A stretch of 54,773 bases of DNA from Candidatus Peribacteria bacterium (GTDB lineage: Bacteria; Patescibacteriota; Gracilibacteria; Peribacterales; Peribacteraceae), in assembly GCA_028286915.1 (NCBI GenBank), contig JAQBQQ010000041.1:1-54773 (forward strand), given 5' to 3'. The notes beneath the pieces were generated by a model. That model was not told where the DNA came from. It did no database searches and worked only from the letters and a program-made list of their open reading frames with translations. Below, piece after piece: positions 1 to 54,773 of the stretch (its first letter is position 1; each line of letters starts with the position of its first letter). A program made the position numbers and the translations under genes.

Positions 1-834
1 TAATACGCTGCGCATTTCATCTGAAATATCTTTTGCGCCTCCGCCGAAGACATCCATATGGCTTTCCTGCAAAACAAGGTTATGAATTTTTCCACCTTTC
101 GCAAATTGCTTTTCTATAATAGCTAAATATTCATCAGTCACCGACTCCACACCGCCGGCAACTCTCTGCTTATCAATCGACTCCTTATATATTTCCAGCA
201 ACTTCCAGCACATGATTCCATCCTCATCCATATTTTTCAAAAAAAGATTCACGTGCAGGACGCCGTTTTGTACAAACGGTCGCATGGATCCTTTTGCCAG
301 CCTGTCACAGAGCTGCTCGCAAGCGCTGCGCTGCTTAAAGCGGGAGATGCCGTTTCCATGATGGTCAAGCACTAAGCGCGGTAAAGCAGGAGCGTTTCCG
401 GTTTGTGCCGGCATTATGATTCTGTCATCCTCGTCCGGTCCATGATCCTGACCGATTTTATAACCATCTGCTGCCAGAGCATTATCAAAAAATGCCTCGT
501 TCTCGAAGGCATCTTTTTCATCCTGTATTTTCGGAGCCAGAATCATATTCACGCCGTTTCCCTGCAACACATGACACAGCTCTTCATACTGGTCCGCAGG
601 CAGGTCATACCATTTCCGGACATTTGTCTGGATAATCACTCCATGGGAATCGGCAATGCCTTCCAGAATAATTTCTTTCTTGGCACGAGTATCAACAGGT
701 GAATTTTCTGATAAAAGATCATGAACCTGAACATTCCATAGGGAAGCTGCTTTTTGAAGACGTAAAATCGATCCATTAGCAGAAATGGGCACTGTATCTT
801 CCCGATAATATTCCAGAGGATGAGTGGTAGCCAT
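1..834 (-). CDS. Uncharacterised protein, C-terminus cut by the window edge
   Basis: I read an open minus-strand frame from an ATG at 834 to base 1 with no stop, about 278 codons. An in-frame stop at 886-888 limits the start upstream. No family is certain. There is a motif LVLDHHGNG at about residue 157, followed by a helix-like RSACEQLCDRLAKG and later NMDEDG, KQRVAGGVES and a glycine-rich DVFGGGAKDIS near the edge. The DHH triplet recalls DHH phosphoesterases, but the N-terminal acidic motifs of that family are not evident, so I do not name it. No signal peptide or membrane segment is seen; the protein is probably cytoplasmic. Likely real, because the frame stays open and composition is protein-like throughout. 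Confidence 0.8.
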   Translation of the reverse strand, partial: MATTHPLEYYREDTVPISANGSILRLQKAASLWNVQVHDLLSENSPVDTRAKKEIILEGIADSHGVIIQTNVRKWYDLPADQYEELCHVLQGNGVNMILAPKIQDEKDAFENEAFFDNALAADGYKIGQDHGPDEDDRIIMPAQTGNAPALPRLVLDHHGNGISRFKQRSACEQLCDRLAKGSMRPFVQNGVLHVNLFLKNMDEDGIMCWKLLEIYKESIDKQRVAGGVESVTDEYLAIIEKQFAKGGKIHNLVLQESHMDVFGGGAKDISDEMRSVL

Positions 835-983
835 ACGGATTTCGGACGGTTTACTCTCACGTATACCTGCCGTCAACTGTTCCGTTCAAGATACATACAA
901 AAAGCCTACTTATACTCATATGTAAGCCATAAACCACATTAACACCGCAGTCTTGTCTTTAGGTACTTGACCTCAGGTGTACA

Positions 984-2048
984 CTAACTGTTTGCTGCGG
1001 CGGCCAAGCGTGCCTGTTGGTCTCTCTGGCGCAGGCTTTCGACAATATCTTCAATGTGACCTTCCATAATGCCTGGTATGTTACTAAAGCTCTCATTAAT
1101 GCGGTGGTCCGTCACCCGGTCCTGCGGAAAGTTGTACGTACGAATCTTCTCGCTGCGGTCGCCGGAACCTACCTGGCCGGCACGCATATCGCCGCGCTCT
1201 TTTGCCAGACGCTCCTGTTCGGCGGCATACAAGCGGCTGCGCAGTAAGCTCATGGCCAGTGCGCGGTTTTTAAGCTGGGACCGCTCTGTCTGACACGCCA
1301 CCACCACGCCGGTTGGAATATGAGTGATACGCACTGCGCTCTCTGTTTTATTGACATGCTGGCCGCCGGCACCCTGGGCGCGGTACACATCCATACGCAA
1401 GTCTTCGGTACGGATTTCCAGGTCCACTTCTTCCGCTTCCGGCAAAATAGCCACTGTCGCCGTGGATGTATGCACTCTGCCCTTATTTTCGGTTTCCGGA
1501 ATACGCTGCACGCGGTGAACGCCGGATTCATACTTTAATCTGCCATAGGCACCCCTGCCTTCAATTTTACAGGACGCCTCTTTAAGGCCGCCGCCATCCG
1601 CCTCCGACAGATCCATCATTTCCACCTGCCAGCCCTGTTCTTCGGCATACCGCAAATACATACGCAAAAGCTCTGCCGCAAACAGTGCCGCCTCCTCACC
1701 GCCCGTTCCGGCACGCACTTCCAGGATAACGTTCTTGTCGTCATCCGGGTCTTTGGGGACCAAAAAAGTATGCATGGCCTGCTCCAGGGTGGGGATTTTT
1801 TCCCGGGCTACAGCCGCCTCTTCATCGGCCATTTGCTTTAGTTCCGTATCATCTATGGCACTTTCGGAAAATCTGATTGCCTCCTGCGCCGCATCAAACT
1901 CAGCCAATAAGCTGATAAGCGGCTCCAGTTCGGCTCTTCTTTTACTTATACGGGTAATTTCTTTTTGGTTACTGAACACAGCCGGGTCCTGCAGCTGTTC
2001 GCCCAGAGTCTTATATTCCTCCGCCAGAGATTGCAGTTTTTCACGCAT
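984..2048 (-). CDS. prfA: Peptide chain release factor 1
   Basis: RF1 reads UAA and UAG stops in the ribosomal A site and triggers peptidyl-tRNA hydrolysis. The 354-residue length is normal for the family. The catalytic GGQ lies at residues 228-230 ([15 protein letters not shown]) and the codon-reading tripeptide is PET at 184-186 ([14 protein letters not shown]), the RF1 rather than the RF2 type. The C-terminal [22 protein letters not shown] is diagnostic. The ATG at 2048 has no Shine-Dalgarno; a weak CATAAA hexamer sits 8 nt upstream. It lies 109 nt downstream of the GDYXXLXY gene on the same strand. TGA serves as a stop elsewhere in the window, so an RF2 is expected outside it. Confidence 0.97.
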
Positions 2049-2157
2049 AGAGAGCTTTTATGGAAAAGCAGGCAAATAGTACGGCAATATCGGCATCCAT
2101 TCAAAGCAAAGTAAAGCCATTGGTATTATCAATAACGCATTGCGTAATCCACGTCCT

Positions 2158-2721
2158 TCATCCATTCGCGGCCGATACAGCTGCCGGTGGCATGGGTTTT
2201 TGATCCGGCGTAGAAGGATCCGGCACAAGCGGTGCTTCCGGTCCCAGACGAACGCCTTCGATAATGGCATTACAGTTCGGCCCCACACGGGCATCCACAA
2301 TCAACTTATGGGAATTACGCGCCTGTTCCAGCTCCCGGCCTTTTCCTTCCTCCACGAAATACTGACCTATATCCGGGAAAAATGCCTGCCTGTACTGCAA
2401 GGAACCCTTAAGACATACCTGCCCCGGCTGCAGCACGGGCTTGCTGCTACCAAACGCCACGCGCTGGTACAGATCACCTTTTTTCTCCAGCGTCACATAG
2501 ACAGGCTTACTGTAATCCATTGCCTGAGGCAAACCCTGCCCCACCTCATAGTTCAGCATCACGTACTGGCCACGAAAGACGGATGTCGGATCAACAGAAA
2601 TTGTCTGGAGTGATACAGGCGTTCCCGTCGTGCGCAAAATAGCGGATGGAACAAAAAGCCCGAACACGGCAACGAGTTCAAAGATAAGGCCGATGAGGAA
2701 AGCGGTGCGCCGGGTCATCAT
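2158..2721 (-). CDS. GDYXXLXY-domain membrane-anchored protein
   Basis: 187 residues. One N-terminal transmembrane segment (about 8-28, RTAFLIGLIFELVAVFGLF) is followed by an extracytoplasmic domain. It carries the variant signature RGQYVMLNYEV that defines the GDYXXLXY family, usually found next to DUF2157 proteins. Its ATG overlaps the stop of the upstream DUF2157 gene by 4 nt (ATGA), so the two are translationally coupled and probably act together at the membrane. The molecular function of the family is unknown. The C-terminus is Pro/Ala-rich. Confidence 0.85.
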   Translation of the reverse strand: MMTRRTAFLIGLIFELVAVFGLFVPSAILRTTGTPVSLQTISVDPTSVFRGQYVMLNYEVGQGLPQAMDYSKPVYVTLEKKGDLYQRVAFGSSKPVLQPGQVCLKGSLQYRQAFFPDIGQYFVEEGKGRELEQARNSHKLIVDARVGPNCNAIIEGVRLGPEAPLVPDPSTPDQKPMPPAAVSAANG

Positions 2722-3977
2722 TTGCCTATGGAGGTAAGAACTTTGCGGCGCTGTCGTTCCAGAATGGCGCCCATCATCATAATCAGCAGTCCGCCCAGTA
2801 TAAAAGCCACCGAACGGTAGCGCATTTGTAATGCCCAGGAGAAATACTGAATAAAGATGGCAACAGCAACGGCAAACATGCCGGTATTAATAAGAACCGG
2901 CAAACGGAGTTGTGTGCCGTACCAGATAATGACCAGGAAAAAGACAAAAGCCAGAAGTACATGCACGGCATACAGCAGCTGAAATGTTGATATAGTCTGT
3001 GCAGTCGTGGCAAAATCAACATACGTAGTCCCCGTGTAACCCTCAGGAAAACCTCGGAGAACAGGCAGATATGCAAGAATATATATGAATGTCACATACA
3101 GACCGAGTGCCAGCAAGCCCCACTTACCCTGAGCCGTTTCAAATCTGCCATACAGAAAAGCCAGGCACAGCAATGCGGCGGCTGCCACTGCCATAACAAT
3201 GTTCAAGGTGTCCTGTTGGAAGCGTAAAAACGGGAAGAACACTTCTTTGTCGATAGTGGAAATAACCACTACCAGTGTGACCAGAAATATTCCCCAGTGG
3301 AAGAGTGTCTTGGCACCAAACCGCATATACTTCCAGCGCGGCAAAAGCAAACCGGCACTTACCAGACCGGTGCCAATAACGGGCAGCATGGTAAGAATGC
3401 TGTAATTGGACTGAAACAGAAAATCAAACTCACCAGAGCCGCCGACCATGGAAGACCGGAGCCAGCCAAGGAAAAGAATAAGCAACGGAACAGATGTCCA
3501 GAGGTGCAAACGCGACTGCAAAATGACGGCAAAAAGAAGTGTCCCCAGAAACCATAGCAATGCACCCCACCAGAAGGTAAGCGGCAGATGATATATTTGC
3601 GCCACCAGGAAAATACCGGCGCCAAAGATCAGAATGTTTACAAAGAGTAATGCCAAACCGCTCTTTTCATATTTACCGGTTTCGAATGCGAAGTAATACC
3701 CTGCCACGCCGGTTGTCACCATTCCGGCCATAAGAATAGCCACTTTCATAACCGGCGTGAGCACGCTCCAGTTGCTTCCCACAAAAAGGATGACTCCGAG
3801 GCCAACGAGAATGGCGCCAACCGCAGAAAAAATACTGATAGCCCGGTGAGACATATCTTCGTTCCTTTCTTCGGCAATAAGGCCCGGCGGCAGACTGTCC
3901 ACCAGCTCCATGGCTTTCTTTTTGGTAAGCTTTTTCTCCTTTACCCAGTATGCCAGCGCCTGCTCAATGGTTATCAT
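2718..3977 (-). CDS. DUF2157 multi-pass membrane protein
   Basis: 419 residues from the second ATG. The N-terminal soluble helical part (MITIEQALAYWVKEKKLTKK) is followed by many hydrophobic segments from about residue 47 onward (GAILVGLGVILFVGSNW is the DUF2157 hallmark). An upstream ATG at 3986 exists, but it lies inside a TATTAT hexamer (3990-3985) that sits exactly 7 nt before the ATG at 3977. The promoter therefore argues for 3977 and a leaderless mRNA. The gene overlaps the GDYXXLXY gene by 4 nt. The pairing of the two families is common in bacteria; their role is unknown, possibly membrane-associated sensing or maintenance. Confidence 0.88.
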   Translation of the reverse strand: MITIEQALAYWVKEKKLTKKKAMELVDSLPPGLIAEERNEDMSHRAISIFSAVGAILVGLGVILFVGSNWSVLTPVMKVAILMAGMVTTGVAGYYFAFETGKYEKSGLALLFVNILIFGAGIFLVAQIYHLPLTFWWGALLWFLGTLLFAVILQSRLHLWTSVPLLILFLGWLRSSMVGGSGEFDFLFQSNYSILTMLPVIGTGLVSAGLLLPRWKYMRFGAKTLFHWGIFLVTLVVVISTIDKEVFFPFLRFQQDTLNIVMAVAAAALLCLAFLYGRFETAQGKWGLLALGLYVTFIYILAYLPVLRGFPEGYTGTTYVDFATTAQTISTFQLLYAVHVLLAFVFFLVIIWYGTQLRLPVLINTGMFAVAVAIFIQYFSWALQMRYRSVAFILGGLLIMMMGAILERQRRKVLTSIGK

Positions 3978-3984
3978 TGGCACC

Positions 3985-3990
3985 ATAATA
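3985..3990 (-). promoter_or_regulatory. -10 element of the DUF2157 operon
   Basis: TATTAT on the minus strand, followed by 7 nt and the ATG at 3977. It contains the alternative upstream ATG, which would then not be transcribed. This is part of the leaderless pattern seen across the window. Confidence 0.55.
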
Positions 3991-4143
3991 GCGATTTATT
4001 AGGAAATTTGAATTGCACTTATTTCCTATGGATGTTTGTTCGTTGGTTCGTTATTGGTTTATGGTTACAGGCGATAAACGAACCAACCAAAAACCAATAA
4101 ACAATTGCAAATATGGCATATATTAGAGCAAAATACCGCCCCT

Positions 4144-5241
4144 ATGAAAATACTCGTTGCATTATCGGGTGGAATTGATTCTTCCGTGGTTGCTCATTTG
4201 CTCCATGAACAGGGCCATGAGCTGATTGGTGTCCGTTTTACGCTGTGGACGGATCCGCTGGCGCCGGCTTTGGCCGATATTCTGCCAAGCAAATGCTGTA
4301 ACGCGCAGACTGCTTACCGCACCCGTATGGTTGCCGATGCATTGAACATACCGCTTCATATTGTATCCTTTGAAGATGAGTTTAAGAAAAATGTGGTAGA
4401 CCCGTTCCTGGAAGACCACAAAAAAGGACTGACACCCAACCCGTGCATAAACTGCAACCGCACCATGAAGTTTGGAAAATTACTGGAGCTGATGGAAGAA
4501 TACGGCTGTGAAAAACTGGCGACCGGCCATTATACGCGTGTAGCCAGAGAAACAGTAAACGACGGAACCGACCGCATGATTTTGCTTGAGGCACTGGACG
4601 GGCCAAAAGACCAGAGTTATTACCTGTACGGGCTGGGGCAGAATCAATTACAAAAAGTGATGTTCCCGTTGGGAGGAATGCACAAAGAAGAAGTATTCGC
4701 ACTGGCGAGGCATTATAACATTCCGTTTGATGAATATTATAAAGAAAGCCAGGACTTGTGTTTCTTCCCGGAAAAAACACCACAGGAATTTTTGAAACGT
4801 CATTTAACAGATGCAATCCAGCCGGGACACATTATCCGCCGCGATGGAACAGTTGTCGGCAGCCACAAAGGCTTGCCGCTGTATACAGTCGGCCAGCGCC
4901 ATGGCCTTGGTATTGGCGGGCTCAAGATTCCACTGGAAGTGGTGGCCAAAGATGCCAGTGCCAATACGCTGATTGTTACCGAGCAGCACAGCGAACTACT
5001 GCAGGATATTTCCCTCACCGAATTGCACTGGATATCCTGGGCACCCGTGCCGGACACACGCATTCCGTTTGAGTACCGGACGCGGTCGCTTTCCGCCCGC
5101 AAGCGCGGCTGGCTGAATTTTGACGGCAACAGTGCCCGCTTTACCTTTGAAAAGCCGGAACATCCGCAGGCATACGGCCAGTCTCTGGTGCTCTACCGAG
5201 GGGAAGAAATTGTCGGCGGAGGTGTTATGACCGCATCGTAG
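4144..5241 (+). CDS. mnmA: tRNA-specific 2-thiouridylase MnmA
   Basis: MnmA thiolates U34 of tRNA-Lys, -Glu and -Gln using ATP and a persulfide sulfur donor in the cytoplasm. From the ATG at 4144 the protein has 365 residues, the usual size. The PP-loop SGGIDSS is at 8-14. The two catalytic cysteines are C101 (TPNPCINCNR) and C206 (ESQDLCFF). GHYTRVAR and the C-terminal beta-barrel (VVGSHKGLPLYTVGQRHGLG) are typical. An in-frame ATG at 4105 would add 13 residues upstream of the PP-loop with no family support, so I prefer 4144. The gene stands alone, divergent from DUF2157. With trhO (27917) it gives the window two wobble-uridine modification enzymes. Confidence 0.96.
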   Translation: MKILVALSGGIDSSVVAHLLHEQGHELIGVRFTLWTDPLAPALADILPSKCCNAQTAYRTRMVADALNIPLHIVSFEDEFKKNVVDPFLEDHKKGLTPNPCINCNRTMKFGKLLELMEEYGCEKLATGHYTRVARETVNDGTDRMILLEALDGPKDQSYYLYGLGQNQLQKVMFPLGGMHKEEVFALARHYNIPFDEYYKESQDLCFFPEKTPQEFLKRHLTDAIQPGHIIRRDGTVVGSHKGLPLYTVGQRHGLGIGGLKIPLEVVAKDASANTLIVTEQHSELLQDISLTELHWISWAPVPDTRIPFEYRTRSLSARKRGWLNFDGNSARFTFEKPEHPQAYGQSLVLYRGEEIVGGGVMTAS

Positions 5242-5453
5242 GTTTACACCGGGATATTTCCATATTTTTACTGCAGCCCTGTTACTATTCTGCGGGTTTT
5301 TTTTATTTCACCCGGAAACACGACTACGTCATGATGCCGGAGTTTTAGTCTTATAAAGCGATAAAGTCCTTTTTTTGATATCAAAACCTATAAAACTGTC
5401 TATACAGTACAAATTAGGGAAGCATGATACTCGTAAAAGCGCTCATTTTCCGG
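5242..5453. other. Intergenic region with T-rich end
   Basis: About 210 nt between mnmA and the sortase. A GC-containing imperfect stem followed by eight T residues (around 5260-5308) could end mnmA transcription, but the pairing is weak. The remainder is AT-rich and leads to the sortase promoter. No ORF is convincing. Confidence 0.4.
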
Positions 5454-5459
5454 TATAAT
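5454..5459 (+). promoter_or_regulatory. -10 element of the sortase gene
   Basis: Perfect TATAAT, 12 nt before the sortase ATG, so the expected transcript has a leader of about five bases and no room for a Shine-Dalgarno. The -35 region (TCGTAA at the right spacing) is poor. Confidence 0.6.
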
Positions 5460-5471
5460 CTATAGATTTCC

Positions 5472-6632
5472 ATGAATAACCCGGCCCACTGGGCAACATA
5501 TGACGGCGACGGAAATGTGATCCTGCCAAAGGCGGAGAGCCTGCAACCACATGCCATGGAACCCAATACCTGGCACGCAGTAGAGAACACAACCATCACG
5601 GCATCCGCCAATGGCGAACATGTGAACTGGCAGACAACCACGATAATTGAAGAACATGTGTCCACCGTAAGCCGGGCAACACAGGAGATCTTCCGCGAAG
5701 GAGCGCATCAGTATTCTGTGAGCATACAGGCGGTTCCGGAAACCGTGCAGGAACTCCGCGGCGAAGTAAAAGGCGCCATGCAGTCCGTCTGGGGATTTCT
5801 TACACAACCGGTCTGGGTACCAACCCGCACAAAAAAAGTGAAGCAATACAGCCGCATGAGCTTATTTTTTCTGGATATTCTGCGCTTCGGCGGAACATTC
5901 ACGCTTATCTTTGTTGTACTGTTCGTGGCACTCAACTACCAGAGCTTCTGGCAGATTGCCTCGGCACGGCTGGCGCCCTTTCTGGAAAATCCGTCCATGG
6001 ATAGTGCCGGGCAGAAACTGCAACAGGATATGCCATGGCTGGACAAAGAAAAGCGGGCCGAAGGAAATCTACTCAGCTTTCTGCCGCCGGTCGGGCCACC
6101 GCAAAACCGGATGATTATTCCAAAGCTGAACCTGAATGTCCCGCTTATCAACCCGTCCACTGCCGCGCTGATCAATCAAAATTGGGATCAGGTGGAAAAA
6201 GATATTCAGCATGGCCTGCAGGAAGGCGTGGTGCATTACCCCGGCACGGCCAAAGCCGGACAGGCCGGTAACTTCTTTATTACCGGACACAGCTCGTATT
6301 ACCCATGGGACCCAGGCAGATATAAAACCGTATTCGCACGGCTGCAGGAGCTGAATGTCGGCGATGAATACACTGTGTATTACAACGGTGACCGGCACCG
6401 TTACATTGTAGATACTAAAAAAGAAGTCAAACCGTCGGATGTTTCCGTTCTGGATCAGCCGGCCGACAAGCGCATTTCCACTCTTATGACCTGCACGCCG
6501 GTTGGCACCACGCTCCGCCGCCTCATTCTTGTTTCCCGTGAAGTGGATCCGCTTACGGGCGAAACCATGGCAGTGGGACAACAGCCACGCGAGGAGCAGA
6601 GAGCAGCGCCACTCCAGGCATTACCAATTTAG
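5472..6632 (+). CDS. Sortase family transpeptidase with long cytoplasmic N-terminus
   Basis: 386 residues. Sortases cleave C-terminal sorting signals and attach proteins to the cell surface. One transmembrane helix (about 134-155, LDILRFGGTFTLIFVVLFVA) separates an unusual ~130-residue N-terminal region from the extracytoplasmic catalytic barrel. Catalytic residues are visible: H273 (FITGHSSY), C341 in the signature STLMTCTP, and R349 or R350 (TTLRRLIL). The MTCTP context is like class D/E sortases, but I cannot assign the class firmly. No classical LPxTG substrate is adjacent. The proteins at 22159 and 23494 end in sorting-signal-like tails and are candidate substrates. The TAG stop is the first part of a G-quadruplex-like tract. 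Confidence 0.92.
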   Translation: MNNPAHWATYDGDGNVILPKAESLQPHAMEPNTWHAVENTTITASANGEHVNWQTTTIIEEHVSTVSRATQEIFREGAHQYSVSIQAVPETVQELRGEVKGAMQSVWGFLTQPVWVPTRTKKVKQYSRMSLFFLDILRFGGTFTLIFVVLFVALNYQSFWQIASARLAPFLENPSMDSAGQKLQQDMPWLDKEKRAEGNLLSFLPPVGPPQNRMIIPKLNLNVPLINPSTAALINQNWDQVEKDIQHGLQEGVVHYPGTAKAGQAGNFFITGHSSYYPWDPGRYKTVFARLQELNVGDEYTVYYNGDRHRYIVDTKKEVKPSDVSVLDQPADKRISTLMTCTPVGTTLRRLILVSREVDPLTGETMAVGQQPREEQRAAPLQALPI

Positions 6633-6657
6633 GGTTTGGGTTAGGGTTAGGGTTGGG
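6632..6657 (+). repeat. Telomere-like G-rich tract, predicted G-quadruplex
   Basis: Five runs of three G (6632-34, 6638-40, 6644-46, 6650-52, 6655-57) separated by TTT, TTA, TTA and TT. The first G is the last base of the sortase stop codon. A C-rich complementary-like stretch (about 6706-6730, CTAATCCTAACCCC) follows 50 nt later, so the RNA could fold either as a quadruplex or as a long imperfect stem. Confidence 0.7.
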
Positions 6658-6737
6658 TTATCATATGTATGATCAAGCGTTTTGATTAAGAATAAGTGGT
6701 AATCTTAACCTTATTCCTAATCCTAACCCCTTCATCA

Positions 6738-6826
6738 GCCGCTATGGTGGAAAGGTAGACACGGGGGACTTAAAATCCCCTGCCCATAAACCGGGCGTCT
6801 CGGTTCGATCCCGAGTAGCGGCACCA
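6738..6826 (+). tRNA. tRNA-Leu (anticodon UAA)
   Basis: Cloverleaf read by eye. The 7-bp acceptor stem GCCGCTA/TAGCGGC closes it, the anticodon loop is CTTAAAA within a GGGGA/TCCCC stem, there is a long class II variable arm, and the T-arm contains GGTTCGATCC. CCA is encoded (6824-6826). The class II variable arm and TAA anticodon make it leucine. It borders an AT-rich accessory islet on its 3' side. Confidence 0.97.
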
Positions 6827-6884
6827 CGTAAAATCGCGCAGTGAGATTTTACGTGCCACGTGACGGCGCAGCCGTTTTACGTGG
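6825..6884 (+). repeat. Tandem hairpins directly after tRNA-Leu
   Basis: Stem 1 is a perfect 11-bp inverted repeat (CACGTAAAATC at 6825-6835 with GATTTTACGTG at 6845-6855) that borrows the last two bases of the tRNA CCA. Stem 2 (6856-6884) has CCACGT/ACGTGG outer arms and ACGGC/GCCGT inner arms. GCGCAG recurs in both loops and again just downstream with ACGTGG at about 6901-6910. There is no T-run, so it is not a standard terminator; it looks like a small palindromic repeat cluster. Confidence 0.7.
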
Positions 6885-6940
6885 CTGATATGGCGCGATC
6901 ACGTGGCGCAGCCATCTACATCAAACTACAATATTCTACT

Positions 6941-7210
6941 ATGCATCACGTTTACGTCATTGAAAGTATAGAAAGCCAAAAGCGATATATCGGCTATACT
7001 ACCGATCTCCGGCGCAGGCTGGGTGAGCATAACGCTCACAAAAATATTTCAACCGCAAAAGAATCAGCCTGGAAACTTATCTACTGTGAAACGTATGTAA
7101 ATAAAATGGATGCGCTTGGGCGAGAGAAATTTTTAAAAAGTGGCTCAGGTTGGAGATTTTTAAAAAAGCAGCTTCGATATTATTTTGAGGAAGGTACAAT
7201 CAAATCATGA
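6941..7210 (+). CDS. GIY-YIG single-domain nuclease
   Basis: 89 residues from ATG 6941. YVIES followed by KRYIGYTTDLRRRLGEHN is the GIY-YIG core with the conserved Arg. The C-terminal REKFLKSGSGWRFLKKQ matches the short UvrC-like stand-alone family. Such proteins are predicted DNA endonucleases and often mobile; the cellular role of these short forms is unknown. I reject the longer upstream extension because it reads through the tRNA-proximal hairpins. The stop TGA overlaps the ATG of the next, truncated gene (ATGA). Confidence 0.85.
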   Translation: MHHVYVIESIESQKRYIGYTTDLRRRLGEHNAHKNISTAKESAWKLIYCETYVNKMDALGREKFLKSGSGWRFLKKQLRYYFEEGTIKS

Positions 7211-7326
7211 AACTCATATTCCTTTATGGGCCTCCCGCCGTCGGCAAGCTCACTGTTGCTAAAGAGCTTTCAAAGCTGACAGATTTCAAAATTTCCGAGC
7301 ATTCTGCATCGGCTGTGCTTGGCTGA
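7207..7326 (+). pseudogene. Truncated P-loop kinase (AAA-type nucleoside/shikimate-kinase-like)
   Basis: A 39-codon frame starts at an ATG overlapping the GIY-YIG stop. It opens with MKLIFLYGPPAVGKLTVAKE, a Walker A motif (GPPAVGKLT) at residues 8-16 typical of small P-loop kinases of about 170-190 residues. After LTDFKI the family pattern is lost and TGA follows at 7324-7326. No continuation in another frame is recognisable downstream, so this looks like the 5' remnant of a deleted gene. The ATGA overlap suggests it was once coupled to the nuclease gene. Confidence 0.7.
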
Positions 7327-7512
7327 ACTCGAACGTCGGACGAGTCTGTGCCAGCTGTGAATAACCCCGAGCCCAAATTATGCGGAGCCTCTTTATGGAA
7401 GAGCGAAGGCAAATCCCGATCTGCAAACGATACTGAGCATCACCGTACCGAGATTTGAGTGCAGGGATCTGAAACGTCCGCCTGATCTATACCCTGCCTG
7501 CATGTTAAACAA
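7327..7512. other. Intergenic remnant region
   Basis: About 185 nt between the truncated kinase and a convergent membrane gene. A short hairpin (ACTCGAACGTCGGACGAGT, from about 7327) is the only structure seen; no ORF is convincing. Probably eroded sequence. Confidence 0.35.
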
Positions 7513-7875
7513 TTAATACAACATAAGAATCGCTGGAAGCATTGCTAATACGGGCAATGCAAGAATAATGCAAAAAATACTATCGAGAAGTATGAAGCGT
7601 TTCGATTTCATATATTTGTAAAATATTCCGTTCAGGATAGTGAATAACGTCGCGTTAAATACCGCTAATATTATTATTCCTGTGTGTGGCCCAATCAACT
7701 CTGATAGCGGAAGGAAGCCTGATAGAGGCACCAAGAGAATCATTGCTGGAAGATTCAAGAAAAGAGCAAAGTCTCTTGCTACGAATGTACTGACAACCGA
7801 ATAAGCCACACCAAACATCACCCCAATAAGGATGCCGGGACGTTTAGTTATCTCAAGAATTAATCTATCGTACAT
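7513..7875 (-). CDS. Hypothetical four-helix membrane protein
   Basis: 120 residues, very hydrophobic, with about four transmembrane segments (ILIGVMFGVAYSVVSTFVA; LPAMILLVPLSGFLPL; TGIIILAVFNATLFTILNG; DSIFCIILALPVLAMLPAIL) and a basic KYMKSKR loop. I do not recognise the family. It lies in the AT-rich islet after tRNA-Leu. The ATG at 7875 has no clear Shine-Dalgarno. Confidence 0.6.
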   Translation of the reverse strand: MYDRLILEITKRPGILIGVMFGVAYSVVSTFVARDFALFLNLPAMILLVPLSGFLPLSELIGPHTGIIILAVFNATLFTILNGIFYKYMKSKRFILLDSIFCIILALPVLAMLPAILMLY

Positions 7876-7908
7876 ACGCCCAATTTAGTGTATTTTATAT
7901 ATAGTAAC

Positions 7909-7966
7909 AACGTAAATTTAACGTTCGTGACTGCTTGCAGTCGCCTCCTGAATCATGATCAGGAGG
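7909..7966. repeat. Cluster of three perfect hairpins
   Basis: Three adjacent inverted repeats: AACGT-n7-ACGTT (7909-7925), GACTGC-TT-GCAGTC (7929-7942) and CCTCCTGA-n7-TCAGGAGG (7944-7966). They lie just upstream of the minus-strand membrane gene at 7875. No T-tract follows, so a terminator role is doubtful; a folded RNA or protein-binding array is possible. Confidence 0.65.
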
Positions 7967-8004
7967 AGCAAGATTTAGGACAGCGCTTTTGTCAAATTGA
8001 TGGC

Positions 8005-8256
8005 TCACATACTACGATCATTTGTCGATTGCTTGTGGAGAACACGAAAGCCGATGACAGCGATAAGGCCACTCGCCAGAGCGATAAAGCTATTCGACTC
8101 AAGGACGCTCTTGGTGTCTTCGAATCTCGATCCGCTGAAAATACCAGCAATCATAGCAATTGAAGCAGGTAATGATTCATTGAAATAAATCGCCCTTCTC
8201 GTATGGAGGTTTACACACCAAAAGATATGATCTCTGGCGACCCATACCATCATCAT
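8005..8256 (-). CDS. Doubtful small membrane ORF
   Basis: 83 codons on the minus strand. The second half (SNSFIALASGLIAVIGFRVL) could be a membrane helix, but the N-terminal part is encoded by a repeat that recurs at 8929-8972, and competing frames exist on the other strand. It could be a gene remnant with a repeat at its 5' end. I include it only as a weak candidate. Confidence 0.25.
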   Translation of the reverse strand: MMMVWVARDHIFWCVNLHTRRAIYFNESLPASIAMIAGIFSGSRFEDTKSVLESNSFIALASGLIAVIGFRVLHKQSTNDRSM

Positions 8257-8263
8257 AGGTCAT
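8220..8263. repeat. Dispersed repeat, copy 1
   Basis: About 44 bp (AAAAGATATGATCTCTGG then CGACCCATACCATCATC) that recurs with small changes and short indels at 8929-8972. Copies are about 700 bp apart in the same orientation and bracket the gene at 8324-8797. Confidence 0.7.
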
Positions 8264-8323
8264 TTGAGTGATTAACTACGATGAGGCAAATTTAGTCGAA
8301 CTGCTCCGCATTGTTAAAGTTCA

Positions 8324-8797
8324 TTACTCTTCGAGAATCGGTATATCTTTCGGCAGATTTCTTTCTGGCTCATAGATAGTAAAAATCTTCCCATCAGGAC
8401 TTGTGGCTTCAAAAGTGTAGTAGCATTCGGGACCCCCAGCACTTCGAAAGGAAAGTTTTGTTCCAGTCTTCAATAGATGTAATCCCCATCGAATGTCTTT
8501 CGCCAAAGTGAAGTCCATTGGATAGTCGCCAGCAAATGAAATGTTTATTGTTCTGTAGTTACTCGTTTGCTCAGCACCGGTGAATTCGGATGGAGGTTGA
8601 GAGGAAAGCGTTGCAATACTTTCTCGCAGACTTTGAATATAACTCACTACCTTTAAATCTGTTACTGGCAGTCCCTCATGCATCATAAAATTGAATGCAT
8701 TTAGTGTTCCTTCATTCAGCAATCTTTTATTTTCCCCGTCTTCTATATCAAATCCTTCCGGAATTAATTGCTGACTAATTTTGTCAAGATTAGACAT
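8324..8797 (-). CDS. Hypothetical cytoplasmic protein flanked by direct repeats
   Basis: 157 residues with no recognisable family. No membrane segment or signal is visible. The central part alternates beta-like segments (TINISFAGDYPMDFTLAKD, TKLSFRSAGG, YYTFEATSPDGKIFTIYEPE), suggesting a small alpha/beta fold. It is flanked on both sides by copies of a ~44-bp direct repeat. Upstream DNA (about 8815-8860) is a long run of TATA-like sequence that could hold its promoter. Confidence 0.6.
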   Translation of the reverse strand: MSNLDKISQQLIPEGFDIEDGENKRLLNEGTLNAFNFMMHEGLPVTDLKVVSYIQSLRESIATLSSQPPSEFTGAEQTSNYRTINISFAGDYPMDFTLAKDIRWGLHLLKTGTKLSFRSAGGPECYYTFEATSPDGKIFTIYEPERNLPKDIPILEE

Positions 8798-8928
8798 AGA
8801 TAATGAGGTAAATTATATTATATATTATACACTTTATATATATTATAGCAAATTATCTCTGTGTTTTTACCAAAGAAGTTCTAATATGGGTGTAGTCCCG
8901 AATAGACGCTATGTCCAATTCAACCATC

Positions 8929-8972
8929 AAAAGATATGATCTCCGGTGACCCGTACTACCATCATGTGTCAT
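8929..8972. repeat. Dispersed repeat, copy 2
   Basis: Second copy of the element at 8220-8263 (AAAAGATATGATCTCCGG then TGACCCGTACTACCATC). Differences are point changes plus a 2-nt and a 3-nt indel. Confidence 0.7.
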
Positions 8973-9011
8973 CAGAAATCATAACTCTCCTATCTTTCAT
9001 TGCCTTACAAA

Positions 9012-9500
9012 ATGACTGTTCAAAACTTAAGTCGGTTCCATCGGCTTGGTAAATGGTACCTACTCCTGTCGGCAATACTTTTTCAATGTGTTCTGGTTTT
9101 CTTTGTCTTGTCACACCTTTCTTTGCCTCTTTTTTCAGAAAAAGGATATTTTCTGTACGCATCAAAACATGTGTATCCGCAAAATGCCCGATTACTTTTT
9201 CGCGGTTCGGTATCAAGCTTCGGCGGACTGAATGAAATCTATGTTTTTAGCGCTCCATCGGAATGGATACAGTCCCTTCTGCATAGTGAACCCTGGCCAG
9301 GTGCAAAATGGGAGTGGATTGATGTTACAGGTGACGGAAAATTCGGAACATGTTCGTTGCCGGATGAAAATGACGAACGCGCACTGAAAGTACTTATTCC
9401 ACCGGGTCATTATCGCTATGCCAAGAAAAATGACGATTTCATAAAAGAATTTATTATCAACGAGCAGACTGGATTAGTCATGATGTGTGCCAGTGATTAA
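9012..9500 (+). CDS. Hypothetical single-pass membrane protein
   Basis: 162 residues from ATG 9012 (a TTG at 9000 is also in frame). One helix near residues 18-38 (LLLSAILFQCVLVFFVLS) is followed by an extracytoplasmic domain with an Asp/Gly-rich stretch EWIDVTGDGKFGTCSLPDEND that resembles a calcium-binding loop. I do not recognise the family. The end overlaps the long form of the next ORF, but the likely start of that gene (9511) is 10 nt downstream. An 84-codon antisense ORF over the 5' part is rejected. Confidence 0.6.
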   Translation: MTVQNLSRFHRLGKWYLLLSAILFQCVLVFFVLSHLSLPLFSEKGYFLYASKHVYPQNARLLFRGSVSSFGGLNEIYVFSAPSEWIQSLLHSEPWPGAKWEWIDVTGDGKFGTCSLPDENDERALKVLIPPGHYRYAKKNDDFIKEFIINEQTGLVMMCASD

Positions 9501-9510
9501 ATGGAGATTT

Positions 9511-10560
9511 ATGCAAATCGGCTATCAAAAAATACAAACCAACAAACATTCATCCCAAAGCAATATCTTTTCATGCCATCCGTCATCAGCTTATATGCTT
9601 ATTGAAAGCCGCAAGCGGACCGGACCTATTCTTTTGTTGCATACGTATCAAAATATTAAAGATCCATGTCCGGTGTTTGATGGAAAGCAATGGCACATGT
9701 ACGGATCTGGCATTACCAATACAGAGGGAAACTGGCAAATTTTACACGCTACGGCACCGGACATATACGGCCCCTGGACAAATATGGAGCCCTGTAAAAT
9801 AATAGGAATAAAAGGACCGAATGTGGCGGCACCCGGCGTAATTTATGACATGGAAGACCATGCCTTTCATATGTTTGTGCAAACGGATTTTGCCGGACTG
9901 GAAGGAACTATTGAGCATCTCATCTCCACGGACGCTCATGTATTCACAAAGGAATCCACCGTTTTGTCCTCTATTCCGCTTACTGCCGAAGCCGGCATAT
10001 ATGATCCCCATCCATCCGTTGTCCGTGGTGAAAAAGTGCTGTGCTATTCGGGCATGGCGCAGGTAAGCCGGCCGGATATTTATCTGGCAATCAGTGAAAG
10101 TAAAATCTGGAACGGTCCATGGAAACGACTGGGACGTATTTTGGCGCATGAAGATGTACCCCATCATAATCAACATGGACATCATGATTACGAGTGGGGC
10201 CTGGAAGGAGCACAATTGTTGGAATTACCCAGTGGCAAGCTGCTGCTCATTGGCGTCTGTTTTTTGCCGGAAGGCGAGCGCGGAACCAGACAACGGGTAT
10301 TTTTTGCATCGGCCAACGAACTCACCGGACCTTATAGGACTCTGGGCACCGTACTCATGCCGGCGAAGGACTCCGCGTGGGAAGCCGGCGAGAACGGACA
10401 TGCCGCCGGCATCATAATCAATAATGCGTTGGTCCTGTTTTATCAGGCGCGCATGCCGGGTAACCAGCCATGGCAATACGGTATTGCGGAGTTCGATATT
10501 GGCCTGCTTGAACAGGCTGCCGACTATGCGCTGAGCATGGACAGGCATCAGGTACTATAA
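9511..10560 (+). CDS. GH43-like five-bladed beta-propeller glycosidase
   Basis: 349 residues, no signal peptide. The repeating blade pattern and three acidic motifs fit the GH43/GH117 clan: a base candidate Asp in NIKDPCPVFDGKQWHMYGSG, a second Asp in GIYDPHPSV, and an acid candidate Glu in WGLEGAQLLELPSGK. Enzymes of this clan hydrolyse arabinosides, xylosides or related glycans; substrate and activity here are unknown. The ATG at 9511 is preceded by GGAG four bases upstream, a real Shine-Dalgarno, which favours it over the GTG at 9487. Lack of export signal suggests intracellular oligosaccharide use, or a non-catalytic propeller. Confidence 0.7.
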   Translation: MQIGYQKIQTNKHSSQSNIFSCHPSSAYMLIESRKRTGPILLLHTYQNIKDPCPVFDGKQWHMYGSGITNTEGNWQILHATAPDIYGPWTNMEPCKIIGIKGPNVAAPGVIYDMEDHAFHMFVQTDFAGLEGTIEHLISTDAHVFTKESTVLSSIPLTAEAGIYDPHPSVVRGEKVLCYSGMAQVSRPDIYLAISESKIWNGPWKRLGRILAHEDVPHHNQHGHHDYEWGLEGAQLLELPSGKLLLIGVCFLPEGERGTRQRVFFASANELTGPYRTLGTVLMPAKDSAWEAGENGHAAGIIINNALVLFYQARMPGNQPWQYGIAEFDIGLLEQAADYALSMDRHQVL

Positions 10561-10579
10561 AATTGTACCTGTTTTACAT

Positions 10580-10655
10580 GCCTGCGCAGGCTTTGTCCTG
10601 TCTTGTCATGAACAACTTCACGCTGCGTCATAGTGGTGTCCTCTTACGACAGGAC
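10580..10655. other. Structured intergenic region before the stress-protein gene
   Basis: Contains the palindrome GCCTGCGCAGGC followed by a short T-rich stretch (10580-10595, possible terminator of the glycosidase gene). A perfect 8-bp inverted repeat follows, GTCCTGTC (10595-10602) and GACAGGAC (10648-10655), enclosing 45 nt. The stop-proximal position and the 22 nt left to the next ATG suggest a regulatory fold in the 5' region. Confidence 0.45.
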
Positions 10656-10677
10656 CTATCTCTTTCCCATTCATTTT

Positions 10678-11190
10678 ATGAAAATGCTTTTTGCAGCTTT
10701 TGACAGCATAGCTACCGCCGATGAAACCATTGATGAACTTATCTCCCGCGGGTTCGATGTCCGGGACATTTCGGTTATCACTCAGGAAAACCAAAAATCC
10801 GCGGCCGGCAATATGGCGGCCGGTGCCGCAGGCGGTGCCACTACGGGCGGAGTCATTGGCGGTATCGCCGGACTTCTGGCAGGCGCGGGTGTATTCCCTG
10901 CACTGGCAGGCTTTCTTATTGGCGGTCCTGTTGCCGCCGCACTTGGCTTAACCGGTATAGCCGCCGCTACTGCCAGCGGCGCCGTCACAGGTGTCGTTGC
11001 CGGCGGGCTCATTGGCGCGCTTACCAACCTCGGTTTAAACAAAGCAGACGCACAATATTACAGTGATATTGTGGAAAACGGCGGGGTATTGCTTGGTATT
11101 CCTGTCAATGACGATGACGAAACGCTTGCCCGTTCCATTTTGGAATCTCACGGAGTAGTACGCATAGGCGAAGGCGCTTCCCGGAATTAG
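10678..11190 (+). CDS. General-stress-type glycine-zipper protein
   Basis: 170 residues from ATG 10678. The N-terminal FAAFDSIATADETIDELISRGF plus a DISVIT strand is the ferredoxin-like fold of the YflT/GSP17M-type stress proteins. A long Gly/Ala-rich hydrophobic core follows (about 38-110, AAGAAGGATTGGVIGGIAG) typical of glycine-zipper membrane-interacting segments, and then a second alpha/beta part ending LARSILESHGVVRIGE. Related proteins are induced by stress in other bacteria; the role is unknown. A strong hairpin terminator follows. Confidence 0.75.
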   Translation: MKMLFAAFDSIATADETIDELISRGFDVRDISVITQENQKSAAGNMAAGAAGGATTGGVIGGIAGLLAGAGVFPALAGFLIGGPVAAALGLTGIAAATASGAVTGVVAGGLIGALTNLGLNKADAQYYSDIVENGGVLLGIPVNDDDETLARSILESHGVVRIGEGASRN

Positions 11191-11208
11191 TCAGCCACTT
11201 TTCCATAC

Positions 11209-11237
11209 AAAAGCCAGTGGTACGCCCGCTGGCTTTT
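11209..11237. terminator. Hairpin terminator after the stress-protein gene
   Basis: Perfect 9-bp stem AAAAGCCAG (11209-11217) and CTGGCTTTT (11229-11237) with an 11-nt loop. The A-run and T-run make it work on either strand; it lies 18 nt after the stop of the upstream gene. Confidence 0.8.
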
Positions 11238-11302
11238 CCAAATATGACAATATATTTCTGCATAATTTCTGTCATGTCAGTCCACATGCAGCGTCATGCA
11301 TT

Positions 11303-11317
11303 ATGTCCATTGGACAT
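11303..11317. promoter_or_regulatory. Palindromic operator candidate
   Basis: ATGTCCA-T-TGGACAT, a perfect 15-bp palindrome that directly abuts a TTATAT -10-like hexamer (11317-11322) upstream of the KGG-like mini-gene. Such placement would let a dimeric repressor block the promoter. Inference only. Confidence 0.4.
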
Positions 11318-11341
11318 TATATTTCTTTTCCCCCAAAATTT

Positions 11342-11479
11342 ATGGAAGAAATGCAAGAAGAAGAGGGCCAGCAAACAGGCTCCATGCAAGAAGGTCGTGA
11401 TGATGAGGGTCGCTTTGAGCCGGGCTCTCCCGCAGCTCGCGAAGCCGGCAAAGAAGGCGGCCAGCAACGACGCACCTGA
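11342..11479 (+). CDS. KGG-like acidic mini-protein
   Basis: 45 residues. Glu/Gln-rich N-terminus (MEEMQEEEGQQTG) followed by GRDDEGRFEPGSPAAREAGK and EGGQ. The pattern of a phenylalanine, then AREAGKEGG, resembles the stress-associated KGG repeat. It sits between two terminators with its own promoter-like region and a palindrome, which supports a real transcript. Function is unknown; KGG proteins are linked to stress and desiccation in other bacteria. Confidence 0.55.
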   Translation: MEEMQEEEGQQTGSMQEGRDDEGRFEPGSPAAREAGKEGGQQRRT

Positions 11480-11487
11480 ATATGCAT

Positions 11488-11517
11488 AAAAAAGAGCGGA
11501 TTAATCCGCTCTTTTTT
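11488..11517. terminator. Bidirectional terminator
   Basis: Perfect palindrome built around GAGCGGATTAATCCGCTC with A6 on the left and T6 on the right. It serves the mini-gene on the plus strand and the secreted-protein gene (11544) on the minus strand. Confidence 0.88.
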
Positions 11518-11543
11518 AGCACTATTACGATACTGATTTTTCT

Positions 11544-12164
11544 TTATTCAGCGCCCAATCCGGCGTCTTCGGATGCAGCAGCATCATTCAAAGTGGCATC
11601 GCCGGCACATGTTTTAAGTGCGGCCTTAAAAGTATCCCATGCAGCCGCATGAGCCGTTTTCCATGCCTTGGCGGCAACACCGTTCGTTGCCTTAAATGCA
11701 TCCCAGGCGGCGGTGACAGCCTGCTTACGATCTGTTCCAAATAACGCCCAGGCATCATGCAGAGCCGTCTTACGCGCCTGATACGTACCGGTAAGTGCTG
11801 TTGTATACGATGCCAAACCGGCAATGAGTGCAACCTCACGCGTATCAACGGCAACCTGTCCGCATGCTCCTACCTGTACTTTGGTTTCCGTTCGTACTTG
11901 CGTTGCTTCTGTTTTTTGTTGCTTGCCATCCTGCTTAACCTGACGCTTGATCTTCATTTGTGTCTGGACAATCAAACGTTTCTCGCGTGCATTTGGCAAT
12001 TTGGTCTTTAGTGGCGTTGGCTTGATTGTACCGGTTATTACCGTTTCAGACGAGGATACAGATGAAGATGAAGCTGCTGCTGTTGTATTTTCTGCATATG
12101 CCGGTGCGGCAAATGTTGATATTAAAAGGAATGCCATACCGGTTGCGGCAATGGAATGTCTCAT
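11544..12164 (-). CDS. Secreted protein with C-terminal AWDxFK-type repeats
   Basis: 206 residues. Signal peptide (MRHSIAATGMAFLLISTFAA, cleavage near AYA-EN), Ser/Thr-rich linker, a very basic middle (REKRLIVQTQMKIKRQVKQD) and then a helical Ala-rich part. That part has related units, HDAWALFGTDRKQ, AAWDAFKATNG and AAWDTFKAALK, with two cysteines (about 100 and 192) that could form a disulfide. It ends in an acidic tail. No named family; probably an exported envelope protein. Confidence 0.7.
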   Translation of the reverse strand: MRHSIAATGMAFLLISTFAAPAYAENTTAAASSSSVSSSETVITGTIKPTPLKTKLPNAREKRLIVQTQMKIKRQVKQDGKQQKTEATQVRTETKVQVGACGQVAVDTREVALIAGLASYTTALTGTYQARKTALHDAWALFGTDRKQAVTAAWDAFKATNGVAAKAWKTAHAAAWDTFKAALKTCAGDATLNDAAASEDAGLGAE

Positions 12165-12265
12165 ACGGAATTGGGGGAAATAAGCAAAAATGCTTATACT
12201 GAGTATAGAAGGTCATGCCCGAAAACTGACTTTCAAGAATAGAAGTTTACGTGCCATACGTATCA

Positions 12266-12294
12266 TTAATCGCAAAGACCAATACCACTATAGT
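12266..12294 (+). promoter_or_regulatory. Promoter candidate for the structured RNA
   Basis: TTAATC (12266-12271), a 17-nt spacer and TATAGT (12289-12294). It would start transcription near 12301, at the base of the first hairpin of the candidate RNA. Confidence 0.35.
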
Positions 12295-12300
12295 GCAAGT

Positions 12301-12452
12301 CCACAAGCGGTACTTGTCATAAACCCCGGAGCCACCCGTCATCACTAGTACTCTTCCATCGCCTTCGACCTCCTGTTTCTCCCGACCCTTCGTATTACGA
12401 AGAGTAGGCAGAAGTAAGACAAGTGACTAGGGTGATGAAAGAGCACTTTTTT
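12301..12452 (+). ncRNA. Candidate structured non-coding RNA
   Basis: No ORF fits this gap, but it holds a coherent fold. A 5' hairpin ACAAG-n5-CTTGT (12303-12317) comes first. A long-range stem follows, CATCACTAGT (12340-12349) with ACTAG-gg-TGATG (12426-12437), enclosing an inner hairpin CTTCG-n5-CGAAG (12388-12402). The 3' end has AAGTG/CACTT before six T residues (12447-12452), terminator-like. It has a plausible promoter at 12266-12294. I see none of the conserved cores of RNase P RNA, tmRNA or SRP RNA. It could be a 6S-like or lineage-specific RNA. Confidence 0.4.
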
Positions 12453-12463
12453 CTCTCTCTATC

Positions 12464-12592
12464 ATGCATATTGGTTCATACTTCCACTGGCAGGAATCCA
12501 TTGAGGACCCGGCTTTCTTTTTGCTCCTGGCAGCTACGGCAATAGGCATAACGACTATTCTTGTCTACGGCGCATCGCTTTTTTCCTTCTAA
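12464..12592 (+). CDS. Small single-helix membrane protein candidate
   Basis: 42 codons. A short polar N-terminus (MHIGSYFHWQESIEDP) and then one strong hydrophobic helix (AFFLLLAATAIGITTILVYG). It fills the space between the candidate RNA and mscL. No Shine-Dalgarno or clear -10 element is seen, so expression is uncertain. Confidence 0.4.
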   Translation: MHIGSYFHWQESIEDPAFFLLLAATAIGITTILVYGASLFSF

Positions 12593-12607
12593 TATTTTCT
12601 GATGCCC

Positions 12608-13078
12608 TCATGCAATGGCTTCGGTAAGCTCGGATGTGCAAGCCGGGCACCTGGTTGCCTTACGCGGGATATCAGATATACAAAACGGACAACTCTTGGT
12701 GGCAACAGCTGATTCCTTATGCTCTCCTTTTTGACCGATTTTTTTCAGCGCATTGAGCTGACGAACCATCAGAAAAATGGCAAATGCCACAATAAGAAAA
12801 TTCACTAAGTTATTAATGAAAATTCCATAATTCAAAGTAGCCGCGCCCGCACGCTTGGCCTCGGCAAGAGTGGCATAATTTCCTTTAAGGTTTACAAACT
12901 GATTTGAAAAATCCACCTGCCCGGTGAGTAAACTGAGCGGCGGCATAAGAATATCATCTACAAAGGATGAAACAATTTTACCGAATGCCCCACCGATCAT
13001 TACACCCACGGCTAAATCGATAACGCTGCCACGCGAAGCAAAATCCCGGAATTCCCTAAGCAGACTCTTGGCTTTCAT
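12608..13078 (-). CDS. mscL: Large-conductance mechanosensitive channel with zinc-ribbon tail
   Basis: MscL opens under membrane tension to release solutes in osmotic downshock. 156 residues from ATG 13078. TM1 region FASRGSVIDLAVGVMIGGAF with the expected FGKIVSSFVDDILMPP, and TM2 NNLVNFLIVAFAIFLMVRQL. The C-terminus carries CPFC (C130, C133) and CPAC (C144, C147), a zinc-ribbon extension present in a subset of MscL proteins and absent from the E. coli form. The upstream TTG at 13099 is less likely: a TATAAT (13106-13101) places the transcript start near 13094. Confidence 0.95.
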   Translation of the reverse strand: MKAKSLLREFRDFASRGSVIDLAVGVMIGGAFGKIVSSFVDDILMPPLSLLTGQVDFSNQFVNLKGNYATLAEAKRAGAATLNYGIFINNLVNFLIVAFAIFLMVRQLNALKKIGQKGEHKESAVATKSCPFCISDIPRKATRCPACTSELTEAIA

Positions 13079-13100
13079 AGTATGAAGGTAGTGATTCAAT

Positions 13101-13106
13101 ATTATA
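13101..13106 (-). promoter_or_regulatory. -10 element of mscL
   Basis: TATAAT on the minus strand, 22 nt before the mscL ATG. A TATACT on the plus strand at 13112-13117 points the other way, toward the PPOX gene, so the two genes share a compact divergent promoter region. Confidence 0.5.
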
Positions 13107-13157
13107 AGTCAATATACTCATATGGCCATAGAGCTTCATTATTGCTACTGTCTGCTT

Positions 13158-13631
13158 ATGGGTTACAAAGAAAAAGCGAGACAGATTCTAAATGATAATC
13201 TCTATTGCACAATCGCAACATCAACTTTGAATGGAACTCCATGGATTTCTCCGGTTTTTTTCGCATATGATGAAACATATAATATATTCTGGATTTCTAG
13301 TAAAGAAGCTAAGCACTCTGCGCTTCTTAAGCTCAATCCACAGGCAGCAATTGTTATTTTTGATTCCAAGGCTCCTGAAGGGAAAGGGGATGCTGTCTAT
13401 ATGGAAAGCACGGTTACTGTTCTTACGCGCACAGATGACATTGAAAGAGGTATGAACATCCTGGGAAAACGAGTTTCAAAAGATGAGTTTAAAGCACATT
13501 CGGCAACCGAAGTAACCGGAGAAAACATGTGGAGAATATATAAAGCCGTTCCGAATGCAATATATACCCTTAGCGAAGGAAAATACGTTAATGGGCAGTA
13601 TATTGATACAAAAGTGCTTATTTCGTTATAG
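13158..13631 (+). CDS. Pyridoxamine 5'-phosphate oxidase-like FMN-binding protein
   Basis: 157 residues from ATG 13158. NLYCTIATSTLNGTPWISPV, FWISSKEAKHSALLKLNPQ and VYMESTVTVL follow the split-barrel PPOX flavoprotein pattern. Members reduce or bind flavins, haem or F420-like cofactors; substrate unknown. An in-frame ATG at 13122 is only 4 nt after the -10 hexamer TATACT (13112-13117), so transcription would start past it. A TACTGT hexamer 6 nt before 13158 supports the shorter form. Confidence 0.75.
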   Translation: MGYKEKARQILNDNLYCTIATSTLNGTPWISPVFFAYDETYNIFWISSKEAKHSALLKLNPQAAIVIFDSKAPEGKGDAVYMESTVTVLTRTDDIERGMNILGKRVSKDEFKAHSATEVTGENMWRIYKAVPNAIYTLSEGKYVNGQYIDTKVLISL

Positions 13632-13669
13632 ATGCGACAATCAATTTAGCCTTTTTTGTTAATTTATGC

Positions 13670-13675
13670 TATAAT
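13670..13675 (+). promoter_or_regulatory. -10 element of the EamA gene
   Basis: Perfect TATAAT, 7 nt before a TTG start at 13683. An ATG at 13679 is only 3 nt away and leads to a stop after eight codons, so TTG is the better start and the mRNA is predicted leaderless. Confidence 0.6.
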
Positions 13676-13682
13676 AGCATGA

Positions 13683-14687
13683 TTGCTCCACATACAACTC
13701 CGTAACCGGCCATTTCTTACCTGGAAATACGATGTGCCTACGGCAAATGCAGCTGGCTGGGTTGCACTCTGTACCGCTGTTATTACCAGCTCCACGTATG
13801 GCGGTTTTGCCAAAAACCTGTCTTCGGCTCTGTCGCCACTGTCTCTGCTATTTGTCAGCCAGTTACTCATTGCATTTTTTGTTCTGTTTTCGTTTGGTGC
13901 CGTCCCTACGCTTAAGCGTTTGCTTGTCTTGCGCAGGCAGGTTATTTTGCCCCTAATTGCCGTCGGTCTCACCAATGGAGTCATTGCGCCACTTTTATGG
14001 TTCACCGGCATTCAAACGACAGTGGCTGTGAACGCGGCATTATTCGGAAGAATGGATATGATATTCATGTTCGTGCTGGCCTGGATTTTTATAGGCGAAA
14101 AGATTACCCGGCGCCACCTTATAAGCGGCGGTATTATTTTTCTGGGCATTCTGGTCGTTGTCTTCCAGGGCTTTCAGCCGGTATCCATTGCTATCGAACG
14201 CGGCGATCTTCTTATTCTTTTGGCGTGCTTCACATTTGCCGTTGGCAGTATGATTTTCCGCCTGTATTTACACGCCGTCGCGGCTGAATTGGTAATTTTG
14301 TGTCGTGCACTGACCGGTATTTGCTGTTTTTTCATTATTTCTCCTTTTCTGCCCTATACCTTCGGCTCCGAATTGCAACATTTTCCTTTATGGCTCATTC
14401 CCGCCTTACTGGGCTTTTGTTTTATAGCGCAGTTCATGAATATGTTCAGCTTTTACCAGGCCATTGAGCGTTTACCCATTGCCACCATATCGCTTGTCAC
14501 CTCCTTCGAGATTATCGGCTCCGCTCTGTTTGCGCACTGGTATTTGCATGAGCCATTCATGTGGTATCACATTGCCGGCGGCCTGTGTATTTTACTGGGC
14601 GTTCTCATACTGGAAATACTCGGCACACATGCCACAGAAGAAATTAAAGAGTTGCATCTGGTACAAGAGAGGTCGCACAGTACCTAG
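13683..14687 (+). CDS. EamA/DMT-family transporter
   Basis: 334 residues with ten predicted membrane helices in two repeats of five (first repeat from AAGWVALCTAVITSSTYGG, second from GDLLILLACFTFAVGSMIF), the architecture of drug/metabolite transporter EamA exporters. Motifs PLLWFTGIQTTVAVNAALFG and ISLVTSFEIIGSALFAHWYL are typical. It exports a small metabolite; the substrate cannot be read from sequence. Start TTG 13683 fits the TATAAT spacing; GTG 13734 is an alternative. Ends convergently against an SLH gene. Confidence 0.88.
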   Translation: MLHIQLRNRPFLTWKYDVPTANAAGWVALCTAVITSSTYGGFAKNLSSALSPLSLLFVSQLLIAFFVLFSFGAVPTLKRLLVLRRQVILPLIAVGLTNGVIAPLLWFTGIQTTVAVNAALFGRMDMIFMFVLAWIFIGEKITRRHLISGGIIFLGILVVVFQGFQPVSIAIERGDLLILLACFTFAVGSMIFRLYLHAVAAELVILCRALTGICCFFIISPFLPYTFGSELQHFPLWLIPALLGFCFIAQFMNMFSFYQAIERLPIATISLVTSFEIIGSALFAHWYLHEPFMWYHIAGGLCILLGVLILEILGTHATEEIKELHLVQERSHST

Positions 14688-14723
14688 AAAACAAAAAACC
14701 AGAATTGATCTTTCGGTCTTCTT

Positions 14724-15578
14724 TTAGCGTGTGAGTTTTTGAATCGACAGGCTGAGCATTTTGGCCACTTCCGCCCGGTTGATACCGTTCAGCGGACCGA
14801 AGGCGCCGGTCCGGTTACCGATGGCGTCGGTATAGCCGTTTACTATGCCGCTCTGTACCGCCTTCTCTATAGCGGCTGCATATAATGTATCGGCTTTTAC
14901 ATCGTTGAATAATACTCCGGTTGCCGGGCCGGGAGCCGGAACATCGAACGCCTGCAGCAACGTTGCCACCACCTCGCCACGCGTGGCCGGACGGTGAATA
15001 TCCACTGCTGCGTCGTCAAACACAGTCCAGTGCAATGTTTCGGCACAGCCTACGTACTGCCTGGACCAATCAGTTTTTGCCATCGTATTCTTTACGGTTG
15101 TCGTACATTTTGCCTCATCAATCTGCGCGGCTTTTACAGCCATTTTGGAAAGCTCCGCCAGCGACACGCTGTTGGCGGCCCCAAACTCACCTTTCAGTTT
15201 TCCATCGGCGTTGCGGTAGCCGGACACAATGCCCCGCATAGCGACATCCCGGACATACGGCGCAAACCAGGCCTGACGGGGAACATCTGTTAAAGGAGTC
15301 ACTGTTCCATTCTCTGTCACCGTTACAAACTTTTCGTCGATCTTTGGTACAACCACTGTCCCGGACGCGGCAGACACAGGAAACAGTTCGCCGTTCATTT
15401 CTGCATTGGCATCCTGCTGCTCCAGCGCTTCATCTTGTGCATCCTGATTCACAATGGTTTGCAGCTTGGGAATATCGGACTGCAGGGAATCGTAGGCGGA
15501 TTTAGCCACAGCATTTCCGCATGTCATCGTGACAATGAGGCCGGAATACACAGCGGCAGACAAAGAAGTTTTACTCAT
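14724..15578 (-). CDS. SLH-domain surface protein
   Basis: 284 residues. Signal peptide (about 1-25, SAAVYSGLIVTMTCGNAVAK), a charged linker, then three S-layer-homology modules: about 97-150 (FAPYVRDVAMRGIVSGYRN), a degenerate one about 160-212 ending RPATRGEVVATLLQAF, and about 223-281 (AIEKAVQSGIVNGYTDAIG, NRAEVAKMLSLS). SLH triplets bind secondary cell-wall polymers. No other domain, so it may be an anchor or S-layer component. The ATG at 15578 has TACACT 6 nt upstream (leaderless type). Confidence 0.85.
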   Translation of the reverse strand: MSKTSLSAAVYSGLIVTMTCGNAVAKSAYDSLQSDIPKLQTIVNQDAQDEALEQQDANAEMNGELFPVSAASGTVVVPKIDEKFVTVTENGTVTPLTDVPRQAWFAPYVRDVAMRGIVSGYRNADGKLKGEFGAANSVSLAELSKMAVKAAQIDEAKCTTTVKNTMAKTDWSRQYVGCAETLHWTVFDDAAVDIHRPATRGEVVATLLQAFDVPAPGPATGVLFNDVKADTLYAAAIEKAVQSGIVNGYTDAIGNRTGAFGPLNGINRAEVAKMLSLSIQKLTR

Positions 15579-15584
15579 GACCCA

Positions 15585-15590
15585 AGTGTA
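15585..15590 (-). promoter_or_regulatory. -10 element of the SLH gene
   Basis: TACACT on the minus strand, 6 nt before the ATG at 15578, with no Shine-Dalgarno between. The -35 region is weak. Confidence 0.45.
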
Positions 15591-15756
15591 CCACGCATCT
15601 CTTCCGGGGAAAGCCGATACGAAATTATCAGCCCCGCAAAAGAATGCAAAACCAAACGAACCTTCTCATGTAAATAAAACGCCCTTCGGGTGGTTATTTG
15701 TTCGATCAACCTCTCTTCTTGCCCGTTCCCGCATTCTCCCCTAATCTGCCCCGGAC

Positions 15757-18700
15757 ATGACAGTATCCCAAAAGAGCGGCCCCCACATGCCCGACCAGGG
15801 TAATGAGGTTGTATTTTCTGATGCGCCCGATTTGAAAGACGTACAAACCATCCTGCTTCTTGGTTCCGGTGCGCTCAAAATCGGCGAAGCCGGTGAATTC
15901 GATTACTCGGGCAGCCAGGCCATCAAAGCATTTAAAGAAGAAGGCAAGCGCGTGGTTGTCATCAATCCGAATATTGCTACCAACCAGACCAGCTGGAATT
16001 TAGCTGATTGCGTCTACTTCGTACCGGTAAGTCCGGCATTTGTGGAGGATGTTATAAAAAAAGAAAAGCCGGATGCCATTGCGCTCAGCTTTGGCGGACA
16101 AACCGCTTTAAACTGCGGTATTCAGCTATATGACACGGGCATATTGGAAAAATATAATATCCGCGTCCTCGGAACGCCGGTGGAGAGCATTCGCAAAACG
16201 GAAGACCGGGCTATTTTTAATCAGGAACTGCGAAGCATAAACGTGCATGTGCCGCGTTCTTTTGCGTGCGAAACCATGGACGCCGCACTTAAGGCGGGCG
16301 AGACACTTAGCTACCCGGTTATTTCCCGCGGGGCATTTGCGCTCGGCGGAAAAGGCAGCGGCCGAGCCATGAATGAGGAAGAACTGCGCGATCTGGTAAA
16401 AGTCGCTTTCGTTGAATCGCCGCAAGTGCTGGTGGAGGAAGATTTAACCGGCTGGAAAGAAATAGAATATGAAGTGGTGCGCGATGCTTACGACAACTGC
16501 ATCACGGTCTGCAATATGGAAAACGTGGATCCGCTCGGTATTCACACCGGTGAATCCATTGTCGTGGCACCCAGCCAGACGCTGGATAATACGGAGTATC
16601 AGATGCTCAGAAATATTGCACTGAAAGTAATTCGCCACATGGGAATTGTGGGCGAATGCAATATTCAATATGCGCTGGATCCCAAGTCCCGGGATTACCG
16701 CGTTATTGAAGTGAATGCACGCCTTAGCCGCTCCAGTGCTCTCGCGTCCAAGGCAACCGGTTACCCGCTGGCATTTGTGGCGGCCAAACTGGCCCTGGGC
16801 TACGCGCTACCCCGGCTCCGGAATGCCATTACGCAAGTAACGAGCGCCGACTTTGAGCCGTCACTGGACTATGTGGCACTCAAAATGCCGCGCTGGGATT
16901 TGCAGAAATTCCGCTTTGTCTCGGATCAGGTCACATCAGAAATGAAATCGGTCGGCGAAGTAATGGCGCTTGGCCGCACATTTGAAGAAGCCCTGCAAAA
17001 GGCGATCCGCATGTTGAACATAGGAGCTGATGGCTTGTATCCTGTCCCTTTTACTTTTAATGATGTAGATAAAGAAGTAAAGCGCCCCACGCCACGCCGC
17101 ATGTTCGCCGTTGCCGAAGCGCTCAAAGGAGCATGGAGCGTTGCGGAAGTAAATATTGCCACCGGTATCGACCCGTGGTTCCTGCATCGCATCCGTTCCT
17201 GTGGCGTAATTGCCAAAGAACTGTTCTCGGAAAAAGCGTCAGCCCTGCCCAAAGAACTTTTAAAGCAGGCCAAGCTGGCCGGCTTTTCGGATTCCTCCAT
17301 TGCCGCGCTCCGCAGCGAAAAGAATGCCGATGTTATCCGCGCCCTGCGCCACGAGCATGGTATTTTGCCGGTTATCAAACAGATTGATACGCTGGCAGGA
17401 GAATTTCCGGCTCAGACAAATTATCTCTACATGACGTATCATGGAACAGAGCATGATGTGGATTTTAATCAAAACTCAAAACTCCAAACTCCAAACTCCA
17501 AGCGTGTTATTGTCCTCGGCAGCGGCCCGTACTCCATTGGCTCTTCGGTAGAGTTTGACTGGTGCTGTGTGCAGGCGGTGCATGAGTTACAAAAGCAGGG
17601 CTATGAAGTGACCATGATCAACAGCAACCCGGAAACAGTTTCCACCGACTACGACGAGTGTGACAGCCTGTTCTTTGAACAGCTCACCGAAGAACGTGTG
17701 TGCGATATTATCGGTCTCATTAAACCGGTTGGCGTCGTGGTTTCCATGGGCGGACAAATCCCCAATTCGCTGGCCCGTAAACTGGCTGCCAGGCATATTC
17801 CTATTCTTGGGACTACGCCGGAAAGCATCGACCGCGCCGAAAACCGCCACAAGTTCAGCTCTCTTCTGGATGAGCTGAATGTGGATCAGCCGGAATGGAA
17901 AGAGTTTGCAGACCTTTCGTCCGCCGAGGCCTTCTCGGACCAGGTTGGCTACCCGGTTATTGTGCGCCCAAGCTACGTACTTTCCGGCGCCGCCATGGCG
18001 GTGGTGCATTCGGCTGATGACCTGCAGGCATACCTGGAACAAGCCGCGCTGGTAAGCCCGGATGCGCCGGTGGTTATTTCCAAGTTTGAACAGGGCGCCA
18101 AGGAAATTGAGTTTGACGGCGTGGCCCAGAACGGCGAACTTTTACTGTATGCCATTGCCGAACACGTGGAAAATGCCGGCGTCCACTCCGGCGATGCCAC
18201 TATTGTCATGCCGCCGCAGCGCGTGAACCTGGCCACCATGAGACAGCTAAAAGTAATTGCCAAAAATATTGCCAAAGGCCTGGCTATTTCCGGGCCGTTT
18301 AATTTGCAGATTTTGGCCAAAGACAACCGGCTTAAAGTTATTGAGTGCAACCTGCGTGCATCGCGCAGTTTTCCGTTTGCCAGCAAGGTGACCGGCATTA
18401 ACTTTGCCGTCCTGGCCACACAGGCATTGCTCGGCAAAGCGCCAACCGGCATCCGGTACCAGACCATGGACTTGGATCATGTGGCGGTTAAGGCGGCACA
18501 ATTCAGCTTCAGCCGCTTAAAAGGTGCTGATCCACGCCTGGGTGTGGAAATGGCATCCACCGGAGAGGTGGCCTGTTTTGGCCACAACGCCGAACAGGCG
18601 CTGTTAATTGCCATGCTGTCAGTCGGCTTTAAAATGCCCAAGAAAAACATTCTGATTACAGTCGGTAATCTGGAAGACAAGCTGGACCTGCTGCCCGCGG

Positions 18701-19053
18701 TACAGAAACTTCTGGAGCTGGGCTACTCGTTCTTCGCCACCGAACGCACGCATGAGTTTCTTAAAAGCCGCGATATCCCGTCGGCCTTACTGCATAAGGT
18801 ATCCGAGCCGCGTTCGCCGAATATCCGCGAATATCTGGAACAAAAACGCATCGACATGGTCATCAATATTCCCACTCACTTTAGCTCGCCGGAACAAACT
18901 GACGGCTACTACATCCGCCGCATAGCAACCGACCACGGCATTCCGCTTATTACCAATGTGCAGCTCACCAAACGTCTGGTGGAAGCCATTGCACAGGAGA
19001 AAATAGAAGAACTGCCGAGTATAAAGTGGCCGGATATTCTGGAAATTAATTGA
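15757..19053 (+). CDS. carB: Carbamoyl-phosphate synthase large subunit, CAD-like type
   Basis: 1098 residues. CarB makes carbamoyl phosphate from bicarbonate, ammonia and 2 ATP for pyrimidines and arginine. Two homologous halves are seen: about 28-565 (LLLGSGALKIGEAGEFDYSG, FALGGKGSG, NARLSRSSALASKATGYPLA) and about 583-965 (VLGSGPYSIGSSVEFDWCCV, YVLSGAAM, CNLRASRSFPFASK), plus a C-terminal MGS-like domain. Many motifs match my memory of animal CAD and Bacteroidetes-type CarB rather than E. coli (IGEAGEFDYSG for IGQACEFDYSG; CNMENVDPLGIHTGES for CSIENFDAMGIHTGDS). The join between halves contains an 11-12-residue tract encoded by CAAACTC repeats. carA is not in the window. A TAATCT lies 9 nt before the ATG. 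Confidence 0.97.
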   Translation: MTVSQKSGPHMPDQGNEVVFSDAPDLKDVQTILLLGSGALKIGEAGEFDYSGSQAIKAFKEEGKRVVVINPNIATNQTSWNLADCVYFVPVSPAFVEDVIKKEKPDAIALSFGGQTALNCGIQLYDTGILEKYNIRVLGTPVESIRKTEDRAIFNQELRSINVHVPRSFACETMDAALKAGETLSYPVISRGAFALGGKGSGRAMNEEELRDLVKVAFVESPQVLVEEDLTGWKEIEYEVVRDAYDNCITVCNMENVDPLGIHTGESIVVAPSQTLDNTEYQMLRNIALKVIRHMGIVGECNIQYALDPKSRDYRVIEVNARLSRSSALASKATGYPLAFVAAKLALGYALPRLRNAITQVTSADFEPSLDYVALKMPRWDLQKFRFVSDQVTSEMKSVGEVMALGRTFEEALQKAIRMLNIGADGLYPVPFTFNDVDKEVKRPTPRRMFAVAEALKGAWSVAEVNIATGIDPWFLHRIRSCGVIAKELFSEKASALPKELLKQAKLAGFSDSSIAALRSEKNADVIRALRHEHGILPVIKQIDTLAGEFPAQTNYLYMTYHGTEHDVDFNQNSKLQTPNSKRVIVLGSGPYSIGSSVEFDWCCVQAVHELQKQGYEVTMINSNPETVSTDYDECDSLFFEQLTEERVCDIIGLIKPVGVVVSMGGQIPNSLARKLAARHIPILGTTPESIDRAENRHKFSSLLDELNVDQPEWKEFADLSSAEAFSDQVGYPVIVRPSYVLSGAAMAVVHSADDLQAYLEQAALVSPDAPVVISKFEQGAKEIEFDGVAQNGELLLYAIAEHVENAGVHSGDATIVMPPQRVNLATMRQLKVIAKNIAKGLAISGPFNLQILAKDNRLKVIECNLRASRSFPFASKVTGINFAVLATQALLGKAPTGIRYQTMDLDHVAVKAAQFSFSRLKGADPRLGVEMASTGEVACFGHNAEQALLIAMLSVGFKMPKKNILITVGNLEDKLDLLPAVQKLLELGYSFFATERTHEFLKSRDIPSALLHKVSEPRSPNIREYLEQKRIDMVINIPTHFSSPEQTDGYYIRRIATDHGIPLITNVQLTKRLVEAIAQEKIEELPSIKWPDILEIN
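17470..17502 (+). repeat. CAAACTC mini-repeat inside carB
   Basis: Four consecutive units of 7-8 bp (CAAAACT, CAAAACTC, CAAACTC, CAAACTC) in frame, encoding QNSKLQTPNSK at the junction of the two carB halves, where length is tolerated. Confidence 0.8.
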
Positions 19054-19128
19054 CATATTTTATATAATTCATTATAAAACTAATAAGATCTTTACCATCC
19101 CCGAACCCACGTTACAGGAGAGCAGATA

Positions 19129-19467
19129 ATGACAGTGTTTCTGACAGTGTTTGCGACTGTGGGGCTTGGCATATGCGGCCTCGGGTCGCTTGGCCTTGCA
19201 ATCATCATGCTCAATGGTCTTCGCCCCTCCCGCAAAGCGCGACTGAAGCATGAAAGTAGCCTTGAGCTCGCATTCGTAGACCTTAAACTCAGTCATTCTC
19301 CGAATAATCCGAAGCTTCTGGAGCAGAAAGCTGCCATTCTTAAGGAATTGCAGCGGTCGCCCCGGGAAACGCTTCTCATTGCCGGCTTCTCGCTTTGCCT
19401 CACAGCCGGATCACTGGCCGGTATTATTTGGGTGGTCTGGAACGCGGTGTGGAATGTGGAGATCTGA
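19129..19467 (+). CDS. Hypothetical two-helix membrane protein
   Basis: 112 residues. N-terminal helix (VFATVGLGICGLGSLGLAIIML), a charged cytoplasmic-type loop (ESSLELAFVDLKLSHSPNNP and a KAAILKELQ helix), and a C-terminal helix (ETLLIAGFSLCLTAGSLAGIIW). Unknown family. One of the few genes here with a clear Shine-Dalgarno (AGGAG, 10 nt before the ATG). This and the gene at 34776 differ in this way from the leaderless majority. Confidence 0.65.
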   Translation: MTVFLTVFATVGLGICGLGSLGLAIIMLNGLRPSRKARLKHESSLELAFVDLKLSHSPNNPKLLEQKAAILKELQRSPRETLLIAGFSLCLTAGSLAGIIWVVWNAVWNVEI

Positions 19468-19549
19468 TCCCCGGGGAAGTCATTGACTTCCCTTTATTTA
19501 GTTTATTGAACATTTTTGCTTTCTATCTTGCCATATACGCTCGTTTCTT

Positions 19550-19555
19550 TACAAT
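19550..19555 (+). promoter_or_regulatory. -10 element of greA
   Basis: TACAAT, 25 nt before the greA ATG. It predicts a leader of about 18-19 nt that is pyrimidine-rich and lacks a Shine-Dalgarno. Confidence 0.4.
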
Positions 19556-19580
19556 AAGCCAGCTTTCCCCCGTTTTTTCT

Positions 19581-20120
19581 ATGGCTGATGATATTTTGTC
19601 CGATGAAGACCTTGGCTCCGGTTCTGCCGGCGGTTTTGGCGATGATGACCATACACTTGTCACAAAGGAAGGCTTGAAGAAGCTTAGAGATGAATTGGAG
19701 CACCTTAAAAAAGTACGCCGTTCGGAGGTGGCTCAGCGCTTAAAAGAAGCCATATCCTACGGAGACTTGTCCGAAAACTCCGAATACGAAGAGGCCAAAA
19801 ATGAACAGGCCTTCGTGGAGGGACGTATTATGGAGCTGGAGCAGAAGATCAAGAACGCTAAAATTATCAGTGATAAAAAGACCGAAAAAGGCGGCAAGAC
19901 GATTGATATCGGTTCTACCATCACCATCCAGAACGTAACGGATAATGATGAAGCCGAAGAATATACCATTGTAGGCTCCACCGAGGCCGACCCACTGGAA
20001 AAGAAGATCAGCAATGAATCCCCTATCGGCCGCTCTATGCTTGGCCACGTAAAAGGTGAAACTGTGGAGGTACAGACGCCCGGTGGCGCTTTTGAATACG
20101 AAATTCTGAAAGTATCCTAA
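19581..20120 (+). CDS. greA: Transcription elongation factor GreA
   Basis: GreA rescues backtracked RNA polymerase by stimulating transcript cleavage. 179 residues from ATG 19581. Coiled-coil N-domain TKEGLKKLRDELEHLKKVRR with the acidic tip DLSENSEYEEAKNEQAF, then the FKBP-like C-domain ending SMLGHVKGETVEVQTPGG. There is an extra acidic, glycine-rich N-terminal tail of about 25 residues (MADDILSDEDLGSGSAGGF) not present in typical ~158-residue GreA. Longer in-frame starts upstream lie before the promoter and are rejected. Confidence 0.96.
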   Translation: MADDILSDEDLGSGSAGGFGDDDHTLVTKEGLKKLRDELEHLKKVRRSEVAQRLKEAISYGDLSENSEYEEAKNEQAFVEGRIMELEQKIKNAKIISDKKTEKGGKTIDIGSTITIQNVTDNDEAEEYTIVGSTEADPLEKKISNESPIGRSMLGHVKGETVEVQTPGGAFEYEILKVS

Positions 20121-20131
20121 CTTCGTACAAT

Positions 20132-20192
20132 AATGGCAGCAAGAATGGCGGAATAGTTCTCTGAACTCTCCTCTGCCATTTTTGCTTTTTTC
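20132..20192 (+). terminator. Terminator after greA
   Basis: Perfect 8-bp stem AATGGCAG (20132-20139) and CTGCCATT (20173-20180), with an inner hairpin AGTTC-TCT-GAACT, followed by TTTGCTTTTTT. Located 12 nt after the greA stop. Confidence 0.75.
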
Positions 20193-20196
20193 CTGC

Positions 20197-20202
20197 TATT
20201 CT
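20197..20202 (+). promoter_or_regulatory. Extended -10 element of the 20209 gene
   Basis: TATTCT with an upstream TGC (extended -10), 6 nt before the ATG at 20209. The greA terminator ends just before it. Confidence 0.5.
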
Positions 20203-20208
20203 TTTTAC

Positions 20209-20595
20209 ATGGCTGACCCTGCTGCCCAGACACCTTCGCCCCTGGTTATCCCCGATGACGTTGCGCAGAATTTCCCCGAACTGCTTGCGCTCATTCGCGG
20301 ATCCGAAAGCATGAACAATGAAGAGCGGCAGTACTGGATTACTATCCTGCCGGTCATGACGCCGGATCAGATCCAGAACCTGCAAAGTATTCTTTTAAAC
20401 GAACGCGATCAATTAAAAGCGATTGATACTAAATATGCGCAGGAGATAGAAAAAATCGGTGAGCCGGCCGATACCGGACCAAGTGAAGAAGAGCAGAAAA
20501 AGCGCCGCGATGCCAGACGTGAGCAGGAAGAAAAAAACCGCCAGCAGGAGGAGGAAAACGCAGATAAATTACTGGATCAGATTGAGGGCGTGTAA
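20209..20595 (+). CDS. Hypothetical charged helical protein
   Basis: 128 residues from ATG 20209. The first half (NFPELLALIRGSESMNNEER, ILPVMTPDQIQNLQSILLNE) looks like short helices around a conserved-looking QIQNLQ motif. The second half is almost pure Glu/Lys/Arg/Gln (SEEEQKKRRDARREQEEKNR), predicted single helix or coiled coil. No family recognised. No signal or membrane segment, so cytoplasmic. Convergent with holA. Confidence 0.7.
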   Translation: MADPAAQTPSPLVIPDDVAQNFPELLALIRGSESMNNEERQYWITILPVMTPDQIQNLQSILLNERDQLKAIDTKYAQEIEKIGEPADTGPSEEEQKKRRDARREQEEKNRQQEEENADKLLDQIEGV

Positions 20596-20655
20596 CTGCC
20601 GTCTGGTTCGGCTTACCGCTTGTTCGTTTATAATACTGCCTCTCAGCCTCATAAC

Positions 20656-21624
20656 CTACCGGGCTGACAGTGCCGAACTCCGGATAATAAACTGATCAAT
20701 CAGACATACTAATTCCTCCGGCGCTTCCTGGGTTGACTTGTAGCCACCGGTTTTAAGTTCTATATCGGTTGCCACGGCCCAGCGTATAAAATTTTCCATG
20801 TGAGCGCGCCTGGCCGAGGATACAAACGGCAGCAGCGATTTTACGGATGGAAACGGCACGCCGTATTCACTGGCAATGGTTGCGGGATTTTTTATGCCAT
20901 CCTGTACCGCTACAAAAACCAGAAACGTGTTCTTCAGCATCCATAGTAAAATACTCCACAGTGAATAGGCATCTTCACCGCGCGTGAGTAATAACTGCGC
21001 ATACTGCAGTGCATCATTTTTTTTGCCGGCAGCAATGGTGTTGGTGAGTGTCCACACTTCCTGCTCACCCGAAGGAACGGCAAGAATATCCACATGTTTC
21101 ACCTCAATACTATCGCCGGCATAGAGCTGTATTTTATCCAACTCCTGGGACAGTGCATCCTGATCCTCACCGACGATTTCCAGTAATCTGTTCTGGGCTG
21201 CCGGCTGTATTGTTTTTCCGTTTGCCTGTACATATTGCTGCATCCATTGTTTTAGTTGTCCGGGCGCAATGGGCGGAAACTCTTTGACGGTTGCAATCTT
21301 CAAAAGGGATTTAGTACTGCTAAGCCGCTTGTCGGGCTTGGGATCAATAAAAAGTAACAGGCAATCCGGATGCACGCTTTCCGGCAGTACTTCCATCTCC
21401 TCCTTGGAGTAAGCCGGAATACCGGTGACAATTAATAGACGCTTGCCGGCAATGAACGGCAGTGCGCTTACTTCATCCAATAAAGAATGAAAACTTAATC
21501 CTTTTCCATCCAGGCGCTGTAAATTCTCCTGGCCGTGCTTCTGGCTGAATTCCCGCATCCATTTGTGCTTTTCCTGGCGCAGGGCATAACTGTTTTCGCC
21601 GGTAAAAAGGAAGATTGTGGACAT
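20656..21624 (-). CDS. holA: DNA polymerase III subunit delta
   Basis: The delta subunit opens the sliding clamp within the clamp loader. 322 residues from ATG 21624. Domain I begins IFLFTGENSYALRQEKHKW and continues GKRLLIVTGIP and LLLFIDPKPDKR. Domain II is LKQWMQQYVQANGKTIQPAA to GEDQDALSQELDKIQLYAG, characteristic of HolA, and domain III includes WSILLWMLKNTFLVF. The ATG is 8 nt after a TATACT (21638-21633); longer in-frame starts upstream of it are rejected. Confidence 0.92.
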   Translation of the reverse strand: MSTIFLFTGENSYALRQEKHKWMREFSQKHGQENLQRLDGKGLSFHSLLDEVSALPFIAGKRLLIVTGIPAYSKEEMEVLPESVHPDCLLLFIDPKPDKRLSSTKSLLKIATVKEFPPIAPGQLKQWMQQYVQANGKTIQPAAQNRLLEIVGEDQDALSQELDKIQLYAGDSIEVKHVDILAVPSGEQEVWTLTNTIAAGKKNDALQYAQLLLTRGEDAYSLWSILLWMLKNTFLVFVAVQDGIKNPATIASEYGVPFPSVKSLLPFVSSARRAHMENFIRWAVATDIELKTGGYKSTQEAPEELVCLIDQFIIRSSALSAR

Positions 21625-21746
21625 GCAGTATGAGTATAGGCAATAAAGAGGAGAAATAGAAGAATCCAGCACTATACTTCATAGAAAGGAACGAGTGTGA
21701 CGAACGCCGTAAGGCGAAAGACATGCATAGTCAAATAAACTAATTA

Positions 21747-21800
21747 TAGTATACGTCAACAGCATGGGAATTGAGGAAAAGTGCAAAATGACGTATACTA
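21747..21800. promoter_or_regulatory. Perfect inverted repeat framing the dockerin promoter
   Basis: TAGTATACGTCA (21747-21758) and TGACGTATACTA (21789-21800), perfectly complementary 12-mers separated by 30 nt. The right arm contains the -10 hexamer and the left arm lies upstream of the -35. This is the layout of a repressor or activator binding pair, possibly looping. Confidence 0.65.
21771..21799 (+). promoter_or_regulatory. Sigma-70 promoter of the dockerin-cohesin operon
   Basis: TTGAGG (21771-21776), an ideal 17-nt spacer, then TATACT (21794-21799). Only 8 nt separate the -10 from the ATG, so the start site falls within a base or two of the start codon. Confidence 0.7.
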
Positions 21801-21807
21801 ATAGGAA

Positions 21808-22155
21808 ATGTCCACACACACATTCCCTTTCATCGCCAAAGTAACCAAGCTTACCGTCTTCGGTACAGCGTGCATTCTTGGATCATTTTACATGGGAGCA
21901 CAAACAACCAGTGATGTTTCCACGCACGTAAGCGGCTCTGCCAGCGCACTGGAGGCATCCCTCATTCCGACAGACACGGCAATGCCAGCCGATACCGGAC
22001 ACGGCACCGGCCGCATTGGTAAAGCTGCGTCTATTCTTCGTGTTGTAACCGGTCATGAACCGCTGCCGGAACACTGGCAGGATCTTGACTCTAACCATGA
22101 CGGAGTTATTGACGCCAATGATGCACTCGTCATTCTGGAAACACTCACACGGTAA
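21808..22155 (+). CDS. Secreted dockerin-like protein
   Basis: 115 residues. N-terminal hydrophobic segment (VTKLTVFGTACILGSFYMGA, signal or anchor), a Ser/Thr/Ala-rich linker, then a dockerin-like C-terminus. One intact calcium-binding F-hand (DLDSNHDGVIDANDALVILE, residues about 92-111) is preceded by a degenerate partner (GTGRIGKAASILRVVTG) that lacks the Asp/Asn ligands. Dockerins bind cohesins, and the very next gene encodes a cohesin-like domain. First gene of a three-gene run (3-nt and 9-nt gaps) behind a promoter framed by an inverted repeat. Confidence 0.75.
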   Translation: MSTHTFPFIAKVTKLTVFGTACILGSFYMGAQTTSDVSTHVSGSASALEASLIPTDTAMPADTGHGTGRIGKAASILRVVTGHEPLPEHWQDLDSNHDGVIDANDALVILETLTR

Positions 22156-22158
22156 GCC

Positions 22159-23484
22159 ATGATACACAACCGCTTTCTCCGCCGGCAGACCATGTTCTTC
22201 GTAGCGTCTCTTCTGCTATCGCTTTATCCGGATGCAGGCATGGCGCAACAGGCACGCGGGCTCCTTATTTTCCGTCCTCACTGCGAAAACCCTATTCAAA
22301 CGAATTGTCCGGCTTTTAATGTTCTGGACCCGCGCACACTGCAGACACCTGTTCTAGCGGTTGGCGATACACTGGATATGGATATTGTTTTCCAGAATGT
22401 ATCGCTGGACCCGGTCCACGAATTCCGGGTTTGGATTGCCTATGACCCCGATGTACTGGAAGGGGCGGGACTGAAACTCAATGGTAAATTTCCAGTCCCC
22501 TACCCGGACGAAACCGATTTCTATCCCAAAGACGGCGTGGCAAAAATACGCGCCGGCAGAGAAGGCACCAGCGTAAATGGCGCCAACATTCCGTTTGCAC
22601 GCATTGTCTTTACGGTAAAAAAAGCAGGAACTGCCGGCATCAGCATTCTAAGTCTGGATACGACTGGCGCACCCGATACACATACCTACGTGCGCAAAGG
22701 GACAGCCGCAACCGATAATCTTCTGGCCGCGGAACAGGGATCTCTTCAGCTGCGTTTGCAGGAAGGAAGTGCCAGCTCCGTAACCTCCACAAGCTCTTCA
22801 TCTTCTCCCGGCTCCGGCAGTGCACCTGCACAAAGCGGTAGCGGAAATGTGTCGTCTCATATTTCATCTACGGATGTATCTTCTTCATTTTCTTCATCCG
22901 GCATTCCCGCTTTTCCCACAACCACACCAACAACGACACTGCCGCCTGTCGCCGTACCCGCGCCGCAGCCATCGCCTGCTCCGCCATCCCGCACGACATT
23001 TTCCCTGCTGCAGGTTCAAAATCTTCGGGCCGGCACAGACGGAACAACGGTCTACCTTACCTGGGACCGCCTCACATCATCTGAACTTGTGGGATATAAT
23101 GTCTATTACGGCACACGAACCGGTGAATATATCCAGCGCAAAGAAGTTCTGCCGGATGCCATCTCTTTGGCGCTGCGCAATCTTCCGGCTGGCACCACCT
23201 ATTTTATAGCCATCCGGGGCGTGAATAGCTCCGGCGAGGAAACGGCATTCAGCAAAGAAGCATCACTCATCGTTGGTGACGGCCGCAGTTCCACATCGCC
23301 ACTTGCAGGAAGCGTGACAGGCACCCGCAAGAATCCTGTTACCAAAGGAAACGGAAGCGGCGCAAAAACAGTGCCCGGCGAGACGGGCGCGCCTGCAATC
23401 ATCCTTATGATCGCGCTGTGTGCAGCCATACTCAGCACCCTGGTGTTTCTTAAGCGTTTCAAAGGTTTTACCGCCTTAAGTTAA
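22159..23484 (+). CDS. Cohesin-like/FN3 surface protein with sorting-type tail
   Basis: 441 residues. Signal peptide (about 10-29, QTMFFVASLLLSLYPDAGMA). A cohesin-like beta-sandwich follows at about 55-195 (LAVGDTLDMDIVFQNVSLDP, FRVWIAYDPDVLEG, IPFARIVFTVKKAGTAGIS). Then come a long Ser/Pro linker (about 200-275), a fibronectin type III domain (about 280-372; TVYLTWDRLTSSELVGYNVY, LRNLPAGTTYFIAIRGVNSS), and a C-terminal tail PGETGAP + hydrophobic helix + KRFKGF. That tripartite tail resembles a sortase signal. Probably displays the cohesin at the surface to hold the upstream dockerin protein. Confidence 0.8.
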   Translation: MIHNRFLRRQTMFFVASLLLSLYPDAGMAQQARGLLIFRPHCENPIQTNCPAFNVLDPRTLQTPVLAVGDTLDMDIVFQNVSLDPVHEFRVWIAYDPDVLEGAGLKLNGKFPVPYPDETDFYPKDGVAKIRAGREGTSVNGANIPFARIVFTVKKAGTAGISILSLDTTGAPDTHTYVRKGTAATDNLLAAEQGSLQLRLQEGSASSVTSTSSSSSPGSGSAPAQSGSGNVSSHISSTDVSSSFSSSGIPAFPTTTPTTTLPPVAVPAPQPSPAPPSRTTFSLLQVQNLRAGTDGTTVYLTWDRLTSSELVGYNVYYGTRTGEYIQRKEVLPDAISLALRNLPAGTTYFIAIRGVNSSGEETAFSKEASLIVGDGRSSTSPLAGSVTGTRKNPVTKGNGSGAKTVPGETGAPAIILMIALCAAILSTLVFLKRFKGFTALS

Positions 23485-23493
23485 CACATAACT

Positions 23494-24471
23494 ATGGATC
23501 TTCATCCGCATTGGGACTCGGCCGGCACGCAGGAACATGCTTCTCCAAAAGTATCCGTTCCCATTTTGCCGGATACAGCCGAGGCAGACATGCCACTTTC
23601 CGCCATACACAACACCCATGCATCCTTTGCCATCTCGCGACGGCCGGCCGCCATTACCGGCATTGCCATTGCTCTCACGCTGGGCCTTACCTACTGGCAC
23701 GGCTGGGATATGCTGAGCGATATTCCATTGCCATCACTGTCTTCCATTACCGGACAATTATTTGCCGGCTCGTCTTCCAGCCAGGCTCCGGCAGTTCATA
23801 CCATTAAAATATCCGCCACCGGCGTTGATCCTCAATCTCTCATTCTCTCTGCCGGCGATACGATGACATTTGTGAATGCGACAGAAATCCCCCACATTAT
23901 CGAAATTCCTGAACTCAAAGGCAGCGACGGTGCATATATTACATCGCCGCCTATTTTCCCCGGCTCGCAGGAAGTTATCCAAATTCCGGCAGGTACCACG
24001 CCGGGCTTGTATACGTACACGTCATCCACGGATTCCAGCGTTACCGGACAAATTCTTATCCAGTCGAATGCACCGGCTACTACGCCATCTGCCACCACTC
24101 CTGTCTCTTCGGCTGGCGGGCTACCTGCATCGTCCACGGTATCATCTTCATTTTCCAGTGAAACAGTCGTACTAAGCGGCGGCATATCTTCCTCTTCTGA
24201 GATAGGCAATACAGCAGCTGATCCCCTGCCTCAAAACCCCTACACGTCCGGATCGGATATTCAGCATCCATTTGATGCCAGCGGACAGCCGATTGCCAGC
24301 CTGTTTAATAGCGACGGGTCGCTCAAAACTTCCACAACAGGCACACTGCACAGTGGCGCCGGACCACGACCGACAAAAACAACTGACAGCGGTCCACAGG
24401 CCTGGATTGCTTTACTGTTAAGCATTGGCGCATTCCTGTGGTTTTCCCAGTCGTACAAAGCTGTTCGCTAG
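23494..24471 (+). CDS. Membrane-anchored cupredoxin-fold protein
   Basis: 325 residues. An N-terminal cytoplasmic stretch and a helix (about 50-68, AITGIAIALTLGLTYWHGW) lead to a beta domain at about 98-190 (HTIKISATGVDPQSLILSAG, TMTFVNATEIPHIIEIPE, GLYTYTSSTDSSVTGQILI) with the cupredoxin pattern. The Cys and second His/Met copper ligands are missing, so it is probably not a copper site. A Ser-rich linker and a C-terminal tail TTDSGPQAWIALLLSIGAFL then basic residues follow, similar in layout to the tail of the previous gene. Third gene of the operon. Confidence 0.7.
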   Translation: MDLHPHWDSAGTQEHASPKVSVPILPDTAEADMPLSAIHNTHASFAISRRPAAITGIAIALTLGLTYWHGWDMLSDIPLPSLSSITGQLFAGSSSSQAPAVHTIKISATGVDPQSLILSAGDTMTFVNATEIPHIIEIPELKGSDGAYITSPPIFPGSQEVIQIPAGTTPGLYTYTSSTDSSVTGQILIQSNAPATTPSATTPVSSAGGLPASSTVSSSFSSETVVLSGGISSSSEIGNTAADPLPQNPYTSGSDIQHPFDASGQPIASLFNSDGSLKTSTTGTLHSGAGPRPTKTTDSGPQAWIALLLSIGAFLWFSQSYKAVR

Positions 24472-24477
24472 ATTACC

Positions 24478-24499
24478 GGCTTTCATACAGGCGAAAGCC
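24478..24499. terminator. Hairpin between convergent genes
   Basis: GGCTTTC (24478-24484) and GAAAGCC (24493-24499), perfect 7-bp stem with an 8-nt loop, lying exactly between the stops of the convergent genes 23494 (+) and 24499 (-). Confidence 0.6.
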
Positions 24500-24948
24500 T
24501 ATTTGATATTCACAAATTTTTTCCCGGCCTGACTAAATGCCGGTGCCGCTTCTTTCATGTCCGGAAAAACACGATCTATAAACCAATACAAAACGACAGA
24601 TACCATTTTTCCAACTAACAGAAAAAATACCGATAACGGAAACTGCTCCCTAAAAAATGCTATTGCCAAGTGCGCGCCCTTCCACTTTCCCGGCATGTTG
24701 TACCATGACTGCGGATCCGCATACCATGAATGCAGCACGGTAAAGACCGGCACTTGCGACACATCAGCCAATAAAATCTTTACCGGAATAAAAAACCAGT
24801 GTCCTGTTTCCAGCCAGCTTTTACACTCAAACAGCGTAAGCAAAACAAACAAGGCAATTCCAAACGTACGGCTGAGTGCCGCCGTATATTCAAAACAAAA
24901 AAATATGACCGGCCATTTTTTACGTTGGGTTTTTTCAGGCCATCGCAT
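24499..24948 (-). CDS. Hypothetical membrane protein
   Basis: 149 residues with about three hydrophobic segments (FGIALFVLLTLFE; WFFIPVKILLADVSQVPVF; LSVFFLLVGKMVSVVLYWFI), a Lys/Arg-rich N-terminus and a HSWYADPQSWYNMPGKWKGA loop. Unknown family. A TATAAA lies 14 nt before the ATG. Stands alone between the surface operon and the pseudopilin gene. Confidence 0.6.
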   Translation of the reverse strand: MRWPEKTQRKKWPVIFFCFEYTAALSRTFGIALFVLLTLFECKSWLETGHWFFIPVKILLADVSQVPVFTVLHSWYADPQSWYNMPGKWKGAHLAIAFFREQFPLSVFFLLVGKMVSVVLYWFIDRVFPDMKEAAPAFSQAGKKFVNIK

Positions 24949-25094
24949 GATCAGATGGAAAATTTATACAGTGAGCCTAAGTGTTTCTGCCACTCCTTGC
25001 AAGCCGCTCTCCTGTTTAAATACCTGTCATATCATATATTCTCTTTTCATCTAGAGAAAAATGAAACAATTACCATTACTGTAACGCACATCCA

Positions 25095-25583
25095 ATGACA
25101 CATACGCCGCAATCTCTTATGAAATCCATCCGTTCATCGCAGACAGCAAAGCCCGGCTTCACACTGGTGGAACTTCTTATGGTTATTTCCATCATGGGCA
25201 TTCTTGCTTTCCTCGTTTTTTCCGCCATCAATCCTTCCAGGCAACTCGGCAAAGCGCGTGACGCCCAACGCAAATCTGATGTTCTTACCATTCTCATCGC
25301 ATTCTACCAGTACTCACTGGATCACGATGGCACACGCCCGGTGCAACTTCCTCTGGGTGTGGCAAATGCAAAAGGCATATGTAAATCCAGTGACGCCGTT
25401 TGCAATAACGGCATGAACCTTCGCAGCCTCACGGGAACCTATATCGCCAACCTTCCTGTAGATGCCCACGCAGCCGAATCGGGTACCGGTACCAGCTATT
25501 ATATTTACGCCCAGAGCGACAATCGTATTACTGTTTTCGCCCCGCTTGCCGAACAGGAATTTCCTATTCAAGCCAGCCGCTAG
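25095..25583 (+). CDS. Type IV pilin-like (pseudopilin) protein
   Basis: 162 residues. Class III signal KPGFTLVELLMVISIMGILA: cleavage after Gly with Glu at +5, followed by the pilin hydrophobic helix. The periplasmic part has the usual KARDAQRKSDVLTILIAFYQ helix and two cysteines (CKSSDAVC) of a small disulfide loop. Needs prepilin peptidase and an assembly ATPase, neither in this window. MTHTPQ (25095) and MKSIRSS (25119) are both possible starts. Confidence 0.88.
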   Translation: MTHTPQSLMKSIRSSQTAKPGFTLVELLMVISIMGILAFLVFSAINPSRQLGKARDAQRKSDVLTILIAFYQYSLDHDGTRPVQLPLGVANAKGICKSSDAVCNNGMNLRSLTGTYIANLPVDAHAAESGTGTSYYIYAQSDNRITVFAPLAEQEFPIQASR

Positions 25584-25632
25584 GCATACCGGACATGTCC
25601 CAATCTTCATATTATTTTAGACATATTTGCTC

Positions 25633-25638
25633 TACAAT
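25633..25638 (+). promoter_or_regulatory. -10 element of the 25645 gene
   Basis: TACAAT, 6 nt before the ATG at 25645, leaving no leader. It decides against the longer frame starting at 25627. Confidence 0.5.
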
Positions 25639-25644
25639 TTCCGT

Positions 25645-26145
25645 ATGCCCGCACTTTCAACCAACCCTGCCTCATATCGTCTCAACCATACTGCCCAGCT
25701 ATTTCTGCTCGCTGCTATAATTGGCTATGTAGCATGCATTATGCTTGCCCTTCTTTTTCATCAGACAATTCTTGACGGTGCAGCCATGAGTCTTTTTGTT
25801 TTGAATCCTTTTCTGGTAACCATTTACCGCAAAAGGACATCACCCGCACACGCATTTCAATTGCAGCGCATGGTGGCACTATGCGCCGGCTATCTCCTGC
25901 TCGCCGTTATGCTCTGGACCGGCATCCTGTACATAGTTACCGATATCTGGAAGCCTGATCATTACGTCTACACCATGGGCATGCCGTCTGTGACAACAAA
26001 ATTTATATTGCTGTTGCAGTTGCAGCTGCCCTGGGCTGCAGCCGGGCTTGTTGCGTCCATTATTGTTGCCTTACTGCCGGCCAAATGGTTTATCAAAAAA
26101 AATATGCCGGTCATCACGGACACACCGGCGGCGGATTCGATGTAA
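25645..26145 (+). CDS. Hypothetical four-helix membrane protein
   Basis: 166 residues from ATG 25645. Four hydrophobic segments (LFLLAAIIGYVACIMLALLF; GAAMSLFVLNPFLVTIY; MVALCAGYLLLAVMLWTGIL; LPWAAAGLVASIIVALLP) with a basic YRKRTSP loop. No family recognised. Its last 32 nt overlap the 3' end of the convergent SLH-CAP gene, which is unusual in this otherwise loosely packed region. Confidence 0.65.
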   Translation: MPALSTNPASYRLNHTAQLFLLAAIIGYVACIMLALLFHQTILDGAAMSLFVLNPFLVTIYRKRTSPAHAFQLQRMVALCAGYLLLAVMLWTGILYIVTDIWKPDHYVYTMGMPSVTTKFILLLQLQLPWAAAGLVASIIVALLPAKWFIKKNMPVITDTPAADSM

Positions 26146-27286
26146 TAGCCGTATCGTAATGCGTGGTGACATAAAACGTACCTTCCACTGCATCTACGGC
26201 AACTCCCATGCCAATAGCAGTAAATTCCTTGTTCATAATACTATTGTAGTGCGGCCGGGACTGCTTATCTTTCTCGGACATGTATGAATCGAAAGTAGGA
26301 CGCAGTGCAGTCAGAAAATTTTTCGTACAGTCTGTCTTGTTGCAACGGTACATGCCCCAGCCAATATTCTCCGAAAATGTTACCTTGTTCCTGTTCTCGA
26401 ACGACAGTCCCAGCTTTTCAAACCATTGCGTGATAAGCGGATAATCATAATAGAGCGTTTGACCTTCACGCTTATGCGATATGGAACCTTTCTCTTCCGC
26501 CTGCTTGGACCAGATGAATGCCGTGCGGTTTAACTGCTTGTCATACATATATGGTTCCAGATCTTCTTCCATACGCGAGCTGTTTATCCAGGAAAGCCAG
26601 ACACGCCGCACCTCCTCCATATCCACGCCGGGAATAGTATCTTCGGTAAAATAGTCGCAGTTGGCGGCCAGCATGGTCTCCGGATCACTGGATGATTGCG
26701 AACGTACCTGCACTCTTAACCTCCAGATCATCTCTGCCACTTCGGAACGCGTAAGTGTGCTCTGCGGAGTTTCCACGGAGGGCGGAAACAAATGACGCTT
26801 CCCCATTGCCTGAATAACCGGCACATACCATTGCTCGTTTTTTTTGGCAGCTGGCATATGTATGGTAAATGCCCGGGCAAGTACTGCCGATGCTTCCGCC
26901 ACATTCACTTTCTGAGCCGGCAAAAATGTGCCGTCCGGGTTCCCTTCCACAAATTTCTCTTTCACGCCGGCACAGACAAAACGCGCATACCAGGCATTGT
27001 CCGGCACATCAGAAAATTCCTTGAACGTGGTACTCGTGCATTTTTTAAGAACGGATTCATCACCGGCCGCCAGTATGACGATTTTCGTAAACTCCGCCCG
27101 GCTGAGTGCGCGACCTGGCCGGAAGAGACCGTCGGCGTAACCGGACATTATGCCTTCTTTCTTTACATATTCGATAGCTGTCGCATGTGAATCACTCGCA
27201 GACACATCGGTAAATATCATGTCTTTTGCTGACGCAGCTGGTAACCATACAACAAGCAGCAAGCCAAGACCCATACGTACGTTCAT
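26114..27286 (-). CDS. SLH-CAP surface protein
   Basis: 390 residues from ATG 27286. A signal peptide (MGLGLLLVVWLPAASA) is followed by three SLH modules: about 22-75 (AIEYVKKEGIMSGYADGLFR), about 80-135 (VKEKFVEGNPDGTFLPAQK), and a shorter third to about 190. A CAP/SCP-like domain covers about 220-385 (FSENIGWGMYR, RPHYNSIMNKEFTAIGMGVA, FYVTTHYD) with the CAP His/Glu-type residues. Bacterial CAP proteins are extracellular, of varied or unknown function; SLH modules would tether it to the wall. A TGGTATGCT extended -10 lies 9 nt upstream of the ATG. Confidence 0.85.
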   Translation of the reverse strand: MNVRMGLGLLLVVWLPAASAKDMIFTDVSASDSHATAIEYVKKEGIMSGYADGLFRPGRALSRAEFTKIVILAAGDESVLKKCTSTTFKEFSDVPDNAWYARFVCAGVKEKFVEGNPDGTFLPAQKVNVAEASAVLARAFTIHMPAAKKNEQWYVPVIQAMGKRHLFPPSVETPQSTLTRSEVAEMIWRLRVQVRSQSSSDPETMLAANCDYFTEDTIPGVDMEEVRRVWLSWINSSRMEEDLEPYMYDKQLNRTAFIWSKQAEEKGSISHKREGQTLYYDYPLITQWFEKLGLSFENRNKVTFSENIGWGMYRCNKTDCTKNFLTALRPTFDSYMSEKDKQSRPHYNSIMNKEFTAIGMGVAVDAVEGTFYVTTHYDTAITSNPPPVCP

Positions 27287-27384
27287 AGAAACCACAGCAT
27301 ACCAACTATTGATTACTTTTGCTGAGGAATGCAGAAACTCATGGAGTAACCGTGCAGCTGAATGCAAGCAGATACGGCAAAAGA

Positions 27385-27404
27385 AAAAGGCCCTAAGGCC
27401 TTTT
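27385..27404 (-). terminator. Terminator of the 27435 gene
   Basis: AAAAGGCC (27385-27392) and GGCCTTTT (27397-27404), 8-bp stem with a 4-nt loop. Read on the minus strand it is followed by further T-rich sequence. It separates the gene at 27435 from the SLH-CAP gene. Confidence 0.8.
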
Positions 27405-27434
27405 CTCCGCTCTGTTCTCCTCTCTCCCTGTTCC

Positions 27435-27782
27435 TCAGTTCAAAACAATGTGATGGCGCCGGGCCAGTGGTGCACTCCGCAAAAAATCTGTCGATACCGT
27501 TTTTACTGCCGCAGCGGAACGCATGGCTACATTTTTTACGGTCACCGTGCAGCCGAGTGACTGCAACCTGCTCTTTAACTGGCGGTGGGAAGTATCGCGC
27601 TTGAGCGCCCGGAGATAGACATGAATGTCCGACCGGCTTGGATACGTATGAACCCAACCGAGTAATTCTTCAATGTCATGTTCGCCGTCATGGGCGAGGC
27701 TTGCCGTGTTCAAATCTGACCAGTCAATAACTATACGCTGGGGCTTATTCAGGCGGCCGATGGAGGAGGTGGCTGTGTGCAT
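27435..27782 (-). CDS. Small hypothetical protein, STAS-like pattern
   Basis: 115 residues from ATG 27782. RIVIDWSDLNTASLAHDGEH, then DIHVYLRALKRDTSHRQLKS and LQSLGCTVTV, give an alternating strand-helix order that reminds me of STAS domains, but the match is weak. Cytoplasmic. The start is set by TACACT (27794-27789) just 6 nt before the ATG, with TTGATT 18 nt further upstream as a -35. Confidence 0.55.
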   Translation of the reverse strand: MHTATSSIGRLNKPQRIVIDWSDLNTASLAHDGEHDIEELLGWVHTYPSRSDIHVYLRALKRDTSHRQLKSRLQSLGCTVTVKNVAMRSAAAVKTVSTDFLRSAPLARRHHIVLN

Positions 27783-27788
27783 GTACGA

Positions 27789-27818
27789 AGTGTACACACG
27801 TACACCTTCGCAAATCAA
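27789..27818 (-). promoter_or_regulatory. Promoter of the 27435 gene
   Basis: TTGATT (27818-27813), an 18-nt spacer, TACACT (27794-27789), 6 nt, ATG. A clean example of the leaderless arrangement. Confidence 0.6.
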
Positions 27819-27916
27819 GAGCTGTCATCAGCTGCTATGTATACGCTGTTTTTTGTTATACAGAAGACAAGATATGGAATTTTGAAACAATTATGTATTC
27901 TTCAATGGAGTTGCTT

Positions 27917-28825
27917 TTATTCGTATGTGGTTTGCAATTCGCTTGTTGCATTCAGCGCTTTACGGCGTGTGTGGTACTGACAATTCAGCGAACATGTCCG
28001 TCTTGGCACATCTACTTCGCAGGTTGCACAAATGACTGCTTCCGTCCCGCATTCCAGACAGGCAACATGCTTATCACCGGGGTCGCCGCAGTGCGGACAT
28101 AACTTATAGCGGCTGGACGGTTCCAATTCCTGGTTCACCGCCACCCGGTGATCGAACACAAAACATTCACCTTCGAATGCGCGGTACGGACTTTCCTCCA
28201 GGTACTTTAGAATGCCGCCATCCAGCTGATACACATGCTGGTAGCCCTGTCGCCGCATTTCCAGCGCCGCCTTTTCGCAACGGATTCCACCCGTGCAATA
28301 CATCAGTATTTTTTTATCTTTGGGAATAGTACATTTTTGAACGAATGCCGGAAATTCGCTAAAGTGCGACAATTGCGGATCTATGGCATTTTTAAATTTC
28401 CCCAGAGCCGTTTCGTACGTATTGCGCGTATCCAGAAGAACGGCATCTTCCTGTTCCAGGATTGTATTCCATTCCGCCACAGGCAGGTGATCATTCTCTT
28501 TTACGCGGGGGTGCAGAGTGGGGTCGCCAATGGCTACAATCTCGTCGCGTACATCTACTTTATAACGCTTAAACGGACGGACATCGCATGTGCTGTCTTT
28601 AAATTCCAACTCACCGAATTCATCCACCAGTAGTTTTTTGAACATGCTGATGGTTTTGCCCTGGCCGGCCACCGTACCGTTTACCCCTTCGGGGGCAAGT
28701 AAAATAAGGCCGCACAGTTCCAGCACGTCGCCTTCATGACGCAAAAAATCACACAATGAAGGCAGTGTTTCCTCCGTAACGGGAAGAAATTTATAAAAAG
28801 ATGTCACGTACCAGGTACCGGGCAT
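27917..28825 (-). CDS. trhO: tRNA uridine(34) hydroxylase (rhodanese family)
   Basis: TrhO hydroxylates U34 of some tRNAs, the first step toward cmo5U/mo5U. 302 residues from ATG 28825. The N-terminal domain contains LILLAPEGVNGTVAG, the rhodanese domain contains YCTGGIRCEKAALEMRRQGY with the catalytic Cys, and there is HVYQLDGGILKYLE. A C-terminal Cys-rich module (LCPHCGDPGDKHVACLECG, CATCEVDVPRRTCSLNC) probably binds zinc. An upstream ATG at 28861 adds 12 residues not expected in the family; a CATACT hexamer 8 nt before 28825 supports the shorter form. Confidence 0.92.
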   Translation of the reverse strand: MPGTWYVTSFYKFLPVTEETLPSLCDFLRHEGDVLELCGLILLAPEGVNGTVAGQGKTISMFKKLLVDEFGELEFKDSTCDVRPFKRYKVDVRDEIVAIGDPTLHPRVKENDHLPVAEWNTILEQEDAVLLDTRNTYETALGKFKNAIDPQLSHFSEFPAFVQKCTIPKDKKILMYCTGGIRCEKAALEMRRQGYQHVYQLDGGILKYLEESPYRAFEGECFVFDHRVAVNQELEPSSRYKLCPHCGDPGDKHVACLECGTEAVICATCEVDVPRRTCSLNCQYHTRRKALNATSELQTTYE

Positions 28826-28861
28826 ATGCGGACAGTATGGGGAAAGTAAGCGGAGCGTCAA

Positions 28862-29076
28862 GAAGACTGCCTGCTTTTTGGGAAAGGAAAAGAGTCTCCT
28901 GTCTCATGTAATTGCTTAGCTCGGGAAGCCGCAGCCGTCTCATGCCTGCCGATCAATCTTTCATGCTCTTCCCGGCTGGTTGCTTTAGCCGCCGGGAGGA
29001 TGGTCTTTTCTCCTGATAATTTGATTATGGGCTGCCAATAGGCCGTGTTATACTAACCTATCATTCCATACACATC
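28862..29076. other. Structured divergent intergenic region
   Basis: 215 nt between trhO (-) and the P-type ATPase (+). It contains CGGGAAG pairing with a later CTTCCCGG (about 28921 and 28966-28973). A GC-rich stem follows immediately (CCCGGCT with AGCCGCCGGG, about 28969-28998) and then TTTTCTCC. A TATACT at about 29049 is the likely ATPase promoter. The folded section could be an untranslated leader or a small RNA. Confidence 0.4.
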
Positions 29077-30939
29077 ATGTTTTCCCGCTTGTCGCTTCGT
29101 TCACTGATTCCTGTATTTGTTCTGGCGGGCCTGGTTTTTGCCGGTATTTCCTTTTGGAGCGGCAGAGAAACTGTCACCGATACAATTCTGCTTTTCACTC
29201 TGGTGATCGGAGCTGCTCCTTTACTGTATGAAATTATCAAGTCCATTATGCGCGGACACTTTGGCGTGGACCTCATTGCCATTGTGGCGATTATCGGTTC
29301 CGTCCTGTTTCATCAGTATCTGGCTGGTACCGTCATTCTGCTGATGCTTTCCGGCGGCGAGGCGCTGGAATCGTTTGCTCTTCGGCGGGCGCGTAAGGAA
29401 CTTACATCACTACTGTCCAATGCGCCCACGGTCGCCCACAAAAAAACCGGTGATGACATTACAGACGTACCGGCTGAAGACATTCAGCCCGGTGACAGAA
29501 TTATTATCAAGCCCGGCGAAGTGATTCCCGTGGACGGACGTGTGGTGGCAGGGGCGGCCATGGTGGATGAATCGGCGCTCACCGGTGAGCCGTTGCCTGT
29601 CCAGAAACTGCGGCTGAGCGAGGTAATGAGTGGAAGTATTACCAAGGACAGCGTACTGGAAATAGAAGCACTGCGCCCGAGCAGTGAAAGTAAGTACCAG
29701 CGCATCATCAGATTGGTCCGCGAAGCCGAACAAAAAAAAGCGCCCTTCGTCCGCCTGGCCGACCGCTACAGCGTGTGGTTTACCAGCCTGACATTTATAC
29801 TGGCCGCCGGTGCCTGGCTGTTTACGCGTGACCCGGTACGGGCTCTGGCGGTACTGGTTGTGGCAACACCGTGTCCGTTAATCCTCGCAACGCCCATTGC
29901 ATTCGCCTCCGGCATTAGCAAGGCAGCCAGCCGCGGTATTATTGTAAAACACGGCGGCATTCTGGAAAAACTGGGCGAAGCGCGTTCGCTGGCATTTGAT
30001 AAAACAGGCACGCTCACTCTGGGTGAGCCGAGTGTGATGGACATTCACACATTCAATCATGTTCCGAAGGAGGATATTATCCGCTTTGCCGCATCGCTGG
30101 ACCAGCTGTCCACACACATACTGTCCAAATCACTTGTGCACTATGCGCAAACACAGGGCATAACACTCTTATACCCGGAAAATTTTGAAGAAACGCTCGG
30201 CAAAGGCGTACGCGGAGCCATCAATAGTCAAACATATTTGTTCGGCAGTTTAAAATATATGGAATCACAGCATATGCCTGTGACGGATGCCGAACGCGCA
30301 TTGCATGACGCCATGCAGGAAGAAGGAAATATGATTGTATTTCTGGCGAGTGAGACACAGGTGCTCGGCGCCATTACATTTGCCGACCATGTACGGCCCG
30401 GTGTAAAAAAACTGTTTGCAAACATGCGCGCATTGAGCATTCAAAAAATAGTCATGCTCACCGGCGACAGATGGACGCCGGCACTACGGGTGGCGGAAAG
30501 GGTTGGCATACCAGCCGAGAATGTCCGCGCGGAATTACTCCCGGAGGAAAAAGTACGCGAAGTGGAAAAACTGAAGAAGGAACTTTCGCCAGTGGTCATG
30601 GTGGGTGACGGCGTGAATGATGCGCCGGCCATTACCGCGGCGGACATTGGCATCGCCATGGGTGCCCGCGGCTCCACGGCCACGGCCGAAGCCGGCGATA
30701 TTGTGATTATGGTGGATCAGATAGAACGCGTTGGTGAAGCACTGCATATTGGTAATCGTGTCCTGGCCATTGCCAAGCAAAGTATTTTTATCGGCATCGG
30801 CCTGAGTGTTCTTCTCATGTTCCTGGCGGCATTCGGTTTTATCTCCCCGGTCTATGGCGCCTTGTTACAGGAAATAATTGACGTTCTGGTGATCTTCAAC
30901 GCACTGCGTGTGCTGCTGGTAAAGCCGGAGCTGAGTTAG
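29077..30939 (+). CDS. Heavy-metal P1B-type ATPase with TPC motif
   Basis: 620 residues, ATP-driven metal exporter in the cytoplasmic membrane. No N-terminal metal-binding domain. Actuator TGEP ([12 protein letters not shown]), phosphorylation loop DKTGT at about 308, VMLTGDRW, and [12 protein letters not shown] hinge motif. The transmembrane metal site reads [13 protein letters not shown] (around 264), i.e. TPC instead of the CPC of Cu/Zn pumps, as in the P1B-5-like group; the metal is therefore uncertain. The HP locus is changed ([10 protein letters not shown], Ile in place of Pro). A hydrophobic pair at the C-terminus ends the protein. TATACT lies 23-24 nt upstream. Confidence 0.94.
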
Positions 30940-31071
30940 AGTAAATCCATTCGATAATAATTAGTTCGTTCATTTACCGCATCCCGGCTCTTGCCACCTT
31001 TCATTCCAGCCCTGTCATAATTAGCGACTGGCCCCGTCATAGATACTGTTATTACTTCCCCCTCTTTATCT

Positions 31072-31308
31072 ATGGCAACCGTTATCAATAATCCCTCGGA
31101 CACCGATTCTTCCGCCGTTGCATGGATTGTGGCCATTGTGGCTATTCTGGCCGTGGCAGGCATTGCCATATGGGCCGCCCAGGGAGCACCGTTCGCCACG
31201 CGTGCAACAACCACTCCAGGCGCAAATATTGATGTGAACGTTCCGGCCGTCAACCCGCCAACCACAAACCAGGGTGGCAATATCAATCCGGGAACTGTGA
31301 CCAAGTAA
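31072..31308 (+). CDS. Small membrane-anchored protein with Pro/Asn-rich tail
   Basis: 78 residues. One strong N-terminal helix (VAWIVAIVAILAVAGIAIWA) and an exported-type low-complexity tail rich in Thr, Pro, Asn and Gly (NVPAVNPPTTNQGGNINPGT). No family. Followed by a perfect terminator, which supports a real transcription unit. Confidence 0.6.
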   Translation: MATVINNPSDTDSSAVAWIVAIVAILAVAGIAIWAAQGAPFATRATTTPGANIDVNVPAVNPPTTNQGGNINPGTVTK

Positions 31309-31320
31309 GAATGGAATAAA

Positions 31321-31350
31321 AAAACCGGAGGCGTGAAGCCTCCGGTTTTT
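31321..31350. terminator. Bidirectional terminator
   Basis: AAAACCGGAGGC (31321-31332), a 5-nt loop and GCCTCCGGTTTTT (31338-31350): 12-bp perfect stem with A-run and T-run. It ends both the plus gene at 31072 and the minus gene at 31352. Confidence 0.92.
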
Positions 31351-31351
31351 A

Positions 31352-31546
31352 TCAGTGTAGTAAATCAATTGATTTCTGAATCCGCTCCCGCTCGTGTTCA
31401 TAGTCTTCCGCTTCCGGATACGTTATCACCAACCAGTTTTTCATAATGCCGTCACCCGGATTAAAATAAGAATACACGACGAGTGGAGTTCTTATGTTAT
31501 CGCCGGCGCGCCATAGATGACGATTTGGAAAACCGGTAACGGCCAT
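31352..31546 (-). CDS. Small hypothetical protein downstream of the APC permease
   Basis: 64 residues: an NRHLWRAGDNIRTPLVVYSY strand-like part and a charged C-terminal helix (PEAEDYEHERERIQKSIDLL). It lies 42 nt after the permease stop and directly before a bidirectional terminator, so it may be the last gene of that unit. No known family. Confidence 0.45.
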   Translation of the reverse strand: MAVTGFPNRHLWRAGDNIRTPLVVYSYFNPGDGIMKNWLVITYPEAEDYEHERERIQKSIDLLH

Positions 31547-31588
31547 ACGCAGTATTCACCGGTCCATAACACGGATAATTACGGAAAC

Positions 31589-33388
31589 TCAACTGTAAAT
31601 AATCCGCACACCGCCCAAGTCTTCATACGAGAACGAATGCGTTTCGTGAATGGATCCGATGAGAATGCGGTTTTTATGTACGTTCAATTTGCGAGAAATT
31701 TTATCGATGATTCCCGGGCCGAATTCTTCATCTTCGTACTGCAAATCAATGTGGAAATGACTATAGAATCCGGCTTTTTGTAGAACAGGAAGCGTGTCAT
31801 GAATGTCTGTAAACACGGCTTTCGGATCTATTTCCCGTTTGTCTTTGCAGTGGATCAGCGTGATGTTCCAGCTGACTTCGTTTCGGTCGATATAATCCAA
31901 AATAGGACGCAGTCGGCTGACATCATGAATGAAGGCAACGAATTTTCCCTCCGTAATATCACTGAAATGCAGACGTAGGTATCTGTGCAAACCGGGGGCA
32001 ACCCGCGACGTGATGCGAAGGAGGAACTTCATAATATAATCCTGATAAATGACGCAGAGCACCAAAAGGAGCGTCGGGATGAAATAAATTTCAAAGAATG
32101 AGAGATTATTGGGATCAATGCGGATATTTCCGAACATACCGAAAAGTGTGGCAAGAAGAGCGATGATGACTACCGAAACCGGTGCTTGATATGTGCGCTT
32201 CAGCTCCGTGCGCGTTTCTTTCAGGATCAAATTTCCCAAAGCGAAGAGGCTCATGACTCCTAAAAATGCGATGGTGTATACGCCAGCCAACGAGAGCAAG
32301 TCTCCATGCGTTATCAGCAAGATAGAACTGCTGAGCAGGAAAAATCCAATGACGATGCGCGGGAACGCGTTGCGCTTGTTTTCCCTGGCAAACCAAGACG
32401 GAATACAGTGGTCGCCGCTCATGCGATGCAGAAGTCCGCTGACTCCTATGTAGGCCGTCAGCACTGCGCCGCACAAAACCAAAAAGGCGTCCACTGATAC
32501 CAGATATAAAAGATACTTGCCGCCGATGATTTGCGCTGCGTTGGCCAACAAGAAATCCTTGGCCTGGACAATGTCGCTATACGGCATCACATTCAGTACG
32601 GCGTAGGCAATAAGCGGATTGAAAATCACGACACCCAATAGCATGTTGCGAAGGGTTTTGCGGAACACGCCTTTCTCCTGCTCTTCCACAAAGTTTGCCG
32701 AGCTCTCAAAGCCGGACACTCCCAAAAGCGACGCACTGAACGCCAAATAAACCGTCATAAATAGGCCGCCGTTTTTGCTGATTATCTGCGTTGTTTGCGC
32801 TATATTTGATGCAAAATACAGCGTGCCGCCTTGGGCAAAATATAATACGCCGAATATCAAAAAGCCGATGAGTGTTAAAATATGTAGACTGAAGATGCCA
32901 AAAGCTACCTTGGCCGAATCTTTTACGCCGGAAATAACCAGCAAGGCGAACAGAAACAAAACGGCGATGGTAATCGGAATGACAGGAATACCAAAAGCGC
33001 TGCCCATGAATTCCTGCGTTGCATGCTCGATGCCGATGCCCAAATACTCCACGCCCACTTTAGCCGAGATGACGGCAGTCGCGATGTATGAAAGAAACGT
33101 CATGATGCCGGCGACTGCGGCGACAGTTTTGGACGTTCCGTTTAAAAGACAGTTATATGCGCCTCCGTTAACGGGCAGTGCTTCCACTACTTCGGTATAG
33201 ACTTTCTTGTACAGGTATAACACAAATCCGATACACAGTAGTACCAGCGGCGCATACACGCCGGCAAATAAAATGGCGATGCCGGACACATAGAGGCATG
33301 AACTCATGATGTCGTTACCGCAGATGGCGGTGGCCGGAAGCTGCCCCAGCTTAAGGTGCTTGTGCGGATTCTCGGAGTGAGTAATCAT
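31589..33388 (-). CDS. APC-superfamily amino-acid permease with cytoplasmic C-domain
   Basis: 599 residues. The N-terminal ~450 residues hold about twelve helices with APC motifs (ATAICGNDIMSSCLYVSGIA as the TM1 unwound region; AFSASLLGVSGFESSANFVE with the Glu-rich TM6 loop). The last ~130 residues form a soluble alpha/beta domain (VAFIHDVSRLRPILDYIDRN, KLNVHKNRILIGSIHET) similar to universal-stress-like tails of some permeases. Imports or exchanges amino acids; specificity unknown. The ATG is preceded by TAACTA at 8 nt. Relevant for a bacterium expected to scavenge amino acids. Confidence 0.88.
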   Translation of the reverse strand: MITHSENPHKHLKLGQLPATAICGNDIMSSCLYVSGIAILFAGVYAPLVLLCIGFVLYLYKKVYTEVVEALPVNGGAYNCLLNGTSKTVAAVAGIMTFLSYIATAVISAKVGVEYLGIGIEHATQEFMGSAFGIPVIPITIAVLFLFALLVISGVKDSAKVAFGIFSLHILTLIGFLIFGVLYFAQGGTLYFASNIAQTTQIISKNGGLFMTVYLAFSASLLGVSGFESSANFVEEQEKGVFRKTLRNMLLGVVIFNPLIAYAVLNVMPYSDIVQAKDFLLANAAQIIGGKYLLYLVSVDAFLVLCGAVLTAYIGVSGLLHRMSGDHCIPSWFARENKRNAFPRIVIGFFLLSSSILLITHGDLLSLAGVYTIAFLGVMSLFALGNLILKETRTELKRTYQAPVSVVIIALLATLFGMFGNIRIDPNNLSFFEIYFIPTLLLVLCVIYQDYIMKFLLRITSRVAPGLHRYLRLHFSDITEGKFVAFIHDVSRLRPILDYIDRNEVSWNITLIHCKDKREIDPKAVFTDIHDTLPVLQKAGFYSHFHIDLQYEDEEFGPGIIDKISRKLNVHKNRILIGSIHETHSFSYEDLGGVRIIYS

Positions 33389-33690
33389 ACGAAAAATAGT
33401 TAAATGAAATGTAAAAAAGCGCGTGAATGTCTACCAGAATTTTTTTTTAAATACAATGCCCTTAGACCTCGGTCTGCCAACAAGGCTAAAGTGCAAAAAA
33501 AACGAACCTCTGGGGCTGATACATTTGCTTTTCACTCAATAGGTTAATTTTTTTGACGGAGAAATTCTGGCTCTGCCGATAAATTTTTACATTATTTGGA
33601 AGACTACGAATAAGTCACACATGATGTAAAAGAGACTGACATCCTTCTGTGAAAGAATCAGAATTTCCATCATAATTACTATTGTCATCT
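33389..33690. other. AT-rich intergenic region
   Basis: About 300 nt of AT-rich DNA between the permease start and a weak plus-strand ORF. Promoter-like hexamers are common and non-specific here. No coding frame of note. Confidence 0.4.
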
Positions 33691-33963
33691 ATGCCATTCT
33701 CTTCTGCTCACTCATATCTGCGTCATGGCCGCTACAATCCTCTGTGCAATTATGCTGTGGATAGTTTGATTCTTCATGTTACATGTTTTCCTTTTTTTTG
33801 GCTTATGTTAAACCAAATAGGTAAGAAAAAACTCCTACCATGGTCTCCTTTCGGGCCATGGTTTTCATTGATACTTTCCCTATTCACATTACACTCCACC
33901 CTATGTCTTTTCTGTATCAAACTGCATCACCGGCATTCGCTGCATTCATTTCATCGAACATAA
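33691..33963 (+). CDS. Doubtful small membrane ORF
   Basis: 90 codons from ATG 33691, with TACTAT 8 nt upstream. Two hydrophobic stretches (SLILHVTCFPFFWLMLNQIG; PWFSLILSLFTLHSTLCLFC) and many His/Arg at the end. It overlaps the better gene at 33903 by 61 nt in another frame. It may be a remnant or a frameshifted N-terminal part of that gene. Confidence 0.3.
   Translation: MPFSSAHSYLRHGRYNPLCNYAVDSLILHVTCFPFFWLMLNQIGKKKLLPWSPFGPWFSLILSLFTLHSTLCLFCIKLHHRHSLHSFHRT
33868..33895 (+). promoter_or_regulatory. Promoter of the 33903 gene
   Basis: TTGATA (33868-33873), 16-nt spacer, TACACT (33890-33895), then 7 nt to the ATG. Five of six -35 bases match the sigma-70 consensus. Confidence 0.6.
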
Positions 33964-34247
33964 TTTTTAACCTTGCAGACTGCGTTAAGTTTAAAAAATG
34001 GAAGTTCCAGTGGAGCGGTGTACTTGCAGGTACGATGGCAGTGACTGAATTTTTGTTAATCAAGACTATATTTTCTCCACCGTTCTTCCTTATTCCATTA
34101 GCCATTCTTGGGCTAATGATACATGTAAGCTTTCGTAAAGGAGCTATCACACTCAAAGAAGACCGTCCTGTAACAGTCGCCAGTATCATAGGTGAACTAG
34201 CTATTGGGCTTGTGGCCGGAACCCTAACTGCCATGTTTATTGCATAG
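33903..34247 (+). CDS. Hypothetical membrane protein
   Basis: 114 residues from ATG 33903. Three hydrophobic segments (ASPAFAAFISSNIIFNLADC; GVLAGTMAVTEFLLIKTIF with FFLIPLAILGLMIHV; ASIIGELAIGLVAGTLTAMF). Unknown family. The promoter is unusually clear: TTGATA, 16-nt spacer, TACACT (33890-33895), 7 nt, ATG. This also rejects the longer in-frame start at 33840, which lies upstream of the -10. Confidence 0.6.
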   Translation: MSFLYQTASPAFAAFISSNIIFNLADCVKFKKWKFQWSGVLAGTMAVTEFLLIKTIFSPPFFLIPLAILGLMIHVSFRKGAITLKEDRPVTVASIIGELAIGLVAGTLTAMFIA

Positions 34248-34712
34248 AGAATCATTTTCTGTGGGCTTCACATTCTCCTTACTCTCTATCCTCCAACAAG
34301 TTAAACAACCCAACGGCGTGTAAGGATTCCAATCTGGCTTTAGACTCATGTGTCTTTTACACCAAGTCATAGGTGTGACTGCACACCATCTTACAAGCTG
34401 CCGCCAACTAATTGTGATGGTCTATCTTTTTTGCCAAACTCTCTACTGCGTTCGCGTCGCTCACCATAAACTTCTGATATTTCTGGTACTTGAGATTTAG
34501 AATTTGGAATTTGTTGATGGTGGAACAAATTAGACTCAGCTGGAACACTTTGATTCCTTATATGAAGAAATTGGCCGCAATTGCTCAGGAAAAGATTGAT
34601 GTGTCCGTAAACGGGAAGTCTAGAACATTGGCTGTGAAGTAGATTGTTAGCACCAGATTGAACTGGAGCATTAATTATATACTCGACTACATATTATTAT
34701 ACACATAAACAA
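34248..34712. other. Gene-poor AT-rich region with ORF fragments
   Basis: About 460 nt without a convincing gene. A 41-codon plus frame at 34517-34642 (MVEQIRLSWNTLIPYMKKLA) and a minus frame around 34402-34500 (NAVESLAKKIDHH near its end) look like protein fragments. Both are short, lack promoters and could be relics of deleted genes. Confidence 0.3.
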
Positions 34713-34734
34713 ACCCCTGCCGCATGACAGGGGT
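34713..34734 (-). terminator. Terminator of the 34776 gene
   Basis: ACCCCTG (34713-34719) and CAGGGGT (34728-34734), a 7-bp GC-rich stem. On the minus strand it is followed by TTGTTTAT. Located about 40 nt after the stop of the gene at 34776. Confidence 0.8.
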
Positions 34735-34775
34735 CCGAATGGCAGCGTGCTGCCAAGTTTCATCTAGACGGCGAG

Positions 34776-35165
34776 TTACACCGATGGACCATCGATGACT
34801 TCGCACTTCTGTGTAGCCGATCCAAACGGAGCGACCTTCACGGTTAGCGTCCATTCCCAGTCGACGGGGCCAACCAAAAGTCCTGCGCTCCCACGATGAT
34901 CAAGAGTGAATTCATCGCTCTCTCCAGAGACCAGCAGTACAAGGTCTCGGCGCTGTTGAACATTTTCCATTACAGCTTCAACGATGTAGTCAGTCTTCGG
35001 AGAATCTTTGCATCTATAGACCATGAGCTCCTGAACCCAGGGGACCAGGGCCATAATGTCCGAAGGCAGCGCCACAATCTTTTTAACGAAATGTTCTCCA
35101 GCGTACACTCCATTAAATTCCGTCTCGGGAACGGTCTTCAGGTCGACATGGAAAAGAACGGTCAT
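34776..35165 (-). CDS. Hypothetical cytoplasmic protein with strong Shine-Dalgarno
   Basis: 129 residues, no family recognised; strand-rich (TVLFHVDLKTVPETEFNGVY; RRDLVLLVSGESDEFTLDHR; DWEWTLTVKVAPFGS). It is preceded by a near-perfect AAGGAG 7 nt before the ATG and by a very AT-rich promoter region, and ends in its own terminator. Its Shine-Dalgarno and higher GC than the surrounding AT-rich DNA set it apart from neighbours and suggest acquisition beside tRNA-Tyr. Confidence 0.65.
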   Translation of the reverse strand: MTVLFHVDLKTVPETEFNGVYAGEHFVKKIVALPSDIMALVPWVQELMVYRCKDSPKTDYIVEAVMENVQQRRDLVLLVSGESDEFTLDHRGSAGLLVGPVDWEWTLTVKVAPFGSATQKCEVIDGPSV

Positions 35166-35239
35166 GATCTGACTCCTTGTAGATCAGGCTGAATGAAACT
35201 TTTTTTATATTATAATATAAATATTATTATGTCAAGTGA

Positions 35240-35325
35240 TGGTGGGCCGGGCTGGACTTGAACCAGCGAAGGCGTAAGCCAGCAGATTTACAGTCTGCCC
35301 CGTTTGACCACTTCGGTACCGACCC
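35240..35325 (-). tRNA. tRNA-Tyr (anticodon GUA)
   Basis: Minus-strand cloverleaf. Acceptor GGGTCGG pairs with CCGGCCC, TA follows at positions 8-9, the anticodon loop CTGTAAA sits in a GCAGA/TCTGC stem, there is a class II variable arm, the T-arm contains GGTTCAAGTCC, the discriminator is A and CCA is encoded. The combination of GUA anticodon and long variable arm is standard bacterial tRNA-Tyr. Confidence 0.97.
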
Positions 35326-35596
35326 ACAAGTATATGCTTAAAAAGAGCGTTTTGCTGGCAGAGTGTAAGGGAAATTACTATAGGGTTCAATACTAATAAA
35401 GGTTTCCGGCAGTTCATCCTGCCAATAATAAGATCCGCGGGCAAGAAAACCCGTTCCGGTTTATGTTTCCATACAGGGAGCAGGCATTCTGCCTGCGTTT
35501 GTACCATCAAACCCCCTGCATATTTGATGCCGGAATCCCTAATAACAGAGGTATGTATATCTTCTGTTTCCCCAACGCCCGGCTTAGAATGGCACT
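35326..35596. other. Intergenic region with hairpin
   Basis: About 270 nt between tRNA-Tyr and the permease genes. It contains a perfect 7-bp hairpin GCAGGCA-TTC-TGCCTGC (35480-35496). On the minus strand a TATAGT (35381-35376) could be the tRNA-Tyr promoter -10. No coding frame; the ORF through this stretch reads through the tRNA and is an artefact. Confidence 0.45.
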
Positions 35597-36811
35597 TTAT
35601 TCATAACGCAGTGCTTCCATAGGACTTAATTCCGATGCTCTCTTGGCCGGGTAAATACCGAAAATGAGTCCTGTTCCCATGGCCATGCCCACCGCCAGTA
35701 ATATGGACGGAATGGATACGGAAAATGAGAAATCACCCAGGACATTGGACGCAATACGGCTTAGTAACCAGCCGACACCGAGTCCGCCCAGAATACCAAC
35801 TGCTCCGCCGAACATGGTGAGTGATACCGCCTCCAGCAAAAACTGCAGGAGAATGTCCTGCTTGCGTGCGCCGACCGCTTTGCGCAAACCGATTTCGCGG
35901 GTGCGCTCGGTTACCGATACCAACATGATGTTCATAATGCCGATGCCGCCGACCAGCAACGAAATGCCGGCCACCAGTGAGAGGAAAATAGTAAGACCGG
36001 CCGTGACGGAGTTTACAATACCCGTTACCTGCTCCGCACTGCGGGCGATAAAATCATCTTTATCCGTGTCGTTCTCCGGATTTTTAATGTTATGCCGGCT
36101 ACGCAGCAGAGCTGTAATATCTTCCTTGGCCAGTTGCGGATTTCCTATGGCTTTCAGCGTCATATAGCTCAAATGTTTCTGGCCCGTAGCTATTTTGGCA
36201 GTGGTGAAAGGAACAAATACCATATTATCCAGCTGCGACAGCAAAGCAGAACCCTGCTTCTCCAGTAAGCCGATAACGGTAAACGACGACTCGCCAATGG
36301 TAATGCGTTCGCCAAGCGGATCACGGCTGCCGAATAAATCCTCCGCGGCTTTGTCTCCTATAACCGCCACCTGCTTGGAACCTGTGTCATCGGCTGTTTC
36401 CAACAGGCGTCCTCTGCTTATCTTTAGTCCATAATTGCTGAATATCTGTGGCAACGTTCCAAATACCGATGGCGATGCTTCTTCACGACCGTACTTCACC
36501 GTTTTGGGGATAATAATAACCGGTGCCACGCTCTCAACCGTTGATAGCTTCTTCACTTCGGTGTAATCATCCAGCGTAAGACTGTCCAGATTGCCGCCCA
36601 CGTTCTGGAAACCTTTCGGAAAAATATCAATAGTGTTTGTTCCCACAGATTCAATTTGCGTCAGAATGTAATTCTGGAAACTGCGTCCCATGGATACCAT
36701 CAGCACCACGGCACCAACACCGATAATGATGCCAAGCGTGGTAAGCAGCGACCGGCTTTTATTCACCGTAATACCGCGGGTTGCCGTGAGGAGAAGGTCG
36801 GAGAGTAACAT
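35597..36811 (-). CDS. MacB-type ABC transporter permease, copy 2
   Basis: 404 residues. One N-terminal helix (SLLTTLGIIIGVGAVVLMVS), a large extracytoplasmic MacB core, then three C-terminal helices (TIFLSLVAGISLLVGGIGIM; LTMFGGAVGILGGLGVGWLL; ILLAVGMAMGTGLIFGIYP) of the FtsX fold. The motif NIMLVSVTERTREIGLRKA is conserved. Such permeases move substrates by mechanotransmission rather than classic channel transport. It is a tandem paralogue of the gene at 36939, and the two share a 77-bp identical DNA tract. Last gene of the marR efflux operon, 127 nt after its paralogue. Confidence 0.9.
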   Translation of the reverse strand: MLLSDLLLTATRGITVNKSRSLLTTLGIIIGVGAVVLMVSMGRSFQNYILTQIESVGTNTIDIFPKGFQNVGGNLDSLTLDDYTEVKKLSTVESVAPVIIIPKTVKYGREEASPSVFGTLPQIFSNYGLKISRGRLLETADDTGSKQVAVIGDKAAEDLFGSRDPLGERITIGESSFTVIGLLEKQGSALLSQLDNMVFVPFTTAKIATGQKHLSYMTLKAIGNPQLAKEDITALLRSRHNIKNPENDTDKDDFIARSAEQVTGIVNSVTAGLTIFLSLVAGISLLVGGIGIMNIMLVSVTERTREIGLRKAVGARKQDILLQFLLEAVSLTMFGGAVGILGGLGVGWLLSRIASNVLGDFSFSVSIPSILLAVGMAMGTGLIFGIYPAKRASELSPMEALRYE

Positions 36812-36938
36812 GGGGAGACAAGGGATTCAGGTGGTACAAGTGGTACAAGCGATGTGAAATAATACGATGTCGGATGGTAAGTGTTAGTCAACTTCTTTCC
36901 TTTGCTTCTCCTGCTTTGCCTGTACCCCCTGCCTCCCT

Positions 36939-38165
36939 TTATTCATACCGTAACGCCTCCATGGGAGATAATTCGGCGGCACGTTTGGCAGGTGTAATAC
37001 CGAACACGAGGCCGGTAATGACAGCCATGAGAAAGGCGATAATCATGGAGGGCAGTGAGATGGCAAACACATAGGTAGCAAGAATATTTTTGACAATAGA
37101 AGCAGTAATGACAGCCAGAGCCACGCCGCCAACCATGCCAATAAGCCCGCCGATGACGGTAAGCATGACGGATTCGGTGAGGAACTGCAGAAGGATATCG
37201 CGATGCGTGGCACCGAGTGCTTTGCGCAAACCGATTTCGCGGGTGCGCTCGGTTACCGATACCAACATGATGTTCATAATGCCGATGCCGCCGACAATGA
37301 GCGAAATAGCCGCAATGGTTGTAATAAACAACGTAAGACCCAGCGACACGCTGCCCAGAATTTGCCCCGCCTCCTCGGAAGAGTGCACGATGAAATCGTC
37401 TTTCTTGGGGTCATCAGCCGGATTTTTAATACCGTGCCGGCGGCGAAGCAGAAATTTCACATCATCAATTGCCACGGCAAAGCTCTCGGTTGCCGTCATG
37501 GTGACATAGTTCACATACTTCTGACCCGTCACCTGACGCGCCACGCTGTACGGAATATAAATACGGTTATCCGCGCTCTGGAAGAACTGCGAACCGAGTG
37601 CTTTCGTGACACCAATGACAGTGTAATGATTGGATCCGACTTTTATGCTCTTGCCGATAGGGTCTTCCTGTCCGAATAATTTATCCCGTGCCTCCGGCGC
37701 AACCAGCGCCACATAACGGTTGCCGTTTACATCACTTGTATCAATAAGGCGGCCTTCGATCGCCGGTAGATTCTGATTATCAAAAAAGGCAGCGGTCACA
37801 CCGAAAATCTGCGCGGATGACTCTTCTTTGCCGTATGTCGCAGGTCCGGCACCATATATAATCGGCGCTACGGTAGTAATGGTACCGAGTTGCTCCAGCT
37901 CGCGAATATCCTCAAACGTTAAGCTGTCGCGTCCGGCTCCAAGCGCACTTGGTCCGCCTTCGCTGCTACCCGGGAATATCACCATGCTTTTGGCGCCAAG
38001 ACTGGATATTTGTCCCAGAATAACGCCCTGCATGGAACTGCCGATGGCACTCATGAGAACGACGGATCCGACACCGATAATAATGCCGAGCATTGTAAGC
38101 AGCGAACGATTCACGTTCACGGTTATTCCTTTAAGGGCCGACTGGAATGTGTCGGTTAGGTGCAT
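36939..38165 (-). CDS. MacB-type ABC transporter permease, copy 1
   Basis: 408 residues with the same architecture as its downstream paralogue (helix SLLTMLGIIIGVGSVVLMSA; MacB core; three C-terminal helices). Its ATG overlaps the ATPase stop by one base (TAATG), so translation is coupled to the ATPase. Having two different permeases with one ATPase suggests a heterodimeric transporter. Confidence 0.9.
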   Translation of the reverse strand: MHLTDTFQSALKGITVNVNRSLLTMLGIIIGVGSVVLMSAIGSSMQGVILGQISSLGAKSMVIFPGSSEGGPSALGAGRDSLTFEDIRELEQLGTITTVAPIIYGAGPATYGKEESSAQIFGVTAAFFDNQNLPAIEGRLIDTSDVNGNRYVALVAPEARDKLFGQEDPIGKSIKVGSNHYTVIGVTKALGSQFFQSADNRIYIPYSVARQVTGQKYVNYVTMTATESFAVAIDDVKFLLRRRHGIKNPADDPKKDDFIVHSSEEAGQILGSVSLGLTLFITTIAAISLIVGGIGIMNIMLVSVTERTREIGLRKALGATHRDILLQFLTESVMLTVIGGLIGMVGGVALAVITASIVKNILATYVFAISLPSMIIAFLMAVITGLVFGITPAKRAAELSPMEALRYE

Positions 38166-38902
38166 TATTTCAAATTATGAGCAGACTCCGTATTCAGCCG
38201 CGTGAAATCCGACGTATCAGATTCAACATGTCCGTCTTTAATGCGAATGATGCGCTTGGCGTGCTGGGCGGTTCCCAGTTCATGCGTCACCAGAATAATA
38301 GTATGTCCGTCGTCATTCAATTTTTTGAGCGCCTGCATAACCGCCACACCCGATGCGCTGTCCAGGTTACCCGTCGGCTCATCGGCAAAAATAACATCCG
38401 GATTCGTAACCAGCGCTCTGGCAATGGCTACCCGCTGCTTTTGTCCGCCGGACAACTGGCTGGACAGGTAATCCGTCCGCGGCGTGAGGCCTACCAGTTC
38501 AATGGCACGCTCGGCACGCTTCTGGCGCTCGCCAGAGGGAATAGTAGGGTGATAGATAAGCGGCAACATGACGTTCTGCAATACCGTCGTGCGCGGCAAC
38601 AAGTTGAACGCCTGGAACACAAAGCTCACGCGCGTAGCGCGGATACGGGCCAGAGCATCATCATCCAGCGCCTGCGTCGGTTCACCCTGGAAAATATATT
38701 CTCCATTGGTATGAGCATCCAAGAATCCAAGAATCTGCATAAGGGTGGACTTGCCGGAACCGGATGGCCCCATAATCGCCACGAACTCACCTTTGTGTAT
38801 TTTCAAATTCAAATGAAACAAGACAGGCGTTTCCACTCCGTCATTGAAGTACGACTTGGAAAGATCCTGGATTTCGATGAGTGGCACAGATGGATCGGCC
38901 AT
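38165..38902 (-). CDS. ABC transporter ATP-binding protein (MacB/LolD type)
   Basis: 245 residues. Walker [11 protein letters not shown]-loop, signature [16 protein letters not shown], Walker [15 protein letters not shown]-loop [14 protein letters not shown]. The class partners with FtsX-fold permeases. One-base overlap with the first permease; 92 nt after the adaptor gene, a gap that holds an imperfect hairpin (GGCAGC with GCTGCC). Confidence 0.95.
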
Positions 38903-38994
38903 AAGAGGAATGAATGAGGAAAGTCTGTGGTCGGCAGCCTGCAGTCGTATCTATTCTATATTCGTAAGCTGCCAACTGCAGACGAAAAGCTGAT

Positions 38995-40752
38995 TTATTT
39001 TTTCACTAATACAATTACTTTTTCACCTTCCTTTACGTCGCTCACTTCTATATTACCGCCCTGGCCTTCCATACCGGTTTTCACAAAACGATCTTCTATC
39101 GTGCCGTCTTTCCCAAGAACGCGCACAATCTTCTGGCCACTGCTATCCTGCAGCACGGCGCGAAGCGGCACCATGACTATATTCTTGCTGCTGCCCGTCG
39201 TAATATCCGCGTTGCCGCTCATGCCGATTTTAATTTCCGTATGCGGATACACAAAATCGAGTTTCACTTTATATTTGGAAACACCGGACACATCCGTAGG
39301 CGCATCGGCAATTTCACTGACATGCAACGTGTAGTGCACGTCTTTAAAGGCATCCAGTTCAATAGAACCGCTCTGGGACAGCTTAATTTTTGGCACATCC
39401 ACTTCCGAGGCCAGCATTTCCACGCGAAGCGGTGCCTTGCCGAGCAGTGTAATAGCCGGGCCTACCGGTGTGGACTCACCTGTCTTCACATCAACTTTCG
39501 TCACCGTTCCATCCACCGGAGCCACAATAACCGTATCTCCGTAGTCCGCACTGGCGCGGGCGAGGCCGGCCTGCATCTGGCGCACTCTGGCTTCGGCGGC
39601 GGCAAGATCCGTCGGGCGGGCGCCGGCACGCTTAAGGTTTAGCTGCGCCTCATCAATCATTAAAGATGTTTCGTATATCTGAATATCGGACTGAGCCTTA
39701 TCGGCCGCGCCCTGGGAAGCCACAATGGACGCCTCTTCCGCGGAAATTCTGGTGTTATACGTGGCGGACGCGTTTTGCAGTGCAGACACGCTGGCATCCA
39801 GCGAACTGAGCGCGGCGATAATTGCATTCTTTTCCGTCGCCAGTTGCGCCTTGTAGGCTTCACGTTTGGAAGCGGTAAGATAATTCGTCTCGGGAAGACC
39901 GGATACAGTATTGTAAGCGGCATCAGTCACGGAAGCGGCCTGGCCAATGGCAGTGCGCACCAGACTTAGCAACTGCAACGCACCCTGGTAATCCGCTGGA
40001 AGTGTTTTGGCGCGAAGGAGCGTGAGCGTTTGACGCACGGCATTCTTCTGCTTCTGCAAATCATTATAATTACCGGGCGAGCTTTTAATGATGGCATCCT
40101 GAACATCGTTATTGGCAAATACGTCATCGATAGTCTGCAACGCCTGTTCGGAACGAGAAATTTTTTCATTGATCACATTGACTGCCGTAGATACCTGTCC
40201 CTGCAAGTTGATTCCAGCCTCGTCCTTGAGCGCCTGCAAATTGTCCTGTGAACTCTTTAGGCTGACCAAGGCCGTCTTAAGGGCTGTCTTAGCCGTTCCC
40301 AGCGATGCGCGCTTATTGGCAACCGTCGCTTCGGATACGGCAAGTTCCTCCGGCCGCGTTCCTTCTTTAAGCGCCTGTAACTGCACCTGCATTTCACGGA
40401 CAGATGCAGCCGCACTGGCAATACCCGCACCCAGCGAACCGGCGCGCAGGGCAGCCAACTTTTGACCGGCATGAACTTTCTGGCCTTCACGCACATATAC
40501 CTGGGACACAATACCCGGCGTCTTGAACTGCAATTCCAAGTTTCTGTCGGACACAATGGTCCCCACTGCTTCCACAATCTGGGTCAAGTCGCCGCGCGTG
40601 GCATCGGCCGTTACATATTCCGGCTGCTTTGGCTGTGATAATTTATAAACGGCAGAAGCCACCGGCACAATAACCAGCAAGGCAATAAGTGTTTTCCACT
40701 TATTGCGCCACAATGTATAAAAAAAGCGGGACGGATATGATGCAATAGACAT
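38995..40752 (-). CDS. HlyD/RND-type periplasmic adaptor
   Basis: 585 residues from ATG 40752. N-terminal helix (WKTLIALLVIVPVASAVYKL), lipoyl half-motif (GTIVSDRNLELQFKTPGIVS, VREGQKVHAGQKLAALR), a very long coiled coil (about 95-390, ELAVSEATVANKRASLGTAK), a second lipoyl half (DGTVTKVDVKTGESTPVG) and beta-barrel/MP domains to the end (GMSGNADITTGSSKNIVMVP). It links the ABC permeases to an export path. In a Gram-positive-like envelope it may act as an extracellular adaptor. TATACT lies 9 nt before the ATG. Longer in-frame starts upstream overlap marR and are rejected. Confidence 0.92.
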   Translation of the reverse strand: MSIASYPSRFFYTLWRNKWKTLIALLVIVPVASAVYKLSQPKQPEYVTADATRGDLTQIVEAVGTIVSDRNLELQFKTPGIVSQVYVREGQKVHAGQKLAALRAGSLGAGIASAAASVREMQVQLQALKEGTRPEELAVSEATVANKRASLGTAKTALKTALVSLKSSQDNLQALKDEAGINLQGQVSTAVNVINEKISRSEQALQTIDDVFANNDVQDAIIKSSPGNYNDLQKQKNAVRQTLTLLRAKTLPADYQGALQLLSLVRTAIGQAASVTDAAYNTVSGLPETNYLTASKREAYKAQLATEKNAIIAALSSLDASVSALQNASATYNTRISAEEASIVASQGAADKAQSDIQIYETSLMIDEAQLNLKRAGARPTDLAAAEARVRQMQAGLARASADYGDTVIVAPVDGTVTKVDVKTGESTPVGPAITLLGKAPLRVEMLASEVDVPKIKLSQSGSIELDAFKDVHYTLHVSEIADAPTDVSGVSKYKVKLDFVYPHTEIKIGMSGNADITTGSSKNIVMVPLRAVLQDSSGQKIVRVLGKDGTIEDRFVKTGMEGQGGNIEVSDVKEGEKVIVLVKK

Positions 40753-40774
40753 AATAGAAGGAGTATAAAAAGTA

Positions 40775-40787
40775 TTAGATAGTACTA
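40775..40787. promoter_or_regulatory. MarR-box candidate at the 3' end of marR
   Basis: TTAGATAGTACTA, which includes the marR stop codon and lies 22 nt upstream of the adaptor start. It shares TTAGATAG and ACTA with the site upstream of marR; ATAGTACTAT inside it is a perfect palindrome. Confidence 0.4.
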
Positions 40788-41224
40788 TTTTTTCGCAGAT
40801 TGTCGAGAAGTAAACCAAGGATTCTGGCAAACTCCTGCTGATCTTCCAGTGGAAGCAAATCCAGCATTTCGGCAAACACTTTTTTACGTTCCAGCATTTT
40901 CTCCTGCAGCAGTTTTTTACCTTTCGCCGTCACTTTTAACCGGACAAGCTTACGGTTCAGCGGGTCCGATACACGGTCAATCCACCCCATTTTCACCAGA
41001 CGGCTAATAAACGATGTCGCTGATGGCGAAGATACTTTCATAAAATCAGCCACCTCCTTCATGGTGGCGCCTTCGTGCTCGGTGAGCATGTGCAATGTCT
41101 GCATCTGCAACATATTCACACAATCTTCCGTATTCTCTTCCTGCTTCCGGATCATCTTCTTCCGGATATGACGCAGAATCTCAAATGTGAGAGTGGAAAT
41201 CCGATCAACAGGATCGAGAGTCAT
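40775..41224 (-). CDS. MarR-family transcriptional regulator
   Basis: 149 residues. Winged-helix core: LQMQTLHMLTEHEGATMKEV, recognition helix SSPSATSFISRLVKMGWIDR, wing RVSDPLNRKLVRLKVTAKG, and a C-terminal dimer helix. MarR proteins repress efflux genes and release DNA on ligand binding. It heads an operon of adaptor, ATPase and two permeases, which are its likely targets, and similar motifs flank it on both sides. Confidence 0.92.
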   Translation of the reverse strand: MTLDPVDRISTLTFEILRHIRKKMIRKQEENTEDCVNMLQMQTLHMLTEHEGATMKEVADFMKVSSPSATSFISRLVKMGWIDRVSDPLNRKLVRLKVTAKGKKLLQEKMLERKKVFAEMLDLLPLEDQQEFARILGLLLDNLRKNSTI

Positions 41225-41240
41225 AGTAATTTTTAGAAGA

Positions 41241-41266
41241 TATAATTGTTAGATAGACTAATTATA
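41241..41266. promoter_or_regulatory. Operator/promoter candidate upstream of marR
   Basis: A 26-bp near-palindrome TATAATTGTTAGATAGAC + TAATTATA with a TTAG-n5-CTAA core (41249-41261). It overlaps a TATAAT promoter hexamer on the minus strand, the usual geometry for MarR autorepression. Confidence 0.5.
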
Positions 41267-41334
41267 GTGTTTGGGTGCTGATATGTCAATCATAAAGAAG
41301 GCCGCTCATAGTTTCGAGCGACCAAGTAACTCAT

Positions 41335-41511
41335 TCAGATTTTGCCTCTTCGTAGATTGTATGGTAGCCGGGGAATTAATTCCCCGGCTACCACCATCAG
41401 CGCCAAGGATCGTGCGGTAAGCAGCTTGATGCCCGGATAAGCATTAAGCCACTTTTTAATATCGTCATAAAACTCCTGAACACCAGACGAAACGAAGATC
41501 TTGACCTTCAC
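41335..41511 (-). CDS. Small ORF interrupted by a palindromic repeat
   Basis: 58 codons from a GTG at 41511. The N-terminal two thirds (KVKIFVSSGVQEFYDDIKKW, LNAYPGIKLLTARSL) read like a real small protein with a strand-helix pattern. The last part (VVAGELIPRLPYNLRRGKI) is encoded by a perfect 32-bp palindrome and the DNA beyond it. The reading frame therefore probably once ended differently. Possibly a decayed gene. Confidence 0.4.
   Translation of the reverse strand: MKVKIFVSSGVQEFYDDIKKWLNAYPGIKLLTARSLALMVVAGELIPRLPYNLRRGKI
41362..41393. repeat. Perfect 32-bp palindrome
   Basis: TGGTAGCCGGGGAATT followed by its exact reverse complement. As RNA it forms a 14-16-bp GC-rich hairpin. It resembles dispersed REP-like or mini-transposon ends and lies inside the small ORF 41335-41511. 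Confidence 0.85.
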
Positions 41512-41565
41512 ATGACTCTTCTCTGTAAAGGAAAACAGATCGCTATTTATTTTACATATTATTCT

Positions 41566-42396
41566 CTATTTTTCGTCAATCCCCCGCAATTCAACCAATG
41601 CGTTTTTTACCGCTTCCCGCACATCCGGCATTTCAATACCAGCCTTGCGTAATTTTTCACCTGATAAAATACAGTTACTGCGGCCGGTCTTTGCCACTTC
41701 ACCTAAGTGATCAACCGTTAAGCGCTCAAATACATGAGCCGGATCAACAATTTCTTTGTACATTTCCATTACTTCAAACGGCGAAATAACCCCCGGGTTC
41801 ACGATATTAAAAGTACCTGTCAGCCGTTTTTCCATTAACTGAGCCACGGCATTCAGAAGATCCGGCATATTTGTGAGTGAATTCGGCTCATCCAGTACTC
41901 TGCCGTACTTCGCCAGCTTCATAATAAGATTCCGCGGGCTCGCGGTACCGTCAAAAGGCATCCGCAGGCGGATATTCAGCACAGGAAACTCACTCAGAAT
42001 TTCATCGCTCCAGGCCTTCGTGCGTGAATAAAAGCTGCCAAAGTAATTGGGCGGATCCGTCTCGGCCCAGCCTTTGCCGCCATTGTCGCCCTGGTAAATA
42101 CAACCCGAGCCAATGTGCACAAGGTATATATGCCGGTTCAGACATTCTTCCATAACCATGAGCGCGCCTGTTACATTACTACGCACGGTCTCCGGCTTGT
42201 GGTCCTCACACCAGTCCACATTCGGCCGGCCGGTTTTACCCGCACAGTTAATGACAATGTCCGGCTTTTCGGCATCCAGATACGCAATCAGCGCCGTCTG
42301 ATCCGCAATATCCAATTTTGGCGTCTGCGCATCCGGATATTTCTCTTTAAAGTAGCCACCCAAAAAGCCGCCGGACCCGAGAATACAAATTTTCAT
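41566..42396 (-). CDS. NAD-dependent sugar-nucleotide reductase (RfbD-like)
   Basis: 276 residues from ATG 42396. Rossmann GSGGFLGGYF at 6-15, SDR-type IVNCAGKTGRPNVDWCEDHK, VHIGSGCIYQGDNGGKGWAE and catalytic YSRTK (FGSFYSRTKAWSDE). The nearest families are dTDP-4-dehydrorhamnose reductases and related extended SDR enzymes of surface-sugar synthesis. No other rml genes are adjacent, so the substrate is open. TACAGT (42408-42403) 6 nt before the ATG sets the start and rejects 42432. Confidence 0.85.
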   Translation of the reverse strand: MKICILGSGGFLGGYFKEKYPDAQTPKLDIADQTALIAYLDAEKPDIVINCAGKTGRPNVDWCEDHKPETVRSNVTGALMVMEECLNRHIYLVHIGSGCIYQGDNGGKGWAETDPPNYFGSFYSRTKAWSDEILSEFPVLNIRLRMPFDGTASPRNLIMKLAKYGRVLDEPNSLTNMPDLLNAVAQLMEKRLTGTFNIVNPGVISPFEVMEMYKEIVDPAHVFERLTVDHLGEVAKTGRSNCILSGEKLRKAGIEMPDVREAVKNALVELRGIDEK

Positions 42397-42466
42397 GGAA
42401 CCACTGTAAAGGATGTGCCGGAAATTTCCCACTCAGTTGACATGCAATATAAAGAGTCATTAGCGT

Positions 42467-43015
42467 ATGGACATGAACAAGGAACCAACATATCGAAACG
42501 GCGGTGAAAACCCCGGGCCTGCCGACTACTGTGAGTATCTTGAGCAAATAGCCGATAAGCACATTGTTATTCAATGGATTAAAGGACCGAATAATTTTTG
42601 GGAAGCCGTTCAAACGGATGAGTCCGATGCTGCAATCAACCTTTATCTGTTGGATATACAATCCTATGGCGATGAAACCAGAAAATTTATCTGGGAGAAC
42701 GCCATGATGGAAATGGGCATTATCTTTAAGCGAAAAGAGGAAGAGGCACGGCTGCAATTAAAAAGTCTCAAAATGAGACGTGACTGGCGATTCACCTTAC
42801 AGCAAAAAATTCCGGCATTCAGGTTTTTACGGGCCGGAATTGATGCTCTTGATACAGATTTTGAAGTTGCATACAAAAATATGACAATTGCCAAAAAACT
42901 CACAAAGACTCTTTCGGATTTTATCGATCATCATACAGGCGATCCTTCGGATGATGAGAGAAAACGGGCGAACTGGTGGAAAGAAAACGGCGAGGAGCCG
43001 GACTATGAAGGGTAG
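42467..43015 (+). CDS. Hypothetical cytoplasmic protein
   Basis: 182 residues, charged, no signal or membrane segment. Notable stretches: PADYCEYLEQIADKHIVIQW, RKFIWENAMMEMGIIFKRKE, FLRAGIDALDTDFEVAYKN, and an acidic-to-basic tail ending EPDYEG. No family recognised. Divergent from the sugar-nucleotide reductase with a TATAAA 13 nt upstream of the ATG. Confidence 0.6.
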   Translation: MDMNKEPTYRNGGENPGPADYCEYLEQIADKHIVIQWIKGPNNFWEAVQTDESDAAINLYLLDIQSYGDETRKFIWENAMMEMGIIFKRKEEEARLQLKSLKMRRDWRFTLQQKIPAFRFLRAGIDALDTDFEVAYKNMTIAKKLTKTLSDFIDHHTGDPSDDERKRANWWKENGEEPDYEG

Positions 43016-43149
43016 TAACTGACGGGTACACGGGTCACAGATACCATCAACTATAAAACGCGGAAGAAGCTCATGAAAGTTTTTAGACACACCTGCCGAG
43101 GAAACAGGATCTATTCCGTTGATACTGTATATGGGGTACGCTTACCGCC

Positions 43150-45441
43150 ATGCCCCGTCCGCGAAAGAAAGCGAAGAAGGTTGTTCCTGCCCTGGAGCTC
43201 AAGTCTTCCACCCGGTCCGCCATTATCGGCACCATCTACATCTGTGCCGGCATTCTGCTGTTTCTCTCCCTGCAACAACAGGCGGGTGCAGCCGGTGTGG
43301 CCATGAGTGGTATTATGACATATTTCTTCGGACGCTACGGGATGATTTTTCCGTTGTTTCTCATAGCATCCGGCGCCGTCTATGTACTGGCACCGGACCG
43401 CAATTTTATCCGCAACCGCTCCTTTGGCCTCCTGCTTTGCTTCATCTCCTTTATGGGACTGGCACACATGCTGGGAACGTCATCCGGACCGGCTGCATTA
43501 ACAGAAATTTACCAGAATAAAGATCAACTGGCCGGTATGATCGGCTTTATTGTCAGCCTGCTGTTTGTGGTGTATTTCTCCAAAGCAGTCGGTTACACGG
43601 TACTGGTATGCGCACTGTTAATTGGCGGGTTCATTTCTTTTGAGCCGGATATCGGCAGCGCCTTTGCCCGCATTCGCGCACTGCTGGCACCCGAAGAAGT
43701 AAAGACAAAGCGCACGCGCAAAGTCATGGCATCGGAAGAGGAAGCGCAGGATGACGAAGAGGAGCAGGATGAAGATGAGGAAGAAGACTTACTGGAGCAG
43801 GATATTCTGGAACCGGAGCTGAATATTGTCCGGCCGAACTTTGCCCAGAAAGCACTGCAGGAACGCAGTGATGCGCTCATTAAAAAAGCCACCAAAGCCA
43901 AACTGGACAATGTACTGCAAATGAAAGACACACGTTACGAAGAGTGGACATTTCCGAGCTTTGAATTACTGGAAGACGCGCAAACCCACTTAACAGTGGA
44001 TGATGAAGAACTCAAGCGACAAGCCAAACTCATAGAAGAAAAACTAGGCGAGTTTGGTATTGATGTAACTGTAAAAGATGCCCGCCCCGGACCAACAGTT
44101 ACCCAGTTCACGCTCCAGCCGGCTGAAGGCGTGAAGTTGTCCAAAATCGGCAGCCTTAAAGATGACCTGGCACTGGCACTGGCGGCCCAGAGTCTGCGCA
44201 TAGAAGCGCCTATTCCGGGTAAATCGCTGGTAGGTATTGAAATGCCGAACAGCGTACGGACCACTGTGCATCTGCGTGAAATTTTGCAGAGTTCGCAGTT
44301 CATACAAAGCACATCTTCTCTTACGCTGCCACTCGGCCGCGATGTATCCGGCGAAGCATTCATTGCCAGCCTGGAAAGCATGCCGCACCTGCTTATTGCC
44401 GGTGCCACCGGCTCCGGTAAATCCGTCTGCATGAACACGTTTCTTATTGCGCTGCTATTCCAAAATGCGCCGCACGAACTCAAATTTATTCTTATTGATC
44501 CGAAGCGCGTGGAAATGATGCCATACGACGGTATTCCGCACTTACTCACGCCTGTCATTACCGAGGCCGAGAAAGCTCTGCAAGCCCTGCGTTGGGCGGT
44601 AGCCGAAATGGGACGGCGTCTGCACCGCTTCTCCGACCAGGGCGCACGCAATATTGATGAATTCAATGAGAAACAGAAAGACGAAGAGAGCATGCTGCCG
44701 CGTATTGTTATTGTCATTGATGAATTAGCCGACTTAATGATGCGTCAGTTCCGCAAAGATACGGAAACCATGATTGCCCGCGTGGCCCAGATGGCGCGTG
44801 CCGTTGGCATGCATCTTATTATTGCCACCCAGCGCCCGAGCGTGGATGTCATCACCGGTCTCATTAAGGCAAATATACCGACGCGCATGGCTTTCCGTGT
44901 GGTAAGCAGCGTGGACAGCCGCACTATTCTGGACGCCATTGGCGCCGAAGATCTGCTTGGCCAGGGCGATATGTTATACCTCACGGCCTCCACGCCGAAG
45001 CCCGTACGTATTCAGGGTATTTACACATCCACCAAAGAAGTGGAACGCGTCATTAACTCGGTTAAAATTGCCGGCGGCGGCAAGGTAACGGAACAAATAG
45101 GACTAAGCTCCGAAGATGATGAAATAGGCGAAGATGACAACATAGAAATAGACGGCGTCGGCCCGTTCCACTCCCAGAAGCACATTGATCTGGAAGCCGA
45201 TGACAACGGCGGTGACGACATGTTCTTTGAAGCGCTCCGCGTGGTACAGGAAACCGGCAAAGCATCCGCCAGCTTACTGCAAAGACAATTGAAAGTAGGC
45301 TACGCCCGGGCCGCACGCCTGCTGGACATTATGGAAGCCAAGAACCTCATTGGTCCGCCAGACGGCGCCAAGCCCCGCAAAGTGTACGTAGATAAAATGG
45401 GCGACGACAACGGCATGCAGGCGAACAATGAGGAGTTTTAG
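43150..45441 (+). CDS. ftsK: DNA translocase FtsK/SpoIIIE
   Basis: FtsK pumps chromosomal DNA through the closing septum. 763 residues. Four N-terminal helices (about 20-180), a very acidic linker (about 198-222, EEEAQDDEEEQDEDEEEDLL), then the motor: Walker A GATGSGKSVCMN at about 417, Walker B IVIVIDELADLMM, and the C-terminal gamma winged helix (ASLLQRQLKVGYARAARLLD) that reads orienting DNA sequences. TACGCT lies 7 nt before the ATG, again leaderless. No ftsZ or xer gene is nearby. Confidence 0.96.
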   Translation: MPRPRKKAKKVVPALELKSSTRSAIIGTIYICAGILLFLSLQQQAGAAGVAMSGIMTYFFGRYGMIFPLFLIASGAVYVLAPDRNFIRNRSFGLLLCFISFMGLAHMLGTSSGPAALTEIYQNKDQLAGMIGFIVSLLFVVYFSKAVGYTVLVCALLIGGFISFEPDIGSAFARIRALLAPEEVKTKRTRKVMASEEEAQDDEEEQDEDEEEDLLEQDILEPELNIVRPNFAQKALQERSDALIKKATKAKLDNVLQMKDTRYEEWTFPSFELLEDAQTHLTVDDEELKRQAKLIEEKLGEFGIDVTVKDARPGPTVTQFTLQPAEGVKLSKIGSLKDDLALALAAQSLRIEAPIPGKSLVGIEMPNSVRTTVHLREILQSSQFIQSTSSLTLPLGRDVSGEAFIASLESMPHLLIAGATGSGKSVCMNTFLIALLFQNAPHELKFILIDPKRVEMMPYDGIPHLLTPVITEAEKALQALRWAVAEMGRRLHRFSDQGARNIDEFNEKQKDEESMLPRIVIVIDELADLMMRQFRKDTETMIARVAQMARAVGMHLIIATQRPSVDVITGLIKANIPTRMAFRVVSSVDSRTILDAIGAEDLLGQGDMLYLTASTPKPVRIQGIYTSTKEVERVINSVKIAGGGKVTEQIGLSSEDDEIGEDDNIEIDGVGPFHSQKHIDLEADDNGGDDMFFEALRVVQETGKASASLLQRQLKVGYARAARLLDIMEAKNLIGPPDGAKPRKVYVDKMGDDNGMQANNEEF

Positions 45442-45461
45442 ATATTTTCTATTTTTATCAC

Positions 45462-45662
45462 ATGAATGTATCACAGATTAAAATACTGAAACGTACTTTA
45501 GTTAGTATATTTGTACTATACATATTAGTACTACTTTTCAATTACTTTTTTCTAGAGTACGACCGCATTAGAACAATTCCGGGGTTTTTACGATTTATAA
45601 CCTTCCAGTGTTTCACGGGTGGGGCTGGTAATGATTGGTGTGATTTTAAATCTGGTGGTTAA
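45462..45662 (+). CDS. Small membrane protein candidate
   Basis: 66 codons. Helix TLVSIFVLYILVLLFNYFFL, then a polar tail with two cysteines. TATTTT sits exactly 6 nt before the ATG, as in other leaderless genes here. AT-rich, unknown family. Confidence 0.4.
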   Translation: MNVSQIKILKRTLVSIFVLYILVLLFNYFFLEYDRIRTIPGFLRFITFQCFTGGAGNDWCDFKSGG

Positions 45663-45843
45663 TGAAAAGATAGTGCCATGAAGAATATATACATAGTACT
45701 CACGCATAGGATTATATTGATAGACTGCATTACACTATGATAAATAATTTTATTATTTCTTTTACATCAAGCTTTGTTTTTAGCTCATGTCTGCCGCAAT
45801 ATGCGTTCTGTAAATGAATGGAACTAACTGATACTCTGTACGC
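45663..45843. other. AT-rich intergenic region
   Basis: About 180 nt with no coding frame. A GATACT at 45830-45835, 8 nt before the rdgB ATG, is the likely rdgB promoter -10. Confidence 0.45.
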
Positions 45844-46476
45844 ATGCGCCTTCTCCTCGCCACCTCAAATAAAGGAAAAATCATCGAAATGAAAGAATCA
45901 TTAGCCGGCTTCCAAATGGACATACTGTCGCCAGTGGATCTTGGCATAACAAACTTTCCAGAAGAACACGGCGACACATTTGAGGCGAATGCACTGGAGA
46001 AGGCGAGATTTTATTTTGAGCAAACTGCATTTCGACAGGCTCAATGTGACAGTATTTTGGCCGATGATTCCGGCATTATTGTAGAAGCACTGCAGAATGA
46101 GCTTGGCATTCACACGCGACGATGGGGTGCGGGCAAAAATGCGACGGACCGGGAGTGGATTGAGTATTTTCTGGAACGCATGCAGAAAGAAGAAAACAAG
46201 CGCGCGCGATTTGTATGCGTATTGGCTTTTATAGATCCGCTTGGAGAAGAACATCTGTTTCAGGGCACATGCGACGGTATCATTACCAGTACGCTGGAAG
46301 CAGATTATTTACCCGGTCTTCCCATATCGGCCTGTTTTAAGCCAAACGGATTGGACAAAGTCTATTCCGCCCTGGGCATAGAAGAAAAAAACAGTATCAG
46401 TCACCGTGGACGAGCCATGCAGAAGCTACGGGATTTTCTGATAAAAAGAGACGAAAAATCTACTCAGACATTGTAA
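45844..46476 (+). CDS. rdgB: Non-canonical purine NTP pyrophosphatase (RdgB/HAM1)
   Basis: Hydrolyses ITP, dITP and XTP to keep damaged bases out of nucleic acids. 210 residues. LLLATSNKGKIIEMKE at the N-terminus (SxNxxKxxE), ILADDSGIIVEAL with the metal-binding Asp pair, and C-terminal ISHRGRAMQKL. Between the NALEKARFY helix and ADDSG there is an extra ~6-9 residues (AFRQAQCDS) encoded by a TTCGACAGGCTCA-containing segment that looks like an inserted repeat. The enzyme core is otherwise intact. Confidence 0.93.
   Translation: MRLLLATSNKGKIIEMKESLAGFQMDILSPVDLGITNFPEEHGDTFEANALEKARFYFEQTAFRQAQCDSILADDSGIIVEALQNELGIHTRRWGAGKNATDREWIEYFLERMQKEENKRARFVCVLAFIDPLGEEHLFQGTCDGIITSTLEADYLPGLPISACFKPNGLDKVYSALGIEEKNSISHRGRAMQKLRDFLIKRDEKSTQTL
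46029..46054 (+). repeat. Inserted mini-repeat inside rdgB
   Basis: Core TTTCGACAGGCTCAATG plus TGACAG. It resembles a short dispersed repeat (TTCGACA-R-GCTCA type) I know from many bacterial genomes and adds residues FRQAQCDS in frame. Boundaries are approximate. Confidence 0.5.
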
Positions 46477-46560
46477 TATATGGCATACTGGCATTTCTTT
46501 ACTTTAGCCATGTCTGGAGTAGAAAATTCAGCTACCAATAGCTTACTATCCTGATTACCC

Positions 46561-47316
46561 ATGAATGGAATGATGCAAAAAACGTACAAAATTCTTTGTT
46601 ATAACATAGGACACTGTTCCGGCCTGGATGGATCCGTGGCCCACTATGTCAAATACGGCCACCGTCATGTGCATTGCCCGCCAAAAGTTAAAGCCAAAGT
46701 TCTCTCCACGGTACGGAGACTCATTCGTGATGAGCAGCCAGACTTGTGCTGTTTTCTGGAAATAGATACGCCAAGTTTCAGGCATCTTCATGAATCCTTC
46801 GGTTCAACATATGTGGAAAATCACATAGAGAGCAAGTACGGAGAGACGAGCATACTGCGACGCATGCCGAATTTTTCCAAACGTTCCAGCGCGCTCATGA
46901 GCAAGAATGAAATGCTGTTAACCAAACACTATCTAAAAGCAGGAATAAAAAAACTATTATACGAAGTAGAACTGGCGCCTAGCCTGCATGTGTTTGCCGG
47001 GCATTTTGCCTTACAAAAACGAGCGCGTGAAAAACAGTTTGAAGAAGTAAAGCAACTGCTTCGGCATAAACAGAAAATCATTCTTTGTGGCGACTTCAAT
47101 ATTTTCAAAGGCTTTGATGAATTGAATGATCTTATACATCACTACGATATGAAGATTATCAACACCGAGACCGATGGCACGTTTCCGGCCCATAATCCGA
47201 CCAAATGCGTGGATTTATTCATCTGCTCCAAAGACATCACTATTACAAATTTTAGAGTCTTAAGCGATATTCAGGCTTCTGACCACTTACCGATTGTGGT
47301 GGAAATTAGCATTTGA
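46561..47316 (+). CDS. Endonuclease/exonuclease/phosphatase-family hydrolase
   Basis: 251 residues. EEP-fold motifs in order: YNIGH (Asn), CCFLEID (catalytic Glu), ILCGDFNIF (Asp/Asn), and SDHLPIVVEI (Asp-His at the end). Metal-dependent phosphoesterases of this group cut DNA, RNA or phosphoinositides; the target here is unknown. Cytoplasmic, no signal. A TACTAT lies 11 nt before the ATG. Confidence 0.85.
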   Translation: MNGMMQKTYKILCYNIGHCSGLDGSVAHYVKYGHRHVHCPPKVKAKVLSTVRRLIRDEQPDLCCFLEIDTPSFRHLHESFGSTYVENHIESKYGETSILRRMPNFSKRSSALMSKNEMLLTKHYLKAGIKKLLYEVELAPSLHVFAGHFALQKRAREKQFEEVKQLLRHKQKIILCGDFNIFKGFDELNDLIHHYDMKIINTETDGTFPAHNPTKCVDLFICSKDITITNFRVLSDIQASDHLPIVVEISI

Positions 47317-47347
47317 CATATAAATAAATATGTTTTAATATAAACAT

Positions 47348-48226
47348 ATGAATGTATCTCATGATTCTGAAAACCCTGAAGGCGGTTACGCCTTAATAAG
47401 CGCATTCCCTTTGCTGATGACTATTGAGTCGCAGGAGGAGAAACGTTGGCTGGAGCAGAAATTCGAGTCCACCTTTAATAATTACGTACGCATGAACAGT
47501 TTCAGCAAGAATACCGCGGCTTCTTTGCGCAATGGCACGGTATCCATACACTCCTCCTGGACGATTGCTATCACCGGCGGACAACGACTTATGTCCATGA
47601 AAAATATCTATGATTTTCTGATTGAATTCATGGAAAGTGTGACACCCGGCATACTACTTCCTGCAAGCCCGGATATACAAATTACTCGGAAAAATATTGA
47701 AGTAAAAAAAGAGCAAACCAAGTTTGATCTGGGAAAGCTGTTTGGAATAAAGCATAAAACTTCCTCTTACGAAGATGATTACGCAGAAAAATTAAAAAGA
47801 GAGAGTGATTATAACGACGCATGGAAGCATGCCTTTATCTCTCTTGCTGATGCATGGCAGAAAAGTGAAGACTTCGCACAAAAATTACAGACAGCAATGC
47901 ACAAGGATACAAAATCCGATGTAGAAGATAAGAGGATAAAGAAATGGGCCTCCCTTACAATTCCCGCAGGATACGGCGCCAAATTAATCCTGGGAGAAAC
48001 GCCGTGTGTTGTATGGTTTAAAAAAGGCGATGTATCGATGAACTTTACACCGGATGCATTGGCATCAAGCGGACCGGATCTTAGCCGGTACAGTTTCAAA
48101 ATAACCCGCGACGGCCTTACCATTCAACCTGCTTCGGCAGATGCTATAATTTTGGCCCGCTCCGTAGATCTTGGACGCTGTAAGGCAACAGAAAAGCCTG
48201 CCAGGCGTAACCCGGAGGACTTATAA
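47348..48226 (+). CDS. Hypothetical protein convergent with the helicase gene
   Basis: 292 residues, no recognised family. N-terminal part (FPLLMTIESQEEKRWLEQKF; SIHSSWTIAITGGQRLMSMK) and C-terminal part (KWASLTIPAGYGAKLILGET; VSMNFTPDALASSGPDLSRY) look like separate domains joined by a charged helix (about 120-205). Cytoplasmic. TAATAT sits 6 nt before the ATG. Its 3' end overlaps the helicase 3' end by 6 bp. Confidence 0.65.
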   Translation: MNVSHDSENPEGGYALISAFPLLMTIESQEEKRWLEQKFESTFNNYVRMNSFSKNTAASLRNGTVSIHSSWTIAITGGQRLMSMKNIYDFLIEFMESVTPGILLPASPDIQITRKNIEVKKEQTKFDLGKLFGIKHKTSSYEDDYAEKLKRESDYNDAWKHAFISLADAWQKSEDFAQKLQTAMHKDTKSDVEDKRIKKWASLTIPAGYGAKLILGETPCVVWFKKGDVSMNFTPDALASSGPDLSRYSFKITRDGLTIQPASADAIILARSVDLGRCKATEKPARRNPEDL

Positions 48227-51200
48227 CGGCGTGAAATCCAGCACCATAATTTTCGCCCACACGGTTCGAATCAGTTTTTTTAACTCTTCGCGGTCTTCAG
48301 CTGGAATCTGGAAAATACGCTCGATGGGATGCTCTGCACCGCCGCCGACAAAGTCCAGCACAAACGCATACGGCTGGATAAACGGGTTGCCGATTTCAAT
48401 CAGCAGTGAATAGAAAGTCAACTGACGGTATACGTTGCTGTCGCGAATTTGCGACTCTGTCTTAGGCGCTCCTGTTTTAAAATCAATCACTTTCGCTTTT
48501 GATGATTCAGGCGCATCTATATCGATGCGGTCTATTTTCCCTTTAAGCGGAATGCCGGGCTCCAGTGGACTGGCACTGTCTGTTAAGCGGGCGCGAATAG
48601 AGGATTCCACTTTATAAATAAACGGCTGTTGGCCCGCCAGACGCATATCGTAATAACGCGGCAGCGACTCCTTTCCCTCGGCCACAAGCGCCGCACGAAT
48701 GGCATCGGTGACAATTTCATTCTTCTGCAGATGCATTTCAAATGCGTGAACAAACGCCTCCCGGCCAAGCGGCTTCTGCTCCTGCACCGAAAGACCCCAG
48801 CGGCGAATAGCCTCATGGACAGCATTACCGTACATAAACTCCGGCGAATTGGTTTGCGGCATTTGGAGAAGATCTATTTCCACAAACAACAGAGGATCTT
48901 CCAAAAAACGGTTGAGCGAACTGACGGACAAATGAAAATTCTCCAGCCGCGAGCGCAAAAAAGCCTTGTACTCTTCCGACAGTACACGCCTGGGGACAAC
49001 GAGCAATGTGGACGCAAGATGCGGATCTTTTAGTTCGCGCACACTTTCCTCCAGGCTTCCCGCCTCGGCAAAAAAAGCAGACGGCGATACGGCACGTACT
49101 TTATCGCCGTCAATAATTTCGCGCGGACAGGTGAAAATCAGTTCTTTTTTTGCGCGCGTCATGGCCACGAACGCCACGCGTCGCTCGTCCTGGCCCTGTT
49201 CATAACTCTTCTGTTCTTTTTGCCAGCCAAAAAGTAAATCTTCCGGCACGCCTATACTTGGCGGGTTTCTGCGCTTATCCCACTGGCCTTCACGGAAGCC
49301 GGCTAAAATGACCGTGTGGAACTCCAAACCCTTGCTCTGGTGCGCCGTCATAAGGCGAACGCCGGCCGCCGTAAGCTGCGGCACCACGTACTGCAACCGG
49401 AGGTCGCCGTAATCGGGCTGTTCGTAAAAAGCCAGATCGTGCATGAGCTGCGTAAACGTATAATGCGGCTGCTCGTGCGCCCTTGTAAGAACATGATTGA
49501 AAAAAGCCTGGATGGCGGCAAAGTCCAGCGGATCAACAGCTTCACCGAATGTTTTTTCACCCGCTTCTTCAATGAATAAATTTTGCTGCAGTGCTCCATC
49601 ATTTTCCGTTTTCTTTTTTCCGCTGATGGCGCGTATCAAACCACAATCTTTGAGCACGCGCTCAATAGTTTCCACAACGGTCCGGGAGCCGATGCGCTGA
49701 TGCAGACTAAGAATACAATTACGCGCGGCCAACAATGCCTTCATGTTATGAAAATGAATCTCGTATATGTCTGTTCCATTATCAAGCGTCATCAACAATG
49801 CCATGAGTGTCATGTCGCGCTCTCTCCGCATGTGAAATATATGTCCCAAATCCGCCGGGTGACAGCCGAAAAATTCGACGGCCAGTGCGTTGGCCAGAAT
49901 AACATTGTCGTCGGGTTTATATACCGCTTTTACAATCGCCAGTAGCTGCTGCACTAACGGATGCGTGAGTAAATCCACTTTCCCCACCATCTGCACCGGA
50001 ATGTTTCTGGCCCGCAACACATCGTAATGTGTCCGGAGTTCGCCATTGGTCTGGGTGAGCACGGCTATTTCATCCGGCGGGATTCCCGCGGCCAATCGGT
50101 CCTCGATTACATCCGCAATCATCCATGGTTCGGCCACGTTGCTGGCTGCTACCAGCATGTGCGGCGGTACGCCCGGTTCACCGGAGACGGCCGTTAAATT
50201 TTTCTCAAGGCCCTCTATGCGTCCAACCAGACGTTCTGCATTAAAACCGATGACGTTCCTGGCCGTGTCCAGAATAGACTGCGTGGAACGGTAACTGGTG
50301 GTAAGCGCAATAACGGGCGCCGCCGGAAACCGCGCGTGGAACGACAACAGATTTTGCAAGTTCGCTCCCTGGAAACGGTAAATCGCCTGATCATCATCCC
50401 CTACCACGAACAAATTGGGCGCCACATCCGGCAACGGATACGTTGTCAGCAGTTTGATGAATTCATATTGAGATCCATTGGTATCCTGGAATTCATCCAC
50501 CAATACGTACTGGTACCGTTCCTGCAGGGATGCCAACATCCAGTCTTCGGCCTGCAATGCGGAAATAACATGCAGAATCATGTCATCGTAATCGTAACGG
50601 CTGGTGCGGTTGAGCATGGCCTGATACGCCGCAAAAATAACAGTGAGCTCGCGGAATTTGCGGGCCGTAAGCAAATTTTTCTCGTGCGCCTTGGTTCCTT
50701 CTTTACTCATGCTGGCCAGTTGTTGTTCGTACGCATCCGCAATCTGTTTTAGTTCCTCCGTATTCGCTTTGCCCTCCCGCTTAAACTGGCTCATGCGGCC
50801 AAGAATATCCCGTGTCCGGCTGTAGGGGTGCTTGCGGCTTACAAGCGCCAGGTTCGGCATAAGCGTATCAATAATGGCATTTACCTCTCTATATCTCTCC
50901 AGATCCGATATCTGTTCCCGTGCCGACCATTCCTCGAACACATGCGGATGATCACGAATAATATCATTACAAAAACCATGAATAGTCGCCACTTTCACCC
51001 CATAGGCATCCGGCCCTATAAGTAAACGCAAACGTTCGCGCATAGCGGTTGCGCCGCTGTTGGAAAATGTAAGACACAGAATATTCGACGGCCGCATTTG
51101 CGTCCGCTGTAAAATATTCGCCACGCGCATGCCGAGCACCTGCGTCTTACCCGTTCCCGGCCCGGCTACCACCATCACCGGCCCCTCAATAGTTTCCACC

Positions 51201-51253
51201 GCCTGCCGCTGGGCCGGATTTAATTTCTGAAAGGATTCATCGAAAGTGGGCAT
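48221..51253 (-). CDS. UvrD/PcrA-family helicase fused to a RecB-like nuclease
   Basis: 1010 residues. SF1A helicase motifs: Walker A GPGTGKT at 31-37, Q-motif LNPAQRQAVETIEGP, DEFQDTN (motif II), VGDDDQAIYRFQGAN (motif III), TSYRST (motif IV), TAHQSKGLEFHTVILAGF (motif V) and VAFVAMTRAKKELIF (motif VI). The C-terminal ~250 residues carry a PD-(D/E)XK nuclease: MYGNAVHEAIRRWG, KIDRIDIDAP and VIDFKTG at about 925. This AddA-like arrangement suggests end resection or repair. No AddB partner is adjacent. Confidence 0.93.
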   Translation of the reverse strand: MPTFDESFQKLNPAQRQAVETIEGPVMVVAGPGTGKTQVLGMRVANILQRTQMRPSNILCLTFSNSGATAMRERLRLLIGPDAYGVKVATIHGFCNDIIRDHPHVFEEWSAREQISDLERYREVNAIIDTLMPNLALVSRKHPYSRTRDILGRMSQFKREGKANTEELKQIADAYEQQLASMSKEGTKAHEKNLLTARKFRELTVIFAAYQAMLNRTSRYDYDDMILHVISALQAEDWMLASLQERYQYVLVDEFQDTNGSQYEFIKLLTTYPLPDVAPNLFVVGDDDQAIYRFQGANLQNLLSFHARFPAAPVIALTTSYRSTQSILDTARNVIGFNAERLVGRIEGLEKNLTAVSGEPGVPPHMLVAASNVAEPWMIADVIEDRLAAGIPPDEIAVLTQTNGELRTHYDVLRARNIPVQMVGKVDLLTHPLVQQLLAIVKAVYKPDDNVILANALAVEFFGCHPADLGHIFHMRRERDMTLMALLMTLDNGTDIYEIHFHNMKALLAARNCILSLHQRIGSRTVVETIERVLKDCGLIRAISGKKKTENDGALQQNLFIEEAGEKTFGEAVDPLDFAAIQAFFNHVLTRAHEQPHYTFTQLMHDLAFYEQPDYGDLRLQYVVPQLTAAGVRLMTAHQSKGLEFHTVILAGFREGQWDKRRNPPSIGVPEDLLFGWQKEQKSYEQGQDERRVAFVAMTRAKKELIFTCPREIIDGDKVRAVSPSAFFAEAGSLEESVRELKDPHLASTLLVVPRRVLSEEYKAFLRSRLENFHLSVSSLNRFLEDPLLFVEIDLLQMPQTNSPEFMYGNAVHEAIRRWGLSVQEQKPLGREAFVHAFEMHLQKNEIVTDAIRAALVAEGKESLPRYYDMRLAGQQPFIYKVESSIRARLTDSASPLEPGIPLKGKIDRIDIDAPESSKAKVIDFKTGAPKTESQIRDSNVYRQLTFYSLLIEIGNPFIQPYAFVLDFVGGGAEHPIERIFQIPAEDREELKKLIRTVWAKIMVLDFTPL

Positions 51254-51324
51254 GAGGGGATGGTAGCATGTTCATTTGCGGTACATACATTTGACTTATT
51301 ATGCCTATAAGTTATTTTATCATC

Positions 51325-51828
51325 ATGACTTTACGCTACATACCGGACCCTGATGCAGTTCGACTGGCTGATAGAACTCTTCATATGCGTATAGATATGC
51401 AAGCTGTCATAGCGGCGATAGAGGAAGAGCGTGAAAAATACCAGCAAAAGACAGCCGGCTTATTGGAATGGACGGAGAGTATAGAGTTAGAATATTTGCT
51501 GACTGATGATGTAGATGATGATCAGCTTGAAAAAGCCCAGGAAATGCATGAAATGATTTTGTCTTTCGATGCTAATAAAAGCTTTCAAACCAAGATTGAT
51601 CATCTTGAGACAGTGAGAAATGCTATCCATACAAAACAATTTTCCGATGTAACTGCCGAATCCCTCAAGGATATACCTGTAGATATTCAGGAGGATGCAC
51701 TGCATAGTATTACTGACATAGCTCTCTGGCAGGCATATGATCTGCTGGAGCTTGATAAATATACACAGTCATATTTATTCAACCAGGCTCAGGATATTAT
51801 TCTGGATCGCTTGGGATTTACAAAATAA
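51325..51828 (+). CDS. Hypothetical helical acidic protein
   Basis: 167 residues from ATG 51325. Mostly helical and acidic (IDMQAVIAAIEEEREKYQQK; LTDDVDDDQLEKAQEMHEMI; SITDIALWQAYDLLELDKYT). No family. TATTTT 6 nt before the ATG supports this start over 51301. Divergent from the helicase. Confidence 0.6.
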   Translation: MTLRYIPDPDAVRLADRTLHMRIDMQAVIAAIEEEREKYQQKTAGLLEWTESIELEYLLTDDVDDDQLEKAQEMHEMILSFDANKSFQTKIDHLETVRNAIHTKQFSDVTAESLKDIPVDIQEDALHSITDIALWQAYDLLELDKYTQSYLFNQAQDIILDRLGFTK

Positions 51829-51961
51829 TTCACAGCCGTGTCATGGTTCGTCTCTGCTCACCATGGCACTTATTTTGTGCTGTTTTCAACTCCACTTGTT
51901 TTCGCGCAGCAGGCGGGTCAACAGCTATGAAGGACCGTTGTTTTTCAGTATATGACTCATT

Positions 51962-52240
51962 CTATCGATGCATCTCCAGTGCCTTTACCCGCTGCGGCAG
52001 TTTTTCAATTTCTATGGTATCCAACCGGGCGTCGATGGAATCCACGCCGAGCGTAAGAGTATCTATTTTTCGTTCCAAACGCTGATGCTCCGTACGTAAT
52101 ATATGCACCTCTCCCTGTACGGCTACAATATCCTTCTGCAAACTTCCATGCATCACATTCATACGATCAATCAAGGCAGCCTGCATTGCCTGCATGTGCT
52201 GCAACAGAATCTTCGGAGTAATGTCCGTATCGTCCTTCAT
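51962..52240 (-). CDS. Small coiled-coil protein
   Basis: 92 residues, heptad-like throughout (ILLQHMQAMQAALIDRMNVM; VHILRTEHQRLERKIDTLTL; VDSIDARLDTIEIEKLPQRV). Probably a dimeric coiled coil of unknown role; similar short proteins are common in reduced genomes. TAGAAT lies 9 nt before the ATG. Confidence 0.6.
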   Translation of the reverse strand: MKDDTDITPKILLQHMQAMQAALIDRMNVMHGSLQKDIVAVQGEVHILRTEHQRLERKIDTLTLGVDSIDARLDTIEIEKLPQRVKALEMHR

Positions 52241-52316
52241 AGGAGACTGATTCTACCCAAACATGGACTCATGACAACCTAATCCGACAAGCAGGCTCAA
52301 GACGCGGAGTTACGAA

Positions 52317-53804
52317 TTACACCACAATCCTTGCACAGTGATCACACTTCTCCACCTGCTCGCCGTCTATGGTAACGGTTTCCAGATTTCCCTTCTTACA
52401 GAAAGGACATGGCTTACCCTGGTTGACGGAGAAGGAGTGAATAGGCGAGAACCCGATACGCTTGGGCGCGCCGCCGTGCTCACGAATGGTGAGACTGCGG
52501 GGGTGATCGCGCATTTTCTGCAGAACCTTGGCTTCAATCTGGCGGATACGCTCGCGGGTAACGCCGAATTCCTTGCCTACTTCTTCCAGTGTGTGGCCAA
52601 TGCCGTCCTTTAGACCGAAACGCATTTCGATAATCTTGCGCTCGCGAGGTGTGAGGAAATCCAACATGGCGTGCACGTTTTCTTTGCGCAGCTGACGATT
52701 GGTGGCTTCGAACGGGTTCACGGCTTCCTCATCTTCAATGAAGTCGCCCAGCTTGGAATCCTCTTCGGAACCGACCGGTGATTCCAGTGAAATAATGTCC
52801 TGGCTGATCTTCTGAATGTGCGCCACTTTCTTTATATCCATTTCCATTTCCACGGCCAATTCTTCCAGAGTCGGCTCACGGCCGAGTTCCTGCACTAGAC
52901 GGCGCTGCGTGTGCGTTAACTTATTGATGGTTTCCACCATGTGCACAGGAATACGAATGGTACGTGCCTGGTCGGCAATAGCGCGTGTAATAGCCTGACG
53001 AATCCACCATGTGGCGTACGTACTGAACTTGAACCCGCGCTCCGGGTCGAACTTTTCCACGGCGCGGAACAGGCCGATATTGCCTTCCTGAATAAGATCC
53101 AGGAAAGAAAGTCCGCGACCGATGTACTTCTTGGCAATGGAAACCACCAAACGCAGGTTGGCTTCGGCCAGCTGCTGCTTGGCAGCGGCATCGCCTTTAC
53201 GAATACGGCGGGCAAGCTCCACTTCTTTGCGGGCGTCTATGAGCGGCACACGGCCAATTTCACTTAAATACATACGAACCGAGTCGTTGGAGATTTCGAG
53301 CAGATCTATTTCACGCTCTTTCCGGCGCTTTTTGCGCTCTTCGTCGCTTATATCCTTGTCGCTGTCCACGGCAATACCGGCCATGGCGATCATTTTGGTG
53401 GCGTCATCGTCCATATCCTCCACGCCTTCCACTTTCTCGTCATCATCATCCGTATCAGCCGCGTCGTCGGTTGCGTCGCCGCCTTCCTCTTCCACGTCAG
53501 CCGAAATCTTTGCCAGTTCCTCGGCGCTCGGCTCAATTTCCTCGGCCGCCGCTTTGCCCTTTTTGTCCCAAATGAGCGCATCTTTGACATCAATCACCTG
53601 AATACCCAAATCCACGAACAATGTGTAGATTTCGTCCAGCAATTCCACATCTTCCTCCGCATTGGGAATAGCGGAAATAATTTCCTGATGCGTGACATAG
53701 CGCTGTTCACGACCCTTTTTGACAAGGTGCGTTACTTTATCCGGGAACTTTTTGAGCTCGTCGTCGGTAGGCTGAGCAATGAATTTACGTGGGTGAGAGG
53801 CCAT
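52317..53804 (-). CDS. rpoD: Primary sigma factor (sigma-70) with C-terminal zinc ribbon
   Basis: 495 residues. Region 1.1-like N-terminus, an acidic linker (about 110-135), region 1.2 ([17 protein letters not shown]), 2.1-2.4 ([60 protein letters not shown]), 3 and 4.2 ([20 protein letters not shown]). Normally the protein ends soon after 4.2; here about 45 more residues carry C466-x2-C469 and C487-x2-C490, a zinc-ribbon pattern. It recognises TTGACA/TATAAT promoters, matching those seen here. It lies downstream of dnaG as in many bacteria but has its own 134-nt upstream region (GATACC 7 nt before the ATG). Confidence 0.96.
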
Positions 53805-53938
53805 AAGAAAAGGTATCAGGCGGAAAATCCTTCAAAAGTAGAGTAAGGGTACTCAAAAACAGCTTCGTATGAAAGGGGAAGTAAGAAACACATTCGCACA
53901 CTACGCTATGACGCGTATACTGGTGTACTCATTACATA

Positions 53939-54773
53939 TTATCCCACTTGCTTCAATAATTTCAAGATATCACTGTACTTTTTGAAAAGCGCCGTCTCTT
54001 CCTCCGTTTTTCCCGCTGCCCTGGCCAAAATAAGTTCTTTGGTAATGCTTTGCTGACGGTGCCGGAGCATATCCCGGTTGGCCATAAGACAATTTTTGCG
54101 GATTTCGCGAATGGCCGTGCTTTCAGACCAGTCGGCAAAACCATTCTGCTCACAAAAAAGATGCAGAATAGACGCTTTCTCGCGCTGTACCTGCGTAAGA
54201 GCCAAGTCCGTAACCGACAGATACTGAACCGCGGGTAGCGCCAGAAATGCATTATAGAGCGCCAGACAAAACTCATCCTCTTCCGGCGGAATCATTTCCG
54301 GCAAAAGCGATAAAAGCGCAGGGTGCTGCAGAAATAAGCCTAAAGTAATTTCCATGGCGGAGAACGGATGGGACGGAACCATCGGCTGAGTCTCTTTTTT
54401 AAGAAGAGCAGCCGGCTGAGCCCGCTCTGCCTGGGCCAGATCCGCCTGCATAGCCGTCTCGGTTGTCTGGAACACAACAGAACCGCGGCGGATATACTCT
54501 TCCCGCTCCACGGCGGACTTAAGCGAACGCACTAATTCCAGCAGCCGATGCAGAGCCTGCTTGCGGATAAGCGGTGACTGCAGATCCTGCTTCTTCAACT
54601 GCTCCAATACCAGTTCTATATAAGGTATGCCGCCGCTCTCCAGCAGTGTTTTCAGCAGCTCGGGGTTCTCCTGCACCGTATCAGCCGGGTCTTTGGATGG
54701 CAGCGCAATGGCCTGCACTTGCAGATCCTGCTGGGAGAGCGTGTGGTATGCGCGCTCGGCGGCAGCCTGGCCG
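53939..54773 (-). CDS. dnaG: DNA primase DnaG, C-terminal part (5' end beyond window)
   Basis: The frame is open to the right edge. The visible 277 residues begin inside the TOPRIM domain (GQAAAERAYHTLSQQDLQVQ then AIALPSKDPADTV, the DxDxAG-proximal segment), continue through the linker KKQDLQSPLIRKQALHRLLE and end in the C-terminal DnaB-interaction region (MEITLGLFLQHPALLSLLPE; IRKNCLMANRDMLRHRQQSI). The catalytic zinc and TOPRIM acidic motifs lie outside the window. Gene order dnaG-rpoD is the conserved macromolecular-synthesis arrangement. Confidence 0.88.
   Translation of the reverse strand, partial: GQAAAERAYHTLSQQDLQVQAIALPSKDPADTVQENPELLKTLLESGGIPYIELVLEQLKKQDLQSPLIRKQALHRLLELVRSLKSAVEREEYIRRGSVVFQTTETAMQADLAQAERAQPAALLKKETQPMVPSHPFSAMEITLGLFLQHPALLSLLPEMIPPEEDEFCLALYNAFLALPAVQYLSVTDLALTQVQREKASILHLFCEQNGFADWSESTAIREIRKNCLMANRDMLRHRQQSITKELILARAAGKTEEETALFKKYSDILKLLKQVG

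What the first reader, a model, noticed from the sequence alone, without database searches (positions are those of the whole stretch)
21808..24471. Three-gene dockerin / cohesin-FN3 / cupredoxin-like surface operon
A secreted dockerin-like protein with one intact F-hand, a surface protein with a cohesin-like domain and FN3, and a membrane-anchored cupredoxin-fold protein lacking copper ligands are encoded with 3-nt and 9-nt gaps. There are no cellulase modules. This looks like a minimal self-contained cohesin-dockerin pair for cell-surface display or attachment in a reduced-genome bacterium, not a cellulosome.
Basis: partly seen in the sequence, partly recalled or inferred. Interest (0 to 1): 0.75.

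Follow-up and report, generated by a model that had tools for sequence, protein, structure and literature searches.

The report
Stripped-down cohesin-dockerin cell-surface operon
A group of very small, uncultured bacteria almost universally keeps a three-gene unit that encodes both halves of a calcium-dependent protein clamp known from cellulose-degrading machines, here apparently tethered to the cell membrane, without enzymes and with no described role.

Summary
The window is from a Peribacteria (CPR) genome. Genes DOC (21808-22155), COH (22159-23484) and CUP (23494-24471) lie 3 and 9 nt apart. COH carries a cohesin and an FN3 domain (Pfam above cut-offs; AF2 plus Foldseek: top 50 PDB hits all cohesins). 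CUP has a cupredoxin fold with the copper Cys replaced by Ser. DOC is sub-threshold alone, but its orthologues are dockerins with two intact Ca loops; losing loop 1 is peculiar to this genome (31 of 32 keep both).

The triplet is a core locus of the family: DOC 70/74, COH 73/74, CUP 73/74 genomes; adjacent in 39 of 41 loci, next to holA in 41/41, behind a conserved promoter. In most genomes it holds the only detectable cohesin and dockerin. One early-branching relative and sister families have longer versions: Ig-like stalk proteins ending in dockerins, a lipoprotein cohesin, COH, CUP. So this is a shrunken non-cellulosomal cohesin-dockerin system.

Best reading: two membrane-tethered proteins clamp each other, Ca-dependently, in the envelope. 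Binding itself is untested, and function is inferred. I found no prior description. New variant of a known kind.

The parts
21771..21799 (+). Promoter TTGAGG-N17-TATACT; the -10 ends 8 nt before the DOC start codon, so the transcript would be leaderless or nearly so
   Evidence: In the window alone such a match is at chance level, but a -10 with at least 5 of 6 matches just before the DOC start is present in 30 of 32 orthologous loci against a shuffle mean of 3.4 and maximum of 8
21808..22155 (+). DOC: 115-aa dockerin-only protein with N-terminal membrane segment (residues ~6-27)
   Evidence: (E 5e-26 to the family profile)
21991..22023 (+). Degenerate first F-hand loop of DOC (DTGHGTGRIGK; position 12 Asp lost)
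   Evidence: 31 of 32 orthologues have a competent loop here
22087..22122 (+). Intact second F-hand calcium loop of DOC (DSNHDGVIDAND)
22159..23484 (+). COH: 441-aa cohesin-FN3 protein with signal peptide and C-terminal membrane anchor
22159..22245 (+). COH signal peptide (likely cleavage after AGMA)
   Evidence: sequence
22357..22671 (+). COH cohesin domain
   Evidence: Pfam; AF2 pLDDT mostly 90-98; Foldseek top 50 all cohesins
22771..22998 (+). COH Ser/Thr/Pro-rich linker between cohesin and FN3, variable in length and composition between relatives
23011..23259 (+). COH FN3 domain, part of the most conserved stretch of COH
   Evidence: Pfam; alignment
23371..23451 (+). COH C-terminal VPGETG motif and transmembrane segment followed by basic residues: membrane anchor, possibly a sorting signal
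   Evidence: conserved in A1; hydropathy; sortases in 40 of 40 genomes tested
23494..24471 (+). CUP: 325-aa protein with conserved N-terminal tail (LHPHW.S), TM1, apo-cupredoxin domain, Ser/Thr linker and C-terminal TM2
23788..24063 (+). CUP cupredoxin-fold domain without the type 1 copper Cys/His/Met
20656..21672 (-). holA (DNA polymerase III delta), divergent neighbour in 41 of 41 loci; a synteny marker, not part of the system

Best explanation
DOC, COH and CUP form one envelope complex of Peribacteria. COH is exported, keeps a C-terminal anchor in the cytoplasmic membrane and presents an FN3 stalk topped by a single cohesin. DOC is held to the same membrane by its N-terminal segment and presents a calcium-folded dockerin that plugs into that cohesin, so two membrane proteins of one cell are clamped together in cis. 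CUP, anchored at both ends, completes the complex and gives it a conserved, presumably cytoplasmic, N-terminal tail. The unit is a shrunken descendant of a longer Doc-Coh-Coh locus in which the dockerins sit at the tips of long Ig-like stalk proteins; in most Peribacteraceae only the clamp is left. SHOWN (by computation): domains, folds, calcium-ligand conservation, topology signals, operon and promoter conservation, evolution of the three genes as a unit, ancestral layout. INFERRED: that this DOC binds this COH, that the binding is in cis and calcium-dependent, that CUP is in the complex, and that the role is structural.
For: Cohesin and FN3 above Pfam cut-offs; cohesin fold by AF2 and Foldseek. 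DOC orthologues are dockerins, and calcium ligands are kept in both loops in 31 of 32. DOC 70/74, COH 73/74, CUP 73/74 family genomes; order DOC-COH-CUP in 39 of 41 loci; shared promoter. Outside this locus a Pfam dockerin is found in only 17 of 70 family genomes and a further (mostly partial) Pfam cohesin in only 7 of 70, at E <= 1e-3, so in most genomes the two have only each other. DOC and COH distances correlate after removing the holA signal (partial r 0.46; 0 of 300 permutations), whereas greA shows none. Early-branching G029 keeps DOC as a 565-aa protein with the same N-terminal anchor and C-terminal dockerin (tree). Both DOC and COH carry membrane segments.
Against: No interaction was measured, and the fused AF2 model (pTM 0.67) gives no interface score. 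The window's DOC has lost one loop, so its fold or affinity may differ. Genomes G038 and G039 keep COH and CUP without a detectable DOC, so COH has some role without it. The DOC membrane segment is weak and could be a cleaved signal peptide. COH and CUP tails may be cut and attached to the wall by sortase. Co-divergence of operon partners can arise from shared inheritance without contact.
Confidence: 0.52

Rival explanations
1. COH is a general surface receptor for secreted dockerin proteins, in the manner of a cellulosomal anchoring scaffoldin, and DOC is a small occupant or regulator of the site. The real cargo is encoded elsewhere, for example the 444-aa secreted dockerin protein on contig C5 of this genome.
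For: This genome has a further two-loop dockerin protein without a membrane anchor, and 17 of 70 family genomes have extra dockerin proteins, up to 10 matches in one. The ancestral locus couples cohesins with long dockerin-tipped proteins.
Against: 53 of 70 genomes have no Pfam-detectable dockerin outside the locus, yet COH is kept, and DOC is kept with it with conserved calcium sites.
Confidence: 0.22
2. The clamp works in trans: DOC on one cell binds COH on a neighbouring cell, or one of them binds a partner on a host cell, giving adhesion or aggregation.
For: Peribacteria are predicted to be at best semi-independent (PMC4736985); in a related patescibacterium a dockerin protein is essential for growth as an epibiont (PMC10633639). 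FN3 and Ig-like stalks resemble adhesins.
Against: DOC is a short protein (about 85 residues outside the membrane) in most members, too short to reach far from the surface. Both genes are in the same operon of the same cell.
Confidence: 0.13
3. DOC is a calcium sensor of EF-hand type that does not bind COH; the triplet is a calcium-responsive signalling or envelope-stress unit acting through the cytoplasmic tail of CUP.
For: Window DOC scores as weakly for EF-hand families as for Dockerin_1. CUP has a conserved N-terminal W-x-[ST] tail across the class.
Against: Among orthologues Dockerin_1 is the best and commonest family (15 of 32, best 1.7e-8, against 9 and 1.6e-5 for EF-hand_1); the architecture lacks the entering helix, as in dockerins; a cohesin is encoded next door in nearly every genome.
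Confidence: 0.08

Closest known systems
Non-cellulosomal cohesins: Archaeoglobus fulgidus cohesin (PDB 2xdh) and the cohesin-FN3 double module of Clostridium perfringens GH84C (PDB 2w1n)
   Same: Cohesin fold outside a cellulosome (Foldseek E 4.7e-6 and 1.0e-5); 2w1n also shows a cohesin next to an FN3 domain.
   Different: There the cohesin is part of an enzyme or a large exoprotein; here it stands on a membrane-anchored, enzyme-free protein and is encoded next to a dockerin-only protein.
Cellulosomal type I cohesin-dockerin pairs and anchoring scaffoldins (ScaC/ScaB 4uyp, CipA 1ohz, OlpA 3ul4, ScaE 2zf9)
   Same: Same two folds, F-hand calcium loops, cohesin held at the cell surface.
   Different: A single cohesin, no cellulose-binding or catalytic module in the triplet, a dockerin without cargo, and a membrane tether on the dockerin itself.
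Essential dockerin-domain protein SEML1_0315 of Southlakia epibionticum (PMC10633639)
   Same: Dockerin-domain envelope protein in a patescibacterium, essential in a transposon screen; that paper proposes glycan binding.
   Different: Different class; its gene neighbours were not checked here, and no cohesin is mentioned in the paper.
Plastocyanin/amicyanin (cupredoxins)
   Same: Fold of the CUP extracellular domain.
   Different: Type 1 copper site lost (Cys to Ser); bound to the membrane at both ends; the domain is absent from CUP in some relatives.
Stalk-dockerin plus tandem-cohesin loci of other Patescibacteria (found here)
   Same: Same kit of parts, same gene clustering.
   Different: They keep long TIG/Ig/FN3-like dockerin proteins and two separate cohesin proteins; the window locus has one of each, shortened.

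Membership tests
Cohesin (PF00963) | Sequence profile above the curated cut-off | tested here: met
   29.3 bits against 24.1; 41 of 70 family genomes also over the cut-off
Cohesin (PF00963) | Nine-strand jelly-roll cohesin fold | tested here: met
   AF2 model; Foldseek: first 50 PDB hits all cohesins, best E 7.1e-8 with TM-score 0.71 on the target
Cohesin (PF00963) | Binds a dockerin | not testable with these tools
   No complex prediction or assay available; fused-chain model gave no interface score
Dockerin type I (PF00404) | Profile above cut-off | tested here: inconclusive
   Window DOC 14.3 bits against 22.9; orthologous DOC over the cut-off in many relatives, up to 37.1 bits
Dockerin type I (PF00404) | Two F-hand calcium loops | tested here: not met
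   Window: loop 2 intact, loop 1 lost; both intact in 31 of 32 orthologues. The window protein is a degenerate dockerin; the family meets the feature
Cellulosome | Scaffoldin with several cohesins and a cellulose-binding module | tested here: not met
   Single cohesin, no carbohydrate-binding module in COH; only one full Pfam cohesin in the genome
Cellulosome | Dockerin-bearing glycoside hydrolases | tested here: not met
   DOC carries no enzyme; the one other Pfam dockerin protein of the genome has no enzyme domain above cut-off. Whole-genome CAZyme survey not done
Non-cellulosomal cohesin-dockerin pair | Cohesin and dockerin encoded together outside a cellulosome | tested here: met
   39 of 41 loci
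Non-cellulosomal cohesin-dockerin pair | The two bind each other | not testable with these tools
   Indirect only: exclusivity in most genomes, evolution as a unit
Cupredoxin | Cupredoxin fold | tested here: met
   Profile E 1.2e-8 to plastocyanin; Foldseek E 1.3e-8 to amicyanin
Cupredoxin | Type 1 copper ligands His, Cys, His (Met) | tested here: not met
   Only the first His remains in the window; Cys is Ser in 26 of 30
Sortase substrate | LPxTG-like motif, hydrophobic segment, basic tail | tested here: inconclusive
   COH VxGx[TS]G and CUP xPx[TS]G[PA] followed by a membrane segment and basic residues; sortases present in 40 of 40 genomes; not canonical LPxTG

The most novel reading that the evidence does not exclude
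A dedicated non-cellulosomal cohesin-dockerin envelope system is an old and widespread trait of Patescibacteria: dockerin-tipped stalk proteins plus two membrane-tethered cohesins. It is retained by almost every Peribacteraceae as a stripped-down clamp of a 110-aa dockerin, a cohesin-FN3 protein and an apo-cupredoxin protein, and serves a core envelope function (cell-surface architecture or contact with a host) that has nothing to do with polysaccharide degradation.
Probability: 0.42. Interest if true: 0.8.

Novelty: new variant of a known kind. Interest (0 to 1): 0.62.

Why it matters
Cohesin-dockerin binding is among the strongest protein contacts known and is studied almost only in cellulose-degrading machines. 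A lineage of reduced-genome bacteria that keeps one cohesin and one dockerin, alone, in most of its genomes points to a different and more basic use of this contact in a cell envelope. It gives a concrete, small, testable target (two soluble domains of about 60 and 175 residues) for the open question of how CPR bacteria build their surface and hold on to partners, and it puts a structural hypothesis next to the report that a dockerin protein is essential in a cultivated patescibacterium.

Tried and rejected
Cellulosome: rejected (one cohesin, no CBM or enzyme in the triplet). Copper protein or electron carrier for CUP: rejected, ligands replaced; the whole cupredoxin domain is missing from CUP in genus g7 and a few others. 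One intact F-hand as the design of the system: rejected, it is a loss in this genome only. Promoter scan of the window alone: at chance level; only the comparison of 32 loci made it meaningful. NCBIfam: no hit for any of the three proteins. Rfam: only two tRNAs in the window. Co-folding of the pair: attempted by reading DOC and COH, which are in one frame, through the stop as one chain with a 60-row partly paired alignment; it confirmed the cohesin but the tool returns no inter-domain error, so it says nothing firm on binding. Literature: full-text searches of the open library for cohesin or dockerin with Peribacteria, Peregrinibacteria, Patescibacteria, Saccharibacteria, Microgenomates and CPR found no description of this locus; papers outside that library were not searched.

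Full report
CHECK OF THE OBSERVATION. The three ORFs, their coordinates and the gaps of 3 and 9 nt are as stated. Pfam puts a cohesin (29.3 bits, cut-off 24.1) and an fn3 domain (32.6, cut-off 25) in the 441-aa protein, here COH; the 115-aa protein, DOC, and the 325-aa protein, CUP, hit Dockerin_1/EF-hand and Cupredoxin_1 only below cut-off. Family alignments settle both: the DOC profile finds cellulosomal dockerins in the PDB at E about 5e-6, 15 of 32 orthologues hit Dockerin_1 (best 1.7e-8), and the CUP profile finds plastocyanin at E 1.2e-8.

FOLDS. DOC and COH happen to be in one reading frame, so I read them through the stop codon as one chain (window 21979-22770) and predicted it with a 60-row alignment of relatives. 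Mean pLDDT was 84.6; most of the cohesin part was 90-98. Foldseek against the PDB returned cohesins for all of the first 50 hits, best 4uyp_A, E 7.1e-8, TM-score 0.71 on the target. The CUP model has a cupredoxin domain at pLDDT 95-98 and matches amicyanin and plastocyanin. The copper Cys is Ser in 26 of 30 relatives; the first His persists in 16 of 30, the window included.

WHO CARRIES IT. The genome (1.43 Mb, 48 contigs) belongs to the Peribacteria; named relatives are Candidatus Peribacteria, Peribacteraceae and Peregrinibacteria MAGs. In the same family COH is found in 73 of 74 genomes, DOC in 70 of 74, CUP in 73 of 74. The order DOC-COH-CUP is adjacent in 39 of 41 inspected loci (37 by script, plus L066 and L068, whose split COH hit hid the DOC seen), always beside a divergent holA (41 of 41). 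Exceptions: G038 and G039 lack DOC, and G029 has a longer form. At E <= 1e-3 a Pfam dockerin outside the locus occurs in only 17 of 70 genomes, and a Pfam cohesin outside it in 7 of 70, mostly as partial matches (my count from the listed places). The window genome is one of the 17: a 444-aa secreted two-loop dockerin protein lies on contig C5.

ANATOMY. DOC: N-terminal membrane segment, a short conserved stretch (SFxxGIxTAGDVxP), then a dockerin and nothing else. Calcium ligands of both loops are competent in 31 of 32 orthologues; only the window has lost loop 1. COH: signal peptide ending AGMA, invariant Cys42 and Cys50, cohesin, variable Ser/Thr/Pro linker, FN3, a VxGx[TS]G motif, membrane segment and basic tail; the FN3-to-tail part is the most conserved. 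CUP: N-terminal tail (LHPHWxSTDD), TM1, cupredoxin domain (lost in genus g7 and a few others), Ser/Thr linker, NPYTVGS motif, xPx[TS]G[PA] motif, TM2, basic tail. The C-terminal tails of COH and CUP resemble sorting signals, and all 40 family genomes tested encode sortases, five in this genome, one of them in the window at 5472-6629. Whether these tails are membrane anchors or sortase signals is open.

PROMOTER. A -10 hexamer sits 8 nt before the DOC start codon in most loci: 30 of 32 have at least 5 of 6 matches within 3 to 15 nt, against a mean of 3.4 and maximum of 8 in shuffles, often with a TTGAGA-like -35 at 17 nt. The three genes are therefore probably one unit with a leaderless or nearly leaderless transcript. 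This is inferred from sequence; no transcript data were available.

WHERE IT COMES FROM. Other families of the class have a related locus: a 1300-1700-aa protein with Ig-like domains ending in a dockerin half, a ~195-aa lipoprotein cohesin, a COH orthologue (profile-profile E 1e-64) and a CUP orthologue without cupredoxin (E 1.2e-7 over the C-terminal part; shared N-terminal W-x-[ST] tail). G029, the first branch of the family in the COH tree (split of G029 plus outgroup from the rest supported at 99), has five genes: a 565-aa DOC orthologue with the same N-terminus and a C-terminal dockerin around a long insert, a 1320-aa Ig/TIG protein ending in one F-hand, a lipoprotein cohesin, COH and CUP. 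The simplest history is that most Peribacteraceae lost the insert of DOC, the long stalk protein and the second cohesin. Farther out in the phylum, 109 of 381 genomes have a Pfam cohesin (E <= 1e-4), and several loci read stalk with C-terminal Dockerin_1, N-anchored cohesin, C-anchored cohesin. I did not test whether those are orthologous.

DO THE PAIR BELONG TOGETHER? Indirect evidence: adjacency, near-exclusivity, and correlated divergence. The partial correlation of DOC and COH distances given holA is 0.46 (0 of 300 permutations as high), and about zero for each against greA. Genes of one operon can show this without contact. No interface score and no binding datum exist.

MECHANISM. Most likely a cis clamp: two proteins tethered in one membrane joined by a calcium-dependent cohesin-dockerin contact, with CUP as third member that reaches the cytoplasm. 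Rivals are a receptor for other dockerin proteins, a trans adhesion pair and a calcium sensor; confidences are given in the fields. The loss of one loop in this genome leaves a single possible binding face, where the relatives could use either of two (inference from the known dual-binding mode of type I dockerins).

KNOWN OR NEW. The folds and the kind of contact are known, non-cellulosomal cohesins included (2xdh, 2w1n). The Peribacter genome paper mentions neither cohesin nor dockerin, though it reports sortase, S-layer proteins and type IV pili (PMC4736985); the CPR protein-family paper mentions neither (PMC6744442). A dockerin-domain protein is essential in Southlakia and was proposed to target host glycans (PMC10633639). 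I found no paper describing this locus in the open library searched.

VERDICT. It is a lineage-wide, shortened, non-cellulosomal cohesin-dockerin operon of unproven function. New variant of a known kind; interest 0.62.

Noticed in passing
window 21771-21807 and orthologous loci: A consensus-like promoter whose -10 ends 8 nt before the start codon is conserved over the family, suggesting leaderless transcription; a conserved GTCAA lies upstream and may belong to the divergent holA promoter.
   Followed up: partly
L222 (G029:C21:4000-18000), 826-9037 minus strand: Five-gene ancestral-looking form of the locus: two dockerin proteins (565 and 1320 aa), lipoprotein cohesin, COH, CUP.
   Followed up: yes
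L202-L209, L217 (other Patescibacteria): Stalk proteins ending in Dockerin_1 next to two tandem cohesin genes, one anchored at the N-terminus and one at the C-terminus; looks like a phylum-wide theme.
   Followed up: partly
L225 5216-7581 (contig C5 of the window genome): 444-aa secreted protein with a two-loop dockerin, followed by a 140-aa lipoprotein cupredoxin with a CxxxC..H-type copper site (YCTIPCGPGHDSM).
   Followed up: partly
window 5472-6629: Sortase about 16 kb upstream of COH; in many relatives a sortase lies 8-19 kb from COH on the same contig, so the linkage is old.
   Followed up: partly
CUP in genus g7 (L050, L055, L056, L063, L065) and in L040, L222: The cupredoxin domain is missing while the N-terminal tail, the membrane segments and the C-terminal motifs stay, so the cupredoxin is the dispensable part.
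   Followed up: partly
N-terminus of CUP and class-wide orthologues (alignment A6): A cytoplasmic W-x-[ST]-x-x-[DE] tail is conserved over very diverged families; its partner is unknown.
   Followed up: no
G038 and G039 (genus g21; L223): COH and CUP kept, DOC not detectable: a natural test of whether COH works without DOC.
   Followed up: no
window 25095-25583 and 26114-27367: Prepilin-like protein (N_methyl) and an SLH-CAP surface protein just downstream; other envelope genes near the triplet.
   Followed up: no
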